A DNA stretch of 64,000 bases from Micromonospora halophytica (GTDB taxonomy: Bacteria; Actinomycetota; Actinomycetes; Mycobacteriales; Micromonosporaceae). The notes under the pieces were generated by a model, which was not told the DNA's origin, searched no databases, and saw only the letters and a program-made list of their open reading frames with translations. The position numbers and the translations under genes were made by a program. The stretch's first letter is position 1; the number at the start of each line of letters is the position of its first letter. Of the stretch, positions 1 through 64,000 are shown piece by piece. The stretch spans positions 52,541-116,540 of the forward strand of contig NZ_FMDN01000018.1 in assembly GCF_900090245.1 (NCBI RefSeq), given 5' to 3'.

Positions 1-72
1 CGGGCGGAGCCGACGGTGTCGCTGTTCGCGGACCGGTCGGAGCTGGTGGATCGGGCGGAGCCGACGGTGTCG
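1..72 (+). repeat. 21-bp direct repeat in the truncated first gene
   Basis: Bases 1-21 and 52-72 are identical and encode RAEPTVS; a diverged third copy follows near 84-110 (DRAEAAVS). The array probably continues upstream of the window and forms the disordered N-terminal region. Confidence 0.8.
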
Positions 73-1254
73 TTCGGGTCGGTGGACCGGGCCGAGGCGG
101 CGGTGTCGCCCGACCCGGCGACGGTGCCGGGCCCCGCATCCGAGCCGGTCCAGGGTCCGGACGACCCCCGCCCGCCGGTCGCCTCCCCGGTGGACGAGGC
201 GTCCCCGGTGGACGACGGTCCGGGGGAGGCGGTACGACCCGCTCCGGAGCCGGCCGTGTCCCCGCCGGCCGTCAACCCGCCCGTCGACCCGGCCTTCCTG
301 CCGGCCAACGAGGTCGAGGAGGAACTGCTGGACGCGGCGGGCGCCGGCAGCACCGACACCTTCCTGTCGACCCTGCTGCTGGCCCGGGTGCTGCTGCCCG
401 TCGCCCCGGACTCGGCCTCCGGGAGCCGCCCCGGCGACCCCGGTTTCGTCTGGCGTACCGAGAAGCTGGACGGGGAGCGCTACGTGGTGGTGCACACCTC
501 GCCGGAGCGGCTGGCCGACCACACGGACGCGGTCGTGGAGACGGTCGAGGTCCGGTTCGTGCAGCTGATCCGAAGCTGGCCGGACGAGCAGTGGTCGTTC
601 GCGGTGAACCCGGGCACGCCGGTCGGGGCGAAGCTGCCGGGTGAGCAGATCGTCGCGTTGGCCAACTGGGCGGCGGAGATGGGGCTCGGCGACGACGCGG
701 AGCCGGAGGCGTCGACCGAGCCGGCGCCGGCCGAGACCCCGCGGTACGTCCCGACGGCCAACGATCCCACCAAGCCGGTGGTCATGCAGAAGGCGATCGC
801 GCCGAGCCAGCTCGCCTACTACCTGGAGCGCGGCTACGACCGGGTCTCCGGCTTCGTGCACCGGGCCAACGAGCTGGCGCACCTGACCACCCCCGCCCAG
901 CTGCACGACGCGCTCGGCCTCGGCTACCCGGACTCGCCCTTCGCCCGGGACGCCGAGACGATCTACGTGCTGCGCTGGCCGGCGTACCGGCCGAGCCTCT
1001 ACCGCATCCCGTACGGCGGGCAGAACGAGGCCGCCATGCGGGCGATGGAGGGGTGGGTCATCGAGCGTGCACCGTTCCGGGGCAACGGGTTCGCGCCGGG
1101 CGAGAGCAGCGACGTGGTGGCCGAGTTCAAGGTGGACAGCGCCCGATTGCCGCACGGCACGCAGTTGTGGCGCATCGGCGCGGACGGCACCGAGCGGGTG
1201 ATCGCCATCCTCGACACCGACACGCTGCTGTGGCGACAGGTGGGTGAGCCGTGA
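1..1254 (+). CDS. SseB-domain protein, 5'-truncated by window edge
   Basis: The frame is open from base 1, so the N-terminus lies outside the window; the GTG at 16 sits inside a repeat (DRAEPTVS) and is unlikely to be the true start. Residues up to about 95 are low-complexity Pro/Ala/Glu/Val-rich. Residues about 100-230 look like an SseB N-terminal domain: an FLSTLLLARVLLP segment, HTSPERL, then FAVNPGTPVGAKLPGEQ. The C-terminal part (about 265-417) is a second globular domain (GYDRVSGFVHRANEL, RWPAYRPSLYRIPYGG, APFRGNGF) that I cannot name. The stop overlaps the next start by four bases (GTGA), so the two genes are translationally coupled. SseB domains occur in secretion-associated proteins; no such role is shown here. 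Confidence 0.75.
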   Translation, partial: RAEPTVSLFADRSELVDRAEPTVSFGSVDRAEAAVSPDPATVPGPASEPVQGPDDPRPPVASPVDEASPVDDGPGEAVRPAPEPAVSPPAVNPPVDPAFLPANEVEEELLDAAGAGSTDTFLSTLLLARVLLPVAPDSASGSRPGDPGFVWRTEKLDGERYVVVHTSPERLADHTDAVVETVEVRFVQLIRSWPDEQWSFAVNPGTPVGAKLPGEQIVALANWAAEMGLGDDAEPEASTEPAPAETPRYVPTANDPTKPVVMQKAIAPSQLAYYLERGYDRVSGFVHRANELAHLTTPAQLHDALGLGYPDSPFARDAETIYVLRWPAYRPSLYRIPYGGQNEAAMRAMEGWVIERAPFRGNGFAPGESSDVVAEFKVDSARLPHGTQLWRIGADGTERVIAILDTDTLLWRQVGEP

Positions 1255-1616
1255 CGCGCGACGGTTACGTCGCCCGCTGGCGCGGGCGCGAGTACCAGGC
1301 CAGCCCCGACGGCGACGACATCCGGATCTACCAGCCCGAGCCCGGTGAGGGCTTCGAGGAGGTCCGCCCCGGCCGGCACGTCCGGGTCCTGCCGGCCGCC
1401 GAGGTGGAGGAGTTGGCGTACGTGCGGACCACCTGCACCTGGCAGGGGCAGCCGTTCATCGTCCTCGGCGAGCACGACGGGTGGCTCCGGGTGGAGTACA
1501 CCGGCGGACGCTGGCCGGTGGCGAAGGCGATGGGCCTGGAGGTCTTCGACTTCGGCGTCTACCAGGGCTGGGCCCCCGCCGCCGAGGTGGCGGACCTGCG
1601 CGAGCAGCGGGTCTGA
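1251..1616 (+). CDS. Hypothetical protein, 121 aa, coupled to SseB-domain gene
   Basis: GTG start overlaps the upstream TGA (GTGA). The product is soluble, acidic and aromatic-rich (YVARWRGREYQASPDGDD near the N-terminus, FDFGVYQGWAPAAEV near the C-terminus), with no signal peptide or membrane segment. I do not recognise a family. Strict coupling suggests a protein made in fixed ratio with the SseB-domain protein, possibly a binding partner or cognate immunity-type protein; that is inference. It ends one base before the convergent hydrolase. Confidence 0.7.
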   Translation: MTRDGYVARWRGREYQASPDGDDIRIYQPEPGEGFEEVRPGRHVRVLPAAEVEELAYVRTTCTWQGQPFIVLGEHDGWLRVEYTGGRWPVAKAMGLEVFDFGVYQGWAPAAEVADLREQRV

Positions 1617-1617
1617 G

Positions 1618-2550
1618 TCAGGACTTCGTCCAGCGCAGGATCTCGCCGAGCACCACCTCGCGGGCCTCGACGTGCGGGAAGTGCCCCACCTCGTCGAGCA
1701 GCCGCCACTCGTACGGCGCGCTGACGTACCGGCCGGAGCCCTGAGCGGTACGGGGCAGCGAGGCGGCGTCGAGCGCGCCGTGCAGTTGCAGGGTGGGCGT
1801 CACGAGGGGCTTCTGCATCAGTCGGACGAAGCGGTAGCCGTGCAGGCGCAGCACCGACCGGAACGCCCACCGGTAGCCCTCCATGGCGCAGAAGGCGGCC
1901 TGCGGGATCTGGATCGCCTCCCGGCAGCACCGCGCGTACGCCTCGAACTCCGGGCTCTGCGTCCAGCGAGGGCCGCCCCAGCGGCGCAGGATCTCCTCGA
2001 CGGCGGCCCCGCCGTCCCGGGTCAGCACGTGCTCGTAGCGGGGCAGCTGGAACTTCAGCGTCGGCGTGGAGGCGGTGAACTGCCCGCGCGGGTCGGCGAA
2101 GATGGCCGCGCGCAGCCGCAGCGGGTGCGGTGCCCCGAGCACCACGAGCCGCCGGACCAGGGTGGGGTGGAACGACGCGGCGGTCCAGCCGATCAGGCCG
2201 CCCGCGCCGCTGCCGACCACGGTCGCGGACCGCTCCCCGAGGGCGCGGATCAGTCCGGCGACGTCGGCGGCGAGCGTGTAGCCGTCGTACCCCCGGGGTG
2301 GCTTGTCGCTGGCGCCGTAGCCGCGCAGGTCGACGGCGACGGCCCGGAAGCCGGCGTCGGCGACCGCCGGGAGGATCTCGTGCCAGGCCCACCAGTACTC
2401 GGGGAAGCCGTGCAGGAAGAGCACCATCGGCCCGGTCCCGGCCTCCACGACGTGGAACCGGCTGCCGTTCGCGCCGACGAAGCGGTGCGTCCACGGCCCC
2501 TCGGTCAGGACGCAGGACTCGTCGACGGCCCCGCCACGCTGCTCGGTCAT
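1618..2550 (-). CDS. Alpha/beta-hydrolase, epoxide-hydrolase-like, nucleophile missing
   Basis: 310 aa. The oxyanion motif HGFPEYWWAWHE, the LRGYGASDKP loop, the acid-loop LHGALD and the C-terminal DEVGHFPHVE histidine are those of the epoxide hydrolase/haloalkane dehalogenase branch. At the nucleophile elbow, where that branch has GHDWGG (Asp), this protein reads GSGAGG, so the expected Asp is Gly and no GxSxG replaces it. It may be a pseudo-enzyme, or the adjacent Ser may serve. I chose ATG at 2550 because a TAGGCT -10 box lies seven bases upstream (leaderless pattern). A GTG at 2631 overlapping the next gene's stop would add 27 residues of unpromising sequence. Confidence 0.85.
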   Translation of the reverse strand: MTEQRGGAVDESCVLTEGPWTHRFVGANGSRFHVVEAGTGPMVLFLHGFPEYWWAWHEILPAVADAGFRAVAVDLRGYGASDKPPRGYDGYTLAADVAGLIRALGERSATVVGSGAGGLIGWTAASFHPTLVRRLVVLGAPHPLRLRAAIFADPRGQFTASTPTLKFQLPRYEHVLTRDGGAAVEEILRRWGGPRWTQSPEFEAYARCCREAIQIPQAAFCAMEGYRWAFRSVLRLHGYRFVRLMQKPLVTPTLQLHGALDAASLPRTAQGSGRYVSAPYEWRLLDEVGHFPHVEAREVVLGEILRWTKS

Positions 2551-2627
2551 GTGCCACAGCCTAGGGCCCCGGTGCCGGTCGGCCCGTTTCGCCGATGCGC
2601 CGGGTGGCCGGGACGGGCCGCCCGGGG

Positions 2628-3134
2628 TCACCCGACCGGGCTGATCTTCACGATGCTGGCGGGGATGCCGGGCCCGCAGTCGATCCTCGGCACGGCCGAG
2701 GAGATGGTGACCTTGACGGTGGTCTCGGTGCCGTAGCTGCCCATCCCCACGCCGTACAGGGCGTACTCCCGGCCGTCGTCGGTGACCAGGCCGTAGCAGG
2801 GGCCGGAGCCGCCCCGGACGATCCGGCCGGCGAGCACGTCGGTGCGGCGGCTGTCGGTCGGCGTCTTCGGCAGGGTGGGGGTCGGCGGCAGGGTCGGCAG
2901 TTCGGTGGCGGAGAGCGGGGTGGGGCGGCCGGCGGAGGGGACCGGCCGGTCGGGCGGCGGCTGCGTGCCGGAGGGGACCTCGGTGGGCAGGGCCGGCGGC
3001 GACACCGGCGTGGTGGCGGGTGGCGTGGACGTCGGTCCCTCGGACACGGTGTCTCCGTTCCCGGCACAGCCTGCCAGGGGTACGAGCAGGGCCAGCGTGA
3101 GCGCGGCCGGCAGGCCGGCGGTACGTGGTGTCAC
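2628..3134 (-). CDS. Secreted lipoprotein, Pro/Thr-rich
   Basis: 168 aa. A signal peptide of about 20 residues ends in lipobox LAGC (Cys about 22). About 75 Pro/Thr/Ser-rich residues form a spacer. A small C-terminal domain (about 100-168) contains LAGRIVRGGSGPCYGLVTDD and IDCGPGIPASIVKISPVG, with two Cys that could form a disulfide outside the cell. The family is unknown. The GTG start is probable; the upstream GAGGAG is rather close to it. Confidence 0.75.
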   Translation of the reverse strand: MTPRTAGLPAALTLALLVPLAGCAGNGDTVSEGPTSTPPATTPVSPPALPTEVPSGTQPPPDRPVPSAGRPTPLSATELPTLPPTPTLPKTPTDSRRTDVLAGRIVRGGSGPCYGLVTDDGREYALYGVGMGSYGTETTVKVTISSAVPRIDCGPGIPASIVKISPVG

Positions 3135-3205
3135 ACTCCTCGGACGCGTCAGCGGCCCCGCCGGTTCCCGGTGTGCCGTGCAGGCTCGTCCGGGTGGGAG
3201 AAAGG

Positions 3206-3241
3206 CCGATGCCCGGGCAGGTGACCCTGCCCGGGCATCGG
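3206..3241 (-). terminator. Terminator hairpin after M6 protease 1
   Basis: Perfect 15-bp stem (3206-3220 with 3227-3241) and 6-base loop, 20 bases beyond the stop of the minus-strand protease. There is no strong T-tract, as is common in actinobacteria. Confidence 0.8.
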
Positions 3242-3260
3242 TGGTGCGCTGATCAGCGGA

Positions 3261-5663
3261 TCAGGAGAAGCGGACCTTCAGCGAGGTGCCCTTCTGCTCC
3301 AGCACCCGGATCTTGGTGCCGGTGGCCGGGAGCTTGACGCCGTGGTTCGGCAGCTCCTCGAACCAGTACTTCTTGGTGTCGTCGAACAGCGGCTGCGCGG
3401 CCTGACCCCGGATGTACGAGGGCTGGCTGTTGATGTGCAGCGTGAACGAGTCCGCCTTCTTCAGGCTGAACGGCGCGTCGTAGACCTGGACGCGGGAGCG
3501 CCAGGGCTGCCCGGTCAGGTTGTAGATCGGCCGCGGGTGCGCGTCGATGATCATGTTACGACCCTCGCCCGGGTGGTCGAAGGTGTCGTTGTCCGCCCAC
3601 CGGGTGTTCCAGTAGGAGATCAGCAGACCCTCCTGGTACGCGTAGTGGTCCACGTAGTCCGGGCGGGTGTTCGCGTAGCCGAAGTAGTACGGGCCGGTCT
3701 TCAGGTACTGGTCGTACGAGACGTACGACCGGTGGCCGGCGATGTAGTAGTTGTCGAACAGGCGGGTGTAGGTCTCCTCCTGAACGCTGAACCCGTTGAG
3801 GGTCCAGCCCTCGGCACCGGCCTCGGCACCGTCGCTGAGCAGGGTCTGCCCGTCGGCGGTCACGGTGATCGCGTCACCGTAGAAGCCACCGGAGGAGACA
3901 CCACCGTCGGTCTGGTAGCGGAGCCGGAACTGCACGACCTGGCCGGCGAGCGCGTCCATCGGAATGGTCACGTCGACCCACTGGTCGTCGCTGGAGCCGT
4001 CGAGGGCGAAGCGCCCGGCCGAGATCTCCTTGAGGGCCTTGCCGTTGGCCGTGCCCGGCAGCGTGGCCCAGCTCTGGCCACCGTCGGTCGAGGCCTCGAA
4101 GAAGAGGTAGTCGTAGTCCTCCTCGATGTTGTAGCGACCCTTCATCGACAGCGCGGCGCTGCTCTTCCCCGTGAGGTCGATGGTCCGCGTCATCGAGTTG
4201 TTCAGGTCGTCCTCGTTGCCCGAGAAGAACTGCTTCTCACCCTCGAACGGCTTGCCGTTCTGGAAGGTGTACTCCCGCTGCGGCAGCACCACCACGGCGG
4301 CCTGGGCCTTGGCGGAGTTGTACTCCTGCGGGCCCAGTTCCAGGGTGCGCTTCTGGCCGGCCACGATGACCTCGTAGTCGAGCCAGCCGAGCTGGAGCTT
4401 GTTCCATGCGCCGAGGTCGCCGCCCCGGTCGCCGATGCCACCGTCGTTCTTGGCGCCGAGCCGGCTCTGGGCCATCAGGGTCCAGTGCTCGTTGTTGTTG
4501 TCCCCACCGTTGTTGACGTTGTAGTCGTCCGGCAGACCGAGGTCGTGGCCGTACTCGTGGTAGAAGACGCTGCGGCCGCCGTTCTCCGGCTGGATGGTGT
4601 AGTCACCGATCCACACGCCCGTGTTGCCGATCTGGGTGCCGCCGGCCGGGAAGTTGGTCGGGCCGGTCGAGCCCTGGTCGGAGGCGAAGGCGTACCAACG
4701 GTGGCTCCAGATGGCGTCCTCACCCTGGTACGGGTCACCGTCGGCCTCGTCACCGCCGGAGTGGACGATCTGGAAGTGGTCGATGTAGCCGTCCGACTCG
4801 TTGAAGTCACCGTCGGCGTCGTGGTCGTAGCGGTCCCACTGGTCCATCGCCTTGACGTCGGCGGCGATCTCCTCGTCGGAGCGCCCCTGCGCCTTCTGGT
4901 CGGCGACCCACTGGTTGGCGGCGTCGCGGACCAGGGCCCAGGTGTTGGTGCAGACGTTCGAGCCGCACGGGTAGCCACCCGAGCGGCCGTACCGGGCCTC
5001 GTTGTACTGGACCTTGACCCAGTCGGTGACCTTGCCCTCGACGCTGTAGCGACCCGAGGACTGGGCCTCGTAGTACTGCTTCAGCGACTCGTCGCCCTGA
5101 CCGGTGCCGAAGTAGAGCTTGCGGTAGTGGTCGGCGTTGTAGTCGGCCTGCCAGACGGTGGTGTTGTCCACCGCCCGGTTGGGCTTGGGGATCTCGTTGT
5201 GCAGCGGCCCGTCGAACCGGGTCGGACCCGGGGTGTCCGGGTCGGTGTCCTGGTCCGGGTAGCTCGGGTGCCGCTCGTTGCCGAACTCCGCCAGGATCAC
5301 GAAGATCCGGTCGGTCTGCTGGCGGGAGAGCTCGACGTACTGGTCCTGCGTCGGGGTGGAAGCCCCGAACGACCGGGCGCTACGCCCCTCGGCCTGGGTC
5401 TTGCCGACCTTGACGACCGTGCTGCCGTTGATCTTCTGCGCCTTGGCCTTGCCGGACAGGACCTCGCTCAGGCCCTCCTGGCGCAGCGCCCGCCGCTTGG
5501 TCTCGAGCGGGTTGGGCAGATCGTGGTCGACATGGGCGGGCTCGGCGGCCGACGGTGCGGCCGCCGGCAACTTCGGCGTCGGCGCGGCGCTGGCGGACGT
5601 GCCTGTCACCAGTCCTGTCGCCGTCAGCGAGAGCCCGAGCAGACCCACTGCGACTTTGCGCAC
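3261..5663 (-). CDS. Secreted M6 metalloprotease (immune inhibitor A), paralogue 1
   Basis: 800 aa. GTG at 5663 is chosen because GGAGGT precedes it by about five bases and a Sec signal peptide (VRKVAVGLLGLSLTATGL... to ASA) follows at once. Residues about 40-110 are propeptide-like. The M6 catalytic domain carries the zinc motif HEYGHDLGLPD near residue 368. Downstream lie DYDYLFFEASTDGG-type MAM/jelly-roll and InhA C-terminal segments (about 510-700). InhA family members are secreted zinc endopeptidases; substrates here are unknown. It is the first of three tandem paralogues, each with its own SD and terminator, so they are probably transcribed separately. Confidence 0.93.
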   Translation of the reverse strand: MRKVAVGLLGLSLTATGLVTGTSASAAPTPKLPAAAPSAAEPAHVDHDLPNPLETKRRALRQEGLSEVLSGKAKAQKINGSTVVKVGKTQAEGRSARSFGASTPTQDQYVELSRQQTDRIFVILAEFGNERHPSYPDQDTDPDTPGPTRFDGPLHNEIPKPNRAVDNTTVWQADYNADHYRKLYFGTGQGDESLKQYYEAQSSGRYSVEGKVTDWVKVQYNEARYGRSGGYPCGSNVCTNTWALVRDAANQWVADQKAQGRSDEEIAADVKAMDQWDRYDHDADGDFNESDGYIDHFQIVHSGGDEADGDPYQGEDAIWSHRWYAFASDQGSTGPTNFPAGGTQIGNTGVWIGDYTIQPENGGRSVFYHEYGHDLGLPDDYNVNNGGDNNNEHWTLMAQSRLGAKNDGGIGDRGGDLGAWNKLQLGWLDYEVIVAGQKRTLELGPQEYNSAKAQAAVVVLPQREYTFQNGKPFEGEKQFFSGNEDDLNNSMTRTIDLTGKSSAALSMKGRYNIEEDYDYLFFEASTDGGQSWATLPGTANGKALKEISAGRFALDGSSDDQWVDVTIPMDALAGQVVQFRLRYQTDGGVSSGGFYGDAITVTADGQTLLSDGAEAGAEGWTLNGFSVQEETYTRLFDNYYIAGHRSYVSYDQYLKTGPYYFGYANTRPDYVDHYAYQEGLLISYWNTRWADNDTFDHPGEGRNMIIDAHPRPIYNLTGQPWRSRVQVYDAPFSLKKADSFTLHINSQPSYIRGQAAQPLFDDTKKYWFEELPNHGVKLPATGTKIRVLEQKGTSLKVRFS

Positions 5664-5931
5664 GTGGTACCTCCGGTGTGAGGGAACCGGCCCAACGGGG
5701 GTACGGGCCGGTGAATACGTCCGACTGGTGGGACCAGTGGGACTCATGGTGAAGATAGACACTGCCGGGACCGGTGGGAAGACGCGCGCGTCGATTTGTT
5801 GCAACTTCTTGATGGGAATGCTTTTCACCGTCACACATACGCTGTTCATCAGCGGTGGTGAGCTGCGAAGACCTGCGGCGCGGCAATCGCAGTGACAGAT
5901 TTCGATCAGATTCCGGTGGCACACAAAACGG
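5664..5931. other. Intergenic region upstream of M6 protease 1
   Basis: Holds the SD at the 3' end and presumably the promoter of protease 1. It is less GC-rich than its surroundings around 5790-5930. No ORF or recognisable operator was seen. Confidence 0.5.
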
Positions 5932-5963
5932 TGGGGGCCGGTGGCGTCTGCCACCGGCCCCCA
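5932..5963 (-). terminator. Terminator hairpin after M6 protease 2
   Basis: 14-bp perfect stem (5932-5945 with 5950-5963) with a 4-base loop, 15 bases beyond the stop of protease 2. Confidence 0.8.
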
Positions 5964-5978
5964 TTGTCGACCAATCGG

Positions 5979-8285
5979 TCAGTTGGTGACCTTCACGACC
6001 ATGTCGTCGGTCGGGTTGGTGCCCTGCTCGAGGATCTCGATGGTGGTGCCGCTGCCGGCGACCTTCACCGAGTTCCACGCGTTGCCCGCGGTCCAGTACT
6101 TGCCGATGCCCTTGTCACTGAAGACCGGGTTCGGCTCGAGTTCCGGCACCGTGACCGCCACGCCGTTGACGTGGAAGGTCTGCGCCGGCTTGGCGTACCG
6201 GCTGAACGTCGCGTCGTAGCCGTTGCGACGGTTGGTGATGGTGCCCTGACCGCCAACGTTGATCTTGTCGGGGCGCACGTCCACCGGCAGGTTCAGGCCG
6301 TAGCCCGGGTGCTGCGAGGTGTTGTTGTCGCCGTACGCGAGGTTCACGTACCACACCAGCATGCCGGGGTGGTTCGCGAAGCGCTCCACGAAGTCCGGCC
6401 GGGTGTTGCCGAAACCGAAGTTGTACCCACCGGTGCGCAGGGTGTCGTCGTAGCCGACGTAGGACCGGTTCTCCGCGATGTAGAAGCGGGGGTACGAGTC
6501 GGTGACCGAGCCGGTCATCCGGGTGAAGCCCTTGGCGGTCCACTCGGCGGCCAGCGTCTCCGCGTCGTCGGTCCAGGCGACCGCGCCGTTGGAGATGAGG
6601 GAGATGTCGTCCAGGAACGCGCCGGCGAGGTGCACGCCGCCGTCGGTCTGGTAGCGGTAGCGGAACTGCACGGTCTGCCCGGCGTACGCGGACAGGTCGT
6701 AGGTCAGGTCGACCCAGTTGCCACTGGTGGAGCCGTCGACCCCGGTCTCACCGGCGTCGATCGACGAGTTGCTCAGCGGAGCCCAGGTGGCGCCACCGTT
6801 GGTGGACACCTCGGCGTAGAGGTAGTCGTAGTCCTCTTCGATGTCGTACCAGGCCTTGGCGGTGATCGACGCGGAGGTCGAGCCGCTCAGGTCCAGCGTC
6901 CGGGTCAGCGTGGTGTTCAGGTCGTCCGCGCTGCCACCCCACCACTCGTACGAGCCCGCGAACGGGGTGTTGTACGAGGTGGTCTGGGTCTGCGGCGGGA
7001 GGTTGACCACCACGGCCTGAGCCTTCGGGCCGTCGCTGTCACCGGCCGGGCCGAGGGTCACCTGGGTGCTGCCCTTGCCGTACTCCACGGTCGAGTAGTT
7101 CAGCCAACCGAGGAACAGCTTGGAGAACGGGTCCATGTAACCCGGGGTGGAACCGATGTCGTCGGTGCCGTGGCTCAGCCACGAACCGGACGCCATGAGG
7201 CTCCAGAAGCCCACGCCGTTGTCGCCACCGGCGGTGTCGTAGTAGTCCGGCAGACCGAGGTCGTGGCCGTACTCGTGGGCGAACACGCCCAGACCGCCGT
7301 TCTCCGGCTCCGTGGTGTAGTCACGGATCCACATGCCGGTGTCGCCGATCTGCACGCCACCGGCGAGGTTGCCGGCCGGACCCGCGGAGCCCGCGAGGTT
7401 CGGGAAGGCGGCCCACCGGTGCGACCAGATGGCGTCCTCGCCCTGGGCGCCGCCGCCGGCCTCCTCGCCCTCACCGGCGTGCACCGCCTGGAAGTGGTCG
7501 ATGTAGCCGTCGGCCTCGTTGAAGTCGCCGTCGCCGTCGAAGTCGTACCGGTCCCAGACGTCGAACTGGGCCAGGTACTCCTTGATCTGCGCCGGCGTCT
7601 TGCCCGCCGCCTTCTGGGCGTCGTACCAGGCGGTGGCGGTGTCCTTGACGAAGTTCCAGTACCCGTCGGCCTCGGAGATGGCAGGGCTGCCGTACCGGGC
7701 CTCGTTGAAGGGCACCTTCACCCAGTCGCTGACGTCCCCGTTGACCGTGTAGCGCCCGCCGGACTGCTTGAAGTAGAAGTCCCGCATCGACTCGCCAGGA
7801 CCGAACATCATGTCCTGGAAGTGGGCCCGGTTGAAGTCCGACCGCCACAGGGTGCTGTTGTTGTCGGTCGAGCTGCCGTCCCAGGTGCGGTCCGGCTCGG
7901 GGATCTGGTTGTGGAGCGGGCCGGCGGTTCCACCGGTCCGCGGGTCCGTCTTGTCGCCGAACTCGACCAGCATGGTGAAGATCGGGTCGGTCTTCGGGGC
8001 CTGCTGGTACTCGACGAACAGGTCGTCCTTGACCTGGATGACCTTCGAGCCGTTGCGCGTCTGAAGCTTGGCCTTGCCGGAGAGCAGGTCGGAGATGGCC
8101 TGCTTCTTGATCTCCCGCTGCTGATCCGCCTTCGGATCGGGGAGGTTGTCCTTGCCGTGCTTCGCCTTGTCGGCGCCGGGGGTCGGCTCCGCCACCGGAG
8201 CGGCGGTCGCCGGGGCCGTGACGACACCGGCTGCCAGCAGCGCGGCCGCGGCCGAGGCCAGGCCGGCTGTGACTCGTCTCCTCAA
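5979..8285 (-). CDS. Secreted M6 metalloprotease (immune inhibitor A), paralogue 2
   Basis: 768 aa. The start is TTG at 8285: AAAGGAGG lies seven bases before it and the product begins with a classic signal peptide (MRRRVTAGLASAAAALLAAG, cleavage near ATA-AP). A charged propeptide follows (about 30-95). The catalytic domain has HEYGHDLGLPDYYD near residue 335 and the acidic DFDGDGDFNEADGYIDHF segment before it. MAM-like (YDYLYAEVSTNGGATW) and C-terminal VEG-like segments follow. Close paralogue of protease 1. The rare TTG start combined with a very strong SD suggests translational tuning. Confidence 0.93.
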   Translation of the reverse strand: MRRRVTAGLASAAAALLAAGVVTAPATAAPVAEPTPGADKAKHGKDNLPDPKADQQREIKKQAISDLLSGKAKLQTRNGSKVIQVKDDLFVEYQQAPKTDPIFTMLVEFGDKTDPRTGGTAGPLHNQIPEPDRTWDGSSTDNNSTLWRSDFNRAHFQDMMFGPGESMRDFYFKQSGGRYTVNGDVSDWVKVPFNEARYGSPAISEADGYWNFVKDTATAWYDAQKAAGKTPAQIKEYLAQFDVWDRYDFDGDGDFNEADGYIDHFQAVHAGEGEEAGGGAQGEDAIWSHRWAAFPNLAGSAGPAGNLAGGVQIGDTGMWIRDYTTEPENGGLGVFAHEYGHDLGLPDYYDTAGGDNGVGFWSLMASGSWLSHGTDDIGSTPGYMDPFSKLFLGWLNYSTVEYGKGSTQVTLGPAGDSDGPKAQAVVVNLPPQTQTTSYNTPFAGSYEWWGGSADDLNTTLTRTLDLSGSTSASITAKAWYDIEEDYDYLYAEVSTNGGATWAPLSNSSIDAGETGVDGSTSGNWVDLTYDLSAYAGQTVQFRYRYQTDGGVHLAGAFLDDISLISNGAVAWTDDAETLAAEWTAKGFTRMTGSVTDSYPRFYIAENRSYVGYDDTLRTGGYNFGFGNTRPDFVERFANHPGMLVWYVNLAYGDNNTSQHPGYGLNLPVDVRPDKINVGGQGTITNRRNGYDATFSRYAKPAQTFHVNGVAVTVPELEPNPVFSDKGIGKYWTAGNAWNSVKVAGSGTTIEILEQGTNPTDDMVVKVTN

Positions 8286-8587
8286 AGGTCCTCCTCCTTT
8301 GTGGATCTGTTACATGACCGGGGCAGCCGAGGCCGCCACTGTCATGTGATGCGCCACTCACCATGGCAGAGGTTTCGGCGGTTGTCACGGGTCAATCACG
8401 GCCGGAAGCGGGCTTCAAATCGGATCAAATCGGCTCGAATGCAGCCGCAAAAATGCCGCTGATTCACGTTACGTTTCGGCCACGATCACCTAGCGTGATG
8501 GCGATTATGGAGTCCCCTTAGGGGAGCGAACAAGCTCTCGAAAATGTCACACCGATTGGTCGCGAGCATCGCAGGCGCGTAAGAGAA
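8286..8587. other. Intergenic region upstream of M6 protease 2
   Basis: About 300 bases without a gene. It contains the protease 2 SD, a relatively AT-rich stretch (8410-8500) likely to hold the promoter, and a 13-bp palindrome TCCCCTTAGGGGA at 8513-8525 that could be a regulator site. Confidence 0.45.
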
Positions 8588-8626
8588 GGGGCCCGCCGGT
8601 GAGCAGTGTGCTCACCGACGGGCCCC
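8588..8626 (-). terminator. Terminator hairpin after M6 protease 3
   Basis: 18-bp stem (8588-8605 with 8609-8626) with a single mismatch and a 3-base loop, about 30 bases beyond the stop of protease 3. Confidence 0.8.
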
Positions 8627-8657
8627 GTCGTGTGTCCCGACGGACGAACCGGACGAA

Positions 8658-11444
8658 TCAGTTCGTCGCGGGCGTCACCTGGACCGTGGCGTACGAGTTG
8701 TCCTTGGCGGCCCGCAGGATCCTGATCGAGACGCCGTAGCCGACGCCCGCGTCACCCGGGTTGCCCGAGCCGAGGACGGTGAACCCGAGGTCGGTGCCGT
8801 AGAGGCCGGTCGCCGGGGAGCCGTCCGGGTTGGTGATCCGGGTGGTGTAGGGCGCGTTGCCCCGCGACGGAAGCACGACCGAGGCGTCGTTGTCCCGGGC
8901 GAAGAGGCGCCCGTCGCGGATCTCGATGCCGGGGTACCAGCCCTTGGCGTCGGTGAAGACCGGCACCGCCGGCTGCGCCGCGAAGTCGGTGCAGTACTCG
9001 CTGTACGGCTCGTCCGCCGCCTCCAGGCACTCCTTGAAGGGGTACGTGGAGTTCAGCGAGAAGGCCGCGTTCGCCGACTGCGGCCGGCTGGGCAGGTTGT
9101 CCAGCGCAGACGGGTCCTTCTCGGCCGCCGCGCCCTGCCTGCGGTACGGGTCGAAGTGCGAGTCGACGACGAGCAGGCCGCCCTTGGCGCCGTAGCTGGG
9201 CAGCGCGGTCAGCTGCGCGGTGACGTGGTTGACGTCGCCGAGCGCGGTGTCCCGGTACCAGACCAGCATGCCCGGCGCGTTGTACGACAGCTTGTCCACC
9301 TTCCAGGCGTCCCGGGCGTAGACCGTGTCGTAGGCGTACTTCAGGCCGTTGTCGAAGCCGTCGAAGTTGCGCCACTCGGCCAGGTAGTAGTGCGCCTGGC
9401 TGCTGGTGCCGCTGTCGATGCGCCAGCCCGCGCCGGTGGTGTCGACGAAGGTGCCGCCGGTCTGAATCCAGCCGTTGGCGCCGCCCTCGACGTCGTCGCT
9501 CCAGGTGGTGACGCCGCCGCCGGTGACCGAGAAGTCGTCGGCGAACCAGCCCCGCTCGAGGAACGCCTCGTCGGTGGCCTGCCGCAGCCGCAGCTGCACC
9601 GTCGTGCCGGCGTACGCCGACAGGTCGACGTAGTCGTGCCGCCAGCCGTGGGTGTCACCGGTCAGGCCGTACTTCTTGTTGCCGAAGTCGACCATGCGGC
9701 CGTTCGGGTCGGCGTAGCCGTCGTCGGTGCTGACCAGCGTGCCGGTGGAGTCGTAGACCTTCTGCTCCGCCCAGGTGGCGCCGCCGTCGGTCGAGACCTC
9801 GACGAAGCCGTAGTCCCAGTCCTCCTCGATGACGTAGTTGTTCCACATCCAGAACTTCGCGTCGGCCGCCGCCGGCACCGCCACCTGGCGGCTCAGCTTG
9901 ACGTCGGCCCAGTCCTGGTCGGCACCGGAGTACCACATGTTGGCGCCGCTGTGCGGCGTGGCCAGCGTGACCACCTTGTTCGGCAGGTTGATCTTGATGC
10001 CGTCCTTGGTGCCCACCGGCGTCCGGGACGTCTGCCCGAGCTGGACGTCACGCGGCTCGCTGCCCGGCGCGATGTTCAGCGGGTCGGCCCAGCCGAGCAC
10101 CCACTTGTCCCACAGGCCCATGTGCGTCGGCAGCGCCTGGAAGATCTCGCCCGAGTGCGAACCGGACGCCATCAGGTCCCAGAAGTCGACGTCCGAGTCG
10201 GCGTTGCCGGAGGTGTCGTAGAGGTCCGGCAGGCCCAGGTCGTGGCCGAACTCGTGGGCGAAGACGCCGACCCCGGCGTCCTCCGGCTGCACGATGTAGT
10301 TCGACACCTGCAGGTCGGTGCCGGGGATGGTGTAGCCGCCGGCGATGGACGACGAGTGCGCCCAGACCGCGTACACGCCCTCCGCGCCGCCGCCCCGGGA
10401 CTTGCCCTGGCCGGCGTGCACCAGCACGAGGTGGTCGATCACGCCGTCCGGCTCGAGGACGTTGCCGTCACCGTCCCGGTCGCCCTGGTCCTCGATGTCG
10501 TAGTCGGCCCACGGGAAGTCCGGGTCCATCTTCGCGAGGGTGTCGATGGCGTCGGTGGCGAGCCGGCCCGCGCCCTGCGGGTTGTCCGGGTGGCCGTTCA
10601 TCGACTGCTGCCGGCCGGCGACCCAGTTGCCGTTCTCGTCCTGGAAGCAGCGTGAGGCCGCGTACCAGCCCTCGGAGTGCGGCACGGTGATCCACGGGCT
10701 GGCCTGCCCGTCCACCGTGTACGCGCCCTTGGACATCTCCAGGTACATGTTGTGCATGGTCCGGCCGGCCAGGTCGATGCCCGGCTTGCCGTCCGGCCCG
10801 GTCAGGTCCTTGCGGACCCGCTCGGTGATGCCCTCCTTCGTGTAGAGCATCTTGTCGAAGTGCTCCGGCGAGAAGTCCGGCACCCACATGGAGTTGTTGT
10901 CCAGGTGCGGCAGCGAGGCCGGGTCGGGGATGTTGTTGTGCTTCGGCCCGTTCTGCACGGTGCCGGGGACACAGCTCCGGTCCTCGAAGACCGTGTTGGG
11001 GACCATGACGTTCGTGAAGTCGTCGTCGGCCTGGTCGTTGAACTCCACCAGCAGGGTCAGCAGCTTGGCGGTCTGGGTGCCCTTGGCGTTCTTGATCTGC
11101 CGGGGGTTCTTGCCGGTCTTGATCGCCTGCGCCTCGGTCTTCGCGAGCTGGCGGGCGGCCACCGGGTTGCCCCGGGCGAACTTGCGGTCGTACGCCCGGG
11201 CCTCGTCGACGGCCGGGGCGTGGATCCCGCCCTTGCCCTTGACCTCCTTGCCGTCGGTGTCCGGCTGTACGGCCGGCTCGGCGTAGTTGATGTAGTACTC
11301 GTCGGCACCGATCGTGGCCCGGGCGGGGCCGTTCTCCTGGGCGGCCGCGCTGCCCGTCACGGTCAGTGACGTGGCGGCGAGGGCGATGGCGGGCAGCGCG
11401 ACGAGTAGGCGTCGGCGTGACCCGGTTCGGGGATTGATGTTCAT
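8658..11444 (-). CDS. Secreted M6 metalloprotease (immune inhibitor A), paralogue 3
   Basis: 928 aa, the longest of the three. ATG at 11444 has GGAG five bases upstream; an ATG seven codons earlier is possible but lacks a comparable SD. Signal peptide through about residue 35 (RRRLLVALPAIALAATSL, then AAAQ). The zinc motif HEFGHDLGLPDLYD lies near residue 397, preceded by the acidic DRDGDGNVLEPDGVIDHL loop. A MAM-like EEDWDYGFVEVSTDGG region follows near 535. Extra length lies in the propeptide and a C-terminal region with two Cys (ECLEAADEPYSEYC). It is more diverged from paralogues 1 and 2 than they are from each other. Confidence 0.93.
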   Translation of the reverse strand: MNINPRTGSRRRLLVALPAIALAATSLTVTGSAAAQENGPARATIGADEYYINYAEPAVQPDTDGKEVKGKGGIHAPAVDEARAYDRKFARGNPVAARQLAKTEAQAIKTGKNPRQIKNAKGTQTAKLLTLLVEFNDQADDDFTNVMVPNTVFEDRSCVPGTVQNGPKHNNIPDPASLPHLDNNSMWVPDFSPEHFDKMLYTKEGITERVRKDLTGPDGKPGIDLAGRTMHNMYLEMSKGAYTVDGQASPWITVPHSEGWYAASRCFQDENGNWVAGRQQSMNGHPDNPQGAGRLATDAIDTLAKMDPDFPWADYDIEDQGDRDGDGNVLEPDGVIDHLVLVHAGQGKSRGGGAEGVYAVWAHSSSIAGGYTIPGTDLQVSNYIVQPEDAGVGVFAHEFGHDLGLPDLYDTSGNADSDVDFWDLMASGSHSGEIFQALPTHMGLWDKWVLGWADPLNIAPGSEPRDVQLGQTSRTPVGTKDGIKINLPNKVVTLATPHSGANMWYSGADQDWADVKLSRQVAVPAAADAKFWMWNNYVIEEDWDYGFVEVSTDGGATWAEQKVYDSTGTLVSTDDGYADPNGRMVDFGNKKYGLTGDTHGWRHDYVDLSAYAGTTVQLRLRQATDEAFLERGWFADDFSVTGGGVTTWSDDVEGGANGWIQTGGTFVDTTGAGWRIDSGTSSQAHYYLAEWRNFDGFDNGLKYAYDTVYARDAWKVDKLSYNAPGMLVWYRDTALGDVNHVTAQLTALPSYGAKGGLLVVDSHFDPYRRQGAAAEKDPSALDNLPSRPQSANAAFSLNSTYPFKECLEAADEPYSEYCTDFAAQPAVPVFTDAKGWYPGIEIRDGRLFARDNDASVVLPSRGNAPYTTRITNPDGSPATGLYGTDLGFTVLGSGNPGDAGVGYGVSIRILRAAKDNSYATVQVTPATN

Positions 11445-11637
11445 GCCGCTCCGTTTCTCGGGCATGGGGAGAGATGAATCGCCGGCTGCGGGCCGAAGTG
11501 ACGCGCGTCGAAATCCGGGCGATGCGGCTGAACCTAAATGAGAAAGAAGCCGCCCGACAGGGGGCGACGAGCGCCTTTGACCGTTCAGCCCGCCTCGCCT
11601 CCACCGACCGAACGATTCGTACCCGGAAAACGGAAGC

Positions 11638-11675
11638 GGGGTGGGTGACGGTCCGTACGGACCGTCACCCACCCC
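11638..11675 (-). terminator. Terminator palindrome after acs
   Basis: 38-bp perfect palindrome centred at 11656/11657, 17 bases beyond the acs stop, giving a 17-19 bp stem. It may act on both strands, but no plus-strand gene lies to its left. Confidence 0.8.
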
Positions 11676-11692
11676 GGGGTGTACGCGACGCG

Positions 11693-13657
11693 TCAGTCCT
11701 CGTCGGACTTCCCGCCGCCCATGCCGGAGGAGATCAGCTCCATCACCGAGGAGTCCTGGAGCGTCGTCACGTCGCCCAGCGAGCGGTTCTCCGCCACGTC
11801 CCGCAGCAACCGGCGCATGATCTTGCCGGAGCGGGTCTTCGGCAGCTCCGGCACCAGCATGATCTGCCGGGGCTTGGCGATCGGGCCGAGCGTCTTCGCC
11901 ACGTGGTTGCGCAGCTCGGCGATGAGCTGCTCGCCCGCCTCCCCTGCGGTGTCGGTGGTGCCGCGCGGGATGGCGAAGGCGACGATCGCCTGGCCGGTGG
12001 TCGGGTCGGTGGCGCCGACCACGGCCGCCTCGGCCACCGCCGGGTGCGACACCAGCGCCGACTCCACCTCGGTGGTGGAGATGTTGTGCCCGGACACCAG
12101 CATCACGTCGTCGACCCGGCCGAGCAGCCAGATGTGCCCGTCGTCGTCCTTCTTCGCCCCGTCGCCGGCAAAGTACATGCCCTCGAACCGCGACCAGTAC
12201 GTCTCGATGAACCGGTTGTCGTCGCCCCAGATCGTGCGCAGCATCGACGGCCACGGCTCACGCAGCACCAGGTAGCCGCCGCCGCCGTTCGGCACCGACC
12301 GGCCCTGGTCGTCCACCACGTCGGCGACGATGCCGGGCAGCGGGGTCATCGCCGAGCCCGGCTTGGCCTCGGTCACGCCCGGCAGCGGGGAGATCATGAT
12401 GGCGCCGGTCTCGGTCTGCCACCAGGTGTCCACGATCGGCAGCTCGCCCCTGCCGACGTGCTGCCTGTACCACATCCACGCCTCGGGGTTGATCGGCTCG
12501 CCGACGCTGCCGAGCAGGCGCAACGAGCTCAGGTCGTACCCGGCGGGGATGTCATCGCCCCACTTCATCATGGTGCGGATCAGCGTCGGCGCGGTGTAGA
12601 GGATGCTGACCTTGTACTTGTCGACGACCTCCCAGAACCGGCCCTTGTGCGGGGTGTCCGGGGTGCCCTCGTACATCACCTGCGTGGCACCGTTGGAGAG
12701 CGGCCCGTACACGATGTAGGAGTGCCCGGTGACCCAGCCGATGTCGGCGGTGCACCAGTAGACATCGGTCTCCGGCTTCAGGTCGAAGACCGCGTGCGTC
12801 GTCCAGGACGTCTGGGTGAGGTAGCCGCCGGTGGTGTGCAGGATGCCCTTCGGCCGGGCCGTGGTGCCGCTGGTGTAGAGGATGAAGAGCGGGTGCTCGG
12901 CGTCGAACGCCTCGGCGGTGTGCTCCGCCGACGCGGTCTCCACCGTCTCGTGCCACCAGTGGTCCTTCGCCGACCAGGCGACCTCCTCGCCGGTGCGGCG
13001 GAGCACCAGCACATGCTCCACCGACGGGCAGTTCGCCACCGCCTCGTCCACCGTCGGCTTCAACGCCGACGGCTTGCCCCGGCGGTAGCCGCCGTCGGCG
13101 GTGATCACCACCTTGGCGCTGGCGTCCTGGATCCGGTTGGTCAGCGCGTCGGCGGAGAAGCCGCCGAAGACCACGCTGTGGGTGGCGCCGATCCGGGCGC
13201 AGGCGAGCATCGCCACCGCCGCCTCGGGGACCATCGGCAGGTAGATCGCCACCCGGTCGCCGGCGGTCACCCCCAGCTCGGTCAGCGCGTTCGCCGCCTG
13301 ACAGGTCATTCGGTGCAGGTCGGCGTAGGTGAGGGTGCGGGTGTCGCCCGGCTCGCCCTCCCAGTGGATCGCCACCTTGTCACCCCGGCCGGCCTCCACA
13401 TGCCGGTCGAGACAGTTGTACGCCACATTGAGCCGGCCCCCGACGAACCACTTCGCGAACGGCGGCTTCGACCAGTCGAGCACCTGGTCCCACGGCTGCG
13501 CCCAGGTCAGGCGCCCGGCCTGCTCCGCCCAGAAGCCGAGCCGGTCCGCGTCGGCCTCCGCGTACGCGTCGGCGGTGACGTTGGCCGCCGCGGCGAGCGC
13601 GGCCGGCGGCGGGAACTGGCGCGTCTCGTTCAGCAGGTTGGCCAGAGCCTCGCTCAT
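11693..13657 (-). CDS. acs: Acetyl-CoA synthetase (AMP-forming)
   Basis: 654 aa, normal for the family. It activates acetate via acetyl-AMP to acetyl-CoA. Visible: the Acs N-terminal region, core A3 YTSGTTARPKG (about 265), TWWQTETGAIM (A5), and the A10 loop PKTRSGKIMRRLLR near the C-terminus, whose Lys is catalytic and the usual acetylation-control site. The start at 13657 has GAGGTGG upstream and overlaps, as ATGA, the stop of a 27-codon leader ORF, so translation is probably coupled to it. In Mycobacterium acs also lies near the Tad/HAD cluster, consistent with old synteny. Confidence 0.95.
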   Translation of the reverse strand: MSEALANLLNETRQFPPPAALAAAANVTADAYAEADADRLGFWAEQAGRLTWAQPWDQVLDWSKPPFAKWFVGGRLNVAYNCLDRHVEAGRGDKVAIHWEGEPGDTRTLTYADLHRMTCQAANALTELGVTAGDRVAIYLPMVPEAAVAMLACARIGATHSVVFGGFSADALTNRIQDASAKVVITADGGYRRGKPSALKPTVDEAVANCPSVEHVLVLRRTGEEVAWSAKDHWWHETVETASAEHTAEAFDAEHPLFILYTSGTTARPKGILHTTGGYLTQTSWTTHAVFDLKPETDVYWCTADIGWVTGHSYIVYGPLSNGATQVMYEGTPDTPHKGRFWEVVDKYKVSILYTAPTLIRTMMKWGDDIPAGYDLSSLRLLGSVGEPINPEAWMWYRQHVGRGELPIVDTWWQTETGAIMISPLPGVTEAKPGSAMTPLPGIVADVVDDQGRSVPNGGGGYLVLREPWPSMLRTIWGDDNRFIETYWSRFEGMYFAGDGAKKDDDGHIWLLGRVDDVMLVSGHNISTTEVESALVSHPAVAEAAVVGATDPTTGQAIVAFAIPRGTTDTAGEAGEQLIAELRNHVAKTLGPIAKPRQIMLVPELPKTRSGKIMRRLLRDVAENRSLGDVTTLQDSSVMELISSGMGGGKSDED

Positions 13658-13737
13658 GCCGCCACCTCGCTTCGCTCGGCGACGCCAGGAGGCTCCTCCG
13701 CTCCGAGCCTGATGATTCGCTCGCTTCGCTCGCTCAT
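13654..13737 (-). CDS. 27-aa leader ORF upstream of acs
   Basis: ATG at 13737 has GAAGGAG seven bases upstream, a better SD than acs itself. The peptide runs MSERSERIIRLGAEE, then PPGVAERSEVAA, and its TGA overlaps the acs ATG (ATGA). The peptide is internally repetitive (SERSER, AERSE), encoded by GAGCGAAGCGAG repeats on the coding strand. It probably serves translational coupling or attenuation rather than acting as a protein. A TAACCT hexamer near 13785 could be the -10 of the promoter. Confidence 0.6.
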   Translation of the reverse strand: MSERSERIIRLGAEEPPGVAERSEVAA

Positions 13738-14192
13738 GCGGTGACTCCTTCGTCGCGTGACCTGCGTCTCCTACCCGGGTGAGGTTAGTCGCGGCCGGCG
13801 ACCGCCGCGACAGCTCCACCGGCCGTCGCGCGCCCAGCGGACGCCGTCGCGCGCCCGGCGGCGTACGCCCGCCCGCCCGCGCGTCCCACGTGCTCGTCGC
13901 CCCCGGTTTCGCGCGCGTCCGGTGCTCCCATTCGCAGGCCCGCGCGTCGTGGTGGCGCGTCCGGCGGCGGGCCCGGCGGCCCAGCCCAGCCCCCGTCCGG
14001 CCCGGTACCGCTGGCGGGGCCACCGCCTGATCGACTCCACAGCGGGAACATGGCGGGGTCGGAGTGATCGGGACACCGCCAGGCCGCCGCCATCGCCCGC
14101 CGCGACCGTCCAGCCCTCGGCGGCCGGTGGTCCGGGTCGCCTTCCGGGCGGGTGCCGCCCGGCCGGGGCGTCCGGGTCGCTAGCGTGGCGGG
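13738..14192. other. Divergent intergenic region between acs leader and Fic-like gene
   Basis: About 455 bases, extremely GC-rich, with no supported gene. It must contain the acs promoter (minus) and, at its right edge, the -10 of the Fic-like gene (TAGCGT at 14181-14186). Confidence 0.5.
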
Positions 14193-14939
14193 GTGACCAC
14201 CGATCCGCTCGCCCCGCTGCTCGCGCTCGCCGACATCGCCCCCGCCGTCGAGCGGGCCCGCGAGCGGGTCGACCAGGCAATGCGGCACCGCGCGTTGCGC
14301 CGGCACGGCGGCCAGGTCGCGGCCGAGGTCAGCCTCCGGTCCGCGGTGGCCAGCGCCGCCCTGGAGGGGTACGCCCACGAGCGCGAGGAGGTTCGCGCCG
14401 GAACGGTCACCGAGCCGGTGCTCCAAGGCGCGTTGCGGGTCGCCGGCGCGCTGCCCACCCTGAGCGAGCTGTGGCCGAAGGCGCCCCGGCAGGCCCTCGC
14501 GAAACTGCACGTGCTCGCCGCCCGCGACGTGGTCGCCGAGGCGGAGCTGGGCCGGCCGGTGGCCGACCCGGTGGTCGCCGCCCGGTTGGACGGGCTGGCC
14601 GGGCTGGTCGCCGGCGGCACCACTGTCCCGCCCCTGGTGCTCGCCGCCGTGGTGCACGGCGAACTGCTGAACCTGCGGCCGTTCGCCGGGCCGTCCGGCG
14701 TGGTCGCCCGGGCCGCCGCCCGGCTGGTGCTGATGTCCCGCGGCTTCGACCCGCGCGGCCTGGTCGCCGTCGACGTGGGGCACCGCGAGCGGGAGCCGGA
14801 GTACGTGGGCGCGGCCGGCGCCTTCGCCACCGGCACCCCGGACGGGCTGCGGTCCTGGCTCCGGCACTACATGTCGGCCGTCGAGGTGGGCGCCGACCAG
14901 CTCACCGTCATCGGCGACGAGGTGCTGGCCGCCTCCTGA
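14193..14939 (+). CDS. Degenerate Fic-like protein
   Basis: 248 aa, mostly helical. LNLRPFAGPSGVVARAAAR (about residue 160) aligns by eye to the Fic motif HPFxxGNGRxxR, with His changed to Arg, Asn to Ser and the second Arg to Val, so classical AMP transfer is unlikely. SAALEGYAHEREEVRAG near residue 60 resembles the segment before the Fic core. The start GTG has no SD, but TAGCGT lies six bases upstream (leaderless). It is convergent with the HAD phosphatase. Such Fic-like genes next to HAD-IB/ssd/tad are, as I recall, common in actinobacteria, where they are often annotated oxidoreductase. Function unknown. Confidence 0.75.
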   Translation: MTTDPLAPLLALADIAPAVERARERVDQAMRHRALRRHGGQVAAEVSLRSAVASAALEGYAHEREEVRAGTVTEPVLQGALRVAGALPTLSELWPKAPRQALAKLHVLAARDVVAEAELGRPVADPVVAARLDGLAGLVAGGTTVPPLVLAAVVHGELLNLRPFAGPSGVVARAAARLVLMSRGFDPRGLVAVDVGHREREPEYVGAAGAFATGTPDGLRSWLRHYMSAVEVGADQLTVIGDEVLAAS

Positions 14940-15081
14940 GCACGGCAGCGCCGCCTCCTGGCCCGGTCAGCCGGCCTGCCGGGACGCGGTCAGCTGGTCC
15001 GTCGGACGCGTCGGCTCGCGGCTCGGGTTCCCCGGGTCGGGGCCAGCTCCGCCCGCCGAGCAGGTGAGCTGCGGTGGTCGG

Positions 15082-15885
15082 TCAGGCGACCCGGGCGGAG
15101 CGGGTCCGGCGGTGTCGGCCGTACCAGGCGATGCCGATGGCCACCCCGACACCGACGCCGAGCGCCGCCGCGGCGACCGGCACGGCGGGGCGCCCCCGCA
15201 GCCGCCGGCCCAACGGGATCGGGTGCCGGAACTCCAGCACCGGCCAGGCGTTCTCCACGGCCAACTTGCGCAGGGTCCGGTCGGGGTTGACCACGCTGGG
15301 GTGGCCGACGCACTCCAGCAGCGGCCGGTCGCTGTACGAGTCCGAGTAGGCGTAGCAGTCGGCGAGGTCGTAGCCCCGGACCTCGGCCAGCTCGCTCACC
15401 GCGTCGACCTTGCTCTGCCCGGCGGCGTAGAACTCCACCGCGCCGCTGTAGCGGCCGTTCTCGACCGCCATCCGGGTGGCGATCACGTCGGTGACGCCGA
15501 GCAGCTCACCGATCGGCCGGACCATCTCCTCGCCGGAGGCGGAGACCAGGACGACGTCCCGGCCGGCGGCCTGGTGCTCCTCGATGAGGGCGGCGGCCTC
15601 GGCGTACACGTAGGGGTTGATCAGCTCGTGCAGCGTCTCCGCGACGATCTGGCGGACCTGTTCCACCTGCCAGCCCTTGCAGAGCGTGGCGAGGTAGTCC
15701 CGGGTCCGGGCCATGGTCTGCTCGTCGGTGCCGCCCAGCCGGAACATCAGCTGCGCGTACGCCGACTTGACCACGTCCCGCCGGGTGATCAGCCCGTCCC
15801 GGTAGAACGGCCGACCGAACGCCAGGGCGCTCGACTTGGCGATGACGGTCTTGTCCAGATCGAAGAAAGCGGCACTTCGGCCCAC
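15082..15885 (-). CDS. HAD-IB family phosphatase with C-terminal membrane anchor
   Basis: 267 aa. HAD motif I FFDLDKTVI at residues 7-15 (nucleophile D9), motif II VSASGEE (about 115), motif III/IV Lys and YAYSDSYSDRPLL (about 190). It is related to SerB-type phosphatases, but the substrate is unknown. A hydrophobic segment near the C-terminus (VPVAAAALGVGVGVAIGIAW) followed by Arg-rich residues predicts a tail anchor. GTG start with TAGACT eight bases upstream, leaderless style. The mycobacterial counterpart (Rv3661) sits beside ssd, as here. Confidence 0.88.
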   Translation of the reverse strand: MGRSAAFFDLDKTVIAKSSALAFGRPFYRDGLITRRDVVKSAYAQLMFRLGGTDEQTMARTRDYLATLCKGWQVEQVRQIVAETLHELINPYVYAEAAALIEEHQAAGRDVVLVSASGEEMVRPIGELLGVTDVIATRMAVENGRYSGAVEFYAAGQSKVDAVSELAEVRGYDLADCYAYSDSYSDRPLLECVGHPSVVNPDRTLRKLAVENAWPVLEFRHPIPLGRRLRGRPAVPVAAAALGVGVGVAIGIAWYGRHRRTRSARVA

Positions 15886-15980
15886 GGCGCGAAAGTCTAG
15901 CCCGATGGTCTATCGTCGGCGGGTGCCTGGGGTCCACACCCTCCCCGACCTGCGGGCACAATCGCGCAACCCCTGCAGAA

Positions 15981-15996
15981 CGTGACGGCCGTCACA
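15981..15996. promoter_or_regulatory. CRP-like palindrome
   Basis: GTGACGGCCGTCAC at 15982-15995 with A at 15996 matches the CRP/Cmr pattern TGTGA-N6-TCACA at all but the first base. It lies about 100 bases upstream of the HAD gene. A half-site TGGTCACA follows at 16001-16010. Binding is inferred from the pattern only. Confidence 0.4.
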
Positions 15997-16140
15997 CGCT
16001 GTGGTCACATTTTCGCAGTGAGTGGGGTCGGCACCACTCGACGTGAACAGTCTGCTCGGGCATGCTTGTCATCACGACGAGTGCTCATATCTCGGACAGT
16101 TGCAGACCCTCGGCGGTTGCACCCCCCGTAACCGCTGAGT
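15997..16140. other. Remainder of 15886-16245 intergenic region
   Basis: With flanking elements, the 360-base gap between the HAD and VHL-like genes holds the HAD promoter side, the CRP-like site and two hairpins. No gene was seen. Confidence 0.5.
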
Positions 16141-16207
16141 GGTTCGGCTCAACCCCCCCGGAGCCGAACCTCCCGACGACCCCCGTCTCCCCCCGACGGG
16201 GGTCGTC
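16141..16207 (-). terminator. Two tandem hairpins downstream of VHL-like gene
   Basis: Hairpin A: 10-bp arms 16141-16150 and 16161-16170. Hairpin B: 13-bp arms 16175-16187 and 16195-16207. Both lie 40-105 bases beyond the stop of the minus-strand gene. Confidence 0.7.
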
Positions 16208-16245
16208 CCTTTGTGTGCTCCGTGGAGGAGGCGGTCGATCGCCGC

Positions 16246-17049
16246 CTACCTGATCACCGCCTTCTTGATCTCCCGGGCGGGAAGGAAGCAGACCAGCCCT
16301 CGGCCGTCGCCGTCGGTCACCACCCACGGGTGACCCACGTAGGTCTGCTGCCGGTAGCCCTGGCCCGGTTGCAGCACCGCGTACCGCTGCCGCTGGCCCC
16401 CGTAGTCCAGCCAGTGGACGACGACGAGCGTGCCGCGGGTGTTGACGAAGTCGACGAAGGTCTCCGGCCCGCCGCTGCTTGATCGCAGGGACGGCTCCTG
16501 GGACGGGGGCAGCGGCTCCAGTTCGTCGGGGCGGGGCTCTTCGGGGGCCGGGGGCCTCGGTGGTGTGGGCGACGGGCTCGGCCGGGTGGTCGTACCCGCG
16601 GCGGGCCGGGTGGGCTGATGGGTGGGCGACGCCGCGCGGGTCGGGGAGGGCAGCGACGCCCGGGTGGAGAGCGACACCGGTGCCGGCGAGTACGTCCAGC
16701 TCGGCGTGGCGCTCACCGCTTCGGTCCCGTCCGCCTGCCCGGCACCGGTCGGCGGGACGGCCACGGGCCGGTCCTCCGGGCGGGGCGAGGTGGACCAGAA
16801 CGGTGACAGCGCGAACACCAGCGTGGCGATCACGCCGACCGCGACGCAGCCGAGGACCAGGGTCCGGGTGGGACCGCCGGGGCCGGGCGGGGACGCGGGC
16901 GGCGGCGCCTGCGCGCGGTGCCGGCCGTCGTGGGCTCTGACCATGGGGTGTGGCGGTGGGGGCGGTGCGTGCCGGCGCGACTCGGGCAGCCAGCCGCCGA
17001 TCCGCAGGGTGGGGTCGGTGCGGTGCACATCGTCGGGTGATTCGGGCAT
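16246..17049 (-). CDS. Membrane-anchored protein with VHL beta-domain-like C-terminus
   Basis: 267 aa. N-terminal 60 residues are cytosolic and Pro-rich; one membrane segment (about 61-84, TLVLGCVAVGVIATLVFALS); then about 110 residues of extracellular Pro/Ser/Thr-rich linker. The last 72 residues form a compact domain with FVNTRGTLVVVHWLDYGGQ, then YAVLQPGQGY, TYVGHPWVVTD and GLVCFLPA. This pattern (Asn, WL-Y/F-G, Y--L-PG, Y-GH-W---D) resembles the von Hippel-Lindau beta domain, known in a few bacterial proteins of unknown role. It would display the domain on the cell surface. The upstream region to 17459 faces the tad operon divergently. Confidence 0.72.
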   Translation of the reverse strand: MPESPDDVHRTDPTLRIGGWLPESRRHAPPPPPHPMVRAHDGRHRAQAPPPASPPGPGGPTRTLVLGCVAVGVIATLVFALSPFWSTSPRPEDRPVAVPPTGAGQADGTEAVSATPSWTYSPAPVSLSTRASLPSPTRAASPTHQPTRPAAGTTTRPSPSPTPPRPPAPEEPRPDELEPLPPSQEPSLRSSSGGPETFVDFVNTRGTLVVVHWLDYGGQRQRYAVLQPGQGYRQQTYVGHPWVVTDGDGRGLVCFLPAREIKKAVIR

Positions 17050-17456
17050 GGCCCCGTTCCGAGAACGCGGGAGCCACCTCCAGCGGTGGCGCGGGCCACG
17101 ATTATCGGCGCACAGGGATCCCTGTCGTCAATGGCTCAGAGGGTGGAAAACGGGACGTTCTTTCACCGCCCGTTCTGCCGCCCCTGCGCGGCAACGGGGA
17201 GTTCCGGATGGTCGGTCGGTCAATTCATTCGCCGCGTCGCTGTCGCGTGTAACGGAATTCAGATCCACGACGCTGTTATGGAATTCCTGAGGTGACGCTA
17301 CGTGTCGGTCCCGGGCCCCCATAGCAGATCGTCGCCCGGTACGGCCGTCGTCCACAGGCCCCTCCGTCGTCCACAGGTGATGGTGGCGGGCCGGCGGACC
17401 TGGCTCCCCCGGAGCAGGGTCTCGGTCAGCACCCCCGAGCCCGACCGCTGGAGGCC
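17050..17456. other. Divergent promoter region between VHL-like gene and tad operon
   Basis: About 410 bases with lower GC around 17100-17290. It should hold promoters for both directions. No convincing ORF, and no operator that I can name. Confidence 0.5.
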
Positions 17457-17459
17457 GTG

Positions 17460-18560
17460 ATGCCCCGTACCTCCCTCCCACCCCACCGGCGGCTGCCGCT
17501 GCTGGTCACCTCCGACGGCGACCTCCTCGACGAACTGCTCCGGCTCGCTGCGGCCGGCGGCACCGAGGTCGAGCTGGCCGCCGACCCGGCCGCCGCCCGG
17601 GCGCGCTGGCTGCCCGCCCCGCTGGTGCTCGTCGGCCGTGACCAGGCGCAGGCGTGCCTGCGTGCCCGGCTGCCCCGGCGGCCGCGCACCGTGCTGGTCG
17701 GACGCGCCGGTGAACTGGACCCCAGCTGGGAGATCGCCGAGCTGATCGGCGCGGAACACGTCGCCACCCTTCCCGCCGCCGAACCCTGGCTGGTCGACCG
17801 GTTCATCGAGTGCGGGTCCGACCGTCCGGCCGGCGGGGCGGCGCGGACCGTCGCGGTGCTCGGCGGTCGGGGCGGCGCCGGGGCCAGCGTCCTCGCCGGT
17901 GGCCTCGCCGTCACCGCCGCCCGCGCCCGGCTGCACACCCTCCTCGTCGACGCCGACCCGCTCGGTGGCGGGCTCGACCTGGTGCTCGGCTGGGAGGAAC
18001 TCGACGGCCTCCGCTGGCCGGCGCTCACCGACGCCGACGGGCGGGTGGACGCCCCCGCGCTGGTTCGGGCCCTGCCCAGCCGGGGCGACCTGGTGGTGCT
18101 CTCGTGGGACCGGGGCGACCTGCTCGCCCTGCCCGCGCAGGCGATGGCTGCCACCATGGACGCCGCCCGCCGAGGGCGGGACTTCGTCGTGGTCGACGTG
18201 CCCCGTCAGCTCGACGCCGCCGCCGTCGTCGCGTTGCAGGCGGCCGACCAGGCGTATGTGGTCGTACCGGCCGAGCTGCGGGCCACCGCGTCGGCGGCCC
18301 GGGTGGTGGCCGCGGCGGCACCGCACTGCACGGCACTCGGGGTGATCGTGCGTGGCCCCGCCCCCGGCCGGCTGAAGGCCGTCGAGGTGGCTCGTGCCCT
18401 GGGCCTGCCGCTCGCCGGCACCCTCCGACCCGAACCGGCGCTGTGCCGGGGGCTCGAACGCGGTGAGGCGCCTGCGGCTGCCGGGCGTGGGCCGCTCGCG
18501 ACGCTCTGCCGACGCCTCGTCGGTGAACTGACCGGCCTGCCCGTGCCGGGTGCGGCGTGA
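17460..18560 (+). CDS. ssd: Septum-site-determining-like / CpaE-TadZ-like P-loop protein Ssd
   Basis: 366 aa. ATG at 17460 is preferred over GTG at 17457 because GGAGG lies five bases before it. N-terminal receiver-like half (about 1-125), then a MinD/ParA-type P-loop with deviant Walker A GGRGGAGASVLAGG (about 138; the signature Lys of ParA is absent), DADPLGGGLD (Walker A') and VVVDVPRQLD. The family includes mycobacterial Ssd (Rv3660c) and the TadZ/CpaE pilus localisers. As first gene of the tad operon it probably positions the pilus machine at the membrane. Confidence 0.85.
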   Translation: MPRTSLPPHRRLPLLVTSDGDLLDELLRLAAAGGTEVELAADPAAARARWLPAPLVLVGRDQAQACLRARLPRRPRTVLVGRAGELDPSWEIAELIGAEHVATLPAAEPWLVDRFIECGSDRPAGGAARTVAVLGGRGGAGASVLAGGLAVTAARARLHTLLVDADPLGGGLDLVLGWEELDGLRWPALTDADGRVDAPALVRALPSRGDLVVLSWDRGDLLALPAQAMAATMDAARRGRDFVVVDVPRQLDAAAVVALQAADQAYVVVPAELRATASAARVVAAAAPHCTALGVIVRGPAPGRLKAVEVARALGLPLAGTLRPEPALCRGLERGEAPAAAGRGPLATLCRRLVGELTGLPVPGAA

Positions 18561-19762
18561 GCGCCCGCCCCGAGGACCTGTCGGCCCGGGTCCGGCAGCG
18601 CATCGCCGGCTCGGCTGTCCCGGTCACCCCGGCCGCGATCGTCTCCGCCGTACGCGCCGAGCCCACCGCCGCCGTCCTCGGCGACACCGCTGTGCTGCGG
18701 ATGGCCGACCGGGTCCACGACGATCTCGTCGGCGCTGGGCCGCTCGCCCCGCTGCTGGCCGACCCGCAGGTCACCGACGTCCTGGTCAACGGCACGCGGG
18801 TCTGGGTGGACCGGGGCGAAGGGCTGCGCCAGGTGGCGGTGCCGCTCGGTTCCGTCGACGACGTACGACGGTTGGCGCAGCGGCTCACCGCAGCGGCCGG
18901 CCGCCGGTTGGACGACGGCTGCCCGTACGCCGACGCGCGGCTGCCCGACGGCACCCGGTTGCACGCCGTGCTGCCGCCGGTGGCGACCGACGGCCCCTAC
19001 CTGTCCCTGCGCACCTTCCGGCAGCGCCCGTTCACCCTCGACGAGCTGGTACGCCAGGGCACCGTGCCGCGCCCCGTCGCCCCGTTGCTGTCGGCGGTGG
19101 TGGCGGCCCGCCTCGCGTACCTGGTCACCGGGGGCACCGGATCCGGGAAGACCACCCTGCTCAACACCCTGCTCGGGCTGGTGCCGGCGACCGAGCGGAT
19201 CGTACTGGTGGAGGACGCCGCCGAGCTGCACCCGGTGCATCCGCACGTGGTGGGCCTCCAGGCGCGGACGGCCAACGTGGAGGGATCGGGCGTCGTCGGG
19301 CTGAGCGACCTGGTCCGGCAGGCGCTGCGGATGCGTCCCGACCGGCTGGTGGTGGGGGAATGCCGGGGCGCGGAGGTGGTGGACCTGCTCGCCGCGCTCA
19401 ACACGGGCCATGACGGCGGGGCGGGCACGCTGCACGCGAACACCCCGGCGGACGTACCGGCCCGGCTGGAGGCGCTCGGGCTGCTCGGTGGCCTGCCCCG
19501 TGCGGCACTGCACGCCCAGGTGGCGGCCGCGCTCCAGGTGCTGCTCCAGGTACGCCGTGGATCCCGAGGTCGGGTGCTGGAGTCGATCTGCCTCCTGCTC
19601 CCCGAAGGGCCCGAACGGCTGGTCACCGTGGTCCCGGTCTGGATCCGGGGGCGAGGGCTCGGGCTGGCCGGTCGGGCGCTCGCCACCCTGCTGCGGGATC
19701 GCGGCGTGGCGGTGCCGCCGATCCTCTGCGAACCGTGGCCGGGATCGGCGAGCCCGGCATGA
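18557..19762 (+). CDS. tadA: Tad secretion ATPase TadA/CpaF
   Basis: 401 aa; GTGA overlap with ssd. Hexameric secretion ATPase of the VirB11/CpaF type that powers Flp pilus assembly. N-terminal domain about 1-150 (DPQVTDVLVNG typical of CpaF), Walker A GGTGSGKTTLLN near residue 195, Asp box VLVEDAAEL, Walker B region RMRPDRLVVGECRG, and the His box TGHDGGAGTLHAN. All catalytic elements are intact. Confidence 0.93.
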   Translation: MSARPEDLSARVRQRIAGSAVPVTPAAIVSAVRAEPTAAVLGDTAVLRMADRVHDDLVGAGPLAPLLADPQVTDVLVNGTRVWVDRGEGLRQVAVPLGSVDDVRRLAQRLTAAAGRRLDDGCPYADARLPDGTRLHAVLPPVATDGPYLSLRTFRQRPFTLDELVRQGTVPRPVAPLLSAVVAARLAYLVTGGTGSGKTTLLNTLLGLVPATERIVLVEDAAELHPVHPHVVGLQARTANVEGSGVVGLSDLVRQALRMRPDRLVVGECRGAEVVDLLAALNTGHDGGAGTLHANTPADVPARLEALGLLGGLPRAALHAQVAAALQVLLQVRRGSRGRVLESICLLLPEGPERLVTVVPVWIRGRGLGLAGRALATLLRDRGVAVPPILCEPWPGSASPA

Positions 19763-20817
19763 CGTCCACGTTCTGGACCGTGGCGGCACTTCTGGCCGCC
19801 GCAGCGATGGTGGTCGCCTGGCCGGCACGCCGGATCCGACGTCGTCGCCGGGCGCTGCTCGGTGCCGGCGTGTCCGCTCTCCCCGCCCTGTCCGCCGCGC
19901 CGCCGTCGTCCGGTCCCGTCGCGCCGTCGTCCGCCGGAGCCGGGTCGCCACCGCTGTCCCGGTCGAGCAGCGACGGGCGATGCGTGGCGGCACCGGCCGC
20001 CCAGGACGTGCCGGCCGGTCCGCCCCGGTCGGGAGGCCGCCCACCGTCGCCCCGCCCACCTGGGCGGCGGGACTCTCGTCGCCCGCCGTGGCTGCCGGAG
20101 CCCGCACCGGCGGTCGGGCCGGCCCCGGCGTCCGGCCTCGCTCCGGCGGCCCGCCGTCGGGCGGGTGGCGAGATCACCCATCACCTGTCCGGCCCGGTGT
20201 CGACGGTCGTCTCAGGCTGGCGACTGTCGGCCCACCCTCGCCGAACGCTGCTCCTGGTGGGCGTGGTGGGCGCGGGCGTGGGCGGCGTCACCGCCGGCCC
20301 GGTCGCCGGGCTCCTGCTCGCCGGGTACGCGGCGCTGGGTGCCCGAGCGGTCCACCGGGGCCGGGCGGGGCGGCACGCCGCTCGGGAGCGCCGCCGCCGG
20401 TTGGACCAGCTCAGCGCCCTCGCCGCCGACCTGCGGGCCGGGCTGCCCGTCCCGGAGCCGGACGGCGACCCGGACCGACTCGGCCGGTTGACCCGGGCTG
20501 CCGTGCGGCTCGCCGACCGGACCGGCGCGCCCCTGGCGGAACTCCTCGAACGCGTCGAGGCCGACGCCCGGGCGTTCGACCGCGGGCTCGCCGCCGCCTC
20601 CGCGCAGGCCGCCGGCGCGCGGGCCACCGCGCTGCTGCTGGCAGCCCTCCCGCTCGGCGGGATCGGGCTCGGCTACGGCATCGGCGCCGACCCGCTGGCG
20701 GTGCTCCTGCACACCCCTGTCGGGGCGGTCAGCGCGGTGACCGCGATGGTTCTTCAGATCGCTGGTCTGCTCTGGACCGAGCGGCTGGGCCGGGTCCCGG
20801 ACGGGGACAGCGGATGA
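19759..20817 (+). CDS. tadB: Tad pilus inner-membrane platform protein TadB-like
   Basis: 352 aa, starting at an ATG that overlaps the tadA stop (ATGA). N-terminal membrane segment (TFWTVAALLAAAAMVVAW), about 110 residues of Pro/Ser-rich cytosolic linker unusual for TadB, then two or three C-terminal membrane segments (LLLVGVVGAGVGGVTAGPVAG; ALLLAALPLGGIGLGYGIGA). The type II secretion F-domain is divergent (LSALAADLRAGLPV ... LAELLERVEADARAFDRG). It forms the platform with TadC. Confidence 0.82.
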   Translation: MTSTFWTVAALLAAAAMVVAWPARRIRRRRRALLGAGVSALPALSAAPPSSGPVAPSSAGAGSPPLSRSSSDGRCVAAPAAQDVPAGPPRSGGRPPSPRPPGRRDSRRPPWLPEPAPAVGPAPASGLAPAARRRAGGEITHHLSGPVSTVVSGWRLSAHPRRTLLLVGVVGAGVGGVTAGPVAGLLLAGYAALGARAVHRGRAGRHAARERRRRLDQLSALAADLRAGLPVPEPDGDPDRLGRLTRAAVRLADRTGAPLAELLERVEADARAFDRGLAAASAQAAGARATALLLAALPLGGIGLGYGIGADPLAVLLHTPVGAVSAVTAMVLQIAGLLWTERLGRVPDGDSG

Positions 20818-21617
20818 GCCCGGCGGTCGCGGGTGTGTTGCTGGTCGTGGCGGCGCTGGTGGCGGCCGTACGCCCGGCGGCGTCCCCGCCGGCCCGGCGG
20901 CTGCGGATGCTGCCCGCCGGTACTCCGGGTGGGGTCGGCAACGCCGGGAGCGAAGCCGAACGTGCGGGGGCCACCGGTCCGGTCCCGGTGGAGGCGCCGG
21001 CCGGGCGGAGCCGACCGCCCTGGTGGCCCGACCCGGTACGCCTCGGCGCAGGGCTGGCCGGGCTGGCGGTCGCGGTGCTGCTCGGCGGTGTGCCGGGGTG
21101 TCTCGCCGGGGCGGTGACCGCGCTCGTGGCGGACCGGCTGCTGCGGCGGATCGAGCCCCGGGCCGCCCGCGCCCGCCGGCTGCGGGAGGCCGGCGACCTT
21201 CCGCTCGCCGCCGACCTGCTGGCCATGGCGCTACGGGCCGGGGCGCCGGTGGACCGATCGGTGCTGGCCGTCGCCGACGCGCTCGGCGGGCCACTGGCGG
21301 AACGTCTCGGCCGGGTCGGTCGGACGCTGCTGCTCGGCGGCGGTCCGGAGGAGGCCTGGGCGCACCTGGCCCCGGTGCCCGGTGCGGAGCGTCTCGTCGC
21401 TGCGGCGCTGCGTTCCTCGCGTAGCGGTGCCGCGCTCGCCGGTGCGCTGACCCGGGTCGCCGACGACCTGCGGGCCGACCGGTCCACCGCCGCCGAGGCG
21501 TCCGCCCGCCGGGCCGGGGTGCTCATCGTGCTGCCGCTGGGGCTCTGCTTCCTGCCGGCCTTCATTCTCGCCGGTCTGGTGCCGGTGATCGTCGCCGTCC
21601 TCGGCGACGTGCTCTGA
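20814..21617 (+). CDS. tadC: Tad pilus inner-membrane platform protein TadC-like
   Basis: 267 aa, ATGA overlap with tadB. An N-terminal membrane segment is followed by a linker, a hydrophobic stretch (about 80-105), and a T2SSF helical domain with LPLAADLLAMALRAGAPVD, a typical F-domain signature. The protein ends in a strongly hydrophobic segment (VLIVLPLGLCFLPAFILAG). Partner of TadB in the inner-membrane platform. Confidence 0.85.
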   Translation: MSPAVAGVLLVVAALVAAVRPAASPPARRLRMLPAGTPGGVGNAGSEAERAGATGPVPVEAPAGRSRPPWWPDPVRLGAGLAGLAVAVLLGGVPGCLAGAVTALVADRLLRRIEPRAARARRLREAGDLPLAADLLAMALRAGAPVDRSVLAVADALGGPLAERLGRVGRTLLLGGGPEEAWAHLAPVPGAERLVAAALRSSRSGAALAGALTRVADDLRADRSTAAEASARRAGVLIVLPLGLCFLPAFILAGLVPVIVAVLGDVL

Positions 21618-21640
21618 CAACCATCGAGAAGGGACACACA

Positions 21641-21820
21641 GTGCGCAGACTCCGTACCCGAATCCGCACCCGGCTGCGTGGGGACGCCGGGATGAACACG
21701 GCCGAGTACGCCGTCGGCACCCTCGCCGCGGTGGCCTTCGCCGGCATCCTGCTCAAGGTGCTCACCTCCGGCAACGTCCAGTCCGCGTTGACCGCGGTGA
21801 TCGACCGGGCCCTCAAGTGA
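21641..21820 (+). CDS. Flp-type pilin (DUF4244-like), 59 aa
   Basis: Small gene between tadC and the TadE-like gene. GTG at 21641 has GAAGGGAC upstream. The basic leader (VRRLRTRIRTRLRGDAG) is followed by MNTAEYAVGTLAAVAFAGIL. Cleavage after the Gly would give a mature protein with Glu at +5, the type IV pilin signature, followed by a hydrophobic assembly helix. It corresponds to the DUF4244 proteins of actinobacterial tad loci (Rv3656c type) and is the likely major pilin. No prepilin peptidase gene is seen in this window. Confidence 0.88.
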   Translation: MRRLRTRIRTRLRGDAGMNTAEYAVGTLAAVAFAGILLKVLTSGNVQSALTAVIDRALK

Positions 21821-22185
21821 GCCCGCGCCGGCGGGCCGGCCGTGACCGGGGCTCGTTCACCGCCGAACTGGCGGCCGGCCTGCCGGCGCTGCTCCTGCTC
21901 CTGCTGACCGGTGTGACCGCGGTCGACGCGGTCACCACGAGGGCCGCCTGTCTGGACGCGGCCCGGGAAGCGGCGCTGGCCACCGCCCGGGGCGCGGACG
22001 GCGTGGCGGCCGGTACGCGGATCGCCCCGTCCGCCGCGACGGTCTCGGTGTCGGTCGAGGGGGACCGGGCCACCGCGACGGTCCGAGCCCCGGTACGCGC
22101 CCTCGGTGCCCGGCTGCCCCGGCTCACCGTCGAGGTCACCGCGGTGGCCGCCGTCGAACCGGGATCCCCGGGGGCCGAGCCGTGA
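21817..22185 (+). CDS. TadE-like minor pilin
   Basis: 122 aa; the GTG start overlaps the pilin stop (GTGA). Basic leader then GSFTAELAAGLPALLLLLLTG: cleavage after Gly puts Glu at +5, so it is a pseudopilin. The C-terminal part is a small beta-rich extracellular domain (about 65-122). TadE proteins are minor components of Flp pili. Confidence 0.88.
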   Translation: MSPRRRAGRDRGSFTAELAAGLPALLLLLLTGVTAVDAVTTRAACLDAAREAALATARGADGVAAGTRIAPSAATVSVSVEGDRATATVRAPVRALGARLPRLTVEVTAVAAVEPGSPGAEP

Positions 22186-22646
22186 CGGTGGATCACTCCG
22201 GGCGTCCGGTGGGGGACCGCTCCGGCGGGGTCTCGCCGGCCGGCTGCCGTGGGCGTCTGTCGAGGTCACCGTGCCCGGGGTGGGCCCGGGTCGACCGGTG
22301 TCGTGCCGACCGGGGCGGTGCGACGGTGTGCCTGCTCGTCGTCGGTCTGGTGTTCGTGCTGGTGGGCGTCTTCGGCGCGGCGATCGGCAGTGCCCGGGTG
22401 GCGCGGCACCAGGCCCGGGTCGGTGCCGACTTCGCGGCGCTCGCCGCGGCGGGGCAGGCGCTGCGTGGTGACGCGTCGGCCTGTGCTGCGGCGGGTGAGC
22501 TGGCCTCCGCCAACGGGGCCCGGCTGACCGGGTGCCGGCTGGACGGGCTCGACGCGCTGGTGACGGTGCAGGTGCCGGTGACGCCGCTGCCGGGGTTCCA
22601 CCGGACGGCCACCGCCACCGCCCGCGCCGGTCCGATCCGTGACTGA
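22182..22646 (+). CDS. TadE/TadG-like protein, Rv3654c type
   Basis: 154 aa; GTGA overlap. About 45 basic residues, then GGATVCLLVVGLVFVLVGVFG and a helical segment VARHQARVGADFAALAAAGQ, the arrangement of the helicase/secretion-neighbourhood TadE-like family. Unlike its two upstream neighbours it lacks Glu at +5 of the predicted cleavage site. Two Cys (SACAAAG, LTGCRLDG) could form a disulfide outside the cell. Last gene of the tad operon. Confidence 0.8.
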   Translation: MTVDHSGRPVGDRSGGVSPAGCRGRLSRSPCPGWARVDRCRADRGGATVCLLVVGLVFVLVGVFGAAIGSARVARHQARVGADFAALAAAGQALRGDASACAAAGELASANGARLTGCRLDGLDALVTVQVPVTPLPGFHRTATATARAGPIRD

Positions 22647-22710
22647 CCGTGCCCGGACCGTGCGGCCGGGACCGTGCGGCCGGGACCGTGTCGCCGGGAC
22701 CGTGCGGTCC
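22645..22710 (+). repeat. 14-bp tandem repeat after tad operon
   Basis: About 4.5 units of GACCGTGCGGCCGG (22656-22669 and 22670-22683 are perfect, 22684-22697 differs at two bases), starting just inside the last TadE-like stop. It may be a slippage-prone 3' element. No hairpin terminator is obvious. Confidence 0.75.
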
Positions 22711-22844
22711 AGGCTGGCGGTCGGAGTCGGCGCGGTCGAGGCCGGCGCGGCCGGGCCGATCGCCCGGGTCCCCACTCCCGGCGGGCTGCGGAAGGGCCGG
22801 CCGGGGTGCGGGTCGTACGGCACACACCCCAGCCGGCGGGTGGG

Positions 22845-23423
22845 TCAGCGGCCCTGGAGCGCGTCCAGGCCGATCGCCATCGCGATCACCAGACGGCGGT
22901 CGATCTGCGGGTTCTGCACCTCGACGACGTACCGGTCGCGCAGGCCCCACTTCTTGATCACCGAGAAGACCGGCTGGCCGCCGGCGACGAAGTCGAAGTG
23001 GTACGGCAGCCAGGAGAGCGAGTCGACGAACCGGCGCAGCAGCGCCACCGGCATGCTCCGCTCCTGACCGGTGACCTGCGGCAGGCCGGGCTGCTCGACG
23101 TGCCAGGTGGAGCGCAGCAGCGACTGGGCGAAGTCCTTGCGGAACAGCCCGATCGGGGTGCCGGCGTGGTCGGTGACGTCGTAGGTGGCGCCGAGGTCGA
23201 GCCGCTGCCGGGCCTTGAAGCCGAGCAGGGGCTGCTGCTTGGAGTCGTCGGTGTAGATGGTCACCTGCTCCTTGAAGGCGAGCCGCTTCTGCTGCGCGAA
23301 CGCCAGCAGCTCCCCCTCGGCGCCGTCCGGCGCCACCGCGTGGACCTCGTACTGGTTGACCATCATCCGGATCCGCTGCCGGATGTGGAACTGGTGCTGG
23401 GTCTGCAAACTGTCGAGCTGCAT
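22845..23423 (-). CDS. LURP-one-related/scramblase-like protein
   Basis: 192 aa. ATG at 23423 with GGAGGAGA upstream. The sequence is a beta-barrel-type pattern (IRQRIRMMVNQYEVHAV, DDSKQQPLLGFKARQRLDLG, VFSVIKKWGLRDRYVVEV, PQIDRRLVIAMAIGLDAL), typical of the LURP-one/Tubby-C superfamily: an incomplete barrel followed by a hydrophobic C-terminal helix. Bacterial members have no settled function; membrane phospholipid binding is suspected from fold. It is convergent with the tad operon. Confidence 0.82.
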   Translation of the reverse strand: MQLDSLQTQHQFHIRQRIRMMVNQYEVHAVAPDGAEGELLAFAQQKRLAFKEQVTIYTDDSKQQPLLGFKARQRLDLGATYDVTDHAGTPIGLFRKDFAQSLLRSTWHVEQPGLPQVTGQERSMPVALLRRFVDSLSWLPYHFDFVAGGQPVFSVIKKWGLRDRYVVEVQNPQIDRRLVIAMAIGLDALQGR

Positions 23424-23470
23424 GAAGATCTCCTCCGAAGTGTGCGCCGGAGTCTCGCACAACCCGCCGG

Positions 23471-23677
23471 TCAACGCCCTCCCTCGAGGGTCGACTTCAT
23501 CGCCCAGGTGTTCAGCACCTGGTGGATGCTGCGCAGTCGCTCGTTGATCTGGTCCAGTCGTTCCGCCTGCGCGAGGGTGGCCAATGCGGAGCCCAGGGCG
23601 ATCTGCTGGTCGGGGGTGAGTTTGTCCTGGTCGATCGTGTAGAGCAGGTCGACGGTCTCGGCGATCGTGTCGGCCAC
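23471..23677 (-). CDS. Small conserved-looking protein, 68 aa
   Basis: GTG at 23677 has GAGGAGGAG upstream, a strong SD. The product is helical and acidic (ADTIAETVDLLYTIDQDKL, then LATLAQAERLDQINERLRSI), suggesting a two-helix coiled-coil protein. It lies 47 bases upstream of the LURP-one gene in the same direction, so they probably form a unit. Family not recognised. Confidence 0.7.
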   Translation of the reverse strand: MADTIAETVDLLYTIDQDKLTPDQQIALGSALATLAQAERLDQINERLRSIHQVLNTWAMKSTLEGGR

Positions 23678-24028
23678 GGCTCCTCCTCGACAAGAAGAAC
23701 GGCAGGGTCAGCTGGTCGGTCGGGTGCCTCCGAACCGGCCAGGCCGATGATGGAAGCGCTCCCATAGGCTCTTTTGCCCACCTGCCGCGTCGCTCATGCA
23801 CACCTTCCGCCACCCGGTCCGACGGACGCGAGGCACACCGCTGCGGGGCGATCGCCGTATCCCGACTGACGAACGCCGCTCCTCGCCCAGACGACGCCGC
23901 TCCGGCGAGTCACGGTGCCACGGCTGTCCGGCGGACTACTGCGAGGGCAGGCCGTCGCGGCCAGCGGGCCAGCGCGTCGCGCAGACCTCACCGCTGCGGC
24001 GTGCCGCAGGGCCACGGCCGCCCGGCGG
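23678..24028. other. Intergenic region, 351 bases
   Basis: Between the 68-aa gene and the end of the helicase gene. Apart from the SD and presumed promoter of the 68-aa gene near 23700-23780, no feature was found; open frames here have no start signals. Confidence 0.5.
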
Positions 24029-26617
24029 CTACTGCCCCACCTGGCGGGGCACCGTCGGCCCCGAGCCACTGGTCACGTCACGACCCGGGTCGCCGGTCGG
24101 CGCCGACCCGCCGGCCGCTGCCCCGGTCGCCGCAGACCCCGCCACCACGGCACCTTCCGGTGCCGCCCCGTGTGTGGCGTCGCCGGCCGGCGACGCCACC
24201 GCTGCCGGCTCGTCCTCGGACGGTGCGGGGAGGTTGGTGAGCACCACGTCGAGGACCCGGACGGCGTCCGGCTTGGACAGCGGGTTGTTGCCGTTGCCGC
24301 ACTTCGGGGACTGCACGCAGGACGGGCAGCCGGACTCGCAGCCGCATTCGGCGATCGCGTCCCGGGTGGCGCGCAGCCAGGCCGCCGCCGTCGCGTACGC
24401 GCGCTCGGCGAAGCCCGCGCCGCCGGGGTGGCCGTCGTAGACGAAGACGGTCGGCGCCTCGGTGTCCGGGTGCACGGCCGTCGAAAGGCCCCCGATGTCC
24501 CAGCGGTCGCAGGTCGCCATCAGCGGCAGCAGCCCGATCGCGGCGTGTTCGGCGGCGTGCAGCGCGCCCGGGATGTCGGCCGCCTCGACGCCGGCGAGGG
24601 CCAGCGACCGCGGTGACACGGTGAACCAGACCGCGACGGTGCGCAGTTCCCGGGCGGGCAGGTCCAGCGGCCGGGTGTCGATGACCTCGCCGGAGGCGAT
24701 CCGCCGGCGCTGGTACGACACCACCTGGCTGGTCACGTCGACCTCGCCGAGGAAGAGTCCGACCGGCCCGGCGTCCACGTACGACCGGACCGACGCCACG
24801 GAGAGGGAGGTGACGTCCCGGGCGTGGGTGGACCAGTCCGGCTCCTCGGCGTGCACCAGTGCGCAGCCGTCGGCCAGGTCGAGCGAGTCGACCACGTACG
24901 AGACGCCCTGGTGCAGGTAGACCGCGCCGGGGTGGATGAGGAAGTGCGACGAGCCGCCGTCCACGGTGCCGAGCAGTCGCCCGGTGGCCGCCTCGACCAC
25001 GCAGACCGGGGTGCCGTCCTCGCCGCGCAGGTCGACCTCGGGCCGCTCCCGGTGCCGCCAGTACCAGCCGGTCGGGCGCTGTCGCAGGGCGCCCGCCTCG
25101 ACCAGCGAGTCCACCGCCTCTTTCGCGCCGTCGCCGAAGAGTTCCAGGTCGGCGGGGGTGAGCGGGGCCTCGGACGCGGCGCAGGCGAGCTGCGGGGCGA
25201 GCACGTACGGGTTGGCCGGGTCGAGCACGGTCGCCTCGACGGGCCGCCCGAACAGCGCCTCGGGGTGGTGCACAAGGTAGGTGTCTAGCGGGTCGTCCCG
25301 GGCGACCAGCACGGCGAGGGCCTCGTCGCCGGAGCGGCCGGCCCGGCCGGCCTGCTGCCAGAGCGAGGCCCGGGTGCCGGGCCAGCCGCAGATCAGCACC
25401 GCGTCCAGTCCGACCAGGTCGACGCCGAGTTCCAGCGCGTTGGTGGAGGCCAGGCCGAGCAGTTCCCCGTGCAGCAGCGCGCGTTCCAGTTCCCGCCGCT
25501 CCTCGCGCAGGTAGCCGGCGCGGTAGGCGGCCACCCGGTCGCCCAGCCCCGGCACCGCCTCGTCGAGCGCCCGCCGGGCGTTGGCGGCCACCACCTCGGC
25601 GCCGCGCCGGGAGCGGACGAAGGCGAGCGTGCGTACCCCCTCGGCGACCGTGTCGGCGAGCAGGTCGGCGGTCTCCCGCAGCGCCGACCGGCGGACCTGG
25701 CGGAGGTCGGCGTCGGTGCCGGACGCGTCGGAGGAGGGCAGCAGCGGTGGCTCCCAGAGCGCGAAGGTCACCCCGCCGCGCGGCGAGGTGTCCTCGGTGA
25801 CGGCGGTGACGGGCAGGCCGGTGAGCCGGCCGGCCGCCGTCGCCGGGTCACCCGACGTCGCCGAGGCCAGGATGAAGGTCGGGGCCCGGCGCGAGCCGGC
25901 GAGTGCGGCAGAGGAGGTACGGCCCGGACTTCCGCTGAGTCTGCGCAGCCGGCGCAGCACATGCGCGACGTGGGAGCCGAAGACGCCCCGGTAGGTGTGG
26001 CACTCGTCGACGACCACGTACGCCAGCCGGCGCAGGAAGCCGGACCAGTGCGCGTGCCCGGGGAGGATGCCGTGGTGCAGCATGTCCGGGTTGGTCAGCA
26101 CGAACCGGGAGTGCCGGCGGATCCACTCCCGCTCGGTGCGTGGGGTGTCCCCGTCGTAGGTGGCGGGGCGTACCCCGTCGAGTTCCAGGCCGGCGACGGC
26201 GCGTAGCTGGTCGGCGGCGAGCGCCTTGGTCGGTGCCAGGTAGAGCACGGTGGCCCGGGGGTCGGCGAGCAGCGTGGACAGGGCCGGGAGCTGGTACGCC
26301 AGGGACTTGCCGGACGCCGTCCCGGTGGCCACCACCACGTGCTTTCCGGCGTACGCCAGCTCGGCGGCCTCGGCCTGGTGCCGCCAGGGGGCGACGACGC
26401 CGCGCCCGGCGAGCGCCACCCGCAGCTCCTCGGGGGCCCACCCGGGCCATCCGGCGGGCTGCCCGGGGCGGGCCGGCACCCGCTGCACGTGGGTCACCGG
26501 GTCGATGCCGTGGTGGCGGGCGCGCAGCCGGCGCAGCAGGTCGCCGGGCGCCGCCGTCAGCGGTCGACCGGAGCCCGGACCTGCGGATACGGTGGCTGCG
26601 GGGTTCACGTCCTGCAC
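24029..26617 (-). CDS. DEAD/DEAH-box helicase with DUF1998 zinc module
   Basis: 862 aa; GTG start at 26617. Superfamily 2 helicase: motif I ATGTASGKSLAYQLP (about 95), Ia LAPTKALAADQ, motif II VVVDECHTYRG, motif III ASATSGDP, helicase C-domain with TNALELGVDLVGLD and QQAGRAGRSG (motif VI). The C-terminal DUF1998 has a four-Cys cluster (AECGCESGCPSCVQSPKCG) near residue 775, then an 80-residue low-complexity tail. Orthologues (Rv3649, SCO3550 type; MrfA-like) sit beside bldG. A DNA-repair helicase role is likely from family knowledge of MrfA. Confidence 0.93.
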   Translation of the reverse strand: MQDVNPAATVSAGPGSGRPLTAAPGDLLRRLRARHHGIDPVTHVQRVPARPGQPAGWPGWAPEELRVALAGRGVVAPWRHQAEAAELAYAGKHVVVATGTASGKSLAYQLPALSTLLADPRATVLYLAPTKALAADQLRAVAGLELDGVRPATYDGDTPRTEREWIRRHSRFVLTNPDMLHHGILPGHAHWSGFLRRLAYVVVDECHTYRGVFGSHVAHVLRRLRRLSGSPGRTSSAALAGSRRAPTFILASATSGDPATAAGRLTGLPVTAVTEDTSPRGGVTFALWEPPLLPSSDASGTDADLRQVRRSALRETADLLADTVAEGVRTLAFVRSRRGAEVVAANARRALDEAVPGLGDRVAAYRAGYLREERRELERALLHGELLGLASTNALELGVDLVGLDAVLICGWPGTRASLWQQAGRAGRSGDEALAVLVARDDPLDTYLVHHPEALFGRPVEATVLDPANPYVLAPQLACAASEAPLTPADLELFGDGAKEAVDSLVEAGALRQRPTGWYWRHRERPEVDLRGEDGTPVCVVEAATGRLLGTVDGGSSHFLIHPGAVYLHQGVSYVVDSLDLADGCALVHAEEPDWSTHARDVTSLSVASVRSYVDAGPVGLFLGEVDVTSQVVSYQRRRIASGEVIDTRPLDLPARELRTVAVWFTVSPRSLALAGVEAADIPGALHAAEHAAIGLLPLMATCDRWDIGGLSTAVHPDTEAPTVFVYDGHPGGAGFAERAYATAAAWLRATRDAIAECGCESGCPSCVQSPKCGNGNNPLSKPDAVRVLDVVLTNLPAPSEDEPAAVASPAGDATHGAAPEGAVVAGSAATGAAAGGSAPTGDPGRDVTSGSGPTVPRQVGQ

Positions 26618-26678
26618 TTTCGCACTGGTGTTCGGGTGGTGAACGACCGGGGGCGTGGGTAAGGAGGAGCCGCCGCCG

Positions 26679-26693
26679 GTGACCGGAGGTCAC
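26679..26693. promoter_or_regulatory. 15-bp palindrome in helicase-bldG divergent promoter
   Basis: GTGACCGGAGGTCAC (6-bp arms, 3-base spacer), 62 bases upstream of the helicase start and 57 bases upstream of bldG. It is placed to act on either promoter. The regulator is unknown. Confidence 0.4.
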
Positions 26694-26749
26694 TGTGGCG
26701 GGGATGGTTAGATGCCCAGGAGAGTTTACGGCTCTCGGAGGAGGGACTG

Positions 26750-27106
26750 ATGGAGCTGTCGCTGGCGACCCGCACCGTGGGGGAGCACACGGTGCTCGAG
26801 GTCGGCGGTGAGGTGGACGTCTACACCGCACCCCGGTTGCGCGAACGGCTCCTGGAGTTGATCGACGGTGGGGTCCGGCAGGTGATCGTCGATCTCGGCC
26901 GGGTCGACTTCCTCGACTCGACCGGCCTCGGCGTGCTGGTCGGCGCCCTCAAGCGGCTCCGCGCGGCCGGTGGCTCCTTCGCCCTGGTCTGCGACAAGGA
27001 GCCGCTGCTCAAGATATTCCGGATCACCGCACTGGACCAGGTCTTCCCGCTGCACCCCACGGTCGAGGCGGCGATCGCGGCGGATCCCACAGGCGCCGGC
27101 GCGTGA
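26750..27106 (+). CDS. bldG: Anti-anti-sigma factor BldG (STAS)
   Basis: 118 aa; GGAGGAGGG SD. Single STAS domain nearly superimposable on Streptomyces BldG as I recall it ([50 protein letters not shown]). Ser57 in DSTGLG is the phosphorylation site of the family. Unphosphorylated BldG sequesters anti-sigma factors; in Streptomyces it is needed for aerial growth and antibiotic production. It is coupled to the downstream kinase-like gene by TGATG, as in Streptomyces, and flanked by the same helicase and hppA. Confidence 0.93.
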
Positions 27107-27540
27107 TGGCGACGGTCCGGCTCTCCTTCTCCCCGGCCCCGGTGCACGTGCGTACCGCCCGCCTGGTCGGTGTGGCGGTGGCCCGCCGGGCCGGAGTGCG
27201 CGAGGACCTGCTCGACGAGGTGCGCCTGGCCATCGGTGAGGCGTGCACCCGGGCCGTCGCCCTGCACCGGCAGTACGGGGTGCCCGACCCGGTGCTGGTG
27301 GAGATGTCCGACTCGGGGTCGTACCAGGTGCGGGTGGTCGACCGGGCGCCGATCGAGGCCGGCATCGGCCTGGCCGCGCTGAACGCCGACGAGCTGGCCA
27401 ACGAGTCGCTCACCGACGAGGCGCTGACCACCGGTGTGGGCTTCGCCCTGCTCGCCGGTTTCGTGGAGGATCTGCAGGTCCGCCCGGTCGACGAGGGTGT
27501 CGGGACCGAGGTGCGGATGGTGTGGCCGGTCGGCCGCTGA
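27106..27540 (+). CDS. BldG-partner anti-sigma factor (HATPase_c-like), degenerate
   Basis: 144 aa; the ATG overlaps the bldG stop (TGATG). RsbW/SpoIIAB-like fold: VRTARLVGVAVARRAGV helix, DEVRLAIGEACTRAVALH N-box region, VVDRAPIEAG in place of the G1 box, GVGFALLAGFVEDLQV as G2-like segment. The Mg-binding Asn of the N-box (EACxNAV) is Arg, and the DxGxG of G1 is absent, so ATP binding or kinase activity is doubtful. It corresponds to SCO3548, which I recall as similarly altered. It probably binds BldG, which may need another kinase. Confidence 0.88.
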   Translation: MATVRLSFSPAPVHVRTARLVGVAVARRAGVREDLLDEVRLAIGEACTRAVALHRQYGVPDPVLVEMSDSGSYQVRVVDRAPIEAGIGLAALNADELANESLTDEALTTGVGFALLAGFVEDLQVRPVDEGVGTEVRMVWPVGR

Positions 27541-27557
27541 CCGCAATACGCTCCGCC

Positions 27558-27595
27558 GACGAGGCCGTGACCCTGTGTGGGGTCACGGCCTCGTC
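27558..27595 (+). terminator. Terminator after bldG operon
   Basis: 16-bp perfect stem (27558-27573 with 27580-27595), 6-base loop, beginning 17 bases after the stop. Confidence 0.85.
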
Positions 27596-27858
27596 GTGCT
27601 GATGGCCCCCTATATCAGATTTTTCCTCATAACACAGTTGCGAAGATCATCCAAACACGGCGTCCCCCGCATGTGACCTCCGACACGCGGCGGGGCTACA
27701 GTCTGTGAGTTGTCAGCACGGGTTCCTTCCCGCAGCCAGCGGATATGGACGTTGATCTTGGTCCGCCGGCTGGGCAGGAGCGCGTGCGCCACCGCATCCA
27801 GGCGTCGGTCAGTACGTCCGCCGGCCGACGCGACAGTGTTCGGTACAGGAGGACATAG
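27596..27858 (+). promoter_or_regulatory. hppA upstream region
   Basis: Contains an unusually AT-rich patch at 27609-27660, a TACAGT hexamer at about 27697 that fits a -10 box, and the hppA SD (CAGGAGG) at the end, leaving a long 5' leader of about 150 bases. The leader may be regulatory, but I recognise no riboswitch class. Confidence 0.45.
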
Positions 27859-30216
27859 ATGTCCGGGACCTTGGCCGCCGAAGGCGGCGCGCTGTCCCTC
27901 ACCGGAGCAAACCTGACGTACGTCGTCATCGCGGCGGTCATCGCCGCGGTGGCCCTCGTCTTCGCCGCCGCCTTGACCAAGGCCGTGCTGGCAGCCGGTA
28001 AGGGCACCACCAACATGCAGGAGATCTCCGGGGCGGTGCAGGAGGGCGCCTCCGCGTACCTGCTCCGGCAGTTCAGGACGTTGGCGATCTTCGTCGTCGT
28101 CGCCGTCGTGCTCCTCTTCCTGCTACCGGTGCACGACACCGACGGCAGTGAGGTCGCGGTGAAGATCGGCCGGTCCGCGTTCTTCGTGGTCGGTGCCCTG
28201 TTCAGCGCGTTCATCGGCGGCGCCGGCATGTGGCTGGCCACCCGAGCCAACCTCCGGGTCGCCGCGGCGGCCCGCGAGGCCCAGGGCGGGCGCGAGGCCG
28301 CCATGAAGATCGCCTTCCGCACCGGCGGTGTGGTCGGCTTCCTCACCGTCGGGCTCGGCCTCCTCGGCGCCGCGCTGGTCGTCATCATCTTCGAGGGCGA
28401 CGCTCCGACCGTTCTGGAGGGCTTCGGCTTCGGCGCCGCCCTGCTGGCCATGTTCATGCGGGTCGGCGGCGGCATCTTCACCAAGGCCGCCGACGTCGGC
28501 GCCGACCTGGTCGGCAAGGTCGAGCAGGGCATCCCCGAGGACGACCCGCGCAACGCCGCCACCATCGCCGACAACGTGGGCGACAACGTCGGCGACTGCG
28601 CCGGCATGGCCGCCGACCTGTTCGAGTCGTACGCGGTCACCCTGGTCGCCGCGCTGATCCTCGGCCGCGCCGCCTTCGGCGAGCAGGGCCTGGTCTTCCC
28701 GCTGATCGTCTCCGGCATCGGTGTGCTCATCGCGATCATCGGCGTCTTCATCACCCGGCTGCGCGCCTCGGACCGCAACGGCCTGACCGCCATCAACCGG
28801 GCCTTCTACATCTCCGCGCTGCTCTCCGCGGTGCTCGTCGCCATCGCCACCTGGCAGTACCTCCCGGCGACCTTCGGCGAACTGGAGGGCGGCCTCACCG
28901 ACGTCGACCAGAACCCGCGGACGGTGGCCATCGGCGCGGTGGTGATCGGTATCGTGCTGGCCGCCGCCATCCAGGCGCTGACCGGCTACTTCACCGAGAC
29001 CAACCGGCGCCCGGTGCAGGACATCGGCAAGAGCTCGCAGACCGGCGCGGCCACCGTCATCCTCGCCGGCATCAGCGTCGGCCTGGAGTCGGCCGTCTAC
29101 TCGGCGCTGCTCATCGGCGCCGGCGTCTTCGGGGCGTTCCTGCTCGGCGGCAGCTCCATCACGCTCTCGCTCTTCGCGGTCGCACTGGCCGGCACCGGCC
29201 TGCTCACCACCGTCGGCGTGATCGTCGCGATGGACACCTTCGGCCCGATCTCCGACAACGCCCAGGGTGTGGCCGAGATGTCCGGCGACATCGACGAGAA
29301 CGGGGCCCGGATCCTCACCGAGCTCGACGCCGTCGGCAACACCACCAAGGCGATCACCAAGGGCATCGCGATCGCCACCGCGGTGCTCGCCGCCACCGCG
29401 CTGTTCGGGTCGTACACCGACACGCTGCGCACCTCGTACGCCGACGCCGGCGTCGGCGACGTCGGGACCGAGATCCTCAACGCGCTCAACGTGTCCAACC
29501 CGCGCAACCTGGTCGGCCTGATCATCGGCGCGGCGGTGGTCTTCCTCTTCTCCGGGCTGGCCATCAACGCGGTGTCCCGCTCGGCCGGCGCAGTGGTGAT
29601 GGAGGTCCGCCGGCAGTTCCGCGAGCTGCCCGGGATCATGGACCGCACCCAGCGCCCCGAGTACGGCAAGGTCGTCGACATCTGCACCCGGGACGCGCAG
29701 CGCGAGCTGATGACCCCCGGCCTGCTCGCCATCCTCGCCCCGATCGCGGTCGGCTTCGGCCTCGGCCCGGGCGCGCTGGCGTCGTACCTGGCCGGGGCGA
29801 TCGGGGCCGGCACGCTGATGGCGGTCTTCCTGGCCAACTCCGGTGGCGCCTGGGACAACGCCAAGAAGCTCGTCGAGGACGGCGCGTACGGCGGCAAGGG
29901 CTCCGAGTCGCACGCCGCGACGGTCATCGGCGACACCGTCGGCGACCCGTTCAAGGACACCGCCGGGCCGGCGATCAACCCGCTGCTCAAGGTGATGAAC
30001 CTGGTCTCGCTGCTGATCGCGCCGGCCGTGGTGGCCTGGAGCGTGGGCGACGAGAAGAACACCCCGCTGCGGGTGGGCGTCGCGGTGGTCGCGACCCTGA
30101 TCGTGGTCGCCGCGGTGGTCTTCAGCAAGCGCAAGGGGGTCGCGATGGACTCGTCCGCCGACGGGAACGACCCCGGCGCGGGCAGCGCCGAGCGTGCCGA
30201 GGCGGTCAGCGCCTGA
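27859..30216 (+). CDS. hppA: K+-independent membrane H+-translocating pyrophosphatase
   Basis: 785 aa with about 16 membrane segments. Hydrolyses PPi and pumps protons. The PPi site motifs are intact: DVGADLVGKVEQGIPEDD, DNVGDNVGDCAGMAADLFE (about 235-255) and the C-terminal ESHAATVIGDTVGDPFKD. In the segment GNTTKAITKG (about 495) the diagnostic position is Lys, which marks the K+-independent subclass (K+-dependent enzymes have Ala). ATG has AGGAGG seven bases upstream. hppA next to bldG and topA is conserved in Streptomyces (SCO3547 type). Confidence 0.96.
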   Translation: MSGTLAAEGGALSLTGANLTYVVIAAVIAAVALVFAAALTKAVLAAGKGTTNMQEISGAVQEGASAYLLRQFRTLAIFVVVAVVLLFLLPVHDTDGSEVAVKIGRSAFFVVGALFSAFIGGAGMWLATRANLRVAAAAREAQGGREAAMKIAFRTGGVVGFLTVGLGLLGAALVVIIFEGDAPTVLEGFGFGAALLAMFMRVGGGIFTKAADVGADLVGKVEQGIPEDDPRNAATIADNVGDNVGDCAGMAADLFESYAVTLVAALILGRAAFGEQGLVFPLIVSGIGVLIAIIGVFITRLRASDRNGLTAINRAFYISALLSAVLVAIATWQYLPATFGELEGGLTDVDQNPRTVAIGAVVIGIVLAAAIQALTGYFTETNRRPVQDIGKSSQTGAATVILAGISVGLESAVYSALLIGAGVFGAFLLGGSSITLSLFAVALAGTGLLTTVGVIVAMDTFGPISDNAQGVAEMSGDIDENGARILTELDAVGNTTKAITKGIAIATAVLAATALFGSYTDTLRTSYADAGVGDVGTEILNALNVSNPRNLVGLIIGAAVVFLFSGLAINAVSRSAGAVVMEVRRQFRELPGIMDRTQRPEYGKVVDICTRDAQRELMTPGLLAILAPIAVGFGLGPGALASYLAGAIGAGTLMAVFLANSGGAWDNAKKLVEDGAYGGKGSESHAATVIGDTVGDPFKDTAGPAINPLLKVMNLVSLLIAPAVVAWSVGDEKNTPLRVGVAVVATLIVVAAVVFSKRKGVAMDSSADGNDPGAGSAERAEAVSA

Positions 30217-30227
30217 GTCACGACGGC

Positions 30228-30265
30228 GGGTTCCCCGGCCGGTGTCGCGTGCCGGCCGGGGACCC
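30228..30265 (+). terminator. Terminator after hppA
   Basis: 10-bp GC stem (30233-30242 with 30252-30261), extended by GGG/CCC after a bulge; 9-base loop; 12 bases after the stop. Confidence 0.7.
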
Positions 30266-30321
30266 GTCCGCCGTCCGCCTGAGCGGTGGCGCATTCACCG
30301 CGAGGCCGTACGCTGCAACGC

Positions 30322-30864
30322 ATGCGTACGTGCCGGGCGGCAGCCGCCGGAAAGCTCACGGTGGTCCTGGCCACGCTCGTGCTGGTCGTCAGCGGCTGCG
30401 GTGGCGGGCCCAGCCCGCGCGCCTGGGCCGCCTCGGTCTGCGAGGCGCTCACCCCCTGGCGGGCCGAGATCAGCAAGTTGACCAGCAGCACCGACCAACA
30501 GATGACCGCGCAGACCACCCCGGCGCAGGCCAAGGAGAACCTGGTACGGCTCTTCGCCGGTGCGGAGGAGGCCAGCGAGACCGCCCGCCGCCGGGTCGCC
30601 GACGCGGGCGTCCCGGAGACCGAGCACGGTGAGGAGATCTCCCGGGGCTTCCGCGCCACGCTGGAGAAGGTCCGCGACGCGTACGGCCGGGCCCGGGACA
30701 CCATCGACGGGCTCGGCACCGGCGAGGCCACCGCCTTCTACGACGGTGTCAAGGCCGCGGTCGACACGCTGACCAAGGAGTACGACGCGAGCGCGCTGGA
30801 CACCAGCAAGCTCAACTCTGAAGAGCTCAAACAGGCCTTCGACGAGGTTCCGGAGTGTCGCTGA
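30322..30864 (+). CDS. Secreted lipoprotein, helical
   Basis: 180 aa. ATG at 30322, with TACGCT (30309-30314) seven bases upstream, so the mRNA is probably leaderless. The signal peptide ends in lipobox VVSGC (Cys about 26). The mature part is helical and charged (ISKLTSSTDQQMTAQTTPAQ, EEASETARRRVADAGV), with two further Cys (ASVCEAL, VPECR) that may pair. Family not recognised; such lipoproteins sit between hppA and topA in related genomes as I recall. It overlaps the next gene by 10 bases. Confidence 0.82.
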   Translation: MRTCRAAAAGKLTVVLATLVLVVSGCGGGPSPRAWAASVCEALTPWRAEISKLTSSTDQQMTAQTTPAQAKENLVRLFAGAEEASETARRRVADAGVPETEHGEEISRGFRATLEKVRDAYGRARDTIDGLGTGEATAFYDGVKAAVDTLTKEYDASALDTSKLNSEELKQAFDEVPECR

Positions 30865-31475
30865 CCCCTCCCGACACACCTCCCGGACCGGTGCGCCAGC
30901 TCTCGCTGTTCGGCACCGAGGCGGCGGATCCGTCCGTCGCCGATCTGGCCGGCCTGCTCGCCGGCCCGGGGGAGGTGGTCCGGATGGGCCGGACGGCCCG
31001 GTTGTCGATCGTGGTCGACGCCGCCTGGCGGGTGCACGTGCTCGTCGCCGAGTTGCGGCTGCGCGGGCTCGCCGCGGGCTGGGAGGCGACCGAGGATCAG
31101 CGGTTCGCGGTCCGCACGTCGTACGCGAGGACCCTGGCGCCGCTGGCCTCGGCCTGGCTGGCCGGTCCGGTGGGCAAGCGGCCGCCCGCCGGCTTCCATC
31201 TCAACGGGCGGCGGCTGCGGCTCTGGCTGGCTGCCGCCGGCGCCGGCGATCCCGCCGGCTTCCTGCTGGGACTGGGCGCGGCCGACCAGGAGTGGTGGCC
31301 GGCGGTGCGGGCGGCGTTGGCCGCCGTGGGACTGCCGACGGCGGTGGTGGAGCCGGACGTCGGTGGTCCGGCGTTCCGGATCGCCGGCCGGCGGCGACTC
31401 GCCCGGCTGGCCGAACTCGTCGGGGAGCGACCGGCCGCCGCGCCGCCGGAGGCCTGGCCGGCGGCCCCGGCCTGA
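30855..31475 (+). CDS. Hypothetical protein, 206 aa
   Basis: GTG start lies inside the lipoprotein's last codons (10-base overlap), implying coupling. No signal peptide or TM. Distinctive segments: PVRQLSLFGTEAADPSVADL at the N-terminus, GRTARLSIVVDAAWRVHVL, FAVRTSYARTLAPLA and KRPPAGFHLNGRRLRLWLAA. I do not recognise the family. The position between hppA and topA suggests a conserved actinobacterial gene (SCO3546 neighbourhood, unverified). Confidence 0.78.
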   Translation: MSLTPPDTPPGPVRQLSLFGTEAADPSVADLAGLLAGPGEVVRMGRTARLSIVVDAAWRVHVLVAELRLRGLAAGWEATEDQRFAVRTSYARTLAPLASAWLAGPVGKRPPAGFHLNGRRLRLWLAAAGAGDPAGFLLGLGAADQEWWPAVRAALAAVGLPTAVVEPDVGGPAFRIAGRRRLARLAELVGERPAAAPPEAWPAAPA

Positions 31476-31900
31476 CGACCGGCCCGGCCCTGTCCGCTCC
31501 GGCCGGCCCGGCCCTGTCCGCGCTCGGGCCGGCCCGGCTGCCTTGATCAACTCCATGGCGGCGTAGTGGTGGGGTCGAGGCGGCCGGGACGGCGCTCTTT
31601 CGCCGCAACGGAGTCGATCACGACGGGCCCTGCGGACGGCTGGGCTCGCCCCGGGCGTCGGTCCCGCGGCGGTCAAGGCGGCGAGGTGTCCGATCAAGGA
31701 CAGCCGGCCGGCGCTCCGCCGGGTAGGAACGGGCCGGTGGACCTCGGCCGAGGGTCCGCCATCGTCACAGTGACCCGCCTGGCACCCTACCCACGGTGTA
31801 CGGTGGCGCCGTCCGGCCCGTGAAGCCCGCGCGGCACCGGTCGCGTACCACCGCGCGGGGCTGATTGCCGCCCGCGAAACCCGAAACCCGGGCGGCGCGT
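31476..31900. other. Intergenic region upstream of topA, 425 bases
   Basis: Begins with a repeated GGCCGGCCCGGCCCTGTCCG block (about 31479-31540, two copies), likely a 3' structure. No supported gene follows. Confidence 0.5.
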
Positions 31901-31987
31901 TACGTTGGACATCCGGACCGCCGGTGGTCCGGCAGGTGCAACACGGCCCGAATCGGGCATGGAGCAGGAGTGAGGTCGGGGAGAGAC
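31901..31987 (+). promoter_or_regulatory. topA promoter -10 and leader hairpin
   Basis: TACGTT at 31901-31906 fits a -10 box. Immediately after it a 7-bp hairpin (31913-31919 with 31926-31932) would form the 5' end of a 75-base leader, which ends with GGGGAG before the GTG. Confidence 0.5.
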
Positions 31988-34786
31988 GTGCCGAGCAACG
32001 CTGGAACCACCCGTCTGGTCATCGTCGAGTCACCGGCGAAGGCCAAGACGATCTCGGGCTATCTCGGCCCGGGGTATGTCGTGGAGGCCAGCTTCGGTCA
32101 TGTCCGCGACCTTCCGCGCAACGCCGCCGACGTGCCGGCCAAGTACAAGGGCGAGCCGTGGGCCCGGCTCGGGGTGGACGTCGACAACGGCTTCCACGCC
32201 CTCTACGTGGTCTCCGCCGACCGGAAGCAGCAGATCAGCAAGCTGGTGAAGCTGGCCAAGGAGGTCGACGAGATCTTCCTGGCGACGGACGAGGACCGCG
32301 AGGGCGAGGCGATCGCCTGGCACCTGGTGGAGACCCTCAAGCCCAAGGTGCCGGTCAAGCGGATGGTCTTCCACGAGATCACCAAGCCGGCGATCCAGGC
32401 CGCGGTCGCCAACCCGCGGGAGATCGACCGTGACCTGGTCGACGCCCAGGAGGCCCGGCGCATCCTCGACCGCCTCTACGGCTACGAGGTCTCGCCGGTG
32501 CTGTGGAAGAAGGTCATGCCGAAGCTCTCGGCCGGCCGGGTGCAGTCGGTGGCGACCCGCATCGTGGTCGAGCGGGAGCGGCAGCGGATGGCCTTCCGCA
32601 CCGCCGAGTACTGGGACATCCTGGCCACCCTCGCGGTGGCCCGGCCGGGCGAGGGGCCGCGCAACTTCTCCGCCACCCTGGTCGCGCTGAACGGCGACCG
32701 GATCGCCACCGGCAAGGACTTCGAGCCGACCACCGGCCGGGTGCGGCCCGGCGCGGGCGTCGTGCACCTCGACGAGAGCGGGGCGCGCGGCCTGGCGGCC
32801 CGCCTTCAGGGGCGGCAGTTCACCGTCACCCGGGTCGAGGAGAAGCCCTACCGCCGCCGCCCGTACGCGCCGTTCATCACCTCCACCCTCCAGCAGGAGG
32901 CGGCCCGCAAGCTGCGGTTCTCGTCGCAGCAGACGATGCGCACCGCGCAGCGGCTCTACGAGAACGGCTACATCACCTACATGCGTACCGACTCGGTGAA
33001 CCTGTCGGAGACCGCCATCGCGGCGGCCCGCCGGCAGATCGTCGAGCTGTACGGTGAGCGCAGCGTGCCACCGGAGCCGCGTCGTTACACCGGCAAGGTG
33101 AAGAACGCGCAGGAGGCGCACGAGGCGATCCGCCCGGCCGGGGACAACTTCCGCACCCCGGGCGAGGTGGCCAAGGAGCTCTCCGCCGAGGAGTTCAAGC
33201 TCTACGAGCTGATCTGGCGGCGGACCATCGCGTCGCAGATGACCGACGCGGTCGGCTCCAGCGTCTCGGTGCGCATCCGCGCGGTCTCCTCCGCCCAGGA
33301 GGAGGCCGACTTCGGCGCGACCGGCAAGACCATCACCGACCCGGGTTTCCTGCGGGCGTACGTCGAGTCGAGCGACGACGAGACCGCCGAGGCCGAGGAC
33401 GCCGAGCGCCGGCTGCCGAACCTGGTGAAGGACCAGCCGCTGACCGCCGACGAACTGGCCGCGCAGGGCCACCACACCCAGCCGCCGTCGCGCTACACCG
33501 AGGCGTCGCTGGTCAAGGCGCTGGAGGAACTGGGCATCGGCCGCCCGTCGACGTACGCGTCGATCATGCAGACCATCCAGGACCGCGGATACGTCGCCAA
33601 GCGCGGCCAGGCGATGATCCCGACGTTCCTGGCGTTCGCGGTGATCGGTCTGATGGAGCGGCACTACCCGCGCCTGATCGACTACGACTTCACCGCCAGC
33701 ATGGAGAACGAGCTGGACGAGATCGCCGGTGGTGACCACGCCGCGGTCGACTTCCTCACCTCCTTCTACTTCGGCAGCGCCAACGGCACCGGCGACCAGG
33801 CGATCGCCCACGCCGGTGGGCTGAAGAAGCTGGTCACGGAGAACCTCAGCGACATCGACGCGCGCAGTGTCAACTCCATCCCGCTCTTCACCGACGACGA
33901 GGGGCGCGAGGTCGTCGTCCGGGTGGGCCGGTACGGGCCGTACCTCCAGCGGGCGGTGCCCGGCGAGCAGCCGGCCCCGACCGGGGAGGGTGAGGAGGGC
34001 GGTGCCCCGGGCGACCGTGCTCCGATCCCGGAGGGCCTCGCCCCGGACGAGCTGACCCCGGAGAAGGTGCACGAGCTGTTCCTCGGCGGCGGGGGTGAGC
34101 GCAAGCTCGGCGACGACCCCGCCACCGGCGAGCCGATCCTGCTGAAGTCCGGCCGGTTCGGCCCGTACGTGGCCAGCGGCGAGCGCAAGTCCTCCCTGCT
34201 CCGCTCCCAGTCGCCGGAATCGCTCACCGTCGACGAGGCGTTGAAGCTGCTCAGCCTGCCCCGCCTGGTCGGGGTGGCCCCCGACGGCGTCGAGGTCTTC
34301 GCCAACAACGGCCGCTACGGCCCGTACGTCAAGCGTGGTGACGAGTTCCGTTCGCTGGACTCCGAGGACAAGATGTTCACCGTCACGCTGGACGAGGCGC
34401 TGGCCCTGCTGGCCGCCCCGAAGACGCGCCAGCGCCGGGCCGCCGCGCCGCCGCTGCGGGAGATGGGCAACGACCCGCTCACCGAGAAGCCGCTGGTCAT
34501 CAAGGACGGGCGGTTCGGGCCGTACGTCACCGACGGGGAGACCAACGCGTCGCTGCGGCGCGCGCAGACCCCGGAGGAACTGACCCTCGAAGAGGCGTCG
34601 GAGATGCTGGCGGAGAAGCGGGCCAAGGGCCCGGCGCCGAAGAAGAAGGCGGCGAAGAAGGCGGCCCCGGCGAAGAAGACGGCGGCGAAGAAGACGACGG
34701 CCGCCAAGAAGACGACGGCGAAGAAGGCCGCGCCCGCGAAGAAGGCCGCACCGCGGAAGGCGGCTGCCGTCACCGAGGGCGAGTGA
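31988..34786 (+). CDS. topA: DNA topoisomerase I
   Basis: 932 aa. GTG at 31988 with GGGGAG upstream. Type IA topoisomerase: TOPRIM motifs VIVESPAKAKTI (residue 12 on) and DEDREGEAIAWHL (about 100), active-site Tyr in YITYMRTDSVNLS (about 332). The C-terminus has repeated GRFGPYV-type toprim-C domains (four copies from about 650) and no zinc fingers, then a Lys/Ala-rich tail (KKAAPAKKTAAKKTTA) of about 60 residues. That is the usual actinobacterial form, in which the tail aids processivity. Relaxes negative supercoils. Last backbone gene before the accessory block. Confidence 0.97.
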   Translation: MPSNAGTTRLVIVESPAKAKTISGYLGPGYVVEASFGHVRDLPRNAADVPAKYKGEPWARLGVDVDNGFHALYVVSADRKQQISKLVKLAKEVDEIFLATDEDREGEAIAWHLVETLKPKVPVKRMVFHEITKPAIQAAVANPREIDRDLVDAQEARRILDRLYGYEVSPVLWKKVMPKLSAGRVQSVATRIVVERERQRMAFRTAEYWDILATLAVARPGEGPRNFSATLVALNGDRIATGKDFEPTTGRVRPGAGVVHLDESGARGLAARLQGRQFTVTRVEEKPYRRRPYAPFITSTLQQEAARKLRFSSQQTMRTAQRLYENGYITYMRTDSVNLSETAIAAARRQIVELYGERSVPPEPRRYTGKVKNAQEAHEAIRPAGDNFRTPGEVAKELSAEEFKLYELIWRRTIASQMTDAVGSSVSVRIRAVSSAQEEADFGATGKTITDPGFLRAYVESSDDETAEAEDAERRLPNLVKDQPLTADELAAQGHHTQPPSRYTEASLVKALEELGIGRPSTYASIMQTIQDRGYVAKRGQAMIPTFLAFAVIGLMERHYPRLIDYDFTASMENELDEIAGGDHAAVDFLTSFYFGSANGTGDQAIAHAGGLKKLVTENLSDIDARSVNSIPLFTDDEGREVVVRVGRYGPYLQRAVPGEQPAPTGEGEEGGAPGDRAPIPEGLAPDELTPEKVHELFLGGGGERKLGDDPATGEPILLKSGRFGPYVASGERKSSLLRSQSPESLTVDEALKLLSLPRLVGVAPDGVEVFANNGRYGPYVKRGDEFRSLDSEDKMFTVTLDEALALLAAPKTRQRRAAAPPLREMGNDPLTEKPLVIKDGRFGPYVTDGETNASLRRAQTPEELTLEEASEMLAEKRAKGPAPKKKAAKKAAPAKKTAAKKTTAAKKTTAKKAAPAKKAAPRKAAAVTEGE

Positions 34787-34830
34787 CCAACGGCATTCCG
34801 GTCGGTTCCACCTGAGGTGGAATCTTGTCC

Positions 34831-34836
34831 TACGCT
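34831..34836 (+). promoter_or_regulatory. -10 box of leaderless capA-like gene
   Basis: TACGCT six bases before GTG 34843, the spacing of a leaderless transcript. Confidence 0.55.
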
Positions 34837-34842
34837 GTCGCG

Positions 34843-36159
34843 GTGTCTAAACGGGACGGCGGAGGCGGTGGGCTCGGCGGGGCCAGGGTGACGGGCATCG
34901 TCATCCTGGTGCTGGCGGTGCTCGCCGGGGCCGGGATGATGGTGTGGGGCCTCGGGGGGCGGGACGGTGATGCCACCACGGAGTCCGTCAAGCCGGGGCG
35001 CGCGCCCGCCGCGGCCGGTACCCGGGAGACCCCACGCGACCCCGAGCCTCGACGGGACAAGTCCGGTCGGCGGCTCTTCACCATCCTCGGGGCCGGTGAC
35101 GTGCTGGTGCACCCGGAGTTGACGTACCAGGCGCGGCGGGACGCCGAGCGCGCCGGGATCCGGGACGGGCTCGACTTCAACCCGCTGTTCCAGCACGTTC
35201 GCCCCACCGTGGCCGCCGTCGACCTGGCGATCTGCCATCTGGAGACCCCGCTGGCCCCGACGGCCGGCCCGTTCGTCGGCTTCCCGAAGTTCAGCGTTCC
35301 GCCGCAGGTGGTGGACGCCATCCGGGGGACTGGATTCGACGCCTGTTCGACCGCGTCCAACCACACGGTCGATCACGGCGAGGAAGGGGTCCGGCGCACC
35401 CTCGACGCGCTCGACGCCGCGAAGATCGGGCACACCGGCAGCGCGCGCAGCGCGAAGGAGGCTCTGGTTCCCCGCATCTACCAGCGGTCCGGGGTGAAGG
35501 TCGGGCACCTGTCGTACACGGTGCACTTCAACGGGTTGACCCGGCCGGCGGGCAAGGAGTGGATCGCCAACCTCATCGAGCCCCGGAAGATCCTCGCCGC
35601 AGCGAAGAAGCTGCGCGGCGCCGGTGCCGAGATCGTCGTGCTCAGCCTGCACTGGGGCACCGAGTACCAGAACCAGCCGGACGCCAACCAGGAGAAGTGG
35701 GCCGGGCCGCTGATCAGGTCCGCCGACATCGACCTCATCCTCGGCCACCACGCGCACGTGGTGCAGCCGATCGAGAAGATGGGTCAGGACTGGGTGGTCT
35801 ACGGCATGGGCAACCAGGTCGCCCGGCACGCCGAGCCGGTGTTCGCCAACCGGGAGGGGGTGATGGCCCGATTCACGTTCACCGAGATCGCGTCGAAGAA
35901 GTGGCGGATCACCACCGCCGAGGCGATTCCCACCTGGGTGGACCTCAACCCGGACGTCCGGCTGGTCGACCTGCCGGCCGCGCTGGCGGACCCAGCCACG
36001 TCGGACAGCCGTCGGATCGTCTACCAGGCCGCGCTCGACCGGATTCGGGGCCACCTGTTCGCCAAGGGCGGCGACGACGCCGGCCTGCGGGTCCTGGGCC
36101 CGCCACCGGCCACTGCGGACGCCGGCGACCCCGGAACGCCCTCCACGCCGAGCGCATGA
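34843..36159 (+). CDS. capA: CapA/PgsA-family poly-gamma-glutamate accessory protein
   Basis: 438 aa from GTG 34843 (a TTG at 34825 would add six residues but falls on the promoter). One N-terminal membrane segment (VTGIVILVLAVLAGAGMMVW), then an extracellular calcineurin-like PGA_cap domain: GAGDVLVHPEL, ICHLETPLAP, ACSTASNHTVDHG, LSLHWGTEYQNQPD and LILGHHAHVVQP. These are the family's metal-ligand motifs. CapA/PgsA supports PGA polymerisation or export with CapB and CapC, both present downstream. Separated from them by one gene and a promoter. Confidence 0.9.
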   Translation: MSKRDGGGGGLGGARVTGIVILVLAVLAGAGMMVWGLGGRDGDATTESVKPGRAPAAAGTRETPRDPEPRRDKSGRRLFTILGAGDVLVHPELTYQARRDAERAGIRDGLDFNPLFQHVRPTVAAVDLAICHLETPLAPTAGPFVGFPKFSVPPQVVDAIRGTGFDACSTASNHTVDHGEEGVRRTLDALDAAKIGHTGSARSAKEALVPRIYQRSGVKVGHLSYTVHFNGLTRPAGKEWIANLIEPRKILAAAKKLRGAGAEIVVLSLHWGTEYQNQPDANQEKWAGPLIRSADIDLILGHHAHVVQPIEKMGQDWVVYGMGNQVARHAEPVFANREGVMARFTFTEIASKKWRITTAEAIPTWVDLNPDVRLVDLPAALADPATSDSRRIVYQAALDRIRGHLFAKGGDDAGLRVLGPPPATADAGDPGTPSTPSA

Positions 36160-36233
36160 GCGGGGCCAGGGCGGGTCGGGCGTACCTTGTCACCGATCGA
36201 CGGTCGGCGCTGGGCACGCCGGACGCTCTTTTG

Positions 36234-36272
36234 CTAGCCTCGCCTGCTGGCCGTCACGGGGAGGAAACGACG
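36234..36272 (+). promoter_or_regulatory. Promoter -10 and SD of the capBC operon leader
   Basis: TAGCCT at 36234-36239 is a candidate -10. GGGGAGG at 36259-36264 lies about eight bases before the TTG of the leader ORF. Together they suggest that the sensor-capB-capC operon has its own transcript. Confidence 0.5.
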
Positions 36273-36308
36273 TTGGCTGACACTGTCCAGGCCGGGGCCC
36301 GCGGATGA
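36273..36308 (+). CDS. 11-aa leader ORF coupled to sensor-like gene
   Basis: TTG start behind a strong GGGGAGG SD; reads LADTVQAGARG; its TGA overlaps the ATG of the 743-aa gene (ATGA). The downstream gene has no SD of its own, so it probably depends on this leader for ribosome delivery. Same layout as the acs leader. Confidence 0.55.
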   Translation: MADTVQAGARG

Positions 36309-38536
36309 ACGTGGCACCTCCCGCCGGCCGTCCGGACCGCCGGCGACCAGGTGACTCCCCTGAGCAGCTCGCCCGGTGGCGTCTGATCAGCTTGGAGAAG
36401 CAGCTCCCCACGCCGCGTCCGCTCACCGGTCTCGGCGCACCGGTCGTGGTCGGTTCGATCCTGCTCGCGCTCCTCGCCGCCTTCGCCTTCGTCCACCTCG
36501 ACCGGGTAAGCCCGGCGGGGGTGCCGACCGCCGTCACGGAGTCGCAGCGCCAGTTCGTGGAGGGGCTCGCCCGGGGCCTGGGCAACTCCGTGGGCCGCAG
36601 CCGTGACGAGTTGACCGAGCTCGCGGCCGACTGCAACGACCGTCCCGGTCAGGCCCGGCCCCTGCTCAGCAGGTTCGTCGACGGCCATCCGATGTGGCGG
36701 GGCGTGGCCGTTGTGGACAGCACCAGCCGCGCCCCGACGGCGGCGGTCGGTCAGCCCGTGACGCTGCCGCCTGGCCTCACCCCGACCCGGGCCGCACTGC
36801 CGCTGGTCGACGGGAACGACCCGCGCCTGCTGCTGGTCGAGCCGCTCGCCAGCGGCGCCCTCCTCGTCGGCGAGCTGGACCTGGGCGTGCGCTCGCTGCG
36901 TCTCGACCCGCGGTCCCGGCAGGCCATCCTCATCGCTGTTCCCGGCGTCGGCCGCGCCCTGGCCCAGGGCACCCCGGTCGAGGCGGGTGGCCCGGTCGAG
37001 GCCCTGCTCGACCGCGCGCTCACCGCGAGCGCCGAGGAACACACCGTCACCCGGTCGGGCATCGCCGGTCCGGCGCCGACCGGTGACGCAACCGCCGCCG
37101 ATCCGGTCGCCCCGCTGGTCACGGCTTCGGTGGTCGGCAACCTCGGCTTCTCGGTCGTCTCGGTGGTGTCCGCCCCGGTCACGGTCGAGCGGGTGAGCCG
37201 TGAACCGTTGTTCACCGCGGCCGTCCTCTTCGTCGCGTCGCTGCTCGTCCTGCTCGTCACGTGGCTGGGCCTGGTCCGGCCGGTACGCCGGTTGCTCGAC
37301 CACGCCAAGGCGACCGCGTCGGGCAATCCCGTCGCCGGGCCGCTGCGGACGGTCAACCGGGAGGCCAACCGGATCGGCGCTGCCTTCGACACGCTGGCGA
37401 CTCAGCGTGACGGCACGAAGGGGGTACGGCGGGACGAGCGGCCCGGCGGGGTCGGCGCGACGTGGTGGGTGATCGGAGCCACCCTCGTGATCCTGGCGTC
37501 GAGCGGCCTGATCGTGGCCAACCTCGCCCCGGCCGAGCGGGAACTGCCCGGCCAGGTCGTCCGGGACGCGCAGAACCAGGCGAGCGCGGTCGCCGCTTCG
37601 CTCAGCGACACCCTCGACGGTGGTTTCGCCATGCTGGCCGACACCGGACGGGACCATGGCAAGGCGAACACCTCGGGGATGCGCAAGGTCGTCGACCGCC
37701 TCGTGGACGATAACCCGCGCTTCCGTAGCGTCTACCTCGTGTCGGCGGGCGGTGACACCGTGGTCGGCGCGGGCCGGGAGCCGATGCGACCGGCGGGCCC
37801 GGTGCCGGGGGAGAGCGGCGTCAACCTTTACGACGTGCAGGGCCGGCTGCCGATCGTCTACGCCTACTACCAGCTCGCCGACGGCCGGGCCCTGGTCGCC
37901 GAGTACGACGTCCGGCACCTGTCCCGGCTGCTGGACCGGATGCCGGGGCGAGTCCAGGTGCTCGACATCGACCAGCGCGACATCCTGGACACTTCGGGAT
38001 ATCTCGCCTTCGAGGCGGTCACCGTCGAGCAGGTGCGGTCGGCGTCGGCCGCCGCGCTGACCGGCCGGCCGTACGCCGAGGTGACCGAGCTCGACGGCCG
38101 TCGGGAGTTGCTGGTCGCCACGCCGGTCTCCCTGGAGGGGACGACGGCGCAGCTGGAGTGGACCCTCGTGGCCCGGCGGCCGGTGTCCGACTACGCGCTG
38201 CCGAACAACGCCCTGCGCAAGGGGTCGATGCTGGTGCTCGTGGTGGCGGTCGGCATCGGACTACTGCTGTTCAGCTGGCACTACTTCTTCCAGCTGCGGC
38301 CGCTGCGCAACCTGGCCCGGGAAGCGGGCGCGCTGGCGGAGGGGAAGACCAACCGGGTCGTCTCACCCCGCTGGCACGACGATATCGGCGCGGTGGCGGT
38401 GTGCCTGGAGGTCTGCCGCCAGGCCGCGGTGCACGGCGAGCAGCGGCTCGGCGGCGCGGCCCGGCTGCGTGGCGTGGAGGGGATGAACACCGTGATCATG
38501 ACAAAGGTGCCGGAGCGGCGCCGGAGGGGCGGCTGA
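36305..38536 (+). CDS. Large membrane protein, two extracellular sensor-like domains and HAMP-like segments
   Basis: 743 aa, four predicted membrane helices (about 44-66, 299-322, 382-404, 638-660). The two extracellular stretches (about 67-298 and 405-637) look like Cache-type sensor folds; each is followed by a membrane helix and a HAMP-like piece (LVRPVRRLLDHAKATASGNPV; RPLRNLAREAGALAEGKTN). There is no kinase, cyclase or methyl-accepting domain. TGAG joins it to capB with a one-base gap. Not part of classical PGA operons; it could control or scaffold the PGA synthase in response to an outside signal (inference). Confidence 0.82.
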   Translation: MNVAPPAGRPDRRRPGDSPEQLARWRLISLEKQLPTPRPLTGLGAPVVVGSILLALLAAFAFVHLDRVSPAGVPTAVTESQRQFVEGLARGLGNSVGRSRDELTELAADCNDRPGQARPLLSRFVDGHPMWRGVAVVDSTSRAPTAAVGQPVTLPPGLTPTRAALPLVDGNDPRLLLVEPLASGALLVGELDLGVRSLRLDPRSRQAILIAVPGVGRALAQGTPVEAGGPVEALLDRALTASAEEHTVTRSGIAGPAPTGDATAADPVAPLVTASVVGNLGFSVVSVVSAPVTVERVSREPLFTAAVLFVASLLVLLVTWLGLVRPVRRLLDHAKATASGNPVAGPLRTVNREANRIGAAFDTLATQRDGTKGVRRDERPGGVGATWWVIGATLVILASSGLIVANLAPAERELPGQVVRDAQNQASAVAASLSDTLDGGFAMLADTGRDHGKANTSGMRKVVDRLVDDNPRFRSVYLVSAGGDTVVGAGREPMRPAGPVPGESGVNLYDVQGRLPIVYAYYQLADGRALVAEYDVRHLSRLLDRMPGRVQVLDIDQRDILDTSGYLAFEAVTVEQVRSASAAALTGRPYAEVTELDGRRELLVATPVSLEGTTAQLEWTLVARRPVSDYALPNNALRKGSMLVLVVAVGIGLLLFSWHYFFQLRPLRNLAREAGALAEGKTNRVVSPRWHDDIGAVAVCLEVCRQAAVHGEQRLGGAARLRGVEGMNTVIMTKVPERRRRGG

Positions 38537-38537
38537 G

Positions 38538-40586
38538 ATGCTGTTCCTCTATGTCGTGTTCGTCCTCGCCTGCCTCGGCCTGCTGGCCGCCGGCGTCGTG
38601 GAGCAGCGCAACCACCACAAGAGCCTGCACAGCATCCCGCACCGGGTGCTGGTCAACGGCATCCGCGGCAAGAGTTCGATCACCCGGCTCTGCGCGGGCG
38701 CACTGCGCGGCGGCAAGCTCACCGTGGTGGCCAAGACCACCGGCACGGCCGCCCGGTTCATCTTCCCTGACGCCAGCGAAGAGCCGGTCTACCGGAAGTT
38801 CGGCATCGCCAACGTGGTCGAGCAGATCGGCATCGTCCGGCGGGCCGCCTCGTACTTCCCCGACGTGCTGGTCATCGAGTGCATGGCGGTCATGCCGCCG
38901 TTGCAGGAGCTCAACCAGACCAAGCTGATCCAGTCCACAATCGGCATCCTCTGCAACGTGCGAGAGGACCACCTGGCAGAGATGGGCCCGACGTTGGACG
39001 ACGTTGCCCGGTCGCTGAGCCGGTCGATGCCGGTCGGTGGGATCTGCGTGACGGCGGAGAAGGACCGGCTGCACATACTCCAGGAGGAGGCCGACCGCCG
39101 GCAGTGCAAGCTGGTCGCGGTCGACCCGGAGTCGGTCACCGACGAAGAGATGAAGGGCTTCAGCTGGACGACGTTCAAGGAGAACGTCGCGATCGTGCTC
39201 GCCGTGGCGGAGCTGCTCGGGGTGAGCCGGCGGGACGCGCTGAAGGGCATGTGGACCGCCCCGCCCGACCCGGGTGTGCTCAGTGTGGAGGAGTACCGGG
39301 CGGACGCGAAGTCGCTGCGGTTCGCGAACATCTTCGCGGCGAACGACCCCGAGTCGACCTTCATGAACATCCAACAGTTGCAGGCGCAGGGGTCCATCCC
39401 ACGTCCGCTGCATGTGCTCATCAACTGCCGGCCGGACCGGGTGGAGCGCAACGGGCAGATGGGCTCGCTGGTGTCCCGGATCGATCCCGACAAGGTGATC
39501 CTCATCGGCGACCCGACCCGCAGCGCCCGCGTGAAGATCGACGACAAGTGGCAGGACCGGGTGGTGGACCTGGGCGGAAAGCTGGAGGCCGGAGAACTCC
39601 TCGACGGCGTGCTCGGCACCATCGACCGGTACGCCTCGGTGCTCGCCATCGGCAACATCCACGGCCAGGGCGAGATCCTGCTCGCCCAGCTCGAACGACT
39701 GGAGCGGCCGGCGCCCCACGAGTCCGCCGTCCCCTCGGCCGGACACGCTCCGGCCGTCCCGGTGACGGACGCGCCGACGGAGGTCGTCTTGCCGCGGCAG
39801 GTCCAGGCGGTGCGGTCCACGTACGGCCGTCCGGCGTCGGCGCCGCCGGCCCAGCGGGCCGCCGCCGGGCAGGCCCCAGGCGGGCTTGTGGCCGCCGGCC
39901 CGTCCTGGGCGGCCGGACCTCGGGGGCACGCTGCCGGTGGCGCGGAAGCAGGGCTTGCTGCCACCTGGCCGGCTCCGCCCGGACCTCCGCCGGCTCCGCC
40001 CGGACCTCCGCCGGCTCCGCCCGGACCTCCGCCGGTCCCGGCACAGCACCACGACCGCGACCGGACCCAGGGTTCCCGGTCGAGGGTCGGCCCCGACCCG
40101 ACCTCAACCCGGTACAGCACGGCGGAGCCGGTGCCGGCCCGGCCGACCGCACCGGGTGCGGCCGGTCACCACCGGCCTGACCCCCAACAGGGCGGCTGGG
40201 ATCACCGCCAGCAGGGTCACGGTGACCACGCGGTCCCGTCCCGCCCGCCGGCGGGGAGCCGTTCGTACGACCACCATCAGCGCGGCAGCGTCCCCGGCGG
40301 GTATGGCCCGGACGCGCCGCCAGAGCCGGGTCGCGGCCCGGGTGCCGCCGCCTACCGGGCGCTCGCGGAGGACGACCTCGGTGGTCCGCCGCGCGGCTCC
40401 GACGCGCCCTACCCCGGCTGGTCCGCCCCGGGGGCCGCCGAGCAGCCGGCCCCCGGCTGGAACGGCGCCGGTCACCCCGCCCGGTACGGCCCGCCGCCCG
40501 ATGACCCCGACCAGTCCGGTCGTCCCGGATCCGCCCCCGGGCCGCCGCCATGGCAGCGGCCGTCCGTCTACCGGAGCCCTGAATGA
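38538..40586 (+). CDS. capB: CapB/PgsB-type poly-gamma-glutamate ligase with Pro-rich tail
   Basis: 682 aa. N-terminal membrane helix (1-22), then a Mur-ligase-like core with P-loop GIRGKSSITR (41-50), VIECMAVMPPLQE, NVREDHLAEMGPT, INCRPDRVERNGQMGS and IGNIHGQGE; core ends near 395. Known CapB/PgsB are about 390-460 aa, so the last 287 residues (Pro/Gly/Ala/Ser/His-rich, with three PPAPPGP-type repeats) are an unusual extension. The core ligates glutamate through its gamma-carboxyl using ATP, in a membrane complex with CapC. ATGA overlap with capC. Confidence 0.9.
   Translation: MLFLYVVFVLACLGLLAAGVVEQRNHHKSLHSIPHRVLVNGIRGKSSITRLCAGALRGGKLTVVAKTTGTAARFIFPDASEEPVYRKFGIANVVEQIGIVRRAASYFPDVLVIECMAVMPPLQELNQTKLIQSTIGILCNVREDHLAEMGPTLDDVARSLSRSMPVGGICVTAEKDRLHILQEEADRRQCKLVAVDPESVTDEEMKGFSWTTFKENVAIVLAVAELLGVSRRDALKGMWTAPPDPGVLSVEEYRADAKSLRFANIFAANDPESTFMNIQQLQAQGSIPRPLHVLINCRPDRVERNGQMGSLVSRIDPDKVILIGDPTRSARVKIDDKWQDRVVDLGGKLEAGELLDGVLGTIDRYASVLAIGNIHGQGEILLAQLERLERPAPHESAVPSAGHAPAVPVTDAPTEVVLPRQVQAVRSTYGRPASAPPAQRAAAGQAPGGLVAAGPSWAAGPRGHAAGGAEAGLAATWPAPPGPPPAPPGPPPAPPGPPPVPAQHHDRDRTQGSRSRVGPDPTSTRYSTAEPVPARPTAPGAAGHHRPDPQQGGWDHRQQGHGDHAVPSRPPAGSRSYDHHQRGSVPGGYGPDAPPEPGRGPGAAAYRALAEDDLGGPPRGSDAPYPGWSAPGAAEQPAPGWNGAGHPARYGPPPDDPDQSGRPGSAPGPPPWQRPSVYRSPE
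39969..40031 (+). repeat. Three perfect 21-bp repeats in capB tail
   Basis: CCGGCTCCGCCCGGACCTCCG three times (39969-39989, 39990-40010, 40011-40031) encoding seven-residue Pro/Ala/Gly units. The copy number could vary by slippage. Confidence 0.9.
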
Positions 40587-41065
40587 TCAACGGAGAACTG
40601 ACCCCCGCGTTGGCGACCCTCTGCCTCGGCGTGGGACTGGTGCTCGCGCTGGCCTGCTACCTGACCACGAACCTCTCCCCGGGCGGCATGATCACGCCGG
40701 GCTGGGTCGCGCTGGCGCTGGTCGAGGAGTATCGGCAGGTCGCGGTGATCGTGGTGATGACCGGGGTGACCTGGGGGCTGACGAGGCTCATGCAGAAGGT
40801 CGTCATCCTCTACGGCAAGCGGCTGTTCGCGGCGATCGTGCTGCTCAGCGTGCTGCTCCAGACGACGCTGTTCCTGGTGGTCCAGCAGGACTTCCCGTTG
40901 CTCTTCTCGCACCAGACGCTGGGCTTCGTCGCGCCCGGCCTGATCGCCTACCAACTCGTCCGGCAGCCGCCGGTAGCCACCCTGCTCGCCACCGGGGCGG
41001 TGACGGTGGGCTCGTATCTGATCGTCATCAGTGGCATCCTTGCCGGCCTGGTGCCGGTGAGCTGA
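40583..41065 (+). CDS. capC: CapC/PgsC poly-gamma-glutamate synthase membrane subunit
   Basis: 160 aa; ATGA overlap with capB. Four to five membrane helices with family landmarks LSPGGMITPGWVALAL (about 31-46) and HQTLGFVAPGLIAYQLVRQP (about 110-130). Matches PgsC/CapC in length and order after PgsB. It forms the membrane part of the polymerase complex. Confidence 0.92.
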   Translation: MINGELTPALATLCLGVGLVLALACYLTTNLSPGGMITPGWVALALVEEYRQVAVIVVMTGVTWGLTRLMQKVVILYGKRLFAAIVLLSVLLQTTLFLVVQQDFPLLFSHQTLGFVAPGLIAYQLVRQPPVATLLATGAVTVGSYLIVISGILAGLVPVS

Positions 41066-41089
41066 CCGGGGCGCGAAGGGAACATCGCG

Positions 41090-42112
41090 GTGGACAGGAA
41101 ATGGATCTGGGCGTTGATGGCGCTCGTGCTCGTCGCGGGCGGTGGCCTCGTCATGTGGCAGGCCACCGACCGCGACCCGGCCGACGACACTCCGGTGGCG
41201 GTGGCCGCGCCCGGCGGCGCCGCGGCGGGCACCGGCGAGCCGACCTTCACCCGGCTGGAGAACCCGGCGCGGACCGAGGTGCGCGACGGCGGTGGCCGGG
41301 TGGTGGCGGTCTTCACCGACGGTGCGCGGACGGTCCGGCTCACCGGACGGGAGCGGACCTTCAGCGAGCCGCGGTTCACCAAGGCCACCGTCACCACGGA
41401 CGCCTGGATCCGGCTCGCGCCCCGGGAGTGGCGTGCGGGTGCCGAGAAGGCCGGCTGGTTCAAGCCCTGGCTGGACAAGGCGCTCGCGGACCGGAGTCCG
41501 GACGCGCTGGCCATCATGATGGACTACATCGACGGCGCGAAGCCCCGCCGCAACGCCGACGGGCTCCAGACCGCTGGCGACGCCTCCTTCGGGCCGCTCT
41601 CGGCCACCGACCCGGACGGCCGGGCGGAAAACTCGGACTTCTACGATTATCTCGGCGTGTCGTGGAAGTTCCCCGACGGCAAGAAGGAGCAGCCGTCGCG
41701 GAGCCACTTCCGCGCCCTGGACTGCTCCGGATACATCCGGATGGTGTACGGCTACCGGATGAAGTACCCGCTGCGGGGCACCAACACCAAGGGGACCGGC
41801 CTGCCCCGCCGGGCGTACGCGATGGCGGAGTTCGGCCCGGGCGTCCAGTTGATGCCGAACACCGGGCGGGCGGTCCGCGACTTCGAGCTGCTCCAGCCCG
41901 GTGACCTGCTCTTCTTCAACGCCGGGCCGATCGGCGGCAAGCACATCGAACACTCCGGCATCTACCTCGGGCTGGACGACTCCGGTCGTCACCGGTTCAT
42001 CTCCAGCCGGTCCAAGGCGGACGGCCCGACGATGGGCGACTTCGGCGGCGACTCCCTGCTGGACGGCGGCGGCTACTGGGCCACGAAGCTGCGTACCGCC
42101 CGCCGGATCTGA
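41090..42112 (+). CDS. Membrane-anchored NlpC/P60 cysteine hydrolase
   Basis: 340 aa; GTG start with AAGGGAA upstream, 24 bases after capC. Signal anchor (WIWALMALVLVAGGGLVMW), a beta-rich middle region (about 60-130), then an NlpC/P60 domain: catalytic Cys in ALDCSGYIRMVYGY (about 212) and His in HIEHSGIYLGLD (about 288). NlpC/P60 enzymes cut gamma-D-glutamyl bonds in peptidoglycan, and PgdS-type members cut PGA. Being last in the capBC operon, it may trim or release PGA, or remodel the wall for export (inference). Confidence 0.9.
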   Translation: MDRKWIWALMALVLVAGGGLVMWQATDRDPADDTPVAVAAPGGAAAGTGEPTFTRLENPARTEVRDGGGRVVAVFTDGARTVRLTGRERTFSEPRFTKATVTTDAWIRLAPREWRAGAEKAGWFKPWLDKALADRSPDALAIMMDYIDGAKPRRNADGLQTAGDASFGPLSATDPDGRAENSDFYDYLGVSWKFPDGKKEQPSRSHFRALDCSGYIRMVYGYRMKYPLRGTNTKGTGLPRRAYAMAEFGPGVQLMPNTGRAVRDFELLQPGDLLFFNAGPIGGKHIEHSGIYLGLDDSGRHRFISSRSKADGPTMGDFGGDSLLDGGGYWATKLRTARRI

Positions 42113-42134
42113 CCGGGAGGCGGGGCACGGGTCG

Positions 42135-43052
42135 TCAGTCCGCCGTGAGGCCGGCGGCGGCCAGCGCCGCCACCAGCGCGGCCCGACGCTCGGTGTCCCG
42201 CCGGACGGCCCAGGTGATCTCCAGGTGGATGAAGATCGACCGGCGCCGGCGGGCCTCCTCGGCCTGTGTGTTGGTGGTTCCTTCGAGCTGACCGCAGCGG
42301 GTCGTCCAGGCGCGGCATGTGGCGAAGCCGGCGTCCTCCAACGCATCGGCGACGCGGCGCAGGGGCGCGTTGGAACGGCGCTGACCGTTGGAGACCACGG
42401 CGTCCTCGTCGGGAAGGCTCTTGTCGGCGAAGCCGTGCAGTTGGATCTGGTTCAGGTCCCGCCGGGCGAACCGGCCGGTGACGACCTGGAACAGCCCGTC
42501 CTCGTTGTGCGCGGCGTCCGCCCGCTCGTCGGCGGCCCGCCGGTGCGCGCCCGCGACGACCAGCATGGACCCGGGCACGGCCCGGAACAGCCGTAGCCCC
42601 ACGTCCTCGGTGTGCAGGTCGGAGTTGGGGTGCGGCACCTCGATCGCCAGTTCCACCTGCCGGGACAGGTCGACCAGCAGGATCCCCCAGGGGCGGTCGC
42701 CGCCCGCCTCGGTGCGGAAGATTGCGTACTCGCGGCCGGTTTCCGGGTCAGTGCCGACCCGCGCGTCGTACCCGATGGCGGTCAGCAGTCCGGTCGCCTC
42801 GTCCAGCCCGTCCCGGCCGTCCAGGAGCAGGTCGACCGCGCCCCGGGCGTGCCGGCGCTCCTCGGCGGTCGGGTTCCGGTACGCCGCGGTGGGCTGGAGC
42901 TGCGCGACGAAGGCGGTGACCTCGGTGGCCGGGTCCGTGTCTGCGGCGGAGGTGGGCGGCGCCGGGGCGGGCGCTGGGGTGCAGGCGGCGAAGACCAGGG
43001 CCGCACCCAAGCATGCGGCGAGTCCGGCGCGGGGCCGTCGGTTCCGGGACAT
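42135..43052 (-). CDS. Lipoprotein with N-formylglutamate-amidohydrolase/PGA-hydrolase-like pattern
   Basis: 305 aa from ATG 43052, with a TACCCT -10 box seven bases upstream (leaderless). The signal peptide ends in lipobox FAAC (Cys about 24). The body shows LAIEVPHPNSDLHTEDVG, VVAGAHRRA, NQIQLHGFADKS and IFIHLEITWAV. The order of His/Glu-containing motifs resembles N-formylglutamate amidohydrolases and PghP-type PGA hydrolases, which are zinc amidases. The match is by eye only and weak. It is convergent with, and 22 bases from, the PGA operon, which fits a glutamyl substrate but does not prove it. Confidence 0.7.
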   Translation of the reverse strand: MSRNRRPRAGLAACLGAALVFAACTPAPAPAPPTSAADTDPATEVTAFVAQLQPTAAYRNPTAEERRHARGAVDLLLDGRDGLDEATGLLTAIGYDARVGTDPETGREYAIFRTEAGGDRPWGILLVDLSRQVELAIEVPHPNSDLHTEDVGLRLFRAVPGSMLVVAGAHRRAADERADAAHNEDGLFQVVTGRFARRDLNQIQLHGFADKSLPDEDAVVSNGQRRSNAPLRRVADALEDAGFATCRAWTTRCGQLEGTTNTQAEEARRRRSIFIHLEITWAVRRDTERRAALVAALAAAGLTAD

Positions 43053-43095
43053 CGTGCGGAGGGTATCGGGTGCGGTCACCGCTCCTGCCGTGGCC

Positions 43096-44403
43096 TCAGG
43101 TGCCGAGGATGTGGTCGAGGTGGGAGTTGCTGAGGATGCGGTCCGGGTCCAGGCGGTTGCGCAGCGCCTGGAAGTCGGCGAACCTCGGGTACGCCGTGGC
43201 CAGCGAGGCGGCGTCGCGCCAGTGCATCTTTCCCCAGTGGGGTCGGCCGCCCAGCTCCGTCGTCACCTCCTCGAACGCCCGGAAGTACGGCTCGTACGGC
43301 ATCCCGACGTACTGGTGGACGGCGATGTACGCGGAGTCCCGGCCGTAGCCGTGCGACAGCCAGATGTCGTCGGCGGCGGTGAACCGCACCTCGACCGGGA
43401 AGAGCACCTTGAACGGCAGTCGGTCGACGATACGGCGCAGTTCCTCCAGCGCGGTGGTCAGGTGGGCGCGCGGGACGCCGTACTCCATCTCCACGAACCG
43501 GACCCGGCGCGGGGTGCAGAAGACCGTGTCGGAGCGGCCGGTGTAGGTGCGTTCGGTGAGGGCCCGGGCGCAGACCGCGCTGATGGTCGGGGCGAGCGCC
43601 GGCACGGCTCTGCCCAGCCGGCAGGCTCCGGCGAAGACGGTGTTGGCGAGCAACTCGTCGTCCAGCCAGCCGCGCCAGCGGGGCAGCGGCCGGTCGTCGG
43701 CGGGCACCCGGTCGTTGGTCTTGACCTGCACCCGGTCGGTGTACGGGAACCAGTAGAACTCGACGTGGTCGTGCCGGTCGATCAGCCCGGGCAGGTCGGC
43801 GAGCACGGCGGACAGCGGCGCGGGGCGCTCGTGGGCCCGCAGCACGAAGGCGTCGACGCAGCGCAGGGTCACCTCGACCAGCACGCCGAGCGCGCCGAGC
43901 CCGACCCGGGCGGCGGCGAAGACGTCGGGGTGCTCGTCGGCGGAGCAGTGCAGCACCTCGCCGGTGCCGGTGACCAGGGTCAGCGCCTCGACGAACGTGG
44001 CGAGGCAGCCGTACGCCGCCCCGGTGCCGTGGGTGCCGGTGGAGATCGCTCCGGCGATGGTCTGGGCGTCGATGTCGCCGAGGTTGGGCATGGCGAGGCC
44101 GTGCGCGGCGAGCAGCGCGTTGAGCGTACGTAGGGTCATCCCGGCCGGGACGGTGACGAGCCGGCTGGCGAGATCCACCCGGACGTCGGTCTCCAGCGCG
44201 GTCAGGTCCAGCAGCCGCCCGTCGGGCCGGGCGATCGGGGTGAAGGAGTGGCCGCTGCCCACCGCCCGGATCCGCTCGCCCGCCGCGGCGGCGTCCCGGA
44301 CGGCCTCGGTGACGCCGTCGACCGTGCTCGGGCGCAGGATGGCGTTGGCGAGGCTGTGCTGGTTCCCTGCCCAGTTGGACCATGCGGTGGTGGTACCGGC
44401 CAT
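43096..44403 (-). CDS. FAD-linked aldonolactone/alditol oxidase family
   Basis: 435 aa; ATG with GAGGAG SD. FAD-binding-4 domain at 14-180: RIRAVGSGHSFTPIARPDG holds the His that usually binds FAD covalently, then STGTHGTGAAYGCLA. C-terminal ALO domain ends with GGRPHWGKMHW and FQALRNRLDPD. Family members oxidise gulono/arabinono-1,4-lactone or alditols with O2, giving H2O2. It is divergent from a TetR gene with a palindrome between them, so probably its target. Confidence 0.88.
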   Translation of the reverse strand: MAGTTTAWSNWAGNQHSLANAILRPSTVDGVTEAVRDAAAAGERIRAVGSGHSFTPIARPDGRLLDLTALETDVRVDLASRLVTVPAGMTLRTLNALLAAHGLAMPNLGDIDAQTIAGAISTGTHGTGAAYGCLATFVEALTLVTGTGEVLHCSADEHPDVFAAARVGLGALGVLVEVTLRCVDAFVLRAHERPAPLSAVLADLPGLIDRHDHVEFYWFPYTDRVQVKTNDRVPADDRPLPRWRGWLDDELLANTVFAGACRLGRAVPALAPTISAVCARALTERTYTGRSDTVFCTPRRVRFVEMEYGVPRAHLTTALEELRRIVDRLPFKVLFPVEVRFTAADDIWLSHGYGRDSAYIAVHQYVGMPYEPYFRAFEEVTTELGGRPHWGKMHWRDAASLATAYPRFADFQALRNRLDPDRILSNSHLDHILGT

Positions 44404-44421
44404 CGGCGCTCCTCGACGTGA

Positions 44422-44440
44422 ATATGAGCCATCTTCATAT
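44422..44440. promoter_or_regulatory. Inverted repeat, candidate TetR operator
   Basis: ATATGA-N7-TCATAT, perfect 6-bp arms, AT-rich against its surroundings, 19 bases upstream of the oxidase start and about 110 bases upstream of the TetR start. Confidence 0.5.
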
Positions 44441-44550
44441 CAGGAACGTTGTAGCTGGTAAATACCGGAATCGAGGTCCGCTCGTTGTACCGGTAGTCAC
44501 GAGCACGTGACATGCAGATATGTTCTTCCGTCGAAGGGGGGTGGCGCCGA

Positions 44551-45204
44551 GTGTCCACACCAGCCGCCACGACCGGACCGCTGCGCCGCGTTCCGGTGCA
44601 GGGTCGAAGTGTCGCGCGGGTCCAGCGGATGTTGGACGCCTGTGCCGAACTCGTCGACGAAGTGGGGTACGAGGGGCTGACCACCACGCTGCTCGCCGAG
44701 CGGGCCGAGGTGGCGATCGGATCGGTCTACCAGTTCTTCCCGGACAAGCGGGCCATCGTGCAGGCGCTGACCCTGCGCACGATGGAGTCCTACCTGCAGC
44801 GGCTCGACGAGCGGTTCGCCTCGGACGACCTGACCCACTGGTGGGACGGCGTCGACGCTGGCATCGACGAGTACATCACGATGCACCGCACCGTCCCCGG
44901 GTTCCGTACCCTGCACTTCGGCGACGTGGTCGACCTGCACCTGCTCGATGAGCAGCGCGACAACAACGGCGTGATCGCCGACCAGTTGGCCCGGGTGCTG
45001 ACCGAGCGGTTCGGGATGGTCGACGAGCCGCGGCTGCGGTTCTGTCTGGAGATCGCCGTCGAGGCCGCGGACGCCCTGATCAAGCTGGCGTTCCGGCGTA
45101 AGCCGGAGGGTGACGAGCGGGTGCTGGCCGAGGCGAAGGCGCTGATCCGCGAGTACCTGCACCGGCACGTCGACGCACCGGCCGAGCCGGTCACGCAGGG
45201 CTGA
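44551..45204 (+). CDS. TetR-family regulator
   Basis: 217 aa from GTG 44551 (AAGGGGGG upstream; an ATG at 44512 is possible). N-terminal HTH: MLDACAELVDEVGYEGLTTT, LAERAEVAIGSVYQFFPDKR. The ligand domain follows with WWDGVDAGIDEYI. The divergent lactone oxidase and the ATATGA palindrome suggest local control. Ligand unknown. Confidence 0.88.
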   Translation: MSTPAATTGPLRRVPVQGRSVARVQRMLDACAELVDEVGYEGLTTTLLAERAEVAIGSVYQFFPDKRAIVQALTLRTMESYLQRLDERFASDDLTHWWDGVDAGIDEYITMHRTVPGFRTLHFGDVVDLHLLDEQRDNNGVIADQLARVLTERFGMVDEPRLRFCLEIAVEAADALIKLAFRRKPEGDERVLAEAKALIREYLHRHVDAPAEPVTQG

Positions 45205-45260
45205 CCGCCCGGCCGTCCGGCCGCCGCGCCGGGCGGCGTCCGGCGCGGCCGGCGCCCGGT

Positions 45261-46469
45261 CTAGAGGAAGGCGTGGCCCTCGCCCCGGTACGTGGGCACG
45301 ACGCCGAACACCTCGTCCCCCTCGACCAGGTGCAGTTCGTTGACGTGTTCGCAGAGCTCACCGGCCTTCGCGTGGCGGAACCAGACCCGGTCGCCGACCC
45401 GCAGCCCGGCCGTCGCCGGACCGGCCAGCGGCGTCTGCACCTCACCGGCGCCCTCGGTGCCGACCAGCGTCAACCCGGCCGGCAGCCAGGGTCGGGGCAA
45501 CCGGCTCCGCTCGGCCGGACCCGAGGCGGTCCACCCCCCGCCCAGCACGGTGATCAGGCCCGGCCCCGGCCGGCGCACAACCGTGCAGGCGAAGAACGCC
45601 GCCGGGGTCGGCCGCCAGGCCCGGTACGCGTCGAAGAGCGTCGGCCCGTACAGGCCCGATCCTGCGGTGACCTCGGTGACGGCGGGATCGGCGCTGGTGG
45701 CGGCCACGCTGCCGGTGCCTCCGCCGTTGACGAACTCCAGGTCGGCGTGCTCGCGTACCGCTGCCACGGCCGCCCCTCGGCGGGCCAGCAGTTCCCGCCA
45801 CGACCCGCGCTGGGCGATCCGGATCGCGGCGCCCAGCGCCGCCCGCCCCGGCGGTGCGTCACCGAGCCCCGCGATCTGCGCCTCGTACGACATCAGCCCG
45901 ACCAGCCGGAAGCCCGGCCGGGCGGCGACGGTGGCGGCGAGCGCGCCGGCGGCCCGGGCGCTGTGCACCGGCGAGCGGCGCACCCCGACGTGCACCCGCC
46001 CGCCCAGCGGTCGCCAGGAGGCGTCCAGGTCGAGGCAGACCCGCAGCTCGGTCCGGCGGCCGGGGGCACACACCGTGTCGACGAGGTCGAGCTGCTCGGT
46101 CCCGTCGACCATCAGGGTGACCGCCGCGGCGAGCGCCGGGTCGGCGGCCAGCTCGGCGAGCGCGCGGCGGTCGGCCGTCGGGTAGGCGACCAGGGCGTCG
46201 TCGGTCACGCCGGTACGTACCAGCCAGATCGCCTCGGGCAGGGTGAACGCCATCACCCCGGCCCAGCCGGGCCGGTCGAGCGCCCGGCTGATCAGATCCC
46301 GGGCCCGGATCGACTTGCTGGCGGCGCGGACGGGCTTGCCGCCGCTGCGTCCGGCCAGCGCGGCGGCGTTGGCGTCGAAGGCGGTGAGGTCGACCACGGC
46401 GTAGGGCGGGTCGAGGTGGGCGGTCGCCCGGTCGAGGCGCTCGCGCAGGGTGTCGCTGTCGGTGGCCAC
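45261..46469 (-). CDS. PLP-dependent amino-acid deaminase/aldolase (alanine racemase N-fold)
   Basis: 402 aa; GTG with TAGCGT six bases upstream (leaderless). PLP-barrel with Lys in RAASKSIRARDLI (about 50), LEFVNGGGTGSV phosphate loop, and a C-terminal D-threonine-aldolase-like metal site (VWFRHAKAGELCEHVNE). Such proteins are annotated amino-acid deaminase/aldolase and act on D-3-hydroxy amino acids. Next to TetR and the lactone oxidase; the same trio occurs in Streptomyces as I recall. Confidence 0.85.
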   Translation of the reverse strand: MATDSDTLRERLDRATAHLDPPYAVVDLTAFDANAAALAGRSGGKPVRAASKSIRARDLISRALDRPGWAGVMAFTLPEAIWLVRTGVTDDALVAYPTADRRALAELAADPALAAAVTLMVDGTEQLDLVDTVCAPGRRTELRVCLDLDASWRPLGGRVHVGVRRSPVHSARAAGALAATVAARPGFRLVGLMSYEAQIAGLGDAPPGRAALGAAIRIAQRGSWRELLARRGAAVAAVREHADLEFVNGGGTGSVAATSADPAVTEVTAGSGLYGPTLFDAYRAWRPTPAAFFACTVVRRPGPGLITVLGGGWTASGPAERSRLPRPWLPAGLTLVGTEGAGEVQTPLAGPATAGLRVGDRVWFRHAKAGELCEHVNELHLVEGDEVFGVVPTYRGEGHAFL

Positions 46470-46573
46470 GGTTGCACGCTAACTGTCCGGGATACTAATG
46501 CGAAACACCCTCATGTCCGTCGGCTGCGGACGCTGGTTCCGGCGGCCTAGGCTCGGCGAGCAGGAGAATGTCG

Positions 46574-46594
46574 CGGTGGGAAGGCCTCCCACCG
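46574..46594. promoter_or_regulatory. Hairpin/palindrome upstream of tmk fusion
   Basis: 8-bp arms (46574-46581 with 46587-46594), loop of five, immediately before TAGAGT (46599-46604), a -10 candidate. It could be an operator or the terminator of an opposing transcript. Confidence 0.4.
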
Positions 46595-46685
46595 GGACTA
46601 GAGTGTTGCACCGGGACCGCCCAGTGTTGGGCCGGCACGTGGAGGTACGGCCATCGAAAGCCAGAAGAACGGCGAGTCGTCCGGC

Positions 46686-48839
46686 GTGTCGTCGTCCGGG
46701 ACACAGTCCGACCGCTCCGGGTACGCCGCGATCCGATCGGTACTGCGCATCCGGCCGTTCCGCCGGCTCTGGATCGTGCTCGGCGCGGCCTCCTTCGGCG
46801 ACTGGCTCGGCCTGCTCGCCACCTCGGTCTTCGCCGCCGCCCAGGTCTCCGGCAGCACCGCCAAGGGCGCCGCCTTCGGCACCCTGATCGCGATCCGGCT
46901 GCTCCCGGCTCTGGTGCTCGGCCCGGTGGCCGGCGTCCTCGCCGACCGGTTCGACCGGCGCTGGACGATGGTCATCTGCGACCTGCTGCGCTTCGTGCTC
47001 TTCGCCTCGATCCCGCTGCTCGCGCTCACCGGGGCCAGCGGCGGCGTGGTGGTCACCTGGGCGGCGATCGCCACCTTCGGAATCGAGACGGTCACCCTGC
47101 TCTGGATCCCGGCCAAGGAGGCCGCGGTCCCCAACCTGATCCCGCGCGCCCGGCTGGAGACCGCCAACCAGCTCACCCTGATCACCACGTACGGGCTGAC
47201 CCCGGTGGCCGCCGCCGTCGCCCTGGCGGTGCTCGACCGCAGCGTCCGCGCGGTGACCGGCGGCGAGATGCCGGGCTGGGCCGAGCCGGCGCAGCTCGCC
47301 CTCTGGTTCAACTCGTTCTCCCGGCTGGCCACCGCGCTGGTGGTGGCGTTCGGCATCAAGGAGATCAGCCAGACGCAGGCCAGTGAGCGGGAGCGCACCG
47401 AGCAGAGCATGATGCGTCAGTTCACCGAGGGCTGGAAGTTCATCCGGCAGACCCCGCTGGTGCGCGGCCTGGTGCTCGGCATCTTCGGCGCGTTCGCCGG
47501 CGGCGGCATCGTGATCGGCACGGCCAAGTTCTTCGCCGCCTCGCTGGGTGCCGGCGACGCGGCGTTCTACATGCTCTTCGGCGCGATCTTCATCGGCCTG
47601 GCCGTCGGCATCGGGCTCGGTCCGATGATCGTCCGGGACATGTCCCGCCGCCGCTGGTTCGGCATGAGCATCGTGCTGGCCAGCGCCTCCGTGCTGGTGC
47701 TCGCCTTCGCCATCCACCTGTCCATGGCGATGCTCGGCGCGATCATGGTGGGCGCCGGTGCCGGGATGGCCTTCCTCGCCGGCACCACACTGCTCGGCGG
47801 CGAGGTCGCCGACGAGGTGCGCGGCCGGGTCTTCGCGGTGGTGCAGATCGGCACCCGGCTGGTGCTGATCCTCGCCATCGCGCTGAGCAGTCTCCTGGTC
47901 GGCGTCGGTGGCTCCCGCCAGCTCACCATCGCCGACCTGGGCATCTCCGTCTCCTCGACCCGGCTGCTGCTGCTCGCCGCGGGTGCCGCCGGCATCTTCG
48001 CCGGGATCAGCGCCTTCGGGCAGATGGACGACAAGAAGGGTGTACCGGTCCTCGCCGACCTGTGGGGCTCGATCCGGGGCCGTCCGCTGATGCCGGCCGA
48101 GCCCTTCGTCTCCAGCGGGCTGTTCGTGGTCTTCGAGGGCGGCGAGGGCGCCGGCAAGTCCACCCAGCTGCGCGCGCTCGCCGAGCAGTTGCGCGGGCAG
48201 GGACGCGAGGTCGTGGTCACCCGCGAGCCGGGCGCGACGCCGGTGGGGGAACGGGTCCGCTCGCTGGTGCTGGAGAACTCCGGCGCCGACGCCCCGTCCC
48301 CACGCGCCGAGGCACTGCTCTACGCCGCCGACCGCGCCCACCACGTCGCCACCGTGGTCCGTCCGGCGCTGGTGCGGGGCGCGGTGGTGATCAGCGACCG
48401 GTACGTCGACTCCTCCCTGGCGTACCAGGGGGCCGGGCGGACGCTGCCGGTCGAGGAGGTCTCCTGGCTCTCCTCCTGGGCCACCGGCGGCCTCAAGCCC
48501 GACCTGGTGGTGCTCCTCGACGTCGACCCGCACACCGGCCTGTCCCGGGTGGCCTCCCGCAACCAGGGCACCGATCGGCTGGAGGCCGAGTCGCTCGCCT
48601 TCCACGAGCGGGTCCGGTACGCCTTCCTCGACCTGGCCGCCAACGACCCGAAGCGCTACCTGGTGCTCGACGCCTCCCGACCGGCCGAGGAGATCTCCGC
48701 CCTGGTCGCCCGCCGGGTGCAGGAGTTCCTGGTGGATCCGGCCGGCATCGTGCATCCGCGCCCCGCCCACGGGCCGGACACCTCGGTGCAGCCCGAGTTA
48801 TCCGACGCGGAGCTGGTGACGATGGAGCATCGGACCTGA
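46686..48839 (+). CDS. tmk: MFS transporter fused to thymidylate kinase
   Basis: 717 aa from GTG 46686. Residues about 20-430: MFS-type permease (FRRLWIVLGAASFGDWLGLL, LADRFDRRW loop, about 12 helices). Residues about 475-690: complete dTMP kinase with P-loop FEGGEGAGKST (about 484), TREPGATPVGE and DRYVDSSLAYQG (DRY) motifs. The actinobacterial MFS-Tmk fusion is known (SCO3542 type). The frame stays open upstream to 46602, and a GGAGG at 46641 sits seven bases before an in-frame ATC (46653), so the true start may be non-canonical. Followed by holB (TGATG). Confidence 0.92.
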   Translation: MSSSGTQSDRSGYAAIRSVLRIRPFRRLWIVLGAASFGDWLGLLATSVFAAAQVSGSTAKGAAFGTLIAIRLLPALVLGPVAGVLADRFDRRWTMVICDLLRFVLFASIPLLALTGASGGVVVTWAAIATFGIETVTLLWIPAKEAAVPNLIPRARLETANQLTLITTYGLTPVAAAVALAVLDRSVRAVTGGEMPGWAEPAQLALWFNSFSRLATALVVAFGIKEISQTQASERERTEQSMMRQFTEGWKFIRQTPLVRGLVLGIFGAFAGGGIVIGTAKFFAASLGAGDAAFYMLFGAIFIGLAVGIGLGPMIVRDMSRRRWFGMSIVLASASVLVLAFAIHLSMAMLGAIMVGAGAGMAFLAGTTLLGGEVADEVRGRVFAVVQIGTRLVLILAIALSSLLVGVGGSRQLTIADLGISVSSTRLLLLAAGAAGIFAGISAFGQMDDKKGVPVLADLWGSIRGRPLMPAEPFVSSGLFVVFEGGEGAGKSTQLRALAEQLRGQGREVVVTREPGATPVGERVRSLVLENSGADAPSPRAEALLYAADRAHHVATVVRPALVRGAVVISDRYVDSSLAYQGAGRTLPVEEVSWLSSWATGGLKPDLVVLLDVDPHTGLSRVASRNQGTDRLEAESLAFHERVRYAFLDLAANDPKRYLVLDASRPAEEISALVARRVQEFLVDPAGIVHPRPAHGPDTSVQPELSDAELVTMEHRT

Positions 48840-50077
48840 TGCCGGACGTCTTCGCCGACCTCGTCGGCCAGGACGAGGCGGTCGACACGCTGCGCCGCGC
48901 CGCCGCGTCGGCCGCCGCCGTGCTGCGCGCCGCCCACGGGCCCGGGCCGGCCCCCGACGACCTCGACGGGTACGGCCCCGCGGTCGACCCGGGCGCGGGG
49001 ATGACCCACGCCTGGATCTTCACCGGCCCGCCCGGTTCCGGCCGGTCGGTGGCCGCCCGCGCCTTCGCCGCCGCCCTCCAGTGCGTGCACGGCACCGGCT
49101 GCGGCGAGTGCCCCGGCTGCCACACCACGATGACCGGCACCCACGCCGACGTCCGGCTGGTGGTGCCCGAAGGGCTCTCCATCGGGGTGAGCGAGATGCG
49201 GGCGCTGGTGCTCCGGGCCGCGAGCACCCCCTCCGGCGGCCGTTGGCAGATCGTGATCGTCTCCGACGCCGACCGGCTCACCGAGGCGGCCGGCAACGCG
49301 CTGCTCAAGGCGGTCGAGGAGCCGCCACCGCGGACCGTCTTCCTGCTCTGCGCCCCGTCCACCCACCCGGACGACGTGTCGGTGACCATCCGCTCGCGCT
49401 GCCGGGTCGTACCGCTGCGGCAGCCGCCGGCCAGCGCGGTGGCCGAGGTGCTGGTCCGCCGGGACGGCATCGCGCCCGACGTGGCGCAGTGGGCGGCGGC
49501 GGCCGCGCAGGGGCACGTCGGGCGGGCCCGGCGGCTGGCCCGCGACCCGGAGGCCCGGCAGCGCCGGGACGCCGTGCTGGCGGTGCCGCGCCGGCTCACC
49601 GGTGTCGGCACCGCGTTGGACGCGGCGTCCGCGCTGATCGAGGCGGCGGAGGCGGAGGCCGAGGCGTCCGTCGCGGAGGCCGACGCGGCCGAGCGGGCCG
49701 CCCTGCAGACCGCGCTCGGCGCGGGCGGCACCGGGCGGGGTGCGGCCGGTGCGATGCGCGGCGCCGCCGGGCAGCTCAAGGACCTGGAGAAGCGGCAGAA
49801 GTCGCGGGCCACCCGGGCCCAGCGCGACGCCCTCGACCGGGCCCTGGTCGACCTGGCCGGCTTCTACCGGGACGCGCTCACCATGGCGCTGCGCGCGCCG
49901 GTGGCCCCGGTGCACACCGACACCGCCGCGATGGCCGAGGCGGGCGCGCAGAAGTGGGCGGCCGAGGGCGCGCTGCGGCGGCTGGAGGCCGTGCTGGAGT
50001 GCCGCACGGCCATCGAGGCGAACGTCAAGCCGCGGATCGCGGTGGAGGCGATGATGCTCGCCCTCTGGAAGGGGTAG
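48839..50077 (+). CDS. holB: DNA polymerase III subunit delta'
   Basis: 412 aa; ATG overlaps the tmk stop (TGATG). Clamp-loader AAA+ subunit. P-loop variant GPPGSGRSVAARAF (Lys replaced by Arg, as expected for the non-hydrolysing delta'), zinc module CGECPGCHTT, DADRLTEAAGNALLKAVEEPP and SRC motif IRSRCR. An Ala/Glu-rich helical insert lies near 265-300. tmk-holB pairing is standard in bacteria. Confidence 0.94.
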   Translation: MPDVFADLVGQDEAVDTLRRAAASAAAVLRAAHGPGPAPDDLDGYGPAVDPGAGMTHAWIFTGPPGSGRSVAARAFAAALQCVHGTGCGECPGCHTTMTGTHADVRLVVPEGLSIGVSEMRALVLRAASTPSGGRWQIVIVSDADRLTEAAGNALLKAVEEPPPRTVFLLCAPSTHPDDVSVTIRSRCRVVPLRQPPASAVAEVLVRRDGIAPDVAQWAAAAAQGHVGRARRLARDPEARQRRDAVLAVPRRLTGVGTALDAASALIEAAEAEAEASVAEADAAERAALQTALGAGGTGRGAAGAMRGAAGQLKDLEKRQKSRATRAQRDALDRALVDLAGFYRDALTMALRAPVAPVHTDTAAMAEAGAQKWAAEGALRRLEAVLECRTAIEANVKPRIAVEAMMLALWKG

Positions 50078-50185
50078 GGGCCACCCCCGGGCGGCATCGA
50101 CAGGCGTCGTGGGCGTGCGGTACGGTCCGGTGTGCCGTGGTGACGGTGGCGGTACGCAGGGTGAGGTCGGCCGGGGGGAGAACCG

Positions 50186-50512
50186 ATGCCGCGCGAGATC
50201 GACGAGGCGTGGATCGAGGAGGCGGTGCGGCGCTACCGCCGTATCGAGTCCCTGCAGGCCGAGTTCGACCAGGCGGTCGACACGGTCGAGGTCACCGTCC
50301 GCTCGCCCGACGGGCTGGTCGAGGTGGTGGTGACCGCCGGCGGCCGGATCACCGACGTGCGTTTCCTCGGGCCGCTGCACCACCGCCACCCGCGCGACGT
50401 CGCCGGCTCGGTGCAGGCCGCGGTGACCGCCGCCGCGGACGCCGCCCAGTGGGCCCGGGAGAAGCTGCACAACGAGACCTTCGCGGCGTACCGGCCGCTG
50501 GCGGGGGCCTGA
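50186..50512 (+). CDS. YbaB/EbfC-like small protein
   Basis: 108 aa; GGGGGGAG SD. The YbaB fold pattern is visible: long N-terminal helix (IEEAVRRYRRIESLQAEFDQAV), beta strands TVEVTVRSPDGLVEVVVTAGG, and C-terminal helix. In actinobacteria such YbaB relatives are frequent beside type VII/WXG100 genes. Here it starts a three-gene coupled unit (TGATG twice). Confidence 0.82.
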   Translation: MPREIDEAWIEEAVRRYRRIESLQAEFDQAVDTVEVTVRSPDGLVEVVVTAGGRITDVRFLGPLHHRHPRDVAGSVQAAVTAAADAAQWAREKLHNETFAAYRPLAGA

Positions 50513-50817
50513 TGGACACGTTGCGCGCCCTCGCTGCCCGGCTGGAGGAGGCGAGCGCCACGCTGGCCGTGCTGTCCCGCACGGTCACCGCCGCCGACCC
50601 GGCCCACCCGGCCTTCGGCGCCGACGCCCCGGGCCGGCCCGGGGAGATCGGCCGTGCCCTGCACCGGCAGTGGACCACCGCCACCGGCGACCGGGCCCGT
50701 GAGGCGAGCGCGGCCGCCGCCCGGCTCGCCGCCGCGGCCTCCGCCGTGCGCAGCGCCGCCGACCGCTACGCCGACGCCGACGACATCGCCCGGCGGCGGC
50801 TGGCCGGGGAGCGCTGA
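50512..50817 (+). CDS. Helical WXG100/EspC-like small protein
   Basis: 101 aa, ATG overlapping the previous stop. All-helical, Ala-rich with a central break (PAHPAFGADAPGRPGEIG), helix-turn-helix length similar to WXG100 or ESX-secretion-associated proteins (about 100 aa), and a C-terminal YADADDIARRRL segment resembling the YxxxD/E secretion signal. No WXG motif itself. Confidence 0.75.
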   Translation: MDTLRALAARLEEASATLAVLSRTVTAADPAHPAFGADAPGRPGEIGRALHRQWTTATGDRAREASAAAARLAAAASAVRSAADRYADADDIARRRLAGER

Positions 50818-51485
50818 TGGACGCCCTCGACCGGCTCGCCGAGCCCGGCCTGGACCTGCTGCGCCGGGTCGATCGGCTGCTCGCCGCCGGGGCTCCCGAG
50901 GGGCACCGGCTCTGGCCGCTGCTGCGCCGCATGCAGGTGCTCCCCGGCGACGCGCTGCGCGCCTTCCTCGACCTGCACCCCGCGCCGCTGGCGACCGCCG
51001 GGCACGCGGTGCGCCGGCTCGTCCGGGGGTACGACGACGCGTCCGCCGCCCTGACCGATCCGGGCCTGTGGTCCGGTCCGGCCGCGTCGGCGTACGACGA
51101 GGCCCGTTCGGCCCTGCTGCGCCACCTCGACGAGGGGCCGGAGAGCCTGGTCGGGCGGCTGGAGTCGACCGCCGGTTACGCCGACGCCCTGGCCCACTGG
51201 GTGGAGGGGAGCCGGCTGGCGGTGGCCCGGGTGCTCGCCGAGGTCATCGGCTCCACCGAGGCCGTACACGTGCACGCCGCCACCGCCCTCGGTGCGGAAC
51301 CCGGTCCGGGCACCCTCGCGGCGGCGGAGATCGCCACCCGGGTGCTCTCGGTGCTCGGCGTGGCGTACGACGGCGCGGAGACGCTGCTGCGCGAGTGGTC
51401 GCCGAGCCTGGCCGAGTCGACGTGGCGCGGGCAGGCCGGCACGGCAGGGGTCCGCTACGACGGCACGCTGCGCGTGGGCCGCTGA
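50817..51485 (+). CDS. Helical protein with WXG-like motif, T7SS-type substrate candidate
   Basis: 222 aa; TGATG overlap. Helical throughout; LWSGPAASAYDEARSALL (about 80-98) places a WSG turn followed by YDEAR, matching both WXG and YxxxD/E elements. The long C-terminal helical region ends with WRGQAGTAGVRYDG. No ESX core components (EccC, EccB) are in the window, so if exported it uses machinery encoded elsewhere. Confidence 0.72.
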   Translation: MDALDRLAEPGLDLLRRVDRLLAAGAPEGHRLWPLLRRMQVLPGDALRAFLDLHPAPLATAGHAVRRLVRGYDDASAALTDPGLWSGPAASAYDEARSALLRHLDEGPESLVGRLESTAGYADALAHWVEGSRLAVARVLAEVIGSTEAVHVHAATALGAEPGPGTLAAAEIATRVLSVLGVAYDGAETLLREWSPSLAESTWRGQAGTAGVRYDGTLRVGR

Positions 51486-51745
51486 GCGCTGATCCTCAGG
51501 CGGGCGGACCACGGCGCCGCGCGCGACGCCCGGACCGGCCGGGCCCGGCGGCGGCGCCGTGGCCTTTCCCCTGCACCCCCCGCAGGTCTGACTCCACTCA
51601 ACGCCCACCGTGGCCGTTTGTCCTCCGGCACCGGCCGGATTCCACCGTCCGGGCGAGGGATCAGGGCACGAGTCGGCGACCGTGGACGACTGCACGGGGT
51701 GACCGGCCGGCGACGGGTGGGCCGGTGGTGGCCGGTCGTCCGTCG

Positions 51746-51751
51746 TAGGGT
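51746..51751 (+). promoter_or_regulatory. -10 box of leaderless ricT
   Basis: TAGGGT with seven bases to the ATG at 51759. Confidence 0.55.
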
Positions 51752-51758
51752 GGAGCGC

Positions 51759-52619
51759 ATGGGCATGCTCTGCGCGGTCAGCTTCAACCGGTACGGGCGC
51801 CTCTACTACCTGGACCCGGGTGAGTTGCGTCCGCAGGTCGGCGACCGGGTGCTGGTGCCCACCGACGACGGGCCCGAGGTGGCGGAGTGCGTCTGGGCCG
51901 CGCAGTGGGTCACCGAGGACACCGACGGCTTCCCGAAGCTGGCCGGGCTGGCGCAGGAGGAGGACCTGCGCCGCGACGAACTGCTGCGCCGGCGCAAGGC
52001 CGAGGCGAAGGTGGCGGCGAAGCGGCTGATCCGGGAGCACGGGCTGCCGATGAAGGTGGTCGCCGTCGACCACGTCTTCGGCACCGTCGAGGGCTCCGGC
52101 GACCGGACCACGGTCTACTTCACCGCCCCGCACCGGGTCGACTTCCGCTCGCTGGTCCGTGACCTGGGCGCGACCCTGCACTGCCGGGTGGAGCTGCGCC
52201 AACTATCGGCACGCGACTCGGCGCGGGTGCAGGGCGGCATCGGCTCCTGCGGGCGCGACCTGTGCTGCGCGACCTTCCTCAACGACTTCGAGCCGGTGAC
52301 CATCCGGATGGCGAAGGACCAGGACCTGCCGCTGAACCCGCTGCGGATCTCCGGCGCCTGCGGTCGGCTGATGTGCTGCCTGAAGTACGAGCACCCGCTC
52401 TACCAGCGGTTCCAGGAGTCGGCCCCGGCCATCGGCACCCGCGTCACCACGCCGGAAGGGGAGGGCCGCGTGGTCAGCCACAGTGTGCCGAGAGACGCGG
52501 TGACCGTCCGCCTGGACGCCGACGGCTCGCGCTCCATGTGCTCCCGCGCCGACGTCTGCGGCTCCCGCCGCGCCTACGAAAGCCGTGACCTGTCAGGCCC
52601 GGAGGGTGCAGCGCGATGA
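51759..52619 (+). CDS. ricT: PSP1/RicT-family protein
   Basis: 286 aa from ATG 51759 (leaderless). The PSP1 domain spans about 5-200. Two Cys clusters, GSCGRDLCCATFL and GACGRLMCCLKYE, are those that in B. subtilis RicT help bind Fe-S clusters in the RicAFT complex. The downstream position after tmk-holB is conserved in many bacteria (yaaT). The C-terminal 60 residues (TTPEGEGRVVSHSV on) form a small beta domain typical of the family. Confidence 0.93.
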   Translation: MGMLCAVSFNRYGRLYYLDPGELRPQVGDRVLVPTDDGPEVAECVWAAQWVTEDTDGFPKLAGLAQEEDLRRDELLRRRKAEAKVAAKRLIREHGLPMKVVAVDHVFGTVEGSGDRTTVYFTAPHRVDFRSLVRDLGATLHCRVELRQLSARDSARVQGGIGSCGRDLCCATFLNDFEPVTIRMAKDQDLPLNPLRISGACGRLMCCLKYEHPLYQRFQESAPAIGTRVTTPEGEGRVVSHSVPRDAVTVRLDADGSRSMCSRADVCGSRRAYESRDLSGPEGAAR

Positions 52620-52655
52620 TCGACGTGCCTCGTCGCTCACGGCGGTGATCCCGCG

Positions 52656-52939
52656 ATGGGCGTGCGGAACTATCTGATCGAAGGCGTCTCCGGAACCGGC
52701 AAGACTTCGGTCTGCAAAGAGTTGCAGCGGCGCGGCTACCATGCCATCAATGGTGACCGGGAACTGGCTTATCAAGGCGACCCGGAGACTGGTGAGCCGT
52801 TGGACGGTCTCGGGCACGAGCACCACATCTGGCGCGGGATGACGTAAGGGCGCTGGTCGCCGGCCACGACGAGCCGCTGACCTTCCTCTGCGAGGGCTCC
52901 CGGAACTTCCACAGGTTCATCGAATCCTTCGCCACGTGA
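52656..52939 (+). pseudogene. Frameshifted, truncated P-loop nucleoside-kinase-like gene
   Basis: Opens with RNYLIEGVSGTGKTSVCKEL (P-loop GVSGTGKTS) and HAINGDRELAYQGDPETGEP. It stops after HHIWRGMT, but the reading continues in another frame as DVRALVAGHDEPLTFLCEGS and RNFHRFIESFAT to a stop at 52939. The two pieces look like one AAA/kinase protein with a frameshift near 52840; the remaining C-terminal half is missing. Confidence 0.75.
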
Positions 52940-52995
52940 CGCTGCCTCCAACCAGGTGAGCCGGACGTCCCACCCCCGCCCCGGCCCTTCGCCGG

Positions 52996-53053
52996 TGATC
53001 AAGAAGTTTTGGTCCTGATCCGACCCCCCTGGACGCCGCAAACTTCTTGGTCA
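52996..53053. repeat. Imperfect inverted repeat, REP-like
   Basis: 14-base arms (52996-53009 with 53040-53053; one G-T wobble) around AGAAGTTT/AAACTTCT with a 30-base loop. Far less GC-rich than its surroundings. It may be a dispersed intergenic element or the terminator of the metallophosphoesterase gene. Confidence 0.6.
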
Positions 53054-53122
53054 ACTCCGGCTGCCGGTGGGCGGTGGTGGGTGGTCGGGTGGTGGGGGGG
53101 GGCTATCCGGACAGGTTTGCAG

Positions 53123-54871
53123 TCAGGTGAGGGTGATGGGGGGTTCGGCTAGGCGGGGGGTGAGGGGGCCCTTCGGGAGCAGCCAGCTGGCGGTGGGGGA
53201 CTGGTCGGGGTTGAGGCGCCAGTCGCGGGAGACCCGGTCGACGGCGATCGGGTAGATCGTCAGGGCGCCGTCGGGAGTGACGTGCAGGCGCAGGAACGAC
53301 TTCGCGTCCTCGATGCCCTGGCCGGCGAAGAGCTCGTTGAGGTTCACCCCGAAACTGCCCGCGATCAGCAGATACGCGGCCACCACCTGGCTGGAGACCA
53401 GCCCGATCACCGGCCCGTAGACGACCGCCGCGGCGACCGCCGGCAGCGGCCACGGCCACTCGTAGAGAGGCAACGCCAGCCAGGCCCAGGTGCCGGCGGC
53501 GGCCAGCCCGACGTGCGTCAAGCCGTGGCCGATCCCCAGGATCCAGTGCCGGACGTGCCGTTTCCCGCCGGCGCTCGGCGGCTTGGCGAAGAACGCCGCG
53601 CCGAGCAACGCCACCCCCACCATGATCACCAGCGGGACGCTGAACAGCCGCTGCTCGGTGGTGCCCGCCCGGTTCGCCGCCGTACCGGCCATGGCCAGCA
53701 TCAGCAGCGTGTGCACGGTGCCGAGCAGCGTCGTGAAGCCCGGGTTGCGGAACGGGAGCCGGGCGAAGATCCCCCAGCCGTACCGCCGGGAGCGCGCCGC
53801 GTCCGGGTAGCAGCCGGCCAGGTCGTACCCGCGGGTGCGGCTGGCCCGCCGGGAGAGAGTGTCCTTCGGCGGCACCTCGATCCGCTGCGGGAGCTTGTGC
53901 GTCGGGTAGAGGTACGCCCCGCCCCCGCCGCAGGTGACGAGCTGCCGGTCCGGGCCGGCATACCGGGCGTAGTGGTGCAGGTCGCCCGAGATCAGCAGCC
54001 GTACGTGCGCGCCGGTGGGGGCGATGATCGTACGAATGAAGTAGTCGATCGAGTCGTACGCGGTGGGATGGTCGACGGCCTTGACCCACGTCGGCGCCGG
54101 CACTGCCAGGACCACCCGGCTTCCCGGCCCCAGCCGGCGGGCCACCTCGTCGAAGTAGGCGAGCTGCGGATCGTCCAGGTACGACCCGGACTGGTCGTCG
54201 AGGCCGAGCAGCCACCAGTCGCCGGGTAGTTCCACCGCGAAGTACGACCGGGACTGGCCGGTGCCCCAGCCGCCGAAGTGCCGGTCCCGGGAGCGGACGA
54301 AGATCCGCAGGAAGGCGGTCAGGCCGTCGTACCAGTCGTGGTTGCCGGGCACGGCGAAGAGCGTCGGACGCTCGGGTGGGGCCACTGGCATGGCGGCCTG
54401 GTACGGCCCCTTGCAGCGGTCCTCGTACGCCTCGTAGCCCGCCGACGGGTAGACCTGGTCGCCACCCATCACCAGCGTCTGCGCCCGGGGCAGCCGGTGC
54501 CCGTCCACCACCAGCTCCGGCTGCGCCAGCAGGTACGCCACCGAGTACGTGGCGTTGAAGCCGTCACCCAGGTCCGCCACGTAGTCCAGCCAGAGCCCAC
54601 CGTCCGGCCCCACCTGCCTCGCGATCCTCGCGTCCAGGGCGTTCTGCAGCTCCCGCTTGTCCAGGTACGCCCCGAACAGCATCGCCAGCAGCGTACGGAT
54701 GCCGGTGCTGATCAGCAGGAACGGCGCGAGCCACGGGACCGGCCTGCGTGGGGTGAAGCCCAGCTCGACCGGGTCGAGGCTGCGCGGCCGGCGGACGGCC
54801 CGTTCACCGGGGACGTGCTCGCCGTCCTCGGGGTGAGCGGCTTCGGGGTGGATTCCTGAATCGTCCGTCAC
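53123..54871 (-). CDS. Membrane metallophosphoesterase
   Basis: 582 aa. GTG with TACGCT (54879-54884) seven bases upstream (leaderless). An N-terminal membrane helix near residue 45-68 is followed by a calcineurin-like domain: VADLGDGFNATYS, MGGDQVYPSA, VPGNHDWYDG, ISGDLHHYARY. All metal-binding motifs are present. About five C-terminal helices follow (380-520), then a soluble tail. Substrate unknown; membrane calcineurin-like proteins often act on envelope lipids or nucleotides. Confidence 0.88.
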   Translation of the reverse strand: MTDDSGIHPEAAHPEDGEHVPGERAVRRPRSLDPVELGFTPRRPVPWLAPFLLISTGIRTLLAMLFGAYLDKRELQNALDARIARQVGPDGGLWLDYVADLGDGFNATYSVAYLLAQPELVVDGHRLPRAQTLVMGGDQVYPSAGYEAYEDRCKGPYQAAMPVAPPERPTLFAVPGNHDWYDGLTAFLRIFVRSRDRHFGGWGTGQSRSYFAVELPGDWWLLGLDDQSGSYLDDPQLAYFDEVARRLGPGSRVVLAVPAPTWVKAVDHPTAYDSIDYFIRTIIAPTGAHVRLLISGDLHHYARYAGPDRQLVTCGGGGAYLYPTHKLPQRIEVPPKDTLSRRASRTRGYDLAGCYPDAARSRRYGWGIFARLPFRNPGFTTLLGTVHTLLMLAMAGTAANRAGTTEQRLFSVPLVIMVGVALLGAAFFAKPPSAGGKRHVRHWILGIGHGLTHVGLAAAGTWAWLALPLYEWPWPLPAVAAAVVYGPVIGLVSSQVVAAYLLIAGSFGVNLNELFAGQGIEDAKSFLRLHVTPDGALTIYPIAVDRVSRDWRLNPDQSPTASWLLPKGPLTPRLAEPPITLT

Positions 54872-55024
54872 CCGGCGGAGCGTAGTCCGGACCTGCCGCT
54901 ACCGCTGTCCGGCGAACGGCCCGATCGTGCGCGATGTCGGGATCGATCGACGGGCCGGGTGGTGTCCGGGTCGTTGGTCGGGTCGGGGAAGGGAACCCCC
55001 TCGGCCGGTGGTCGGGGCGTGGCG

Positions 55025-55030
55025 TACACT
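55025..55030 (+). promoter_or_regulatory. -10 box of tRNA-Thr
   Basis: TACACT 12 bases before the mature tRNA 5' end. No clear -35. Confidence 0.5.
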
Positions 55031-55041
55031 TGCTGATCGTT

Positions 55042-55115
55042 GCCGCCTTAGCTCAGTCGGCTAGAGCGACGCACTCGTAATGCGTAGGTCGACGGTTCGA
55101 TTCCGTCAGGCGGCT
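55042..55115 (+). tRNA. tRNA-Thr (anticodon CGU)
   Basis: Full cloverleaf: acceptor GCCGCCT with AGGCGGC and discriminator T115; D arm GCTC/GAGC; anticodon arm ACGCA/TGCGT with loop CTCGTAA (anticodon CGT at 55076-55078); T arm GACGG-TTCGATT-CCGTC. CCA is not encoded. Its 3' half is duplicated at 57223. Confidence 0.95.
55073..55114 (+). repeat. att-type direct repeat, left copy (tRNA 3' half)
   Basis: 42 bases, 41 identical to 57223-57264 (difference C55083/G57233). Anticodon-loop-to-3'-end duplications are the hallmark of tRNA-targeted integration. Confidence 0.88.
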
Positions 55116-55122
55116 CGGTATA

Positions 55123-55149
55123 GAAGCCCAGGTCATAGGCCTGGGCTTC
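55123..55149 (+). terminator. Terminator of tRNA-Thr
   Basis: 10-bp stem (55123-55132 with 55140-55149), 7-base loop, eight bases after the tRNA. A related sequence recurs after the right att copy. Confidence 0.75.
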
Positions 55150-55286
55150 GCCGTTTCCCGAGGTCGACCGCATCGCCGCTGGCCGTGCCAGTCCGCATCC
55201 CGCGCCGCGACCGCCTCGTCCAGCCGGTTCGCGACCGCGTCCAGGTCGTCACCGAACAAGGATCTGACGCCGTGACGCCAGCTCAT

Positions 55287-55380
55287 GCCGCCCGTAGCGT
55301 CACTGGTGGAGGGTGCTCACCGGAACGCCAAGTTGGCTCGACACATCCTCGGTGAACCAGCCCTCGGTGTGGCCTGACCG
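55287..55380 (-). pseudogene. Excisionase-like HTH remnant
   Basis: Minus strand reads GWFTEDVSSQLGVPVSTLHQ, stop, RYGRHEL. This is the winged-HTH pattern of MerR/Xis-type excisionases (usually ...PVSTVYQWRYxG), with the Trp codon TGG changed to TGA. It lies immediately upstream of the integrase remnant in the xis-int order of actinomycete integrative elements. Confidence 0.6.
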
Positions 55381-55441
55381 ATGATTCTTCCGCGCCGTGC
55401 TGGTCTGTATGCCGAGTACCGACTCACGGGAGGCTGACACC

Positions 55442-56005
55442 ATGGGAAAACTGACCTTCGGCATGAACCTGAGCCTGGACGGCTACATCGCCGCGCCCGG
55501 CGACGACCTCGGCTGGAGTGTGCCGAGCGACGAGCTGTTCCAGTGGTGGTCCGACCGGGTGAGGGCGACAGGCACGGCGCTGTACGGGCGCAGACTGTGG
55601 GAGACGATGAGCTCCCACTGGCCGACCGCCGACCAGCAGCCGGATGCCACACCGGCGGAGATCGAGTTCGCCCGCCGCTGGCGGGACATGCCGAAGGTGG
55701 TGTTCTCCTCGACGACCAGCACGGTCGACTGGAACACCCGCCTGGTCACCGGCGACGCGGTCACCGAGATCACCCGGCTGAAGGCCGAGGACGGCGGCCC
55801 CATGGACATCGGCGGCGCCACACTCGCCGCAGTGGCCATGCGGGACGGGTTGATCGACGAGTACGCGATCGTCACCCATCCGGTCCTGGTAGGTGGCGGC
55901 ACGCCGTTCTTTGCGGCCCTGGACAACTGGGTGAACCTGACCCTGGTGGAGACCCGGACGTTCCCTGACGGCGTGGTCCTGACCAGGTACGAGACCAGGC
56001 GCTGA
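55442..56005 (+). CDS. Dihydrofolate-reductase-like (RibD C-terminal) protein
   Basis: 187 aa; GGGAGG eight bases before ATG. RibD-C/DHFR fold: LTFGMNLSLDGYIAAPGDD, TALYGRRLWETM, KVVFSSTTSTV, MDIGGATLAAVAMRDGLIDE, HPVLVGGGTPFF. These small NADPH-binding proteins are common single-gene acquisitions with unknown substrates. It is intact although it lies within the decayed integrated element. Confidence 0.88.
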   Translation: MGKLTFGMNLSLDGYIAAPGDDLGWSVPSDELFQWWSDRVRATGTALYGRRLWETMSSHWPTADQQPDATPAEIEFARRWRDMPKVVFSSTTSTVDWNTRLVTGDAVTEITRLKAEDGGPMDIGGATLAAVAMRDGLIDEYAIVTHPVLVGGGTPFFAALDNWVNLTLVETRTFPDGVVLTRYETRR

Positions 56006-56063
56006 GTACCTCAACCTCGGATCGGCCTGGGTTTCGGGTCGCCCGTCGCCCCAGCCGAGAACC

Positions 56064-56294
56064 CTGCTCAACTTCGAGAGCCGTCATCGTCCGGCAACCC
56101 GTGGAGAGGCGTGGACCGACGAGCCGCTGGAGGGAATCGAGCGGCACCAGAAGAGGATCAAGCTCAACCGCTCCGTCAAGGACCTCGCGGTCCGGCTGGT
56201 GTTGTGCGACGAACACGACCGTGAGTTGACCGCATTTGCGTGGGAGGCGGTGCCGACTCCGACCCTCCACCGGCTTCACGTAGACCGCCGCTGA
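56064..56294 (+). pseudogene. Possible gene remnant without start
   Basis: An open frame ending at TGA 56292-56294 encodes a protein-like stretch (WTDEPLEGIERHQKRIKLNR, then SVKDLAVRLVLCDEHDRELT) of about 75 residues. No ATG, GTG or TTG precedes it in frame after the DHFR-like gene, so it is probably a truncated gene. Family not recognised. Confidence 0.3.
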
Positions 56295-56382
56295 GCCCTG
56301 TTGCTCAAAACTGCTTGCTGTTGGCAGTTTGATTCACCATCAGCTGTACCTCGAAAATTGGCAGCTCGCTGGATTGAAGGAT

Positions 56383-56412
56383 GTTGACGGAGGTCAACTT
56401 GCCGACTAGTTT
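56383..56412 (+). promoter_or_regulatory. Sigma-70-type promoter with overlapping palindrome
   Basis: -35 TTGACG at 56384-56389, 17-base spacer, -10 TAGTTT at 56407-56412; predicted start point about 56419. A perfect palindrome GTTGAC-GGAG-GTCAAC (56383-56398) covers the -35, a classic repressor position. Confidence 0.65.
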
Positions 56413-56432
56413 GACCACGATATGACGTTCTG

Positions 56433-57146
56433 ATGATTCGGGGGCCGGAATTGTTAATCGAATCAACCTCGGGTGCGCGCACCCGTTCCACTCGTCGTGG
56501 GCTCGTTGCGCTGACCGCGTCGCTGGTGCTGCTGGCCGCCGGTTCGACGCTGCTGGCGCCGCCCGCGTCGGCGGGCGTCGCGCGGTCGGTCAAGACGAAG
56601 GCGCCCCTCCAGCCGACGATCAGCTTCCCGAACGGGGACAGCGTGGTCGAAGGCGGTCAGCTTGCCATCAGGTTCGACGCGAACGGTGACACCTCGGTGA
56701 CCAGTTACCGGTACAGCGTCGGCGGCACCAGCCTGGACAGCATGGTCCCGGCGGGGCCTGACGGGGCGGCCAATGTGACGATCGACGTCGGCAACGTGAA
56801 CGGTGAGCGTCCGGTGTACGCGGTGGCAGTCGACCGCCGAGGCCGGGTCAGTCCCATGACGCAGGGATCCTTCACGGTGTCCGTCATGTGGAGCCTCAGG
56901 GGCCAGGCGCTCGACATGAACACCTGGCTGCCGGTGGCGGGGGCGACGATCCGGCTGGAGCCGGTGGGGATCGAGGTTGTTACTGGCTCTGACGGCGGCT
57001 TTCAATTCGCTGTTGATCCGGGTCTCTACACGCTGACCGGCACTTATGCTGGCCCGCCCAGCCTCTCGGGCAGCAGCCAGCAGTTGGAGGTTGACAGTCA
57101 GGGACTGTGGTTCGACCTTTACCTGTTCCCAGATTCCGGGAGCTGA
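56433..57146 (+). CDS. Secreted protein with carboxypeptidase-regulatory-like domain
   Basis: 237 aa. Basic N-region, hydrophobic stretch LVALTASLVLLAAGSTLLA and AxA cleavage site (ASAG) near 48. Then an Ig-like beta domain (TISFPNGDSVVEGGQLAIRF, SYRYSVGG) and a C-terminal transthyretin-like fold (LRGQALDMNTWLPVAGATIR, then GFQFAVDPGLYTLTGTY), as in CarboxypepD_reg modules. The start is judged from the promoter 14 bases before; the SD is poor. Cargo of the integrated element. Confidence 0.8.
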   Translation: MIRGPELLIESTSGARTRSTRRGLVALTASLVLLAAGSTLLAPPASAGVARSVKTKAPLQPTISFPNGDSVVEGGQLAIRFDANGDTSVTSYRYSVGGTSLDSMVPAGPDGAANVTIDVGNVNGERPVYAVAVDRRGRVSPMTQGSFTVSVMWSLRGQALDMNTWLPVAGATIRLEPVGIEVVTGSDGGFQFAVDPGLYTLTGTYAGPPSLSGSSQQLEVDSQGLWFDLYLFPDSGS

Positions 57147-57222
57147 TGACCAGCACCTATGGAATGGGCTGGGCATCGTGACCGTATAAGGACCAGGGTG
57201 GTGGGCCCGCGCCCGGGTGCTG
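57147..57222. other. Right edge of integrated element
   Basis: Sequence between the secreted protein and the right att copy; no gene. With 57265-57474 it makes a 328-base gap containing the att copy and a terminator. Confidence 0.5.
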
Positions 57223-57264
57223 ACTCGTAATGGGTAGGTCGACGGTTCGATTCCGTCAGGCGGC
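57223..57264 (+). repeat. att-type direct repeat, right copy
   Basis: Copy of bases 32-73 of the tRNA-Thr gene with one mismatch. It lacks the 5' half, so it is not a functional tRNA. Confidence 0.88.
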
Positions 57265-57276
57265 CCAGTGGGAAGG

Positions 57277-57312
57277 CCCAGGTCATCGATTTGTCGCCGA
57301 TCATGACCTGGG
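57277..57312 (+). terminator. Terminator beyond right att copy
   Basis: 10-bp stem (57277-57286 with 57303-57312) followed by TCTTTTTG, the only strong T-tract terminator seen here. It may be the original tRNA-Thr terminator displaced by the insertion. Confidence 0.75.
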
Positions 57313-57474
57313 TCTTTTTGCTCGCTTCGTCGGCCGGGTAGCGAAACATCACTCACCCGAGCTCGTCAGCGCAATCTCGCGGTCCACCAGGATCAGGTGG
57401 ATCCGCCAGCGCAGTCCTCACCGTCCGGCTCGATCCCCGCCGGGAGAGGTCAGTCACCGGGCAAGCTGGATCCT

Positions 57475-57870
57475 GTGGACAGGGAGCAGGTGACTGGCTG
57501 GCTCGGGGCGTACGAGCAGGCGTGGCGGGCGCCGGGGACGGAGCTGCTCGCCACGATCTTCACCGCGGACGCGAGCTATCTGCAGGGGCCCTACCGGACA
57601 CCGATCGTCGGCCTGCCGGGCATAGCCAGGATGTGGGCGGACGAGCGCATCGGCCCGGACGAGGTGTTCCACCTGACGAGCGAGATCGTCGCGGTGGAGG
57701 GCGACACTGCGGTGGCGCGGGTCGAGGTCCGCTACGGCAATCCGGTCGACCAGGAGTACCGCGACCTGTGGATCATGCGCTTCGCCGAGGACGGGCGCTG
57801 CAGGTCGTTCGAGGAGTGGCCTTTCTGGCCGGCGCAGCCGACCGCCGCCTCCCGCCCCGATGGAAGCTGA
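57475..57870 (+). CDS. NTF2-like/SnoaL-like protein
   Basis: 131 aa from GTG 57475 (earlier in-frame starts have no better signals). Cone-shaped NTF2 fold: WLGAYEQAWRAPGTELLATI, FTADASYLQGPYRTP, GLPGIARMWADERI, TAVARVEVRYGN and DLWIMRFAEDGRC. Such single-domain proteins bind small ligands or act as isomerases or hydrolases; no catalytic set can be assigned. Convergent with the propeller gene. Confidence 0.82.
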   Translation: MDREQVTGWLGAYEQAWRAPGTELLATIFTADASYLQGPYRTPIVGLPGIARMWADERIGPDEVFHLTSEIVAVEGDTAVARVEVRYGNPVDQEYRDLWIMRFAEDGRCRSFEEWPFWPAQPTAASRPDGS

Positions 57871-57995
57871 CACGAGCACGGGACGACGACCAACCCGGGT
57901 GAGAGACGTCGGGTCGGGCGCTGTCACCGGCCTCCGGGACGATCGACGAGCAGGGGAGACCAGCCCCCATGACGGGCGCGGCGACCGTCGTCGGT

Positions 57996-59333
57996 TCAGG
58001 ACCGCGTCGTCTGACCGGTGACGTACGGGTCGACGCTCGCCTGGACCTGGAGGTCTACCTGGAAGCGCCGTTGCCATGCGACGGCGGCCCGGCCTCCGGG
58101 GGTCACCGCGACCGTCGGCGTCGTGCCGTTGGGTACCACCACCTCCGTGGCGCCGAACGTCCCGGACTGGTTCACCCGCCGAGCGGCGATGCTGCTGACC
58201 GAACCGTCGATGCCCTGCCCCTGCCAGACCACGATGCCGTCACCGTCGTCGTCGAGCCGGACGGAGTGCATCCGGCCGAAGCTCGACAGCAGGACCGGCT
58301 CTCCGACCGCCTTCGTACGGCTGATGGTGACGGAGTAGAGGTGCCCGGTTCCGAACAGGTCCCAGGTCAGCAGCATGTCGCCGTCGAGGTCGCCGGCGAC
58401 CGAGTAGTTCACCGGGTCGGTGTGCGCCGAGGGGGTGAGCTGGCGGACCTCGCCGACGGTCCCCTCGCGGGACAGCCAGCGACCCCAGATCTGGTCGCTC
58501 TGGTCCGCGGCGGTCCAGTGTCGCCAGGTGACGAGCGCGTCGCCGTCCCGGTCCACGGTCACCTTGGCGGTGAAATGGCGGTCGATCGGCGAGAGAGGCG
58601 CCGACACCGTCCTGAGCTCACCGAGGGTCCCGTCGGCGCTGAGCGTCCGGGCCTGCACGACGTTGTCGTTGGCCCAGGCGAGGACGGCGTCGCCCTCCCG
58701 GTCGTACGCCACCGCCGGGGTCTCCGCGTGCGCCGGGGTCGAGGCGAGCACCACGGCCGGCGCCAGGGACCCGCTGCTGCTGTAGCGGCGCATCATCGGC
58801 CGGACGGCGACGTCCTCGTCCCACTCGATCCAGGTGATGACCGCGTCGCCGTCGGGGTCGATGGCGACGTTGGTGCCGTGCACCGTCAATCCGGGCGCGG
58901 ACAGCTCCACGAGCGGCCCCGGCGTCCCGTACCGGGAGACGCGTCGGGCGTAGGCGTGGTAGTCGACGCCGTCGTACGCGTGCCACACCACGATCGCGTC
59001 ACCGTCGTCGTCCAGGGCGACCTTCGGCGCACGCGGATCCTGCCCATATGGAGACACGGTGGTAGTGGTGCCCCAGGTGCCCCGGTAGCTGCGGGACTTG
59101 ATCTGGACGTACCGGTAGCGCGGATAGGTGTGGTCCTCCCGCACCCAGGTGAAGAGCGCGTCGCCCTGCCGGTCGAAGGCCTGTTGCTGGTCGTAGGAGT
59201 CGTAGCCCGCCGGGGATATCGAGGACGGTGGGCTGAGCACGGCCGAGGCGACCGTCGGTGTCGAGACGAGGCAGGCGAGGGAGAGTGCGACCGCCATGGT
59301 CGCGGCAAAAGGTCGCAGCCTTCTGCGAGTCAT
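57996..59333 (-). CDS. Secreted Asp-box beta-propeller-like repeat protein
   Basis: 445 aa from ATG 59333. Signal peptide (RRLRPFAATMAVALSLACLV to ASA, cleavage about 31). Eight repeats of about 50 residues share the motif D--GDA---W: FDRQGDALFTW, LDDDGDAIVVW, IDPDGDAVITW, YDREGDAVLAW, VDRDGDALVTW, GDLDGDMLLTW, LDDDGDGIVVW and VTPGGRAAVAW. This is an Asp-box-like turn, compatible with a seven- or eight-bladed propeller that binds calcium or sugars. No catalytic residues identified. Confidence 0.85.
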   Translation of the reverse strand: MTRRRLRPFAATMAVALSLACLVSTPTVASAVLSPPSSISPAGYDSYDQQQAFDRQGDALFTWVREDHTYPRYRYVQIKSRSYRGTWGTTTTVSPYGQDPRAPKVALDDDGDAIVVWHAYDGVDYHAYARRVSRYGTPGPLVELSAPGLTVHGTNVAIDPDGDAVITWIEWDEDVAVRPMMRRYSSSGSLAPAVVLASTPAHAETPAVAYDREGDAVLAWANDNVVQARTLSADGTLGELRTVSAPLSPIDRHFTAKVTVDRDGDALVTWRHWTAADQSDQIWGRWLSREGTVGEVRQLTPSAHTDPVNYSVAGDLDGDMLLTWDLFGTGHLYSVTISRTKAVGEPVLLSSFGRMHSVRLDDDGDGIVVWQGQGIDGSVSSIAARRVNQSGTFGATEVVVPNGTTPTVAVTPGGRAAVAWQRRFQVDLQVQASVDPYVTGQTTRS

Positions 59334-59618
59334 CGGTGAGGCCTCCGAACAATCCGGGTTCAGACGGTGACTTTCGGTAGCGTGACGGGCCGGGTGGGTG
59401 GGCATCGCGCGGCAAACGCCCTGCTCTCGCCCTCGCTGCGGCTGATCGGAGCATAAAGGACGGTGCCGACACCCGCCGCCCCGTCGAGGTGAGGCGGCGC
59501 TCGATGCGATCCGCGTCGCGACAACCCGGTCGCGAGCGAGGCGATGTCGCTGGCCTGCCCCGGCAGGTCGTCCCGGCCGAACCGCTGTGGACGGTCGCAC
59601 CACGTTGACCGGGTCGCA
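59334..59618. other. Divergent intergenic region
   Basis: About 285 bases upstream of both the propeller gene and the 186-aa membrane protein; presumably both promoters. No gene seen. Confidence 0.5.
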
Positions 59619-59630
59619 TAGCCTGCCGGC

Positions 59631-60191
59631 GTGAACTGGTCTACGCTGGCCGGGACGATCCTGACGCTCGCTGCCGGCGCGCTGATCGGCCTGGTGCCCT
59701 CACTGCTGATCGAGCGTCGTAAGGAGAAGCGCCAGCTGGCGACCCGCTGGGACGCCCCGCTCTACGACCTGAGCGTCGAGTTCGCCTCGACGGTCCGCGT
59801 CTTCCGCCACTCGGCCTCCCGGCTGGCGGACGCGCCGGACCGGGCCGCCCACCAGGAGCGTACGGAGGAGGAGCGGCAGCGGTTGAACGCCCTGCTCGAA
59901 CAGATCCGGCTGGTCGGCGACGAGCGGGTGCAGCGCGCCGCGCGGATGGTGGTCCGCCACTCCTGGGCGGTGGCACGGGTCGCCGAGGGGCACGAGGACG
60001 AGCGGGCGGCGGAGTATCCCGGGGCGTCGCCGGAGCGGCGGCTGACCGACGCGCTGCACGAGTTCATCCGCGCGGTACGGGTCCAGCTGCGGGTGCCGCA
60101 CGCGGAGCGGATCGCCTCCGACGAGCCCGACGACTGGCCGGAGCTGGCCGGCGGCCAGCGGCCGTTCCGGATCGGCCTGCCCTCCCGCTGA
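59631..60191 (+). CDS. Small membrane-anchored helical protein
   Basis: 186 aa; GTG with TAGCCT (59619-59624) six bases upstream (leaderless). One N-terminal membrane helix (LAGTILTLAAGALIGLVPSLL), then a long charged helical cytosolic part (IERRKEKRQLATRWDAPLYD; ERTEEERQRLNALLEQIRLV), probably a coiled coil. Family not recognised. Confidence 0.78.
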   Translation: MNWSTLAGTILTLAAGALIGLVPSLLIERRKEKRQLATRWDAPLYDLSVEFASTVRVFRHSASRLADAPDRAAHQERTEEERQRLNALLEQIRLVGDERVQRAARMVVRHSWAVARVAEGHEDERAAEYPGASPERRLTDALHEFIRAVRVQLRVPHAERIASDEPDDWPELAGGQRPFRIGLPSR

Positions 60192-60232
60192 ACGGCTCCG
60201 CCGTCCCGTCCGCGGGCCGGCAGGAACGGCGA

Positions 60233-60266
60233 GGGCCCGGACCACGTCGCACGTCGGTCCGGGCCC
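60233..60266 (+). terminator. Terminator after 186-aa gene
   Basis: 11-bp stem (60233-60243 with 60256-60266), 12-base loop, about 40 bases after the stop. Confidence 0.75.
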
Positions 60267-60509
60267 CCGGCGGTACGCGTCAGTCGTCCCAGCTGATCTC
60301 GCGCAGCGGCCCTTCCGCCCGTCGGACGGGAAGTCGAAGCGCAGGACACCCGGGTGCCCGTCGTGCTCGCTGCCGTCCACCGTGGTCGCACCGGTGCGGC
60401 GACGGTTGCGCCTACCGGACCGGAGCGCGAACGCGCAGCGATCCACCTGTGCGATCAGGTCCGTAGCGTGTCGAACAGGGGGCACCACCGGTGGCGGGCA
60501 CCGCCGCGA
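60267..60509 (-). other. Intergenic region with a possible gene remnant
   Basis: On the minus strand, DGSEHDGHPGVLRFDFPSDG (60300-60370) is followed, after a frame change, by EGPLREISWDD and a stop near 60282. It looks like the C-terminus of a decayed gene. Too short to name. Confidence 0.25.
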
Positions 60510-60934
60510 CTACCCCCGGTACAGCGAGCCGAGGTACGCCGGGCCGTAGTAGTGGCGTTCCAGGTCGGCGAGGCTCTCCGGCACCGCCTCCACCTCCTTG
60601 ACCAGCCGGGGCCGCGGCGGCAGCGCCTCCGGCCGCTCTCCGGCCGCCACAGCTCGGAGCGGAGGAACGCCCTTCGCGCGCGCCGGTTGCCCGGTCGCTC
60701 GGGAATCGCGATGGTGGTGTCGTCCAGCACCCGGACGAAGCCGGCCGGATCTCCCTTGGCGGAGACGTCGCAGCTGCCGTCCGCACCGGCGGTGGCCACC
60801 AGGCAGAACGGCGACGTGGCCAGCCACTGCCGGTCCCGTTCGTGCAGCACCACCCGCTCCTTGGCGACCGCCCGGGGCGTCGGCGCCCCCAACAGGTCCC
60901 GTAGCTCCTCCGGCGAGGTGATCTCCACCGTCAC
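60510..60934 (-). pseudogene. Broken pyridoxamine-phosphate-oxidase-family flavoprotein
   Basis: The N-terminal part is convincing: RDRQWLATSPFCLVATAGAD, DVSAKGDPAGFVRVLDD, TIAIPERPGNRR. After this the expected middle strands (about 60 residues) are absent and AFLRSELWRPE follows at once. Then the frame shifts at a duplicated CGGCCGGAG and the true C-terminus, LPPRPRLVKEVEAVPESLAD to YYGPAYLGSLYRG, reads in another frame to TAG at 60510. One deletion plus one frameshift; not functional. Confidence 0.78.
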
Positions 60935-61092
60935 GTCCGCCTCCCCCGTCCGTTGATCCTCTCAGGCGGCCGACGGAACTTTGGCCGCCGCCCGTCAGCC
61001 TGGGCGGGCGTGGTGAGCGTGAGGTTTGCCCGCGACAGCGGCGGGTACCGCCTCACCCAGCGCCCCCGGACGCGAGCAGTGGGAGGCCCACC

Positions 61093-61599
61093 ATGGAGAG
61101 CAGACTCAAGGTGCTCGGCCATCCCGTGCACCCGATGCTGGTGATGTTCCCGGTGGCCCTCCTGGTCACCGGCACACTCTTCGACCTCGTCGACACCGTC
61201 GGCGGTCCCGACTTCCTCGGCGAGGTGGCGTACTGGAACATCACGATCGGCCTGATCGGCGGCCTGCTGGCCGCGGTGGCCGGGACGTTCGACCTGCTCG
61301 CCATCCCGGCCGGCACCCGAGCCAAGCGGGTGGCGCTCACCCACGCCGCGGCCAACGTCGCGGTGGTCCTGCTCTTCGCCGCCGTCTGGGTGGTCCGGCT
61401 CAACGCGGAGTCCCGGGCGGCCGGCGGCGCGCTGATCGCGATCGAGGTGGTCGGTCTGGCCCTCCTCGGCGTCAGCGCCTGGCTCGGCGGTGAGCTGGTC
61501 GACCGGCTCGGCGTGGGCGTGGACCCCGACGCCGGCCTGGACGCCCCCAGCTCACTGCGGCCCGCGGCGGCCGCGAAGCGGATCGGAGAGATGCGATGA
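61093..61599 (+). CDS. DUF2231 four-helix membrane protein
   Basis: 168 aa; GGGAGG upstream. VLGHPVHPMLVMFPVALLVTG at the N-terminus (two His in the first helix) and four membrane helices are typical of DUF2231, some relatives of which bind haem. The C-terminal tail is cytosolic. ATGA overlap with hsp20. Confidence 0.88.
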   Translation: MESRLKVLGHPVHPMLVMFPVALLVTGTLFDLVDTVGGPDFLGEVAYWNITIGLIGGLLAAVAGTFDLLAIPAGTRAKRVALTHAAANVAVVLLFAAVWVVRLNAESRAAGGALIAIEVVGLALLGVSAWLGGELVDRLGVGVDPDAGLDAPSSLRPAAAAKRIGEMR

Positions 61600-62135
61600 C
61601 GGAACAGTCCGGCGGGTTGGGTCGGGGATGGCGAGGTCGGCAGCAGGGCTGGGACCCGATGGGGGAGCTCCAGTCGCTGCGCTCCGAGCTGAGCCGCCTG
61701 GTCGGTGGTGGCCGGGGCGCCTCCCCGGACGTCGAGCTGGCCGAGACGGCCGACGGCTGGGAGGTGGTCGTCCGGCTCCCCGGCGTCGCGCCCGAGGAGG
61801 TCGCCGTCGAACTGGACGACCGCGAGCTCTGCGTCCGGGCCCGCTCCGAGGCCGAGGTCAACGCCGACCAGGGCATCCCGGGCGGTTTCGAGACGCGCGG
61901 CTTCGAGTACCGGGTCGACCTGCCGTCCCGGGTGGACCCCGACGCCATCGACGCGGTGATGGACCACGGCCTGCTCCGCGTCCACCTGCCCCGGGCGAAG
62001 CGGCCCGCGCCGCGCACCATCACCGTCGGCCGTACCGGCTACCGCGGCGGTCCCGCCGCCGGGGGTACGACCACCGTGACCGACCCCGCGGCGGACCGGG
62101 AACTGCACCACCCCGACACCGCCCTCGACCGGTAG
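61596..62135 (+). CDS. Small heat shock protein Hsp20
   Basis: 179 aa. Alpha-crystallin domain about 43-145 (SPDVELAETADGWEVVVRLP, GVAPEEVAVELDDRELCVRA, DHGLLRVHLPRAKRP). Residues 1-42 are Gly/Arg-rich, and a 35-residue tail replaces the usual IxI/V motif, which I do not see. ATP-independent holdase chaperone. Coupled to DUF2231 and followed five bases later by the GT9 gene. Confidence 0.9.
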   Translation: MTEQSGGLGRGWRGRQQGWDPMGELQSLRSELSRLVGGGRGASPDVELAETADGWEVVVRLPGVAPEEVAVELDDRELCVRARSEAEVNADQGIPGGFETRGFEYRVDLPSRVDPDAIDAVMDHGLLRVHLPRAKRPAPRTITVGRTGYRGGPAAGGTTTVTDPAADRELHHPDTALDR

Positions 62136-62140
62136 GTCAC

Positions 62141-63268
62141 ATGGGCACCCCGTCCCTGCTCGGCCCGGTGGGTGAGCGCGTCCCCGACGTCGCCCGGATC
62201 GCCGTGCTGCGGGCCAACGCGCTCGGTGACTTCATCTTCCTGCTACCCGCCCTGGAATCGCTGCGCGCCGCGTACCCGGAGGCGGAGATCGTGCTGCTCG
62301 GCGCGCCGTGGCACGCGGAGCTGTGGCGCGACCGGCCCGGCCCGGTGGACCGGGTGCTGGTGATCCCCCCGGCCCCCGGCATCCGCGACCCCGGTCCCGG
62401 CGAGAAACCCGGCTCCCTGGACGACTTCCTGGACGCGGCGGCCGGGGAGCGTTTCGACCTGGCGTTGCAGGTGCACGGCGGCGGCGGGAACTCCAACCCG
62501 ATCGTCAACCGGCTCGGCGCCCGGGTCACCGCCGGCCTGCGGGCCGAAGGCGCGCCTCCGCTGCACCGCTGGATCCGGTACGTCTACTACCAGCACGAGG
62601 TGATCCGCTACCTGGAGGTCACCGCGCTGGTCGGGGCGCCGGCCGTCACGATCGTCCCCGCGCTGGCGGTCACCGACACCGACCGCGCCGAGGCGCGTGA
62701 CGTGCTGGGCGCGCCCGTGGGCCCGCGTGTCGCGCTGCACCCCGGGGCCACCGACAGCCGCCGGCGCTGGCCCGCCGAACGCTTCGGCGAGGTCGCCCGG
62801 GCGCTGCACCGCGACGGGTACGACGTGCTGGTCACCGGCACCCCCGCCGAGCAGGACCTGGTCGACGCGGTGGTCGCCTCGGCCGGCGTCCCGGTGCGCC
62901 CGCAGGTCGGCACGCTCAGCCTCGGCGGGCTGGCCGCCACGTACGAGGGGTGCGACCTGGTGATCTCCAACGACACCGGCCCGCTGCACCTGGCCGGCGC
63001 GGTGGGCACCGCCACGGTCGGCGTCTACTGGCTCGGCAACCTGATCAACGGGGCGACCCCGCTGCGCGCCCGGCACCGCCCGATCGCCTCCTGGACGACC
63101 CACTGCCCGATCTGCGGGGTGGACTGCACGCCGGGGATCTACCCGCACCGTCCCGGCGACGGCGACTGCCCGCACCGGGACTCGTTCGTCACCGACGTGC
63201 CGGTGCTGGAGGTGCTGGAGGCCGCCGCCGAGCTGCTGCACCCGGAGCCGGGCGCCCCCGGCGTCTGA
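62141..63268 (+). CDS. Glycosyltransferase family 9 (heptosyltransferase-like)
   Basis: 375 aa; TAGGTCAC before ATG 62141. GT-B fold: RIAVLRANALGDFIFLLPAL at the N-terminus, ALHPGATDSRRRWPAERFGE in the donor domain, SNDTGPLHLAGAVGTATVGV as the ADP-sugar-binding loop. A C-terminal Cys-rich segment (THCPICGVDCTPGIYPHRPG; four Cys with CPH) may bind metal. The acceptor is unknown: Gram-positives lack LPS, so a glycolipid or cell-wall glycan is more likely. Its last 130 bases overlap the GT2 gene on the opposite strand. Confidence 0.9.
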   Translation: MGTPSLLGPVGERVPDVARIAVLRANALGDFIFLLPALESLRAAYPEAEIVLLGAPWHAELWRDRPGPVDRVLVIPPAPGIRDPGPGEKPGSLDDFLDAAAGERFDLALQVHGGGGNSNPIVNRLGARVTAGLRAEGAPPLHRWIRYVYYQHEVIRYLEVTALVGAPAVTIVPALAVTDTDRAEARDVLGAPVGPRVALHPGATDSRRRWPAERFGEVARALHRDGYDVLVTGTPAEQDLVDAVVASAGVPVRPQVGTLSLGGLAATYEGCDLVISNDTGPLHLAGAVGTATVGVYWLGNLINGATPLRARHRPIASWTTHCPICGVDCTPGIYPHRPGDGDCPHRDSFVTDVPVLEVLEAAAELLHPEPGAPGV

Positions 63269-64000
63269 CCGTCCGGCGCGTCGGCGAGCACGACCTCCCA
63301 CGCCTCCACGTCCCGCTCGGTGACCGTGGTCGGCGACTCCAGGTGGTACGCCCCGCTGGGCAGGACGCCTGCGCCGCCGTGCCGCGCCAGCACCGCGAGC
63401 TGTGCGGCGACGTCCTCGCCCTGGTGTTTCTCCTGCACCCGCCGCCAGAAGTCGAAGCCGCCGGAGTCCACCAGCGCTGCCCGGTCGTACAGCACGCAGC
63501 CGCCGATCCAGGAGACCTTGTACGCCCGCCAGGCCCCCGGTGGCAGGTCGAGCTGGTGCGTCACGTGCAGCAGGTTCGCCGCCGAGTGGATCGACGCCCG
63601 GCGCCACTGCGGGGTGCCCGGGCGGATCCGCTCCGGGACGGGCGGCCCGTCCCACTCCTGGTAGTGCTCGTGGGTCTCCGGGCGTACGTCGTCGACGTAG
63701 GACAACCCGTGCACCGCGTTGCCGACGAAGCCGCAGCCCAGCTCCCCGATCGCGGTGACCAGCCGGTGCAGGACGCCCGGTTCCAGCCAGACGTCGTCGT
63801 CGAGGCAGAGCACGTACCGGGCCACCGACCGGTCCAGCAGGTACGCCCGGTGTTCGGCCAGCCCACGCCGGGGCAGCCGTCGGGTCAGCAGCACCGGGTG
63901 CCCCCGGTGGCGCAACGCCCGGACCATGGTGGCCGCCGCCGGGTGCGCGTACGCGGGCTCGCCGTCGGACTGGTCGCTCACCACCACGCCGAACCCGTCG
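63139..64000 (-). CDS. Glycosyltransferase family 2, 5'-truncated by window edge
   Basis: The frame is open to base 64000 (DGFGVVVSDQSDG), so the N-terminus is outside. GT-A features: VARYVLCLDDDVWLEPGVLH (DxD-type motif), GFVGNAVHGLSY, YKVSWIGGCVLYDRAALVDS and EDVAAQLAVLARHGG. The C-terminal 45 residues lie in the overlap with GT9 and are low complexity (SSSAAASSTSS), so they are probably unconstrained. Sugar and acceptor unknown; it likely works with GT9 on the same glycan. Confidence 0.85.
   Translation of the reverse strand, partial: DGFGVVVSDQSDGEPAYAHPAAATMVRALRHRGHPVLLTRRLPRRGLAEHRAYLLDRSVARYVLCLDDDVWLEPGVLHRLVTAIGELGCGFVGNAVHGLSYVDDVRPETHEHYQEWDGPPVPERIRPGTPQWRRASIHSAANLLHVTHQLDLPPGAWRAYKVSWIGGCVLYDRAALVDSGGFDFWRRVQEKHQGEDVAAQLAVLARHGGAGVLPSGAYHLESPTTVTERDVEAWEVVLADAPDGQTPGAPGSGCSSSAAASSTSSTGTSVTNESRCGQSPSPGRCG

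Follow-up and report, generated by a model that had tools for sequence, protein, structure and literature searches.

A polyglutamate synthase-like operon with a co-inherited dCache-type membrane protein and candidate polymer hydrolases in Micromonospora halophytica

The CapB and CapC pair is spread over many phyla in genome surveys (PMC5542703; PMC4497714), and the available text of these two surveys of poly-γ-glutamate (PGA) systems makes no mention of either of the two proteins that set the locus described here apart. The locus lies in a 64,000-nucleotide stretch of the Micromonospora halophytica genome (contig NZ_FMDN01000018.1, positions 52,541 to 116,540 of the forward strand; hereafter the window, whose numbering is used throughout), and it raises the question of what a large, sensor-like membrane protein and two hydrolase-like proteins contribute to such a synthase.

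The block consists of six open reading frames, located in the window at positions 34843-43079. On the forward strand, capA (34843-36159) is followed by the gene for a 743-aa membrane protein (36305-38536), here termed the receptor, then by capB (38538-40586), capC (40583-41065, overlapping capB by 4 nt), and an NlpC/P60 gene (41090-42112), and a lipoprotein gene converges on this set from the reverse strand (42135-43079), 22 nt from the NlpC/P60 gene. This agrees with a sequence-only reading of the locus, which had placed capA, capB, and capC homologs together, the 743-aa protein between capA and capB, and an NlpC/P60 gene at the end of the operon. The same reading had regarded the arrangement as unusual and not known to be described for the Micromonosporaceae, but it proved to be the norm for this operon within the family and is not peculiar to this genome. 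The block had also been interpreted as an insertion between topA and tmk; the insertion stands, but synteny moves the site. Where relatives lack the operon at this position, a gene for an FAD-linked oxidoreductase (43096-44403, reverse strand; TIGR01679, 411.7 bits, and synteny) lies behind topA (31865-34786, forward strand; TIGR01051, 815.6 bits), either directly or past other inserts. Synteny marks the FAD-oxidoreductase, TetR, and Ala-racemase-N genes, which reach from 43096 up to tmk, as ancestral, and the insertion site is therefore between topA and the FAD-oxidoreductase gene.

Profile scans place the synthase proteins in the expected families. CapB, as the earlier reading had supposed, falls well inside the curated PgsB family of Mur-ligase-like glutamate ligases (TIGR04012, 368.6 bits against a cut-off of 222.7, residues 7-383), and it is the only protein in the genome over that cut-off, which was exceeded in one of 14 control genomes. 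Its translation contains the sequence VNGIRGKSS, which we take to be a P-loop, and it ends in a Pro/Gly-rich tail of ~290 aa (39708-40583, forward strand), within whose coding region there is a perfect 21-nt tandem repeat (39968-40035). CapA, a membrane-anchored protein, likewise belongs to the PGA_cap family (PF09587, 220.7 bits; cut-off 27). For the membrane protein CapC the assignment holds at the level of the Pfam family (PF14102, Caps_synth_CapC, 113.3 bits; cut-off 27) but not for the NCBI PgsC equivalog model (TIGR04011, 70.1 bits against 96.45), and the locus is therefore best filed as a variant rather than as a Bacillus-type synthase.

The same CapB, CapC, and CapA homologs are grouped in PgsBCA(E) of Bacillus subtilis and CapBCADE of Bacillus anthracis, and γ-glutamyltranspeptidase genes occur in some related loci, as they do in the Bacillus systems. 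The position of the NlpC/P60 gene directly downstream of capC is also shared, as pgdS is described immediately downstream of pgs in B. subtilis in the accessible portion of PMC4497714. Unlike in Bacillus, the order is capA-receptor-capB-capC-NlpC/P60, the receptor and lipoprotein are additional, and no CapE-sized ORF was found within the operon: the only gap wide enough to hold one (36160-36304) contains no forward-strand ORF of at least 20 aa, and the remaining intergenic gaps in the operon measure 1 to 24 nt. In the γ-PGA synthase model as outlined in PMC5542703, CapB and CapC are mandatory and CapA and CapE accessory.

The receptor is predicted to consist of tandem extracytoplasmic dCache modules with HAMP segments, as indicated by Foldseek and VIA-align matches of its AlphaFold2 model (pLDDT 72.6) to dCache domains. 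Of the Cache/HAMP-like architecture proposed from sequence alone, the dCache fold is borne out by the predicted structure, whereas both parts score below their Pfam cut-offs, with dCache_1 reaching 13.3 bits (cut-off 45) and the HAMP segment at residues 664-697 (38294-38395) 23.9 bits, just below its cut-off of 25 (PF00672). The second module (residues 408-630, 37526-38194) superposes on the dCache domains of Mlp24, PctA, and histidine-kinase sensors with Z scores of 15-17, up to 17.3, and pLDDT there is 69-92 by block; the first (residues 73-291, 36521-37177), delimited from the secondary structure of the model, is less well tested, as the PDB alignments listed fall mostly on the second. The receptor differs from these dCache proteins in its tandem modules, in having its gene beside capB, and in the lack of both a recognized output domain and an amino-acid motif. 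Pfam and NCBIfam scans recognized no catalytic output domain, and the sub-cut-off matches, for example to SiaA, CreC, and BaeS, covered HAMP or membrane parts only. The start of the dCache_1AA motif (aromatic-x4-R-x-aromatic-aromatic; Y121, R126, W128, and Y129 of PctA in the accessible text of PMC10104139) was found in none of the 16 and none of the 11 receptors in two alignments (A2 and A4, respectively), so an amino acid ligand is without support from this motif. The cytoplasmic ends are conserved. Residues 22-47 (36368-36445) have the consensus LxAWRRRALDQQLPAAAFPAGxxAPS among relatives in both alignments, and the post-HAMP segment (residues 701-723, 38405-38473) has the highest mean column identity of 11 segments in each (0.69 in A2 and 0.85 in A4), making it a candidate contact to CapB or CapC.

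It is clear from the distribution of these genes that the receptor is co-inherited with capB. Among 250 Micromonosporaceae genomes, the receptor was present in 24 of the 29 that encode PgsB and in none of the 221 that do not, and in each of the 24 its gene lies within 123 nt of capB. In a tree of capB, the receptor accompanies 31 of the 32 rows in one clade, compared with 0 of 20 rows outside it. Its absence from five PgsB-encoding genomes implies that it is dispensable for some synthases. The lipoprotein was found in 17 of the 29 PgsB-positive genomes, always within 3.4 kb of capB, and in 7 of the 221 PgsB-negative ones, and it is therefore not exclusive to the operon. In a tblastn search of 40 PgsB loci, capC was found in 40, nlpC in 36, the receptor in 28 (29 when gene clustering is added), capA in 23, and the lipoprotein in 20, and no other gene family was common to more than five; the family present in five is γ-glutamyltranspeptidase, the CapD family (Pfam, four members scanned). 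The set is also found in other actinobacteria, for the most part at unrelated locations, and one deep lineage (L042) combines a single-dCache-HAMP protein, capB, capC, and the lipoprotein in one row. The lipoprotein gene adjoins the operon in three layouts, namely convergent downstream, divergent upstream (L096-L098), and codirectional downstream (L042). A genome scan found 34 lipoprotein loci, 24 of which had no capB in the sequence fetched (up to 10 kb on each side), and 15 of 16 genomes tested with such loci lacked a PgsB match over the cut-off, one of the 15 (G679) having a near match of 198.5 bits.

Both hydrolases proposed by the sequence-only reading remain candidate glutamyl hydrolases. 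The membrane-anchored NlpC/P60 protein has a single matching stretch (PF00877, 30.7 bits; cut-off 23), and its catalytic Cys212 and His288 are invariant in all 14 aligned sequences, with Ser305 nearly so. For the 314-aa lipoprotein, neither Pfam nor NCBIfam yielded a family match at a threshold as loose as E 0.1, and the amidohydrolase likeness ascribed to it is structural, coming from a confident predicted model (AlphaFold2, pLDDT 88.1), rather than one of family membership. The best PDB matches of this model include phage and Bacillus PGA hydrolases, with 21dc first in Foldseek (Z 13.9 in VIA-align), 3a9l first in VIA-align (Z 14.2), and YndL bound to PGA (5onj, Z 13.3) at ranks 4 and 5; N-formylglutamate amidohydrolases are tied with them (2q7s, 13.9; 2odf, 13.7). 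Unlike the PghP/PghL (YndL) γ-PGA hydrolases, which belong to PF05908, the lipoprotein has no match to that profile at E 0.1, profile-profile comparison with PF05908 proteins was not significant (probabilities of 1.8% and 0.3%), and its length compares with 207 residues in 3a9l. PF05908 was also unmatched in the rest of the genome. His150, Asp154, His215, and Glu287 are invariant in 33 of 33 sequences and are candidate metal or catalytic residues. Judged against the PghL residues given in the available text of PMC6506827 (His41, His77, His102, Asn151, Glu165, and Arg171), the conserved residues correspond in order (His, His, Asn, Glu, Arg) and roughly in spacing. PghP-type enzymes have His, Glu, and His as zinc ligands and a catalytic Glu, and Asp154 appears, as judged from motif order, to stand where the ligand Glu is expected. 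Cys33, present in at least 90% of alignment A1, points to an extracellular lipoprotein.

Given this evidence, we favor with moderate confidence the explanation that the six genes form a module for γ-PGA synthesis and turnover with a receptor acting on the synthase. The ATP-dependent, Mur-ligase-like CapB together with CapC would polymerize glutamate via γ-amide bonds and pass the chain outward, and CapA may assist, as it does in Bacillus, with synthesis or with export. Outside the cell, the NlpC/P60 protein and the zinc-hydrolase-like lipoprotein would cleave the chain, so that the polymer would not persist as a fixed capsule but be trimmed, released, or recycled. The receptor would sense an extracellular ligand, most plausibly glutamate derived or envelope derived, and its signal would pass through HAMP and the conserved post-HAMP segment to the synthase itself. 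We propose this direct coupling because no kinase or other output domain was recognized in the receptor, which probably tunes the synthase directly. A more elaborate version, in which the kinase-free, two-module receptor gates the synthase post-translationally and senses the free polymer or its fragments outside, with PGA-hydrolase-like lipoproteins of a new family setting the fragment level and a feedback loop thus acting on polymer length or amount, is more speculative, and we regard it as doubtful.

Several other explanations merit consideration. Rather than a sensor, the 743-aa protein could be a structural part of the synthase that stands in for CapE/PgsE, its dCache modules binding the growing chain outside and holding or guiding it, and its co-inheritance with the adjoining capB, the lack of a recognized output domain in profile scans, the missing dCache_1AA motif, the gap without a CapE-sized gene, and the conserved cytoplasmic ends suited to protein-protein contact would all fit. 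However, HAMP segments normally serve in signal transmission, the ligand-binding dCache fold is kept in the model as aligned by VIA-align, and the protein is missing from 5 of 29 PgsB genomes and from the 20 capB rows that fall outside the receptor clade, and we consider a purely structural role unlikely. There is also a substantial minority chance that the NlpC/P60 protein targets peptidoglycan, making room in the wall for the polymer or for its anchoring, and that only the lipoprotein, if either, cuts PGA. NlpC/P60 proteins often cleave peptidoglycan, the protein has just one such stretch, and a search of PDB sequences at E 0.1 gave one match for it, a cell-wall endopeptidase (E 0.0055); against this, PgdS is itself an NlpC/P60 protein, and nlpC accompanies capB in 36 of 40 loci, receptor-less loci included.

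The lipoprotein could instead be some other zinc amidase, such as an amidohydrolase acting on N-acyl-glutamate or N-formylglutamate, that is merely a frequent neighbor functionally unrelated to the polymer, consistent with the rank of 2q7s and 2odf level with PGA hydrolases and with the 24 of 34 loci apart from capB. Its enrichment in PgsB genomes (17/29 compared with 7/221), its three different layouts beside the operon, and its predicted extracellular location make this distinctly unlikely. Least probable, in our estimation, is that CapB and CapC produce no PGA, free or anchored, but extend some other envelope molecule by a short γ-glutamyl chain: the divergence of CapC from the PgsC equivalog model would suit such a role, but CapB scores far over the PgsB cut-off, and the γ-glutamyltranspeptidase and hydrolase-like genes of related loci suit a long γ-linked polymer.

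The module of synthesis, turnover, and reception that we favor has implications for how PGA production may be controlled. Control of γ-PGA synthesis in Bacillus is described as transcriptional in the accessible text of PMC5751247, with pgsBCA of B. subtilis under DegS-DegU and ComP-ComA, and a receptor that has been inherited together with the synthase throughout an actinobacterial clade opens the direct control of such a synthase to experiment. Lying outside Pfam and NCBIfam, the lipoprotein family is in turn a source of candidate PGA depolymerases. Finally, those Micromonosporaceae that carry the operon stand out as possible producers of PGA.

The operon is flanked by topA and a gene for an FAD-linked oxidoreductase. 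It runs from capA through a gene for a 743-aa membrane protein (hereafter the receptor), capB, capC, and an NlpC/P60 gene (nlpC), all on the forward strand, to a convergent lipoprotein gene. The start of capB lies 1 nt past the end of the receptor gene, capB and capC overlap by 4 nt, 24 nt separate capC from nlpC, and the 145-nt spacer after capA contains no forward-strand ORF of at least 20 aa. As the sequence-only reading had claimed, capA, capB, and capC homologues occur together: CapB scored 368.6 bits against the PgsB model TIGR04012 (cut-off 222.7), and CapA and CapC passed their Pfam cut-offs. The further expectation that capB and capC belong to the poly-gamma-glutamate (PGA) synthase families held for CapB in PgsB and for CapC in the Pfam family, but CapC fell short of the PgsC equivalog model TIGR04011 (70.1 bits, cut-off 96.45), and it is therefore regarded as a diverged CapC. 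A profile search of the genome identified this CapB as its sole PgsB match, and a PDB sequence search gave no significant match for CapB. Two more PGA_cap proteins besides CapA are encoded elsewhere in the genome. It is highly probable that the operon encodes a PGA synthase. A promoter scan returned no sites, PHROGs gave weak matches only, and the three terminator-like matches, compared with a mean of 1.8 in shuffles, were not informative. An inverted repeat with 7-nt arms (TTCCACC-TGA-GGTGGAA, 34806-34822), found by eye closely upstream of capA, is a possible operator or terminator. The proline-rich tail of capB contains a perfect 21-nt tandem repeat of 3.2 copies (39968-40035), and the capB open frames of relatives differ in length.

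A PgsB over the cut-off was found in 29 of 250 Micromonosporaceae genomes and in 21 of 396 Actinomycetota genomes, with the window's own included in both counts. Forty loci of up to about 17 kb were fetched around such genes, comprising 32 places from the Micromonosporaceae search (the window's own left out) and 8 chosen from 21 other places in the Actinomycetota search; no more than about 1.5 kb of flank was viewed for the remaining 13, so that receptor absence there means absence within that flank, and 11 of these 13 entered the capB tree. When the window's proteins were searched against the 40 loci by tblastn, capB and capC were matched in all 40, nlpC in 36, the receptor in 28 (to which gene calling added that of locus L097), capA in 23, and the lipoprotein in 20, of which the L102 match, about 4 kb off, is weak at 86 bits. 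Clustering of the genes called in these loci and the window returned the operon's six as the top six families; a seventh family was confined to five loci and was a gamma-glutamyltranspeptidase in the four members scanned. The flank genes topA, tetR, alaR (Ala-racemase-like), and tmk were matched in only one locus, L088 of genome G211, and the oxidoreductase gene in L088 plus a weak match in L093. Since the six families occur together and the window's flanks are nearly absent, the six-gene set appears to travel as a unit. A chance run of ORFs is ruled out by the profile matches together with this recurrence, and an operon peculiar to the window's genome by the presence of the same set at PgsB loci of other genomes; a locus of this kind is also present on a Micromonospora zingiberis contig (NZ_SJJR01000025.1). 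Five Micromonosporaceae loci (L063, L076, L077, L093, and L094) show another operon type, ordered capB-capC-nlpC-capA, in which no receptor was found, and one genome (G229) has both types, at L063 and L064. In L064 and L073, a gamma-glutamyltranspeptidase gene lies upstream of the receptor, at the place of capA in other loci.

The operon had been read as an insertion between topA and tmk. The insertion stands, but its site is the junction of topA and the FAD-oxidoreductase gene, as the order topA, FAD-oxidoreductase, TetR, Ala-racemase-like, tmk is kept in all 20 relatives of the genus sampled for synteny (of 41 relative genomes). The topA-oxidoreductase interval is free of any operon gene in 18 of these and holds capA only in the other two (L137 and L155). 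Because the oxidoreductase, TetR, and Ala-racemase-like genes accompany topA and tmk in 20/20 relatives and capB is found at the topA junction in none, these three genes are set apart from the operon and their membership in it is ruled out. Two genomes of the sample, G205 and G229, carry PGA operons at other sites. The solo CapAs of L137 and L155 cluster among operon CapAs in the tree, although their exact place is ambiguous, and these genes may therefore be remnants. More generally, the junction (34787-43095 in the window; L137-L156) holds varied inserts across Micromonospora genomes, with the PGA operon in the window and a solo capA in L137. Judging by eye, we take the others to include a transposase-like gene with capA in L155, ABC-transporter- and MarR-like genes in L138 and L143, and an endonuclease-like gene in L139, L144, L146, and L150. 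Elsewhere in the window are a 6C RNA motif (RF01066, 75.9 bits) at 16138-16211 and, at 46686-48839, one 717-aa frame with an MFS-like membrane domain followed by a thymidylate kinase domain.

In profile searches, the receptor was detected in 24 of the 250 Micromonosporaceae genomes, all within the 29 with PgsB and always within 123 nt of capB, and in none of the 221 PgsB-free genomes. The Fisher values for co-occurrence among these genomes (6e-29 and 1e-13) were computed regardless of kinship. At most the best nine, four, and two first-look candidates were scored per genome in the receptor and lipoprotein searches, so misses are possible, and the receptors of G112 and G027 were matched in pieces. 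Strong matches in the phylum sample likewise occurred beside capB only (the window's own, G377, G431 twice, G600, G602, and G422); eight more genomes gave weak matches (E 1e-10 to 1e-13) to the receptor's last part, and these we take for generic receptors of the dCache-HAMP kind, dCache being an extracytoplasmic ligand-binding fold. In the capB tree of 52 rows, which like the capA tree was a quick search with long branches flagged, the receptor is present in 31 rows of a 32-row clade (SH-aLRT 92), and it was not found in the other 20 rows. The two Cache/HAMP-like modules proposed earlier are seen as two extracytoplasmic modules in the AlphaFold model (pLDDT 72.6), the second superposing on dCache domains in VIA-align (Z 15-17), but sequence scans gave only sub-cut-off matches, to the HAMP and membrane parts of, for example, SiaA, CreC, and BaeS. 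The VIA-align list covers the first module poorly, leaving secondary structure and a small number of alignments as the basis for that module's fold. The receptor at L042 (G602) has a single dCache-HAMP module in an open frame of 396 aa, and capB, capC, and the lipoprotein gene follow on the same strand; this suggests that the two-module receptor arose through doubling.

Pfam and NCBIfam scans recognised no output domain in the receptor, and residues 701-723, after the HAMP, are the most conserved of 11 segments. The idea of a canonical amino-acid sensor was set aside, as the motif of dCache_1AA, the amino-acid-binding subgroup, is absent from the receptors, which makes it unlikely that the ligand is a free amino acid bound in the classical way. 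That the receptor is regulatory and acts directly on the synthase is put forward tentatively, at somewhat short of an even chance.

Of the two hydrolase candidates of the sequence-only reading, the last forward-strand gene does encode an NlpC/P60 protein, which passed the Pfam cut-off and retains Cys212 and His288 in all 14 aligned sequences. It lies beside the synthase genes, as pgdS does in B. subtilis according to the part of PMC4497714 consulted, although cleavage of peptidoglycan is also possible. The lipoprotein matched no family in Pfam or NCBIfam and nothing significant in a PDB sequence search, yet PGA hydrolases are among the best fold matches of its AlphaFold model (pLDDT 88.1). The first Foldseek match in the PDB was 21dc, the phage PM1 PGA hydrolase (E 1.3e-5), and the top five in VIA-align were tied, namely 3a9l (phage PghP, 14.2), 2q7s (N-formylglutamate amidohydrolase, 13.9), 21dc (13.9), 2odf (13.7), and 5onj (YndL with PGA, 13.3), with the next at 11.8 and below. 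In the part of PMC6506827 consulted, 3a9l, 2odf, and 2q7s are the nearest structures of PghL, whose zinc ligands are His41, Glu46, and His102, with Glu165 needed and His77, Asn151, and Arg171 among the residues that contact the substrate. Relative to these PghL residues, His150, Asp154, His191, His215, Asn270, Glu287, and Arg293 of the lipoprotein follow in the same order at similar spacing, with an interval of 6 in both Glu165-Arg171 and Glu287-Arg293. Invariant positions in 33 aligned lipoproteins include His150, Asp154, Thr157, Arg180, Asp188, Gln213, His215, Asn270, His285, and Glu287; Arg293 is kept in at least 90%, and His191 does not vary across the 14 rows of alignment A1 but does in the larger set. 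Ordinary membership in PF05908, the PghP/PghL-type gamma-PGA hydrolase family, is not supported, given the lack of a Pfam match and a profile comparison that was not significant, even though hhalign paired His215, Glu287, and Arg293 with matching residues of a PF05908 protein. Our reading is that the lipoprotein would be a remote relative within the PghP/N-formylglutamate-hydrolase fold group, and the genomic context makes PGA its likeliest substrate.

Exclusivity to the operon is countered by the lipoprotein's presence in 7 of the 221 PgsB-free Micromonosporaceae. A scan of named genomes gave 34 loci, 10 of them within PGA operons, in Micromonospora, Virgisporangium, Dactylosporangium, Planosporangium, Paractinoplanes, Antrihabitans, Actinomycetospora, and three metagenome-derived genomes from other phyla. 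Over-cut-off PgsB is absent from 15 of the 16 genomes with stand-alone copies, and PghP-like genes outside Bacillales have a like habit, read in the portion of PMC4497714 seen as feeding on the polymer of others. At least one of the two hydrolases, the NlpC/P60 protein or the lipoprotein, probably turns the polymer over. No paper among those listed in searches of the open-access literature describes a PGA operon with a receptor; on the term looked up, PMC10269677 does no more than cite a Bacillus paper. The combination, in which a receptor and a new lipoprotein family join a probable PGA synthase, is a new variation on a known type of system.
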